Below, one piece after another: positions 1 to 24,312 of a DNA stretch of 24,312 bases. A model generated the notes under the pieces. The model was not told where the DNA came from. It saw only the letters and a program-made list of their open reading frames with translations, and made no database searches. The stretch comes from Spirogloea muscicola (taxonomy: Eukaryota > Streptophyta > Zygnematophyceae > Spirogloeales > Spirogloeaceae), in assembly GCA_009602725.1 (NCBI GenBank), contig WELB01000374.1, forward strand, positions 6,117 to 30,428, in the 5' to 3' direction. Position 1 is the first letter of the stretch; every line of letters begins with the position of its first letter. The position numbers were made by a program, and so were the translations under genes.

Positions 1-3000
1 CCTGGTGGCCAACTTGGGCAGCTCCTTCCTCACCTCCCTCCTCACCTCCCTCCTCAGGTTTCTCCGGCCAGCCCGCCTGCCGCGTCACCGCCAGCGTCGT
101 GCGGCCGGCGAAGCACGGCAGCTGCGCCTCCGGCGTGCGCATCAGCCGGCCGTACAACGCATCCTTGCCGCCGCCGCCGTTGCCGCCGCTGCCGCCGCCG
201 GGCCCAGCGATGAACTCGTGGAGCGCAGCCTGGCGCGCCGCAGCCACCGCCGGGACCAGCTCCGAGCACCGCGTCGAGAACAGCAGCTGGGGCTTGCCGC
301 TCCTGTCGCCCGCCGGCTTGTGGTACAGCGACACCTGCCGCACGCTGCGCAGGAAGAGCAGCGCCTCCGGCGCGAGCGCGGAGAACGCCGCGAACAGCGC
401 GAGCACGTCGGCGGGCGCGCACGGCTCGGCCTTGATCTCCGACACTGCTGCCGCCGCCGGCGAGCGCAGCGGGAAGCGGAAGAGCGTGCCAGAGTATGGC
501 GCAGCGCCCCGCAGGTCGCAGCCAAAGTGCGCGAACGGCGCGAACTGGTCGGGGAACGCGGCCGGCAGGCCGCGGCCCGGGAATACGAGCTTCAGGCCCG
601 GCTGCGCGGGGCTCACGCCCGGCAGGTGCCGAGCGTGGGGGTCGAAGAGCACCACGTGGCCGCCCGACACGAACCCTGCGCATGCACCGGCCATGCAGAA
701 TCATGGTTCTGAGGTCTAGGGCTTAGGATTTAGGGTTTAGAGGTTTAGGGTTCTGGTTTTAGGGTTTGGGTTGAGATTTAAGGGTAGGGATATCACCTTC
801 AATTACACACCAAATGGGTTCTTAGTCTGGTCTGCACTTTGCTTCTGCAAGGCAGCCTGTGCATCTGACATAAAGCCCGCATCTCAACGGACCCCAAATG
901 CCACCAATATCCTAAACTATGAATCAAAGGATTGCAGTACACTTGTAGCTGGTCCACAGCTCAATTAGTGTGCAGCTCTGGTCTCAGATTCATAACAAGG
1001 GTCTATGACTTATAACAAGCTTCATCAGATTTCAGGCTACCCAGGGTTTCAGGCAGGCAGCGACAGGAGGACAAAATTGGTTTAGGGTTAGGGTCATGGT
1101 TTAATTTATAAGGGTTCGGGGTTTGATAGGTAGGAGCGCAGGGAGCGCACCAGGGACGTCAGTGAAGTGGTAGACAGAGTTGAAGCCGAGGCCAAAGCGG
1201 CCGATGGCGGCGGGCCGCCGCAGCTTCCCGTCCTGCCCAATGCGGCTGATGGCGTACAGGTCGCTGGGCGAAAAGACGCTGTCGTTGTGGGCGAGCAGCG
1301 CGGGGCCCTGCCATGGGCGCATGCCCGGCGACAGAAGCGACGACGTGCCGTAGGAGCCGCTGTCCAGGAGGAAGGACACGCACGTCGCGCCTGCGTCGTC
1401 GGCGTTCTGCAGCAGCTCGAACAGAATGCCTGCCAAGGAGGTTCCAGCAAGAGAGAGAGAGGAGGGAGAGGGGAAGGAAAGTCGGAGAGGGACAGAGGAA
1501 CACAGAGGGAGCAGGAGAAGGGGCGTCAGTCCTGACAGAGAGGAAGGAGGGAGGAGGGACGACGCAGTAGAGAGCGAGGAAAAGGCCGAGCAACACAATC
1601 AGCAGGAGGGTGATCCCGAGAGTTCCTGGGCGACTGCAGGGAATGGCTGCCATGAGCTGAGCAAGCAAGACCGGTCAGTAGATATAGTGAGGAGTTATGG
1701 CAGCTATCTTTGTCATAGCTGTACGGATAGAGTTCAAGTCCAAGATGGGCATACTTGAGTAGGACATATAAAGAGTGGACAACAGGAGGAGAGGAGGAGG
1801 AGGACGTAGAAAGTGAGAGCAAACTAAAAGCAGAGCAAGGCCTAAATCAACAGTTTCAGTTGGGCACAAAGCTACCCCAACACCACTAAGCCTTCATCCT
1901 CCGTAGTTAGTAACCTCCAAGCCACAGATGACATAAATTGTAGCTTTTGCCTTCAATAACCCCGTTGTGACCAGGCAATTCGTCAATTTTCTCACCTGGC
2001 CCGTCAGCATACATCTCCACAATGTGCTTGAGGCGCGTCGTGAGCGCCTCATGCTGGCCGAACGCCTCAGCGACACCGGCGGCGAGGCCGAGCTCCAGGC
2101 CTGCCGCAGTGCCCGCGAGCAGCAGACGCCGCAAGGACCGTGCGCCCAGCCGCTCGCCCACGTCTGCTGACACGCTCGGATGCACGAACCGCAGCGGCGC
2201 CGCCACCAGAGCGCCGCCGTCTGCACATTGGATGGGCCAACAAGAACCCTCGTCACATGATTCTAAGATGTGAGACTTCAGCTCAATACCCTCCATAAAG
2301 TCCTTTTTGTTGGATACAGTCCTCATTGGCAAAGACAGTCAGTCATTGGCAGACCATCCTGACTCTGAAATACAAAGGTAACTAGCTGTCTCCCTCTCTC
2401 TATCACGAACATGCAACTCCTCTTATTCTCACACGAGTTTCACACTGAGGCTTTATAAGCTCACTGGTGCCTGGTGCATCTCCATCGGCGCCGCCATCGG
2501 CTACCCAGGGTGCGTCGTTGTACACCAGCTCTGCTGCTGGCGCCAGTACGCCCGCTGCAACCGGCACGTGCACGCCACCACTCTCCCCGGGAGGGCTGAA
2601 GGCCACACGGAGCAATGCCCTCAGCACATTAACTGGAATGTCTATTAACGAACTGCGTCTATTGTTGATCTTCCTGTAAGAAAAGCTATGTAGGCCGTGT
2701 AGTTGATGCTTTGGGAGTACCTGTTGATGGAAAGGGAGCCTTAAGTGCTGAAAAGTAGTGATTATACTCCAGGTCAAGAATTTATTTAAGCTGAACGATT
2801 AGAGACGTGTATTTGGAATCTCCATCTGTTGCACAGCTAGGCTGACTACCTAGGGACCTCTCTCCTCTCCTCCCCATCCTCTCCTGTTCCTTTGCTCCCT
2901 CTTTCCCTGCCCTGTTCTGGACTACGAGTAGGATCCGAAGCGTGACAGCTGAGAGGCCGCCCTCATGACCTCCTTGGCTGCTGAAAGCCTACATCCTAGA

Positions 3001-3291
3001 GACCCATGACAGAACTCAAAACATTACATCTTGATAGGCGGCAATGGAGGACATCACAAAAACAAGGGCGGAGTTGAGAGTAGAAGAGGATAGATGGGAA
3101 AACCTGAAGCGGAGATCAGCGAGGTGCTGCACGACCCAGAGCACCGAGGGCAGGGCGTCGGGCGGGACGGGCGCGCCGCCGGTGGCCATGGCCGTCAGCA
3201 GCGCTGCGAGGTCGGCGAGAGACGGCGCCTCGCGCACGCCCAGCGCCAGCAGGAGCCGCTGGAAGCCCACCGCCAGGTCCGCGGGCACGAC
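1..3291 (-). CDS. SACS: Sacsin-like HSP90-type ATPase/chaperone, partial at both ends, five exons
   Basis: Exons on the minus strand are 3291-3104, 2595-2465, 2220-1996, 1429-1151 and 675-1 (running off the window). All internal junctions are GT-AG and the phases fit. The joined reading gives a sacsin repeat boundary: a VYNDAPW segment, the FVHPSVS and RLGARSLRRLLL blocks, FGQHEALTTRL, the Bergerat-fold helix ELLQNADDAGA, WQGPALLAHND, GRFGLGFNSVYHFTD, then VLFDPHARHLPGVSP, FPDQFAPFAHFGCDL and GTLFRFPLR. This order is that of the sacsin/HSP90-like (SIRPT) repeat of large plant sacsins. The family is thought to be Hsp70/Hsp90-related co-chaperones; the ATPase role here is inferred from the motif. 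Sacsins run to several thousand residues, so only a small part is visible. The high-coordinate end is not a splice site: coding sequence stops at an undetermined base beside LTR DNA. Near position 50 the exon has a GAG-rich stretch with possible donors, so its 3' limit is uncertain. Confidence 0.88.
712..786 (+). repeat. Degenerate telomere-like TTTAGGG tract inside sacsin intron
   Basis: TTTAGGG occurs at 729-735, 744-750 and 758-764, with one-base variants before and after (TTAGG, TTTGGG, TTTAAGGG). It lies about 35 bp inside the acceptor end of the 676-1150 intron. It is not a chromosome end, because sacsin exons flank it on both sides. Confidence 0.8.
1078..1125 (+). repeat. Second telomere-like tract in the same intron
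   Basis: TTTAGGGTTAGGG at 1081-1093 is followed by AGGGTT-type variants up to about 1125, some 25 bp from the intron's donor at 1150. The orientation matches the tract at 712-786. About 290 bp of unremarkable sequence separates the two. Confidence 0.7.
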
Positions 3292-3292
3292 N
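3292..3292. other. Undetermined base at a host-gene/LTR junction
   Basis: A single N. On its low side is open sacsin coding sequence (GTC GTG CCC on the minus strand). On its high side is LTR R/U5 sequence ending CCACAGGG, which matches the intact LTR at 7835-8352 up to that point. The CACAG just beside it therefore belongs to the LTR and is not a sacsin acceptor. The N may stand for a gap of unknown size. Confidence 0.75.
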
Positions 3293-3819
3293 CCCTGTGG
3301 TGATGCCGCTAAATAGCGGCTCCACCCACGGGCACACGCTGTAGCCTTACCTCCCGCAGGACGCCGCCAAGGTCTCCACAGCAGAGCCGGCAACGAGCCG
3401 CGCGGGGCAGCGGTCTACAGCAGCAGGCAGCCGCAAGGCTGCGCCTCTCCGAGCTTCACTGAGTCCCCAGCCCCCAAGGTCGGGTCTCTCTCTGCTCGTG
3501 CAATAGTCAGTGCTTCTCCGTGCCACCCGCCCTTTAGGGTGTATGGGGGTTGCCCCAAGGCTCGCCCACGAGGAGCGTGCCTGACGAGGGAACCATGAGC
3601 TGTCTCCAGCAGGCGCCATGGCGCCGAGCATGGCCGCGGCGGGCATGCCGCCGAGCATGTCTGGGCCGAGCATGACGGGAGCATGCGAGGCCACCCGGAC
3701 GAACCTGGACGGAACGACAACGGCACGAGTGCCAGGGCGGTTCGTGCCGTCCGGCACAAATGAACACCAGGTAAGCGTTAACAACACTGTTAGGCGCTCA
3801 CAAACCTGGGAACGTTACA
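3293..3819 (-). mobile_element. LTR (copy LTR-3) of the gypsy-like family, truncated at its 3' end
   Basis: On the minus strand it starts TGTAACGTTCCC, like the LTR starts at 12201 and 13722. It carries the family promoter block GGGTGGCACGG-GAAGCACT (forward 3509-3528), identical over 20 bases to the LTR at 12561-12580. It then has a GCAGCC/CTGCTG-rich leader and a hairpin (3305-3320). It stops in mid-U5 at the undetermined base. The U3 contains a small run of ATGCTCGGC repeats (about 3615-3680). No TATA follows the block here (GACTATT), so the promoter is probably dead. Confidence 0.72.
3305..3320 (-). other. R/U5 hairpin of LTR-3
   Basis: GCCGCT pairs with AGCGGC around a 4-base loop: a perfect 6-bp stem. 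A CCACAGGG block follows on the minus strand. The hairpin is positionally equivalent to those at 7969-7985, 9415-9432, 12761-12778 and 14217-14234. Confidence 0.65.
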
Positions 3820-4294
3820 GACCTCCAGTATCTCTGGGGGCTCGAGGAATGTGGCAAGGACCCACGTGGTTGCTTTCGCTGCGTCGACTTGCAACATCGT
3901 CTCCGAGACTGCAAGACTCCCAGGCCTTCTACCTCTCGGCCGGCACGTCCCCTTGGGATGGTCAAGGGCAAATTACAAGCGCAAGCGTGAGAACCTTAAG
4001 CAAGCCGTGATATATGAATTCAAACAGCAAGTTGTATGAAAGCTATTTGACCTTGTTGGCCAGGCCTGCCCGCAATCGGACTTACTTGCTGTACGCTTGA
4101 TCTCTGCTTTGGTCGGAAGTCGGAGGGCCTCTGCTTGTGTGGCGACCCAAGCTGTAGCGTTCAGCCCTCTGGGCGCATAAATCTCCCGTTAACGCGTACA
4201 TGTGGTATCTGTGGCGCGGGCCATTTCGACTTTTCTCCCGCACCTTCTCACTTCCGCCAGCGATGTATCGCTTGGCGTGACCCCTGTCGTGCGG
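3820..4294. other. No recognisable gene; retrotransposon-flank sequence
   Basis: Short reading frames exist on both strands but none gives a recognised family. By position this should be internal sequence upstream of LTR-3 on the minus strand. The usual integrase tail and a clear polypurine tract are not recognisable, so the origin is uncertain. Confidence 0.4.
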
Positions 4295-4416
4295 TCTCCT
4301 CGAGGTCCGCCCGTGGACGTCACATGTCCTACGGGTCCCTCGCGGTCCGCCCGTGGCAGTTACCTGTCCACGTAACGGTACCCTCGAGGACTTCCCGTGG
4401 ACGTGACATGTCCCCG
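4295..4416 (+). repeat. Three imperfect ~41-bp tandem units, likely LTR U3 repeats
   Basis: Units at about 4295-4335, 4336-4378 and 4379-4416 share CTCGAGGTCC-type starts, a CCCGTGG core and an ACATGTCC-type end. They sit upstream of a decayed LTR promoter block, where gypsy LTRs often carry enhancer-like repeats. Confidence 0.6.
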
Positions 4417-4510
4417 CTATCGACTCTCGTGAGGCCCGCCCCTGACGGGGTGGGCCTCGGAGCGGCTTCCACACACCTCGGAGGGGGAGTGGCATCGAAG
4501 CATCACAAGT
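4417..4510 (+). mobile_element. Plus-strand LTR U3 fragment with decayed promoter block
   Basis: CACACACCTCGGAGGGGGAG followed by TGGCATCGAAGCATCACAAG aligns with the block before the TATA boxes of the LTRs at 9191-9220 and 13963-13998 (CACACCCTC, GGGGAGG, GGTGGCA, GAACGC). The TATA itself is lost (ATCACAAG). It abuts the truncated minus-strand LTR starting at 4523. Confidence 0.45.
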
Positions 4511-4522
4511 AGGCGGCCGAGA

Positions 4523-4823
4523 GCGCAGTGCGGCGGCGGCTGCGGCGGCGAGCAGCGGCCAGGCTGCTCCGAGGCTTCCCGGGCTCGAACTCATTGATGA
4601 GCCTCAGCCCCTGAGGCTCCTTAGTGCTTCCCCGTGCCAACCCCCCTCCAGGGGTGTGAGCAGGTTCGCCCCAAGGCCCGCCTTGCGGCGGGCCCAAGGA
4701 TCCTCCCTTGAACGGGCGGATCCTGGCGAGGGGTATTTCGGGACGGGCGGAGCCCGCCCCCGGGCGGGCCACTTGCCCGGCACAAATAGTCGGTCATGTG
4801 ATGCCAACAGAGCCATGTGGCTT
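4523..4823 (-). repeat. Partial 3' LTR of the minus-strand element
   Basis: A direct repeat of 8025-8329, with the same GCGGCGGC start, TGATGAGCC stretch, CTTGCGGCGGGCCC inverted repeat and CGGGCGGGCCACTTGCCCGG. It lacks the first ~23 bp of the LTR and all of U5. A 118-aa reading frame running from RT into the LTR across 4824 is a product of the deletion. Confidence 0.8.
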
Positions 4824-4960
4824 AGCTCCGGTGGGATTGTATGAGCCACACCTCGGTGAGGATATAGACCGTCCGGAAGAGAGTCAGGAAACACGTCCGC
4901 AAACTCATCCATCAGCTTATCAAGGACCCTGCCATGTGACTGCCATGTGAATCGCAGCAT
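4824..4960 (-). pseudogene. Gypsy pol fragment: start of the reverse transcriptase region
   Basis: Translation gives LMDEFADVFPDSLPDG followed by PHRGVAHTIPPE, the conserved segment that precedes the RT fingers in Ty3/gypsy polyproteins. It breaks off at 4824, where LTR sequence begins. The equivalent piece in the plus-strand element is at 9845-9960. No catalytic residues remain. Confidence 0.78.
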
Positions 4961-4989
4961 TCACACACAAGTCAGGCTGGGACTCGTCA

Positions 4990-5322
4990 TCATTGAACGC
5001 CACCATCACAAGAAATGCCATCTGGGCAGTTCTTGTGAATTAGTCGCTTCATCTGCATGGCGGACAGCAGAATGGAAGCCCCTGCCGCCAGCGGCGGTGC
5101 AGAGGGAAGCTGCTTGCATAGGACAAGGCGCCGTGCGCCACGTTGTACCGTGCAAGTTCGGTGTTCATAGTCAAGGCATGCTGATGTGGCACGAAGCCAG
5201 TCATCTCCCAATTTGACATCAAAGGACGTATAACGCAATTGCGTAGCAAAGAACCTCGGCTTTATATTGCTGAATGCGAAATAGGAATGAGCACAAACCC
5301 AGCACATTGGTGGGGTGCCCAT
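4990..5322 (-). pseudogene. Gypsy pol fragment: end of protease and linker
   Basis: SFDVKLGDDWLRATSACLDY resembles the FDVILGDDWL-type segment that ends the retropepsin fold and enters the linker of Ty3/gypsy pol. The frame differs from the upstream protease frame; an indel close to 5222 separates them. The same DNA segment, read in the matching frame, occurs at 9579-9700 on the plus strand. Dead copy. Confidence 0.72.
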
Positions 5323-5725
5323 CGGCCAATGTCACTCTAGCTAGACCGTCTGCTTGCAAATGCAAGCTAGCGGAGCACACCAAATCCCTACTCACGAAGG
5401 ACCCCGAGGCCCCGGAGTTTACGAGGAACCTAGCTGGTGCCGTAGCAACCAGCCCCTCAAACAGCATAGTATGTCCACCATGGACGCTGCCCAGGAATGG
5501 GGTGCGAGCAACGTAGACCCTGACCGCAGTCGGGTAAGGCCTATGCTCATAAGCATCGACGCTACGCCTGAGGAGCGTGTGACCTGCCTCGTGCGAGCAC
5601 AGCAGGTCCAGTCCCAGCGGAGCTCGACTAGTTACGCCGCGCTTCTGCTGCACAATGAAGAACAGCAGTTCTTCGGCCTCACGGCTTTCAGGCCAGCTCA
5701 AGTAAACATCAGCAGGCATTTGCAA
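5219..5725 (-). pseudogene. Retropepsin-like aspartic protease of the gypsy element, catalytic Asp lost
   Basis: The 168-residue frame contains APARFLVNSGASGSFVS, the active-site loop of a retropepsin. The expected catalytic Asp is replaced by Asn (codon at 5419-5417, AAC where GAC is expected). Downstream, VTLADGHPTNVLG fits the usual flap-region pattern. The upstream part (VYLSWPESREAEELLFFI) is probably gag-pol spacer. With Asp lost and a frameshift at its 3' end, it cannot encode an active protease. Confidence 0.75.
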
Positions 5726-5888
5726 TCATTGTGGGCAACCCACACAAATAGAGGCCCTCCGGCCTCCAAGCCTTGCAACAAAGCAGATATGGAGCGCACA
5801 ATCGGCACGGTTGGCGGGTAAGCAATGCCAGCAAGATCAAACAGCGCAAGTGCATCTGGCTGAATGAGATTGCGTCCCGAGGCAAGGG
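5698..5888 (-). other. Gag-protease spacer in a third frame
   Basis: A frame different from both gag and protease is open from about 6012 to 5698. It reads LTLASGRNLIQPDALALF and onwards without a recognised domain. It overlaps the gag end by 124 bp. It could be the original gag C-terminus or spacer after frameshifts. Confidence 0.35.
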
Positions 5889-7346
5889 TTAGGCACTCAC
5901 GCTTCCCCTTGAAGCTGCCCTTGTCCCGGCCCATCGGGCGCTGTGGACGTGGCCAGCAGATGCCGCCGTGCAGTCTCTGGACATGTGGCCCAGCTCCCCG
6001 CACTTGAAGCATCCAGCTCCCTCCACGCGCGGCTTGGGAAAACCGCCTTGTGGACGCGCGTTCGAACCTTGGCGTGGTTGGAATCGCTTGTTGCGTCGGT
6101 CTGCATCAGGACCGCCTGCCTGCAGCAGGGGCCGCTTGCTCGGACCTGCAAGGTTGACCGTGCCGAGCACCTTGCGGGCGTGCTCCACCATCATTGTGAA
6201 GTCGGTGAGCTGCTTCGCCGTCGCGGAATCCACCGCGACGGCGTCGCGACAACGCTTAGGCAGTCCAGCCTTAAAGCGTTGGCATTGCTCAATAGGCCGC
6301 ATGGGCTCGGTGTGGAGCTTGGAGAGCAGCAGCCTGAAGCTCCGCAGATAGGCCTCAAAGGCCTCCTTGCTTTCACCATCCATGTGGAGAGCATCCAGGT
6401 CGTCACGGGCGCGCAGCTCCTCGTGGGGGTCACCATAGGTGGATAGGAGCGAGCTGCAAAAGAAGCTCCATTCATTGGCTTTCGCGGGCGAGCCCTGCTT
6501 GATGGAATTGCACTCCCGAGGCTCCCCTGTGAGGTAGGTAGAAGCGAGACGCACGCGTGCCTCCGCCTTCGTGAGGGAACATACGAACCACTCATCCATT
6601 TCGTTGAGCCTTGGTCGCAACCCGCCCCGGTCGCCGTGGCCAGAGAACTGCCGCGGTGCATAGGCCCTGGCAAGTCTATGCTCAGGAGGTCCGTGGCTCT
6701 TGCGCCCAAGATGCAACGAGGCATCCACCTCTTGCATACGCCGCTCTGTCGCACGCAGCCGGACGAGGAGGGTGCGCTGCTCCGAGCAAATCCTTGCATT
6801 GAGCCGGTGTTGGGCTGGGTCCGATGTAGGCGCTGTTGCTGCAAGGTCCTGCATGAGGAGGGCCATCCTTTGCACCTCCCCAGCCGACAAGCCTTCGACC
6901 CCCAGCTCGGCATGCCCCTCCAGGGCTTGCCCCGCAGCAGCCACTGCATCCACAGTATCTGGCCCTGCCCCAGCCGCTGCATCCACAGCCGACCGTCCGA
7001 GAGCAGCCGCTGCATCCACAGCCGTCTGCTCCGTGGCAGCCGCTGTATCCGCAGCGGTCCGCTCCGCGGCAGCCGCTGCATCCGCAGCCAACCGCGCCTC
7101 TGCAGCCGCCGCATCCGCAGCCGACCGCGCCTCTGCAGCCGCTGCATTCGCAGCCGACCGCGCCGCAGCCGCTGCATCCACAGCTGACCGCTCCACGGCA
7201 GCCGCTGCATCCACAGCTGACCGCGCTGCAGTCGCTGCATCCACAGCCGACCGCGCTGCAGCCGCTGCATCCACAGCTGACCGCGCTGACGTTCGCGCTG
7301 CCGTCCGAGGACGGCTGGATCTTGCTCTGGACGTGGGTGAAGTCAT
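5889..7346 (-). CDS. Gag polyprotein of gypsy-like retrotransposon, ~485 aa
   Basis: The start MTSPTSRAR (7346) is chosen because the repeat domain follows at once; the frame is open further upstream, but that part is non-conserved leader. Residues ~21-138 are about eleven Ala-rich 10-11-residue repeats (ARSAVDAAAA type). Residues ~225-400 are a retrotrans_gag capsid-like domain (YLTGEPREC, W-F-L-YGDP, EAFEAYLRSFRLLLSKL, CQRFKAGLPKR). Residues 446-459 form a CCHC zinc knuckle, CFKCGELGHMSRDC (5970-6011), for RNA binding. Capsid assembly and RNA packaging are inferred from family. The frame is intact although pol is dead, so Gag might still be made from the 5' LTR. The LTR's TATA, however, looks damaged. 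Confidence 0.82.
   Translation of the reverse strand: MTSPTSRARSSRPRTAARTSARSAVDAAAAARSAVDAATAARSAVDAAAAVERSAVDAAAAARSAANAAAAEARSAADAAAAEARLAADAAAAAERTAADTAAATEQTAVDAAAALGRSAVDAAAGAGPDTVDAVAAAGQALEGHAELGVEGLSAGEVQRMALLMQDLAATAPTSDPAQHRLNARICSEQRTLLVRLRATERRMQEVDASLHLGRKSHGPPEHRLARAYAPRQFSGHGDRGGLRPRLNEMDEWFVCSLTKAEARVRLASTYLTGEPRECNSIKQGSPAKANEWSFFCSSLLSTYGDPHEELRARDDLDALHMDGESKEAFEAYLRSFRLLLSKLHTEPMRPIEQCQRFKAGLPKRCRDAVAVDSATAKQLTDFTMMVEHARKVLGTVNLAGPSKRPLLQAGGPDADRRNKRFQPRQGSNARPQGGFPKPRVEGAGCFKCGELGHMSRDCTAASAGHVHSARWAGTRAASRGSVSA
6933..7286 (-). repeat. Ala-rich tandem repeat coding the Gag N-terminal domain
   Basis: About eleven 30-33-bp units code (A/E)RSA(V/A)DAAAA(x). Arg or Glu at the start, Asp at position 6 and Ala elsewhere predict long alanine-rich helices. 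On the plus strand it reads as GCxGCATCCACAGCxGACCG units. Confidence 0.85.
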
Positions 7347-7820
7347 TCTGTCTGTGGGACACTGAAGGATCAATTCAGCTCCAACAGTCAGCAGATCACA
7401 CACTCCATACTGCAATACAAGACATCGCAAGACCGCTGCAGCAGTGAGCGAGCAAGCAAGGCAGCGCGCAACTCCACAGCAGGCAGGCAGACAGCCGCGG
7501 TATGACCAAGATCGATGCTCACGAGCAATGCTGGTCACACGACTGACCTCACCACACAAAGGCTGCAAGCTCAAACCACATCTCAATAGGAGCGAACACA
7601 GCCGCAAGTAGTCCTCAAGGATCGGTCCGCACTCTGGCGTTGGTCGTTGCTGGCTCTGCGCAAAGATGTTTCTGCACCCGGCGCTTCCGATGAGCCGCCT
7701 CACGGACCAACGTCTGGCAAGCACTTCAACTTTGACAGAAAACAGTCAAGCCATATATCAAGGAGATCCTTGCATCATCCGCGAGCACAAAAAGTTACAA
7801 GCACGATGGATGCAAGACCA
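7347..7820 (-). other. 5' leader of the minus-strand retrotransposon
   Basis: This is the non-conserved stretch between primer-binding site and gag start. It stays open in the gag frame up to 7724 but its translation (Cys- and Leu-rich) resembles nothing. No packaging element can be named from sequence alone. Confidence 0.5.
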
Positions 7821-7832
7821 CCTCTGATACCA
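7821..7832 (-). other. Primer-binding site, initiator-tRNA-Met type
   Basis: On the minus strand TGGTATCAGAGG lies two bases after the LTR end. TGGTATCAGAG is complementary to the 3' end of initiator methionine tRNA, the usual primer of plant LTR retrotransposons; the last base deviates from the usual C. Confidence 0.85.
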
Positions 7833-7834
7833 AA

Positions 7835-8352
7835 TGTAGAGAATCTCGCCCTGAACACGCACTTAGAGAGAGAGTCTCCTTATTGTATTCGAGCATAGGG
7901 GGTTTAGGGGCCAACCACTACACAAGGAAGCACAAGCGCATAGCGCAGCGGAAGACAGGCCCTGTGGCGCCGCCTTGACGGCGACTCCACCTCCTGGGCA
8001 CAGGCCGGCGCAGCAGGCCCCGCAGCGCAGTGCGGCGGCGGCTGCGGCGGCGAGCAGCGGCCACGCTGCTCCGAGGCTTCCCGGGCCCGAACTCATTGAT
8101 GAGCCACAGCCCCTGAGGCTCCTTAGTGCTTCCCGTGCCACCCCCCCTCCAGGGGTGTGAGCAGGTTCGCCCCAAGGCCCGCCTTGCGGCGGGCCCAAAG
8201 AAAAGATCCGCCCTTGAACGGGCGGATCCTGGCGAGGGGTATTTCGGGACGGGCGGAGCCCGCCCCCGGGCGGGCCACTTGCCCGGCCCAAATAGTCGGT
8301 CATGTAATGCCAACAGAGCCATGTGGCTTGACCAGACGGCTGTTTCATTACA
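7835..8352 (-). repeat. 5' LTR of the minus-strand element (~518 bp)
   Basis: It starts TGTAATGAAACAG (8352) and ends GATTCTCTACA (7835), i.e. TG...CA next to the primer-binding site. It contains the promoter block GGGTGGCACGGGAAGCACTA, a hairpin at 7969-7985, a CCACAGGG block, CTTCCGCTGCGC and a CCCCTAAACCCCC stretch. All align with the plus-strand LTRs. The block is followed by TAAGG instead of TATAAG, so the TATA seems lost. The 8352 boundary is inferred from the TG start alone. Confidence 0.75.
7969..7985 (-). other. R/U5 hairpin of the 5' LTR
   Basis: GTCGCC pairs with GGCGGC (one G-U) around GTCAA on the minus strand. GCCACAGGG follows. Confidence 0.55.
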
Positions 8353-8471
8353 CCCAAGGCGCCGCTTCGCGCCTCCTTGGAGCCGCCCAAGGCGCCGCTC
8401 TCCGTGTCCCCTTCGTCCGGCCTGCCCCTTCGGAGGAGGGCCTTGGGGGCGACCCTCGTCACACCCTCGGG

Positions 8472-8476
8472 GGAGG
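8472..8476 (+). repeat. Target-site duplication GGAGG, left copy
   Basis: This GGAGG directly precedes the TG start of the 714-bp insertion. The second copy is at 9191-9195. The uninterrupted site is seen once in the related LTR near 13972-13978. Confidence 0.7.
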
Positions 8477-9190
8477 TGTACCGAACTTACATGGCTGGAA
8501 TGTCAATGCAGCAGTAGTGTATTGACAGATGCCTCGAGACTATACACCTCATCCGGCTGACAATTGAATTTGACTGTCAGTGCCGCAGGAAAGGCTTGAC
8601 AGATGCCTGGAGACGGACATTTCACCAGGCTGGAAACTGGATTCAACCGTGAGCTGAGGAGCGGCGCCACCCGGAGTCGTGACGCGCGAGAAAGCATGAT
8701 GCTGGCGCTGGAACGGCGACGGGAGGCGGCAGCGCTGTAGACTGTCTTGACGGCATCGTTAGCCGTTAGTCTTGAGGGGAACCGTAGCCGGCTCACGATA
8801 GCCAGAGGGTAGTAGACCGTCAGCTACTATTGACGGCGCATTGACGGGGGACCGTCAGTATGGCGGTGGTGGCTGATGGATGGGTAGATTGTCGGTGGTA
8901 GCCCGTTGTTAGCCGTCGACAGATCGTGGACGGGTCGGGTCGTCAACGCTAGACTGGGTGCCAATTGTTTCATCCGGGCCCGTATGGCCGGGCTCGCAGT
9001 CCGTCGGGCTATATAGGGGGCACCCGAGATAGGAGAGGGGGTGACTTGTTCACCTAACCTCGGACCCCTGGACACTTGCCCCTGCAGTAACCGATGCTCA
9101 TTTTTACCGTTGCAGCCCCATTCCAATGCCTCCCCGCTTTTTCTTGCTCTGCCGGCAGCCCGGGCTTGGCGATCAACAGCATTCCTTGCA
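8477..9190. mobile_element. 714-bp insertion with TG...CA ends, probable solo LTR
   Basis: It starts TGTACCGAAC and ends CATTCCTTGCA, flanked by GGAGG on both sides. It has no coding potential. It contains two copies of TTGACAGATGCCTSGAGAC (8522-8540, 8596-8614), many CCGTCAG/TTGACGG words (8747-8862) and a possible TATA (GGGCTATATAGG near 9007). Length, ends and 5-bp duplication fit a solo LTR of another family; a non-autonomous element is the alternative. Other LTRs of the window do not share its sequence. Confidence 0.65.
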
Positions 9191-9195
9191 GGAGG
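9191..9195 (+). repeat. Target-site duplication GGAGG, right copy
   Basis: It immediately follows the CA end of the insertion, and the interrupted LTR promoter block resumes with GGTGGCAG. Confidence 0.7.
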
Positions 9196-9212
9196 GGTGG
9201 CAGATGGAACGC

Positions 9213-9220
9213 TATATAAG
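9213..9220 (+). promoter_or_regulatory. TATA box of LTR-1
   Basis: TATATAAG lies 15-20 bp after the GGGTGGCA-GAAC block. The same spacing is seen at 13992 (TATAAG) and 12580 (TATAAG). Confidence 0.65.
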
Positions 9221-9414
9221 TAGTAGGCCTAGGCCGGGCTCCCCAGTACGACGAATGCCGACAGAGACACAGCCCTGCTGCTGCCTAGCCAGCCCCGCTG
9301 CTGCCTGCTGCCGCTGCCGCCGCCACAGCACTACTGCCGCCGCCTGCTGCCCAGCCCGTCGCCGCAGCTCGTCGCTGTGGGCCCCGCCGGCTCTCTGTAA
9401 ATTCATGGTGGAGT

Positions 9415-9432
9415 CACCGCCATAGGTCGGTG
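9415..9432 (+). other. R/U5 hairpin of LTR-1
   Basis: CACCG pairs with CGGTG around an 8-base loop, then CCTCAGGG. The stem sequence differs from that of LTR-2 (CGCCGCC/GGCGGCG) while pairing is kept. Confidence 0.5.
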
Positions 9433-9578
9433 CCTCAGGGTAAGACTTCCGCTGCGCTCTATGCGCGTGTGTGCGTTGGCGTTCTCCTGTATGAGGGTTG
9501 TCTCCTAAACACCCTATGCTTGAATCCAGACCAGGACATTCTGACCCTAAGTGTGTGATTAGGGACAGGGATGCTACA

Positions 9579-9767
9579 GGCTTGGTGCCACATCAGCATG
9601 CCTTCACTTTGAACGTCATGGATGCACTGTACAATGTGGCTCTCGGCGCCGTGTCGTTTGTAAATGAGCAGACCTGTAAACTGCCTCGGGCTGCTGGAAC
9701 TTCGACTCTGCCGTTCGCCACGCTGATGAAGAAGCTGCTGCACAAGCAAGCGGTCGAGTCCGCGTAG
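9579..9767 (+). pseudogene. Gypsy pol fragment: protease-RT linker, plus-strand element
   Basis: The DNA aligns with 5200-5040 of the minus element (TGCCACATCAGCATGCCTT is shared almost exactly). In the original frame it reads LGATSACLHFE and is soon stopped. It joins the end of LTR-1 directly, so primer-binding site, gag and protease are deleted. Confidence 0.65.
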
Positions 9768-9777
9768 CTTGTCCTAA

Positions 9778-10430
9778 ATGACGTCGTGCGACGAGGCTGC
9801 CCATGATGCGTATGTGAGTGCTGAGTCCTCACAGGGCGGTGTTCTTGATAATCTGTTTAATGAGTACTCGGGTGCGGTGACCGAAGTGCTCCCGGACGGT
9901 CTACCTCCTCACCGAGGAGTGGCTCATGACATTTTGTTAGAGCCATGCGCTGAGCCGCCGTGAAGGCCGATGTGCCGACTGATTCCTCTCGAAGTAGGGG
10001 ACGTACAACGCCAAGGTCCACTTGCTAAGGAAGGGTCATAGGAGCCTTCTTTGTCGCCGTACGGTGCACGAATCCTCTTCGTGATGAACAAAGACGGCAA
10101 TCTTCGAATGTGCATAGTCGATCGAGCTCTTGGCAAGCTCACTATCAAGCACTGATACCTTTTGCCACGTGGGCAAAATTTGGGATATGCGTCGACCCCA
10201 AGACGACTTTGGTCGTACGGGATTGGCCTGTGCCACGGAATGTGCTGCATTCTCTGTGAATTTGCGAATGACTTCCGGAATTTCCTACAAGGGAATGGGT
10301 ACATGGCACTTCCTCTTACGCGGCTCACTCGGAAGGACATACTCAAAGAAAGCTCGTCCGAATGCCAGAGGGCATTTGAGGATTCCCAACAGGCACATAC
10401 ATCCCGCCTGTTCCAGCCTTTCCTCGAGAA
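9778..10430 (+). pseudogene. Reverse transcriptase remnant, palm core deleted
   Basis: Recognisable in order: LFNEYSGAVTEVLPDG and PHRGVAHDILLEP (9845-9955). Next is SPYGARILFVMNKDGNLRMC, continuing to LGKLTIKH, a TGA stop (10153-10155) and YLLPR (to 10170). Then come VDPK and VRDWPVPRNV (from about 10189) and NFLQGNGYMALPLTRLTRKD in a shifted frame. These are the fingers and the connection of a Ty3/gypsy RT. The region between YPLPR and VDPKK, which holds the YxDD catalytic motif, is missing. Several stops and frameshifts add to this. Inactive. Confidence 0.8.
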
Positions 10431-10790
10431 GGCGTGCCGTATGAGCTGATTTATGACGCCTCTTTGTCCGGCATTGTGCCATGCTCTTGCCACCCGTTAG
10501 CGTTCGAGAGCCGTCTGCTGATCCCCGCCGAGCGCTTTCAAGCTACGGGTGAGCAAAAGCTGCTGGCTGTGGTGCACGCCTTACGTATTCGGCGTTGCTA
10601 CCTGGAAGCTGTGGTTAAAACTAGGAACGGATAATTGCCCGTTGACGTACTTCCACTCTCAACAGCTACTGACGAGGCGACAAGCTCTGTGGTCTAGTTG
10701 ATGGCATCATTCTGATTCCAGTGGGACTACCGCCCTGGAATGATCAATGTTGCGGACAGGTGAGCCGCAACATTGCAGAGGCTGCTGCGG
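10431..10790 (+). pseudogene. RNase H remnant of gypsy pol
   Basis: PYELIYDASLSGI, PLAFESRLLIPAERF and TGEQKLLAVVHALR match the Ty3/gypsy RNase H domain (the Asp of YDAS is one catalytic carboxylate). After a frameshift, FQWDYRPGMINVAD near 10710-10760 is the conserved end of the domain. Stops and small indels make it non-functional. Confidence 0.8.
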
Positions 10791-11094
10791 TAGCTGCCTT
10801 CAACACGTCGGGAGTTCAAGAGGCAGGCATGCGTCCTACTCGTGGCGCTTCTCGGCAACCTACTATCAACCTCTCTTATGTGCACGTGCCTATTTGTGAT
10901 GGGTATGGCACCGACCCTTGGTTGAGGTGGCAACCAATGTATGCACAGTCTCCAATGACAATGGATTTGGTGGCACGGCGACGCCATTGGGTTCCGAGAC
11001 TACAATGCCGTGCATAGCACCATCATGCAGGAGCCGCATGATATGCCTTAGAGTGATCATCTTGGAGTCAATCAGACCAAAAGGCTGAGAAGGG

Positions 11095-11900
11095 CCTCTT
11101 CTGGTGGCCCACGTACACGCTATTGTAAAAAGCTGTGCCACATGCCAGCGAAGCAAGGCAATCTCTGGCAAGCGAACCGGAATATCTTGACCCCTAAAGT
11201 CTCCTGAGCGAGATCGAGCTGATGTGAGTGTGGAAATCATGACACAATCGCCTAACTTGCGGAACTGATTCTGCCATTATCGTCTTTGTGGATCCGTAGA
11301 GCAAAGTGGCGCACTTTGCTCCAACGACCATGCTTCGGCGAAGGACTTTGTTGGCATCTTTGTGGATAAGGTGTGGAAGTTGCATGGCGTACCGAGAAGA
11401 TGGTCGCGGACCGTGATCTAGACTTGCGGGTTACTTTTGGAAAAATTATTTTGCAAGCTTAATTCAAGAAGCAGGCCATGTCCACTGCCTTTCATCCCCA
11501 ACGCGATGGACAAACCGAGAGAATGGAAAGAGTTTGCCAAGGACATGCTCAGGCATTAGAGTCAGACCGACTGCGATGCATTTCTGGTTGCGTGCCAAGC
11601 GTGCTGTGAACATTGCCTGTCATGAATGCACCAGAGCGACACCCTTCTTCCTCAATAACGGTCACCATCTCCGAGCACCTTTGCAGGTGGAGAGGCCGGA
11701 CAGTGTCCCCGGCCGCATGCTGACCAACGTCGGAAGGTGTCTTCTTCGACGTGGGTGCTGCGGTACTGATGAGTACAACGCAACTGTCCTTGCGGGCACT
11801 GGGTACGCGAACGTTGCTAACCCAGTGGGGACTCCCCCCTTGGTACGCCTTTTGGCGAGGTGTCCTACGAGCTTGGTACACCGGTACAATGGAAGACTCG
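11095..11900 (+). pseudogene. Integrase remnant of gypsy pol
   Basis: Pieces in order: VKSCATCQRSKA (CxxC of the HHCC zinc finger, about 11125-11162), IVFVDP-stop-SKVAHFAP (about 11278-11320), DFVGIFVDKVWKLHGVPRRMVADRDLD (in two parts, 11340-11425), STAFHPQRDGQTERME (11480-11525), VNIACHECTRATPFFLN (11606-11660) and GEVSYELGTPV (about 11855-11890). The order after RNase H puts the element in Ty3/gypsy. There are many stops and frameshifts. Confidence 0.8.
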
Positions 11901-12200
11901 TACTTTGATCCACGTGTTTCAGATCCGGACCTTTCCATTTTCAATGGCCGCGTCCAACCGCCCCCACCTCCTCTCTTGCTTAGGATCTGCTATGAGCACG
12001 AGATGGATTAAATCACACCGGGACAGATTCCGTGAGCGCAATAGCCTGCCGCCAACTTTGCTATTTGGCAGGATGCTCTGCGGAACTACTTCGCGACGGA
12101 TGGTGACTCCCCTCCGCTGCGTAGTTGCTGCAACCGTTGGATGTCATGTCCTTCGGTTGATTGCTATTCCCGAGGACGTCAACGATCAAGTGGGAGGGTA
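11901..12200 (+). other. 3' end of the plus-strand element with polypurine tract
   Basis: Decayed post-integrase sequence; no chromodomain could be read. It ends CCCGAGGACGTCAACGATC then AAGTGGGAGGG (12189-12199), a polypurine tract just before the TG of the next LTR. The same arrangement is at 13690-13721. Confidence 0.55.
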
Positions 12201-12897
12201 TGTAATGTTCCCACCGTTGTAAGCACTAATCAGCGCTGTTTAATGATTACGTGAGTGCAGACGCACAGTACGTTCTTGTGCCAATCTGGCACTCGTCCCG
12301 TTATCGTCCTTACGGACCTGGCTCTGCCAGGTAGCTACAGGGGGTCCCACCCAAAAGCCCAGGTAGCTCCAGGTGGGTCGGTCCCGCCCGTGCTAGACGC
12401 CATATCATGTCGCGGTAGTTGTGCAACCGAAGCGCCGCTGCGTGCCTCCGGCAGTTGCACAACCGATGCGCCGCTTGGTGTCGCCCACCAGTATGACTCC
12501 CCATCGCGAGCCCACCCTTCGGGGTAGGCAATGGGGCGGCCCCTAAATACCCAAGGGGAAGGGTGGCACGGAGAAGCACTATAAGGGGTTGGCATCGACC
12601 CTCCTGATGGAGCTGGGATCGTTGAAGCTAAAGATAGGCGCAGCCCTGCTGCTGCCTGCTGCCGCAGCCCGTTGCCAACAGATCGCTGCCGGCGTGCTGC
12701 GAGGCGTTTTTGGCTGGTCCTTGGGGGCCTAGCTGCGGGCTGGTGCCCAGGAGGTGGGGACGCTGCCTGACGGCAGTGGCACAGGGCCAAGACTTCCGCT
12801 GCGCGCTGACGCGCGATTGCTTTTACTGTAGGAAGTTTGCTCGTGAAGCCCCTATGTCCGATAATAAATAACGTGACCGCCTAAATGCCTGTGTACA
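12201..12897 (+). repeat. LTR (LTR-A), 3' LTR of the plus-strand pol remnant
   Basis: It starts TGTAATGTTCCC after a polypurine tract. It carries the promoter block at 12561-12580 and TATAAG (12580-12585), a CTGCTGCC leader, the shared word GTGCCCAGGAGGTGG, a hairpin at 12761-12778, ACAGGG and AAGACTTCCGCTGCGC. The end at 12897 (TGTACA) is tentative. U3 (direct repeat around 12415-12475: GTTGCACAACCGA...GCGCCGC) is unlike LTR-1 and LTR-2, so it is a diverged subfamily. Confidence 0.68.
12761..12778 (+). other. R/U5 hairpin of LTR-A
   Basis: CGCTGCC pairs with GGCAGTG (seven pairs, one G-U) around TGAC, followed by GCACAGGG. Confidence 0.6.
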
Positions 12898-13721
12898 GGG
12901 TCGGGTCAATTAAAGTGCGCGTGAAGACTCTCCTGGTTTTGTCCGTCACGGAAGTGGAACTCGTTGTCACACTTCCTCACTACTGGGCAGGATGGCCAGG
13001 CGTGCAGACCACCACCAACTGGTTGGCTAAGTACTTGAGAAGAGTAGACGGCTGGGCACGCCCCAGTCCTGTGTCAGACGGACCAAGGTATCCCCTTGCC
13101 AAGGCCTTCTGAAGTCGACGCTCGCCCGTGCGCATCCGACCGCAGGGACTTTACTTCCTCACACAGCGCCCCCATGAGGGAGGACACCGCAGGCCCCACA
13201 GCAGGGACCATTGCCTCAAAGAGCTCCATCAGGCGCACCACGCGCAGAGTCTCCTTACGGGACAAGCCATCAGTGTTTTGCGGGGCGGGTTGGCAGGTCG
13301 ACTAGCGCCTTGGTCAGCTGCGCCACACCAGCAGGTTGTCCTGCCGGCCGAGGAGGACTTGGAGGCGCACTTGAATCGTGCGACTCCAAATCGTGCCTAT
13401 GGAATACTGATGGGCCAGATCAGCGTCCAGTAGACAGCAAATTTCACATCAATACTGCTAAATATCAGCACAGCTGGACTGATGCAGCAGAACAGATGGC
13501 AGAGACGGCAGCACGCTAAGTTTTACCCCCAAACAGCAAAACAAACAAGATGCTGAAGGGCACAAAGGACTAGTCCGGACATCAAATCAGTTCCTGGAGA
13601 TTGGATCGGCCTCCCTCCTTCGCGTCGTACTCCTTAAGGCACCCGTCGCAAGTAATCTACGGGTTCTCCTTACGTACTGTGTCCTTGTTCCCGAGGACGT
13701 TAACATCTAAGTGGGGAGGAA
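12898..13721 (+). other. Internal remnant of another LTR element, ending in a polypurine tract
   Basis: No domain is recognised on either strand. A 63-codon minus frame (13265-13074, SRKETLRVVRLMELFEAMVP...) and short plus frames give no family. The right end, CCCGAGGACGTTAACATC followed by AAGTGGGGAGGAA (13709-13721), parallels 12163-12199 and marks this as the 3' internal end preceding LTR-2. Confidence 0.5.
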
Positions 13722-13991
13722 TGTAACGTCCCCCCGTTTCAACGAGCCAAACGTTCCCAATAAACGGCTTCACGCTCGCGTCACGCGCCAGTCACGCGCG
13801 CCACGCGCCAGTCACGCGCACGTGCCAGTCCCCAGGACTTGTATACCATTCGTCAGGCTCGCGCCACGCAAGCCCGCACCTTGCGCGTCACTCGCCAGTC
13901 GTATCTCCATTGTGCAGGTCCGCTCCTCCGGGGGCCGGACCTTGAGGCTACCCTCGTCACACCCTCCGGGGAGGGGTGGCAGGTGGAACGC

Positions 13992-13997
13992 TATAAG
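13992..13997 (+). promoter_or_regulatory. TATA box of LTR-2
   Basis: TATAAG follows GGGTGGCAGGTGGAACGC at the same spacing as in LTR-1. Confidence 0.65.
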
Positions 13998-14216
13998 TAG
14001 TAGGCCGAGGCCAGACTCTTCAGTCGGACCAGTGACGCCCAGAGAGAGGCATAGCCCTGCTTGCCTGCTGCCGCAGCCGCCGCCCCAGCTCTGCTGCTGC
14101 TGTCTGGTGCCCAGCCCGTCGCTGCAGCCCGTCGCTGCGGACATCGCCGGCCCTCCGTAAGTGCCACGGTTGCGCCTCATCTGGGTCAGCTACTAATCTC
14201 AAACGCTCTGTAGAGT

Positions 14217-14234
14217 CGCCGCCTTCTGGCGGCG
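14217..14234 (+). other. R/U5 hairpin of LTR-2
   Basis: CGCCGCC pairs perfectly with GGCGGCG around TTCT (7 bp), followed by CCTCAGGG. Confidence 0.65.
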
Positions 14235-14393
14235 CCTCAGGGTAAGACTTCCGCTGTGCGATGTGATGCACTTGAGTGCACCGTGTGCGTTGGCGCTCCA
14301 CTATGTAGGGGGTAAGTTCCTAAACCCCCTTGGTCCAAACTCAAGAAGGACGTACTAACCCCTAACTGCGTGTATAGTGATCAGGACGTTACA

Positions 14394-14521
14394 GCCTGTC
14401 TTCGGCTGCGCCGATGCGCTAGCGCTTTGCCTGTCTAGTGGGTTGGTCCCTAAGCCCCCCACAGCCGAACTCAATAAGGAATGCTCACCCTAACTGCGTG
14501 TGTCGGGGCAAGTTCTTTACA
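14394..14521 (+). repeat. U5 end of a further plus-strand LTR
   Basis: CCTGTCTTCGGCTGCGC, TAGTGGGTTGGTCCCTAAGC and TAACTGCGTGTGTCGGGGCA through TTCTTTACA align with the last ~125 bp of the minus-strand 5' LTR (ending GATTCTCTACA). The 5' part is absent; it starts where LTR-2 ends. A related 20-mer (GCCCAGGAGGTGGAGTCGCC) recurs at 14561-14580. Confidence 0.6.
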
Positions 14522-14637
14522 CGATTTGTTTTTCGGCGTGGGTGTTCAAGTGCTGCTAAGGGCCCAGGAGGTGGAGTCGCCGGCCGGGGCATCGCGCAGC
14601 GGCCACAATATCTGGCCCGCACCGTCCCTCCCACATC
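14522..14637 (+). other. Junction between LTR debris and LINE debris
   Basis: It holds the LTR leader word GCCCAGGAGGTGGAGTCGCC (14561-14580), also found in the 5' LTR at 7982-8001. No gene is seen. Confidence 0.4.
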
Positions 14638-15936
14638 GTGGTGAAGGCAGCGTATGCGGCCTTTGACTCCGGCATCTTGGCGTCCGCAGCCACCCTCGTG
14701 CAGCACCCCACGTTCCTCACCACACCAGCTGCGCTGCTGCAGGCCAGCCTGCCGACCAGTCGCGGCGGCTTGGGATGCGGCTCAGTTGCCCGCGTCTGTG
14801 AGGCGGCCTACGTGGGGAACTGGGCTCAGGTTGCAGCCCCTATGTGCCAACGCTTCATCGTCCACGGCCAGCGCGCCCTGGAGCGGGCGGCAGCTGAAGT
14901 GGAGACGGGCCAGCTCCCCTTCCAGGTCGCCCTCCGCTCTGCCCGCGACGGGCTCCTGGCGGTCCACCCCCACATGTCGGAACAGGCCGTCCCCTTCATT
15001 CACCTCGCACACACCCCCGACCTGCGTGCCCAGGCACGCTTCACGGCGGTGGCTGAACAAGCGGCCTCTGACCAGGTGGTGGAGCTTCTCCCTCCGTCTG
15101 ACCTTTGCGGGCGTGCCCGGCTTCTTTCAGCCTCTTCTCCTGGGGCGGCGGCGCTCCCACTCTACGCAGCACTCACCATGCCCGCACGAGATCTACAGGA
15201 CGGCGGTCCACCGGCTCTTGGGCCTCCTCCCTCCCTGCCTCGTGGGCGTCACTCAGTGCGAGTGCGGTGCCCGTCACGCCGACCCTGCGGAGCTGGCCGC
15301 GCATATGCTCCGCTGCACGCACGGGGGCGAGCGGAGCAGCTCCCATGATCTCCTGCGCGATGGTATGCAGGGGGTGTTCATGGAGGCGGGCTTCAAGGTG
15401 GCGGTGGAGAATACCTCAATAATGCCAATCCAGCTGGGCGCGGACGGCCAGCCCCATACACGACGCGCCGACCTGGTCGCCATCCCGCCCGGCCGCGGTC
15501 CCCGCATCACTGCCTACCTGGTGACAATTGACTGCATCGATTCCGCCAATCCCACCAGGTCGGCGTCGTTTGCAGGGCACGCGGTCGGCCTGGCGGCCCG
15601 GAGTAAAGAGCGGAATATGCCGACCACCCGGTTGGTAATGAATTCGCGGCCCTGGCGATCGACGTCCACGTGGCTTCGGCAGCCGCTGGCTGGATCTCCT
15701 TCAGCAGCTTGCCCGTCAGGCCATTGACCGGCGGCCGGGTCTGCCAGGGGTGCTGCCCGGCTTCAACGCCGCCGGTTCGCTCGCCCAAGTCTTTTGCATG
15801 CGCCTGGCGGAATCGTTCCAACGCTCCCTTACCCACGCAGTCCACACGCGCGCAGGACGTGCTCTGGCCGCCGTCTCTGGGTCTCGGCGGAGTGCCTCCT
15901 TCCCGGCAATGCCTCCCACGACTAACTCAGGGATAC
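14638..15936 (+). pseudogene. LINE ORF2 C-terminal remnant, copy P1
   Basis: Frame 1 reads LLQASLPTSRGGLGCGS and AAYVGNWAQV, the post-RT segment typical of algal and plant LINE polyproteins. Near 15185 the frame shifts to HEIYRTAVHRLLGLLPP, then a Cys/His motif CECG...HMLRC with GG-SSSHDLLRDGMQ. TRRADLVAIPPGRGP and YLVTIDC follow and may be remains of a C-terminal nuclease-like domain; this is inference. Another shift near 15680 gives FNAAGSLAQVFCMRLAESFQ and HTRAGRALAAVSG. The copy ends at RLTQGY (15919-15936), matching the LLTRGY ends of other copies but without a stop. 5'-truncated, at least two frameshifts, dead. Confidence 0.72.
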
Positions 15937-15937
15937 C

Positions 15938-16516
15938 ATGTTTGGAATTATGCGAGAGGCGGGGTATCATCCGGCGATGGAGGTGTCTGGCATCATGCCA
16001 ATCTCCTCAAGGCGCGGCAAGCCATACGTGCGGCGTCTGGACGTGGTCGCCACCCCCCGGGGCGGTGGGCCTCGTCTGCTCCTGGACGTGGTACTGATCG
16101 ACGCATACAAGGCTGGCGCACCCACGTCAACCGTGTCTGGCTAGGCCACGACCAGCGCGGAGCGCAAGAAGGAGCGGCACTACCAGGACCATCCCCAAGG
16201 GGACCATCTTTATCCGTGTGCCATGGATACCTACGGAGGCTGCGGCGTAATATGGTCCTCCCTGATCCAGCATCTGGCGCGGCTGGTTGATGCGCGTCGT
16301 CGATTTGGGGGGGGCGGCTTGGGCCACTCCAGCATTCCGCAGGCCTTAGCTGCATATTATACAATGCGGCTCTCGCCTAGTTTGCAGCGCTCGCAAGCAT
16401 TGGCTCTTCATCAACGTGCAGGGCGCGCTCTAAGTCAGGCCTCCGGCTTTCGTGGCAGCGCTCCAGCTCCCCAAGTTAGCTTGTCAGATTTGTTTGTGCT
16501 CACCCGTGGGTACTAA
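15938..16516 (+). pseudogene. LINE ORF2 C-terminal remnant, copy P2
   Basis: It begins directly after the P1 tail with MFGIMREAGYHPA, equivalent to MQGVFMEAGFKVA of P1. Then come RRLDVVATPRGGGPRLLLDV (homologous to TRRADLVAIPPGRGP) and, after an internal deletion and shift, MRLSPSLQRSQALALHQRAG and LSDLFVLTRGY-stop (16514-16516). 5'-truncated and frameshifted. The P1-P2 join has no 3' UTR between the copies. Confidence 0.7.
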
Positions 16517-16619
16517 TGTCTCTTTAGGCACCTTAGTTTAGGTCTCCTTATTATGTAGCCTTGTTTAGTTTGCTCTAGACTCTGCCTGAACAATGTATTG
16601 GCTTGAATTGGCCTCCCTT

Positions 16620-16830
16620 TCATTGCATGCGCCCTGCGCGCCTTCCTTCCCGGCAACGAGCTACTTCGACCTGAAGTTGCTCACTCGCGGGTACTGAGCT
16701 TCTCTAGTGCGTTGTCGTGTTTGGTAGTGTACTCCTTTTTCTGCACCTCTTTCTTCGGCTTTGGACATTGTCCATTATTTTTGGGCTGGCTTTGCCAGCC
16801 CCTCTTCTCTATGGGCGAGAACGCAAGCGC
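16620..16830 (+). pseudogene. LINE 3' end, copy P3: last codons, stop and 3' UTR
   Basis: The frame ends YFDLKLLTRGY-stop (stop 16695-16697), the family C-terminus. The following 3' UTR holds a hairpin and CTATGGGCGAG, both shared with the minus-strand copies. Sequence 16517-16619 between P2 and P3 is AT-richer 3' UTR-like DNA with no gene. Confidence 0.6.
16783..16801 (+). other. LINE 3' UTR hairpin, copy P3
   Basis: GGGCTGGC and GCCAGCCC form a perfect 8-bp stem around TTT. Counterparts on the minus strand are at 17632-17650 and 17938-17956 (7-bp stem, 5-base loop). Confidence 0.7.
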
Positions 16831-17101
16831 GGCCACATTAATTGGTGGCTGGGAGAGGCCAGCCCAAAGGAATGCACAAGGTCCTCTTTTCTATGGGCGG
16901 GCACTTCTTCTGAAGCTAGCCTCCTGGTCTCAAAGCCACCAGTCCTGGTAGCGGGAAGAAGTGGCACTCCCAATGGGGGCAAGGGCTGCGAACAGCCAGC
17001 CTGAAAAGAGTTGACAAAGGTTCGAAGGGGCCTAAAAACGGTGAGCAGCTACAAAGGGGCCTGAAGATGCTCTATGGCAGAACAGGGGGAGGATGGATCA
17101 C
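16831..17101 (-). other. 3' UTR-like DNA of the minus-strand LINE copy M4
   Basis: It lies beyond the M4 stop on the minus strand. Inverted repeats GGCTGG...CCAGCC (16847-16864) and GGCTG...CAGCC (16985... about 16997) resemble the hairpins of other copies. GGGGCCT is repeated (about 17026 and 17056). No gene is seen. Confidence 0.45.
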
Positions 17102-17535
17102 TCAGTAGTTACGAGTGAGGAGCCTCAGATCCGACAGACTAGCTGCCGGAAAACTTTTCCCTGACGGAAGCCAGAGGCCGCAGCAAGAGCACGGCCAGCA
17201 CGCAGATGCAGAGCGTGGGCCATGGACCGCTGTAGGGATACTGACAATGTCATGCGGTAGACCTGGGCCCACGAGCCAGCGGCGTTGAAGTCAGCCGGCT
17301 CACCGCGCCTACGGGACACAGCGCGCCGCGCAAGCCTGGCCAGCAGGTCGAGCCACTGGGACTCGAGAGCCCCGTGCACGTCCACAGCCAAGGGGACGAA
17401 CTCATTTGCAGGCGGGTGGTCAGAGTGTTTGGCCGCCTTGCTGCTACGGCCTTCGCGATTTTCTTCGTGGCAGCGTGGCCAGCCCGCGAGGCAGAGAGCC
17501 CCGGCGGGTTGGAAAGCAAGCAGCAAGCGAAGCAT
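17102..17535 (-). pseudogene. LINE ORF2 C-terminal remnant, copy M4
   Basis: It reads KHSDHPPANEFVPLAVDVHG, LARLARRAVSRRRGEP, FNAAGSWAQVYRMTLSVSLQ and HALHLRAGRALAAASGFR, matching P1. A frameshift near 17125-17150 separates this from the family tail SDLRLLTRNY-stop (17102-17104). It faces copy P3 tail to tail. Confidence 0.72.
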
Positions 17536-17548
17536 AGTTGCTACGAAT

Positions 17549-17586
17549 CACTCAGTAACCCCTGCTAAGCAGCCGCAGATCAGAGA
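17549..17586 (-). pseudogene. LINE tail-only copy M3
   Basis: It encodes SDLRLLSRGY with stop at 17552-17554. It is a 38-bp exact duplicate of 17724-17761 and is followed immediately on the minus strand by the coding part of M4, without a 3' UTR. Confidence 0.6.
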
Positions 17587-17603
17587 GAGAAAGGCGCCTG
17601 GAA

Positions 17604-17679
17604 GAAGAAAGTGCTCGCCCATTGAGAATAGGGGCTGGAACAACCAGCCCGAAAAAGAATGAACAGAGTACGAGAAGGG
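17604..17679 (-). repeat. Exact 76-bp direct repeat, copy 1 (LINE 3' UTR)
   Basis: Identical to 17910-17985 (offset 306). It includes the hairpin and the CGCCCATTGAGAATAGG stretch. Confidence 0.85.
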
Positions 17680-17909
17680 GGCCAGGGGAAGCGCTAAGTA
17701 ACAGAAACAAAGCTGCTACGAGACACTCAGTAACCCCTGCTAAGCAGCCGCAGATCAGAGATGCTGGGCTCCTGGAAGTGGGTCCCCTGGCCAGAGCCTG
17801 AGGCAGCAGCGAGGGCTCTTTGGCACGAAGGTGGAGCGCGCGCTTGGCTTCAGGGTGCGTTGGAGCGGTCGACCACATCAGTGGTGACCACATCGGCGAT
17901 GATGAGGAT
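17604..17909 (-). pseudogene. LINE 3' end, copy M2, with 3' UTR
   Basis: The coding remnant (about 17870-17762) includes RALHLRAKEPSLLPQAL, equivalent to ALHLRAGRALAAASG. The tail SDLRLLSRGY has its stop at 17727-17729. The 3' UTR 17723-17604 includes the hairpin GGGCTGG...CCAGCCC (17632-17650) and CAATGGGCGAG. Confidence 0.62.
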
Positions 17910-17985
17910 GAAGAAAGTGCTCGCCCATTGAGAATAGGGGCTGGAACAACCAGCCCGAAAAAGAATGAACAGAGTACGAGAAGGG
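17910..17985 (-). repeat. Exact 76-bp direct repeat, copy 2 (LINE 3' UTR, copy M1)
   Basis: A 3' UTR segment alone, with hairpin at 17938-17956. No ORF2 tail precedes it on the minus strand; GC-rich DNA leading to the DOA10 gene lies beyond 17985. Identity with 17604-17679 suggests recent duplication. Confidence 0.85.
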
Positions 17986-18138
17986 ATGACTGGCAGCGGG
18001 GGGAAGGGCTGGGTCGCCGTCTTCCTCGCAAGTGGGCCAGACGAGGACGAGGGCGTGACGGGCGCGGAGGGCCCGCGCAGGGCAAGGCCGCCCCCTCTCC
18101 CCGCCCCATCGCCGCCGCCGCCCCGCCCCGCCGCCGCC
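17986..18138 (+). other. GC-rich low-complexity stretch before DOA10
   Basis: It ends in a CCGCC run reaching the undetermined base at 18139. It could be 5' UTR or intron of DOA10. No CxxC-encoding first RING exon is present in any plus-strand frame. Confidence 0.4.
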
Positions 18139-18139
18139 N
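18139..18139. other. Undetermined base at the truncated 5' edge of DOA10
   Basis: A single N followed at once by C GTG CAC CAG, i.e. mid-RING codons, with no AG acceptor beside it. The N-terminal half of the RING-CH domain is missing at this point. Confidence 0.7.
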
Positions 18140-21100
18140 CGTGCACCAGGGCTGCCTCCTCCAGTGGCTCCACCACTCCCGCGCCCGCCACTGCGAGGTC
18201 TGCTCCCGCACTGCCAATAGCTCCCCGCTCCTCCCTCCCTCCTTGCGCTCGTCCTCCATCACCTCTCAGCCCCGGCGCCTCTGCCGTCCGCAGGTGTGCA
18301 AGCACGCGTTTGCGTTCTCGCCGGTGTACGCCGCCGGCGCGCCCGCGCGGCTGCCGCTGGTGGAGCTGCTGTGGGGCCTGGGCGCGCGCGCCGGGTGGGC
18401 GCTGCGCCTCGCCGCGCGCCTGGCGCTGGTTCTGGCCGTCTGGCTGCTGGCCGTGCCGCTCGCCACCTGCGCCCTCTGCCGCTTGGCGTTCGCGCGCACC
18501 CTGCCGCACGCCCACGCCCTCCTGCACTGGCGCGCCACGCCGCCGCTCCTCCTCGCCGACTGCATCTACGGCTCCGCGCTCTCCGCCGGCATCGTCCTCG
18601 TCTTCCTCGCCGCCACCTCGCTGCGCGAGTACCTCCGCCACCTGCGCGACGACGCCGCCGCCGCCGGCGCCGACGGGGGGCCTGCCAACGGCCTCGACCG
18701 CCTCTGGCTGCCCCTCCAGCAGCACCGCGACCTCGAGATCCCGCCTCCCTGGCTGCGCGCCGGCGGAGGCAGAGGCCCGGGCCCCGTGGTGCTCCCCCTT
18801 CCCCCGGCCGATGGCCTGGCCGTGCTCCCCCCACCGTTGCCCGAGGACGCGGCCGAGGAGGCAGAGGTGGAGGGCGGCGACGAGCTGCCATTCGACGAGC
18901 TGGTGGGCATGCAGGGACCCATAGTGCACCTCCTCGAGAATGCCATCACGGTGAGTGCCGAGCTCGCTGCCCTTGTCGCGGTAGACACAGCCTCTGAGCA
19001 CACCCCCGACTCTGAGGTTTAGGCAACAGACTCATCGTTGCCGGCGCTCTGCACCCTCCCTGCTCACACTGCCACCATTGACAGCTCCGCATGGTGGTGG
19101 CATGTTCCTGATTGCGGAGGTTTCGTGGGCAGGTGCTGGCGAGCAATGCCATCTTCTTGATGCTCGTCGTGCTGCTACCTTTCACGCTCGGGCGCTTGGT
19201 CCTCTCCACGGCATCGCGGCTTATGTCCAGCTCGTATCTGCCAGAGGCGTCGGGATTCCTCCTGCCTTCTGCAGCTGTGGACATGTCGGATGGGGCGCTG
19301 GTCGGCGTGGGGTACTCGGTGGTGGGGGTGGCGCTGCTGGTTTACTGCGTGCTGGTAGCGCTCGTGCGGTCTGTTCGCGGGCGGGTGGCTGGGGAGCCAA
19401 TTGGTGTTGACCGAGTGGGGCTGGGAGTGGCATGGGCAGCGAGGCAAGCGGCCGCTGTGGCCCGGCAGAGCGCTGTGGCGCTCAAAGTTGCGGCTTTGCT
19501 CAGCGTGGAGCTCGGGCTCTTCCCGCTGCTATGTGGCTGGTGGCTGGACATGTGCACACTGCGCCTGGTGGGCGCAACGGCCGCGCAACGCCTGCAGGGC
19601 CTGGCACGGGCGCCACTCGCGGCCTCGCTCGTCCACTGGGGCGCCGGGATACTGTACATGCTGCACATCACGCTCTTCGTGGCGCTGCTGCGTGAGATCC
19701 TGCGGCCGGGCATCCTGGCCTTCCTGAGAGATCCGACCGACCCCGCTTACAACCCACTGCGTGATCTGGTGGAAGACCCCCTGGGCAAGCACTGCCGTCG
19801 CGTGCTGCTGTCCACGCTTGTCTATGGCAACCTCATCGTCATGCTCATCTACCTGCCGGCGCAGGCCGCCCTCGCGCTCGCGCCTCGCATATTCCCCCTT
19901 AACTTCAGGTGAGTTTAGCCTTGTCTGCTGATTATCCCTCATCTATCGATTTGGTGAGCAGACATTTCAGCATAGCTATGTTTCCAGGAGTACAGCTGCT
20001 TTGAGCTGGCTGCTGGTGCTTGTCTGACCCCTCCCCTGCACTAGACAATGCGTTCCTTCCTGATTGCCCTGGAGTAAGCTTCTTGGTCTGGATGCCAGAT
20101 ATAGGTTTGACATCTCCCTTCTTCTCTCTGGCACTGACCATCTCCTTGTGTCACGCGTGCAGGTTCTCAGACCCGTTCACGGAGATACCGGCAGACATGC
20201 TTCTTTTCCATGTCTGCGTACCCTTCACAATTGAGCACTTCCGGCCACGAGCGACACTCAAGCGCGCTCTCCGCTTGTGGATCTCAGCCCTTGCCCCCGT
20301 TTTCTCCCTTGCGACGTTCCTGCTGCCCCTGCCCGCCCCCACCAATCCTCAACAGCAGGCTCCTCAACCGAATGCAGCCCCAGTGCCTGACCCTGCCCTT
20401 AATCCTGGGCTGGCCGTAGCACCTGGCCCTCAAGCTGCGCCTCAACCTCCCATGCAAGCACATGCTTATGGCGAAGTAGCGGGAGTGCGCAACGGTGTTG
20501 TGCCGGACCCAGCCCCTGCATTGGCCCTGGACAAGGGGAACACCAGCAATGATGGTGTTGGCAAAGCAGAGGAGTAAGTCTCGCCTACACAGTTCCCTAT
20601 GCATGCTTGCCGGCTCATGTCTGTGTTCAAGGCAAAACAGCTGACAGGTGACCCTGGTGATGCCCTCAGTGCCTGGCTGGCGGGGCGTCTTGCCATGCTG
20701 CTGGGTGCTGCATGGGGGACCCTCCTGGCATGCAATACTGGTATACTGCTCCTGCCGACTGCCACTGGTCGCTGGGCACTCTACCACCTTACACGCGTGC
20801 CCTATGCCCCACACACACACTGCAATGGTACGCCCATAATCACCTGTTCATGCTGCTCAGCTTCGCTACTCTTGTCTGAAATAAGACGGGCTCGACATGG
20901 CCAGCTCTTCTCACTTGTCAAGCCCTTCTGTTGCTTGCCTTGGTGCAGACTTATATGCATGGGGCCTGGGATGCTACCTGCTGTGGGGTGCATGTGCTGT
21001 GGTGCGCCATGCAGCGGCTTACGCTTGCACGCACCGAGCCCGCACAGTAGCCTGGGCTGCCCTGCATTGGGCAGGCTTGTGCACTCAGGGCACTCTGCTG

Positions 21101-21874
21101 CTGGTGCTGTGGCTCGGCGCTGTTCCAATCCTGGCCGGCGTTCTGTTTGAGCTGCTGCTTTTGGTCCCTCTGCGGGTCCCCCCGGACCAGACGCCGGTGC
21201 TGCTGCTCTACCAGGACTGGGCATTGGGCCTCCTCTTCCTCAAGATCTGGGTGCGGCTGGTCTCATTGACTGATGCCGGGTGGCGGGAGCGGCTGGAGCG
21301 TGCCCGTGCAGACGGCCTCGTGGGCCTCAGAGCCGGGTGGTGCCTGCGTGAGGTCGTGGGGCCTGTCCTGGTGCAGCTGCTCACAGCACTGTGCTGCCCA
21401 TATGTTGTGGCCCGGTGGCTGGCGTCCTGGGAGTTCTTGCCAGCAGTGTGGCGCTGGGCCATCATGCGCTATGCCTGGCTGGCCACGGCAGGGCTCACCT
21501 CCCTTGGCCTCCTCCTGGCGCACCTTAGCCTGGCGCTGATGCGCGTGCACGATGCAATCCGGGACGACCGTTATCTCGTCGGCCGCCGGCTGCACAACTT
21601 TGCTAGGAGTGCCGTGGAGGGACGAGAAGCTGGTGTGACGCCAGCGGAACAGCTTAAGGAGGGCGATGACTCATCCCCTGTGGAGCTCGTCAGCGAGCAG
21701 CAACAGATACTGCAGCCCTTGGATGATTCGAACTGCCATCCTCAGCGGCTTGCTTTGTCAACCTCCTCTGAGAACCCCACTCCCTCATCCTCGGCTAGCC
21801 AGAATGTGCTTGATGTGAGGCTGCGGCAACCTCCTGACAACAGAGAGATTCTAGAGTCGCTGGCACCCCGATGA
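18140..21874 (+). CDS. DOA10: DOA10/SUD1/MARCH6-type ER membrane E3 ubiquitin ligase, 5'-partial, six exons
   Basis: Exons 18140-18197, 18294-18950, 19133-19908, 20163-20573, 20670-20827 and 20949-21874 join in phase with GT-AG introns and give 994 visible residues, ending TGA. It starts inside the RING-CH domain: VHQGCLLQWLHHS then HCE|VC, split by the first intron. The first four zinc ligands are absent. KHAFAFSPVYA and about 14 hydrophobic segments follow. The mid-protein core (VELGLFPLLCGWWLDMCTLR, HWGAGILYMLHI, FLRDPTDPAYNPLRDLVEDP, FSDPFTEIPADMLLFH) is the DOA10/SUD1-conserved region. DDRYLVGRRLHNF near the end is the conserved C-terminal element, followed by a 90-residue polar tail. 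Family role: ER-associated degradation of misfolded and sterol-pathway proteins; plant SUD1 also affects HMG-CoA reductase activity. About 100 residues seem missing relative to plant SUD1 (about 1100). Confidence 0.9.
18198..18293 (+). other. 96-bp in-frame intron inside the RING CxxC pair
   Basis: The donor is GAG|GTCTGC (weak), the acceptor CCGCAG|GTG. The intron is a multiple of three with no stop, so it reads through as coding. Removal restores HCEVCKHAFAF; retention would put 32 residues between the two cysteines' codons. Confidence 0.7.
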
Positions 21875-22310
21875 CAGCCCACCTTGTACAGAACTTCCGA
21901 ATTTAGTTCACTGTATTGCAGTGGTAATTACCACCACCGCCGGCCTCCTTTCCCCCTCCCCACGTGATCCTTTTCTTTCCCTGCCCTTGTTGGACACTGA
22001 TATTGTGCAGTCAGAGTGGCAGCCGGAGCCATTTCTTTCACCAGCCCAACCATTGTCCTCATTCAAGAGCTTGGAAAGAGAACGTATTGCTTGTCAGCAG
22101 CTGTGGGCACAGGTCGACCTTTCCAGATGTCCATTCATATATGCATAGTACTGGCACTTGAGATGCTTCACCCCTGCTTGGGCTTGTGACGGTTACATGA
22201 GAAGACAGGTAAAGTTTCAGCTCTGAGTAGATACCCGCTTAGAGAGCTCAGCACAGCCCAGTAGATGCACATGTTGCGACTTGTGACTGTCGTCATCGTA
22301 ACGTCAGATC
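21875..22310. other. Convergent intergenic region, DOA10 / WDR75 3' ends
   Basis: 436 bp between the two stop codons. No gene is seen; short frames here are unconserved. It should hold both 3' UTRs. No TGTAA was found on the plus strand downstream of the DOA10 stop. Confidence 0.6.
22193..22197 (-). terminator. Possible poly(A) signal of the WDR75 gene
   Basis: TGTAA on the minus strand, 114 bp past the WDR75 stop. TGTAA is the usual polyadenylation signal of chlorophyte green algae. Confidence 0.45.
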
Positions 22311-24312
22311 TTAGCATTGTCTTCTGAAGTGGAGGACCTGTTGTTTTGGCGCGTCACAATCTTCACTGCTGCTGCCAAGCCTTTGCAAGCTGACATCATC
22401 ACCGATGGGGGCCTTGTCTAAGAACGACTCCATGAATCTCGGATAGATGCTTACTAACGAGGGCAGCACGTGGGAGGGACTGCTGAGCAGGCTCCAGTAC
22501 AGCTGCGATGAGCGATCTGCCTGGATGTCCACAACCCCCAACGAGCTTGGTGGGCCCTCCGTACGTGCCTCCCTAACTTCCAGAGAGTCCGCCACCTTTG
22601 GTAACTCTCCATACATGGCTGCATATGCAGACACAACCTCTGCACCACAAGCGACAGTATCCTCACCCTCAAAAATCTATGAACGAAGCACTTGGTTGTC
22701 TTGGAATCTGGCTGCAATACGTCGAGAGCCCTGCCCTACCTTGTCAAGCAATTTCCTCAAACAATGCAGAGAAGCAAAGTGACCCCACCACTGAAGAACA
22801 ACAAGCCAACACAGCGGCAACGTGGTAGATGGCTGAAGGATTGCAGTTGAGATTGTACCTTCCACTTTTTTTGGGCTGCCCATGGCCAAGGGTTTCCGAA
22901 GCCCCTCGGTGTCGGTGGCGGGGTCGAGTACAACATAGTCTCGCTCCTTGTTGAGCACCACCAGTGGGCAGCCTTTGCTGCTTGGCAAGAGGGCAGAACC
23001 AGGACCCATGTACACGGCTGCAGCTCCCTCAATCTCAGCAACATCAAAAGATGCCGTTGGCGTGGGGCTGGAGGGATCAAACAGCAGGAGGTGCCCGGCG
23101 TTGCCGTCCTGCTCTGCGATGGCAATTGCGAACTCCGGAGCGCCAGGGTTGACGACCAAGACACGCACGTCGAGGTGGTAGGACCACCACAGTGTTACTG
23201 TGAGCAGGCTGTACACACCCACGGTGGTCTCTGACGCCGCCACCAGGAAGGCCGACTGAGGCACAAAGGCGACGCAGCGAAGCAGCGGGGCCTTGGCTCT
23301 CGTACTGCCTTTGATGGGGAGGGGCGGTAGCGTGCACAGGAGCTCGCACGAGGCGGGGTCCCAGAGGGTGACGATTTCTCCGGCAGCGGCGGCAAGCAGG
23401 GAGCCGTCCGTCGAGAATGCCACTGAAGTGATGGGGGCACCACGAAAGGATCCCGTGCAGCTGCAGCGCCAGCAGAGTGGCGGCGCTGGCTCTGCAGTCG
23501 CTTCGGCAGCCAACGCCGCTCCCTTGCCAAGTCCCACCACCCGCACCCAGAGCTTGAAGGTGCCATCGGCCGATGCGCTCGCCACCATGTGCTCCACGGC
23601 GGGGCTGTAGGCCAGAGCCGTGATGGCGCCTCCGTGGGGCTCGCTGACGTGCGTATTGAGCTGGAAGGAGGGCACCGACCCGCCATTGCCCCCAGCACCG
23701 CCGTGGTGCTGCCAGAACTTGAGCGTGGTTGCACCGCCCATGCCCTTCTCGGGAAGAACGGCCTCGGCAGTGACCACCGTGGAGCCATCGGGGGCGACCA
23801 CGACGTGCGTGACTGCGCCCGCCTCCTGGCCCTCAGCGACATAGTTGCGGGCAGTTACCTCCAGCTCCGCAACGTGGCGGCCGCCGGCGAGGTCGTAGAG
23901 CTGCAGGGAAGCCTGGCACCCAGGACGGGCACCAACGAGAGGTGCTGCCATGTCAGCAGGCTGTCATCGCGCTCCATAGAAAGCTTGACCAAGAGCGAGG
24001 CTGAGCAGCGGAGCGAGAGCGGGCCTAGACCGGCGGTGATGGAGACCGGGGCTTGGTGGGCGAGTCTCGCACACCTGACCGGTGGGGAGGAGCAGCAGCG
24101 CGGAGGTGGCGTGCAGCCGGACCGCCGTGTCGCGCATGCCGAGGGAGAGGGCCGGCGGCGCGGCCGAGAGCCGCAGTGGCAGCGGCTTGACGCCCTGCAC
24201 GGTGGCGAGCACGCGCATGGCGGCGGTGCTGACGACGCGCAGCGCGTTGTCAGCGCAGTGCAGCAGCACCTGCGCGGGGCCGCCGGGGAAGGGCGCGGCG
24301 GCCAGCAGCGGC
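22311..24312 (-). CDS. WDR75: WDR75/NAN1 (Utp17) homologue, WD40 protein of the small-subunit processome, 5'-partial
   Basis: Exons on the minus strand: 24312-24075 (open at the window edge), 23960-22859 and 22639-22311 (TAA). The joins CAG|gtgtgc...gacag|CCT and GAA G|gtacaa...tgcag|AG keep the frame. Landmarks in order: CADNALRVVSTAAMRVLATVQGV, split here as CADNALRVVS and RVLATVQGV; LQLYDLAGGRHVAELEVTARNYV; LKFWQHH; FQLNTHVSEPHGGAITALAYSP; VASASADGTFKLWV; ITSVAFSTDGSLLAAAAGEIVTLWDP; VYSLLTVTLWWSYHLDVRVLVV; and near the C-terminus SLLSSPSHVLPSLVSIYPRFMESFL. This is the second propeller and C-terminus of WDR75. The family belongs to the t-UTP/UTP-A complex acting in nucleolar pre-18S rRNA transcription and processing. 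The N-terminal propeller lies outside the window. Confidence 0.87.

Follow-up and report, generated by a model that had tools for sequence, protein, structure and literature searches.

Five related LTRs of a retrotransposon family, contained in a window of 24,312 nucleotides that represents the whole stretch of DNA analyzed, each carry a short hairpin, and they raise the question of whether this hairpin is kept by selection on RNA pairing or by some other process. RNA signals in LTR retrotransposons appear to have been little mapped beyond yeast and some plants, and a series of hairpins at fixed places of the LTR offers a direct and testable handle on which pairs face selection.

Element context of the five LTRs

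The five LTRs are old and diverged copies from a degraded family in eukaryotic DNA that is probably of the Ty3/gypsy type. The gag gene of the minus-strand element (5889..7724, minus strand) specifies a Retrotrans_gag domain and a CCHC zinc knuckle that both exceed the Pfam cut-off, and a putative aspartic protease scores 23.0 bits for Asp_protease_2, which is below the cut-off of 24.3. A domain scan that took nine of the 18 plus-strand stop-to-stop pieces of positions 9577-12200 yielded one match to RT_RNaseH, an RNase H of the reverse-transcriptase type (26.8 bits, cut-off 24.8). No match to a reverse transcriptase or an integrase was obtained in these nine pieces, one of which gave an unrelated sub-threshold match and seven of which gave none.

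The primer-binding site TGGTATCAGAG (7822..7832, minus strand), which we take to be a match to initiator tRNA-Met, is located two bases past the terminal TACA of the minus 5' LTR, and the purine tracts AAGTGGGAGG and AAGTGGGGAG precede LTR-A and LTR-2. The primer-binding site and the purine tracts belong to different elements of the window, and such marks are common to other LTR elements as well. A splice donor CAGGGTAAGA in LTR-1 and LTR-2 was dropped as a candidate, as it is absent from LTR-A and the minus LTR, and LTR-3 ends there.

A co-positioned hairpin in the five LTRs

The inverted repeats listed in the earlier note were recovered letter for letter at positions 3305-3320 (LTR-3), 7969-7985 (minus 5' LTR), 9415-9432 (LTR-1), 12761-12778 (LTR-A) and 14217-14234 (LTR-2), and they do occupy the same place in each LTR, namely one aligned slot that lies, in the same element sense, between GGTGGAG and CAGGG. 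The 5' flank of this slot reads GGTGGGG in LTR-A and TGTAGAG in LTR-2. The CAGGG...CTTCCGCTG block is present downstream of the hairpin in four of the LTRs, and LTR-3 breaks off behind CAGGG, position 3292 being an N. Both LTR-3 and the minus LTR lie on the minus strand, and the sense orientation of the hairpin, designated SL1, is the same in all five.

SL1 is longer than first described and comprises an upper helix, a mismatch or small internal loop and a lower helix, both helices being present in the minimum-energy fold of each of the five slots when folded in isolation. The hairpin of LTR-3 (3299..3326, minus strand) reads GGTGG.GCCGCT-ATTT-AGCGGC.TCACC, with 11 pairs and one A.A mismatch, and that of the minus 5' LTR (7964..7990, minus strand) reads GTGG.GTCGCC-GTCAA-GGCGGC.CCAC, with 10 pairs and one A.G mismatch. 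On the plus strand, LTR-1 (9411..9436) contains GAG.CACCG..CGGTG.CTC with one U.C mismatch, and LTR-2 (14213..14238) contains GAG.CGCCGCC-TTCT-GGCGGCG.CTC with 10 pairs and likewise one U.C mismatch. The SL1 hairpin of LTR-A (12754..12782, plus strand) combines the upper helix CGCTGCC/GGCAGTG and the lower helix GTG/CAC around a 4x1 internal loop, and its centroid structure is devoid of the lower helix. In its context, LTR-1 folds preferentially into another hairpin, ATGGTGG/CCGCCAT, which competes with SL1, and the SL1 helix has a pair probability of 0.01-0.12.

The SL1 slot compared with chance expectation

Among co-positioned 28-nt windows of the five aligned LTRs, SL1 was the strongest hairpin (mean z -4.06), and the slot holds the lowest mean energies among 130 offsets. 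With 28-nt windows, not one of 1000 circular shifts equalled it, and with 36-nt windows the P value was 0.006, the circular-shift and offset nulls both leaving common descent in place. Short stems are cheap in this DNA, since a perfect stem of at least 5 pairs occurs in 49% of the 34-nt background windows when G-U pairs and loops of 3-8 nt are allowed. The one-mismatch helices of LTR-3, the minus LTR, LTR-1, LTR-A and LTR-2 comprise 11, 10, 8, 8 and 10 pairs, and these lengths are reached by 1.0%, 2.7%, 12.9%, 12.9% and 2.7% of the background windows, respectively. Dinucleotide shuffles of single slots, in which that of the minus LTR was one base off, resulted in z values of -6.0, -4.3, -1.6, -1.0 and -3.5 in the same order; LTR-1 and LTR-A alone were not significant, with 16 of 200 and 41 of 200 shuffles folding equally well. 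We are highly confident that the shared, co-positioned hairpin of the five LTRs is real.

The 45-window scan revealed a U3 window that outscores SL1 and antisense windows with z values down to -4.0. Sense folding showed no gain over antisense folding beyond composition, neither for SL1 (P 0.38) nor for U3 (P 0.21). The difference between the strands is accordingly an effect of composition, and the G-U pairs are no proof of a sense RNA. When LTR-3 was held out and scored with a model built from the remaining four LTRs, the inclusion of structure added bits, raising the score from 7.2 (E 0.33, sequence alone) to 14.8 (E 0.077), which is not significant; the antisense strand scored higher with structure than the sense strand, at 17.8 bits (E 0.013).

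Conservation of pairing and paired changes

The earlier note described stems of different sequence with paired changes. The first part does not hold throughout the family, as the minus LTR and LTR-2 have the same upper arms (GAGTCGCCG, GGCGGCGCC), which appeared to differ because different registers had been chosen for them. Only three of the 28 compared columns differ between these two LTRs, all of them within the flanks that form the lower helix. The sequence of the minus LTR also permits pairing in the register of LTR-2, and in LTR-3 the pairing register is displaced by 3 nt. On a reading that we regard as doubtful, SL1 would be able to slip between two such registers, and LTR-A would be an intermediate that has its lower helix in one register and its upper helix in the other.

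With respect to covariation, two compensated pairs at homologous columns of four LTRs stand, but the claim was overstated, since shuffles often match this number. One homologous G-C pair is changed on both sides in LTR-1, to A-U, and occurs as the intermediate G-U in LTR-A, and a second one is changed from C-G to U-A in LTR-A; the counts of such both-side pairs were matched by 136 of 500 shuffles of five sequences and by 60 of 500 shuffles of four, in a sample that consists of only five related copies from one window. Over the five LTRs, 86% of the cells are paired, and sliding the structure by 1-3 columns lowers this figure to 63% or less. In a comparison with column shuffles by RNAalifold, the slot had a P value of 0.012 and the four R-U5 sequences one of 0.003, and the region downstream of the hairpin was not significant (P 0.29). 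On longer alignments, RNAalifold kept the upper helix and lost the lower one.

Random substitution at the same substitution number, starting from a consensus that is identical to the minus LTR and counting related LTRs as independent, yielded a joint P value of 0.005 by energy, and three of the four pair measures had P values of 0.013, 0.028 and 0.004. The fourth measure, a perfect stem with G-U pairs allowed, was not significant (P 0.23), and 54% of the simulations leave at least 5 perfect pairs in all four changed LTRs. This last result, together with the frequency of short stems in this DNA and the identical upper arms in two of the five LTRs, would suit an ancestral GC-rich palindrome that has not decayed, in which the 3-nt periodicity of GCC/GGC lets several registers pair. 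Pairwise identity among the four LTRs other than LTR-3 points in the same direction: arms and flanks are 79% identical, the linker is 84% identical and the sequence further downstream 58%. The substitution results by energy and by the three other pair measures argue against such inertia, as does the lower pairing of slid registers, and we consider it rather unlikely.

Paired changes can also arise by a template-switch mutation, in which DNA synthesis or reverse transcription copies one arm of a short inverted repeat onto its partner, without selection on RNA. Template switching was graded as a serious rival to RNA selection. Its mechanism is published: the part of PMC8794818 used here describes that template switching can create and maintain RNA hairpins and invert their loops, and the extension to reverse transcription is made here. 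The hairpins described in that part resemble the present ones in that short stems show paired changes together with an inverted loop, but they are the outcome of a mutational process and not the property of an element, and the present LTRs show one possible loop inversion. The loop GTCAA of the minus LTR is nearly the reverse complement of the loop TGAC of LTR-A (P 0.016), yet this is the best of ten pairs and fails correction for multiple testing. Moreover, the central mismatch or small internal loop persists in all five local folds and G-U pairs persist in three, whereas a switch of the whole stem should remove both; a switch of the tip only would not. Template switching is judged an improbable source of the pattern, and a genome-wide set of copies could separate it from selection as the source of the paired changes. 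Selection on RNA pairing at SL1 is in our estimation about an even proposition, if anything on the favorable side.

Further hairpins in U3 and U5

The signal is not special to the R/U5 region, since comparable hairpins are located upstream of TATA. SL1 belongs to a series that includes H1 and H3, and partly H2, in U3 and a weaker SL3 in U5. The hairpins H1-H3 were assigned to positions 13915..13981 of LTR-2 (plus strand), directly upstream of TATA (13991), and to 3521..3582 of LTR-3 (minus strand). In the minus 5' LTR (8136..8196, minus strand) H1 (GGCCCGCC-GCAA-GGCGGGCC) and H3 are found along with a weak H2 (3 pairs, P 0.44). The U3 region of LTR-A (12506..12568, plus strand) forms H1, H2 and H3 when these are excised singly and adopts a different fold as one stretch. 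LTR-1 (9144..9202, plus strand) contains H3 with 8 pairs, and its H1 and H2 are not above shuffles (P 0.45 and 0.56), the P values of H1-H3 being biased because the slots were cut around hairpins seen beforehand. The aligned U3 stretch gave a P value of 0.22 for six sequences and of 0.025 upon the post hoc removal of LTR-1, and its consensus fold differs from the H1-H3 chain. For H2/H3, 87% of the cells are paired compared with at most 68% when slid, and no covariation above shuffles was detected.

SL3 of LTR-2 (14307..14330, plus strand) pairs AGGGGGT with ACCCCCT and is significant alone (P 0.014). The corresponding regions reach P 0.06 alone in LTR-1 (9486..9519, plus strand) and are not significant alone in the minus 5' LTR (7893..7924, minus strand, upstream of AATAAG at 7884-7879; P 0.21) and in LTR-A (12825..12857, plus strand, directly 5' of AATAAA at 12863; P 0.42). 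Column shuffling of the SL3 area, which was picked after inspection, resulted in a P value of 0.006. A further stem, SL2 (GCGC...GCGC, 3' of SL1), folds in five of five sequences (four LTRs and a fragment at 14394), with a longer and different stem in LTR-2, and was excluded from the claim as each P value was 0.06-0.28.

The LTRs might be chains of fast-changing hairpins with conserved pairing, from H1, H2 and H3 in U3 through SL1 in R to SL3 in U5, that would constitute a modular structured domain at the ends of the genomic RNA, in which the sequence drifts and the architecture stays, although we regard this broader reading as doubtful. Template switching would account for hairpins in both U3 and R. 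The position of the U3 hairpins directly upstream of TATA and the equal folding of both strands beyond composition would also fit palindromes that work as double-stranded DNA, for example as sites that dimeric proteins bind within and downstream of the promoter. The arms of H1 vary widely among the LTRs and a protein site should hold its sequence, an argument by which this possibility appears very unlikely.

Proposed location of SL1 in the R region and its possible function

The position of SL1 after TATA and before AATAAA/AATAAG makes it plausible that the hairpin falls within R of the genomic RNA. The distance of about 200 nt downstream of TATA given in the earlier note applies to three of the five LTRs, in which a TATA box is found 182-226 nt upstream of SL1, but the minus LTR and LTR-3 contain no TATA match. 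The AATAAA/AATAAG motif lies 85 nt downstream of SL1 in LTR-A and the minus LTR (two of five). If located between the transcription start and the poly(A) site, SL1 would be present at both ends of the RNA. The chances seem evenly balanced that it represents an R-region stem-loop of a Ty3/gypsy-type genomic RNA, kept by pairing selection while the elements were active. Since the sense strand is no better a folder than the antisense strand beyond composition, action as RNA rather than DNA can only be presumed. The task of SL1 may be structural, helping the CCHC Gag to recognize the genomic RNA for packaging and/or contributing to the first strand transfer between the R copies; this assignment is tentative, and 3'-end processing or RNA export would be near alternatives. 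The zinc-knuckle Gag of the minus element was counted in favor of this explanation, and the U3 hairpins, which would fall outside a 5' leader starting at TATA, were counted against it. The small number of copies makes the proof modest, and SL1 may aid the working of the element RNA.

R-region stem-loops are known from retroviral LTRs, where structure may outlast sequence according to the excerpted text of PMC2664473. The vertebrate examples given in the portions of PMC2664473 and PMC3651342 considered here (the gammaretroviral R hairpin, the HML R hairpin, lentiviral TAR and the AATAAA stem-loop) resemble SL1 as short stem-loops, presumed in its case to be in R, near a poly(A) signal and with structure perhaps kept over sequence. 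In contrast to them, SL1 derives from another host and element group and is accompanied by extra hairpins in U3 upstream of TATA, the sequence relation having been compared via Rfam only. The yeast elements Ty1 and Ty3 likewise have a genomic RNA with 5' structure, and packaging, dimerization and priming signals are ascribed to this end in the section of PMC4974528 drawn upon. The Ty1 signals described there are a pseudoknot and palindromes, the RNA structure of Ty3 is termed uncharacterized, and an R hairpin of the SL1 kind does not appear in that section. Regarding the present family, we assume that it falls into the same broad group as Ty3.

Search for known RNAs and further copies

No Rfam 15 family matched the window at the gathering score, and a search of positions 14040-14640 with E values up to 1 returned a single match, whose 15.2 bits fall short of the gathering score of 40; no tRNA was detected. 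Pattern scans, BLAST, the R1 model and a plasmid search found no further copies of the family. The pattern scans marked 7, 0 and 25 stretches in viral contigs and 19 in genome contigs. Comparison of seven LTR pieces with all 51 loci by BLAST gave E values of 3e-4 to 0.12 for the best 30 matches, which were treated as chance. The best of these matches is the L021 pattern site itself. Model R1, applied to 10 of the 51 loci, reached a best E value of 0.35, and a distant search of plasmids with the minus LTR at E values up to 1e-5 gave no match. Within the window, a sixth and broken copy (14563..14601, plus strand) contains the 5' flank and the 5' arm CCCAGGAGGTGGAGTCGCC and then departs from the family, with a weak match to the R1 model at 14570-14601 (8.3 bits, E 4).

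A hairpin shared by five LTRs

SL1 is a real hairpin common to five LTRs of a family of degraded, probably Ty3/gypsy-type retrotransposons, namely LTR-3 (3299..3326, minus strand), the 5' LTR of a minus-strand element (minus LTR; 7964..7990, minus strand), LTR-1 (9411..9436, plus strand), LTR-A (12754..12782, plus strand) and LTR-2 (14213..14238, plus strand). All five inverted repeats listed in the earlier note were found and, once turned into the same orientation, they share the claimed common place: each occupies a slot consisting of GGTGGAG (GGTGGGG in LTR-A, TGTAGAG in LTR-2), 20-22 nt and CAGGG. When each slot of 32-34 nt was folded alone, the upper helix recognized previously formed in 5/5 LTRs with 5-7 pairs (5 + 2 across a bulge in LTR-1), as did a lower helix of 3-5 pairs that had been missed. 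The mismatch above the lower helix is A.A in LTR-3, A.G in the minus LTR and U.C in LTR-1 and LTR-2, with a 4x1 loop taking its place in the isolated slot of LTR-A. The lower helix is predicted with less certainty than the upper one, as the LTR-A centroid lacks it and longer RNAalifold alignments retain the upper helix only. In longer context, the mean pair probability of the upper helix was 0.98 in LTR-3, 0.91-1.00 in the minus LTR, 0.99 in LTR-2, 0.45-1.00 in LTR-A and 0.01-0.12 in LTR-1, where ATGGTGG/CCGCCAT competes.

Short stems are frequent in this DNA (49% of 34-nt windows). The most trusted test compared z profiles of local folding by position on the five-LTR alignment. The SL1 column was the lowest of the profile, with a mean z of -4.06 for 28-nt windows (0/1000 circular shifts) and of -3.00 for 36-nt windows (P 0.006), under a circular-shift null that leaves common descent unaccounted for. 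The next lowest site at 28 nt was the hairpin H1 in U3 (-3.5, with values from four LTRs and +0.3 in LTR-1), followed by H3 in U3 (-2.3), a leader site at column 180 (-2.0) and the weaker hairpin SL3 in U5 (-1.7). Among 45 windows scanned along an alignment of four LTRs, the top sense-strand window fell in U3 (column 168, within the stretch of H2 and H3; z -5.25) rather than at SL1, and three SL1 windows ranked fourth to sixth (z -3.4 to -3.0). The antisense control had no SL1 window among its ten best and reached z -4.0 at a weak site, so that values of about -3 cannot count as proof here. LTR-2 and LTR-3 each form all three hairpins, H1 to H3, immediately upstream of TATA. The minus LTR forms H1 and H3 there together with a weak H2; the H1 arms are highly divergent between these three LTRs. 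The consensus fold of the aligned U3 stretch was not significant in six sequences (P 0.22) and gave P 0.025 without LTR-1.

Pairing and sequence change in SL1

The proposal that pairing is kept while the stem sequence changes is partly supported by two column pairs altered on both sides, although shuffles often match this count. SL1 pairs in two registers shifted by 3 nt. LTR-1, LTR-A and LTR-2 share one register, which is also open to the minus LTR; in it, one G-C pair becomes A-U in LTR-1 and G-U in LTR-A, and one C-G pair becomes U-A in LTR-A. LTR-3 pairs in the other register, so the both-side change that it seems to show in the five-sequence analysis falls in a register that LTR-3 leaves unused. 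No covariation was detected in the minus-type register on an alignment that does not accommodate the three extra bases of LTR-3. With five sequences, 86% of cells were paired versus 24-63% with the structure slid; the paired share was matched by 24/500 shuffles, the covariation score by 20/500 and the two both-side pairs by 136/500. The corresponding numbers with four sequences (92.5% paired) were 60/500, 41/500 and 60/500. RNAalifold compared with column shuffles yielded P 0.012 for the slot, P 0.003 for R-U5 in four sequences, P 0.006 for the SL3 area and P 0.29 for the stretch past SL1.

A random-substitution null placed random changes, matched in number for each LTR, in the consensus arms, taking the LTRs as independent despite some shared substitutions; the minus LTR equals the consensus and contributes nothing. 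The joint P was 0.005 for energy, and 0.23, 0.013, 0.028 and 0.004 for four pair measures; under the first (perfect stem, G-U allowed), all four changed LTRs retained at least five pairs in 54% of simulations. Scored with a covariance model built from the remaining four LTRs, LTR-3 obtained 14.8 bits (E 0.077) and its antisense strand 17.8 bits (E 0.013), and a sequence-only model gave LTR-3 7.2 bits (E 0.33). Overall, the case that selection has acted on pairing is modest. Among mutational rivals the most serious is template switching as the source of the paired stems, a process able to maintain stem pairing according to PMC8794818; in line with it, the minus-LTR loop appears inverted in LTR-A (P 0.016, one of ten pairs).

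Possible role of SL1

The suggested distance of about 200 nt from TATA holds in three of the five LTRs (182-226 nt), and in two LTRs SL1 lies 85 nt upstream of AATAAA or AATAAG. If these signals are used, SL1 would lie inside R and thus be present at both RNA ends. Stem-loops of the R region are known from retroviral LTRs, where PMC2664473 and PMC3651342 connect them with the processing of RNA, with expression and with poly(A) geometry. For Ty elements, PMC4974528 describes packaging and dimerisation signals in the 5' RNA. By analogy, a job in packaging or strand transfer is favoured, with low confidence. The element is unstudied, and SL1 is a feature of an ordinary kind; among the matches listed for open-licence papers, no title dealt with a hairpin like this in comparable elements.

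Element pieces and host genes in the window

Judged by its reading frames, the window DNA is eukaryotic, because a sacsin-domain frame (1101-1598, minus strand), the MARCHF6 C-terminal domain (20897-21874) and WDR75 (22677-23951, minus strand) were found. It may come from a green alga. The region between these host frames contains a cluster of degraded pieces from LTR retrotransposons. One of them, the minus element, comprises gag with a zinc knuckle (5889-7724), a protease-like frame (5219-5725), LTR copies at 8024-8329 and 4522-4823 (95% identity to each other) and a primer-binding site two bases past the 5' LTR. The usual DSG motif of retroviral-type proteases is replaced by NSGAS in the protease-like frame, and the N-terminal part of gag contains a 33-nt tandem repeat (6928-7254; one copy step 30 nt) translating as an alanine-rich 11-residue repeat. 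Where BLAST aligns them, LTR-1, LTR-2, LTR-A and LTR-3 show 65-66% identity among themselves and 65-71% to the minus LTR; no direct BLAST match was obtained between LTR-3 and LTR-1. Purine tracts precede LTR-A and LTR-2, which would suit 3' LTRs.

The stretch directly 3' of LTR-1 (9576-9927) has 67% identity to the terminal part of the internal region of the minus element (4841-5201), which runs into the 3' LTR copy within 20 nt; the start of the internal region of LTR-1's element thus seems to be missing. At 14388-14400 the LTR-2 end (GTTACA) abuts an older U5 fragment that starts just past its own hairpin slot, and LTR-3 likewise breaks off right past CAGGG, at an N, giving two breaks at the same LTR place. 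A further U3 fragment of the family (8417-8482, plus strand; 77% like LTR-2 over 61 nt) adjoins the minus 5' LTR. Reading frames at 14638-15727 resemble the terminal portion of a non-LTR retrotransposon, with no Pfam match at E 0.001 for their 236-aa frame, and two direct-repeat pairs of 80 nt (99% identity) and 76 nt (83% identity) are located at 17511-17985.
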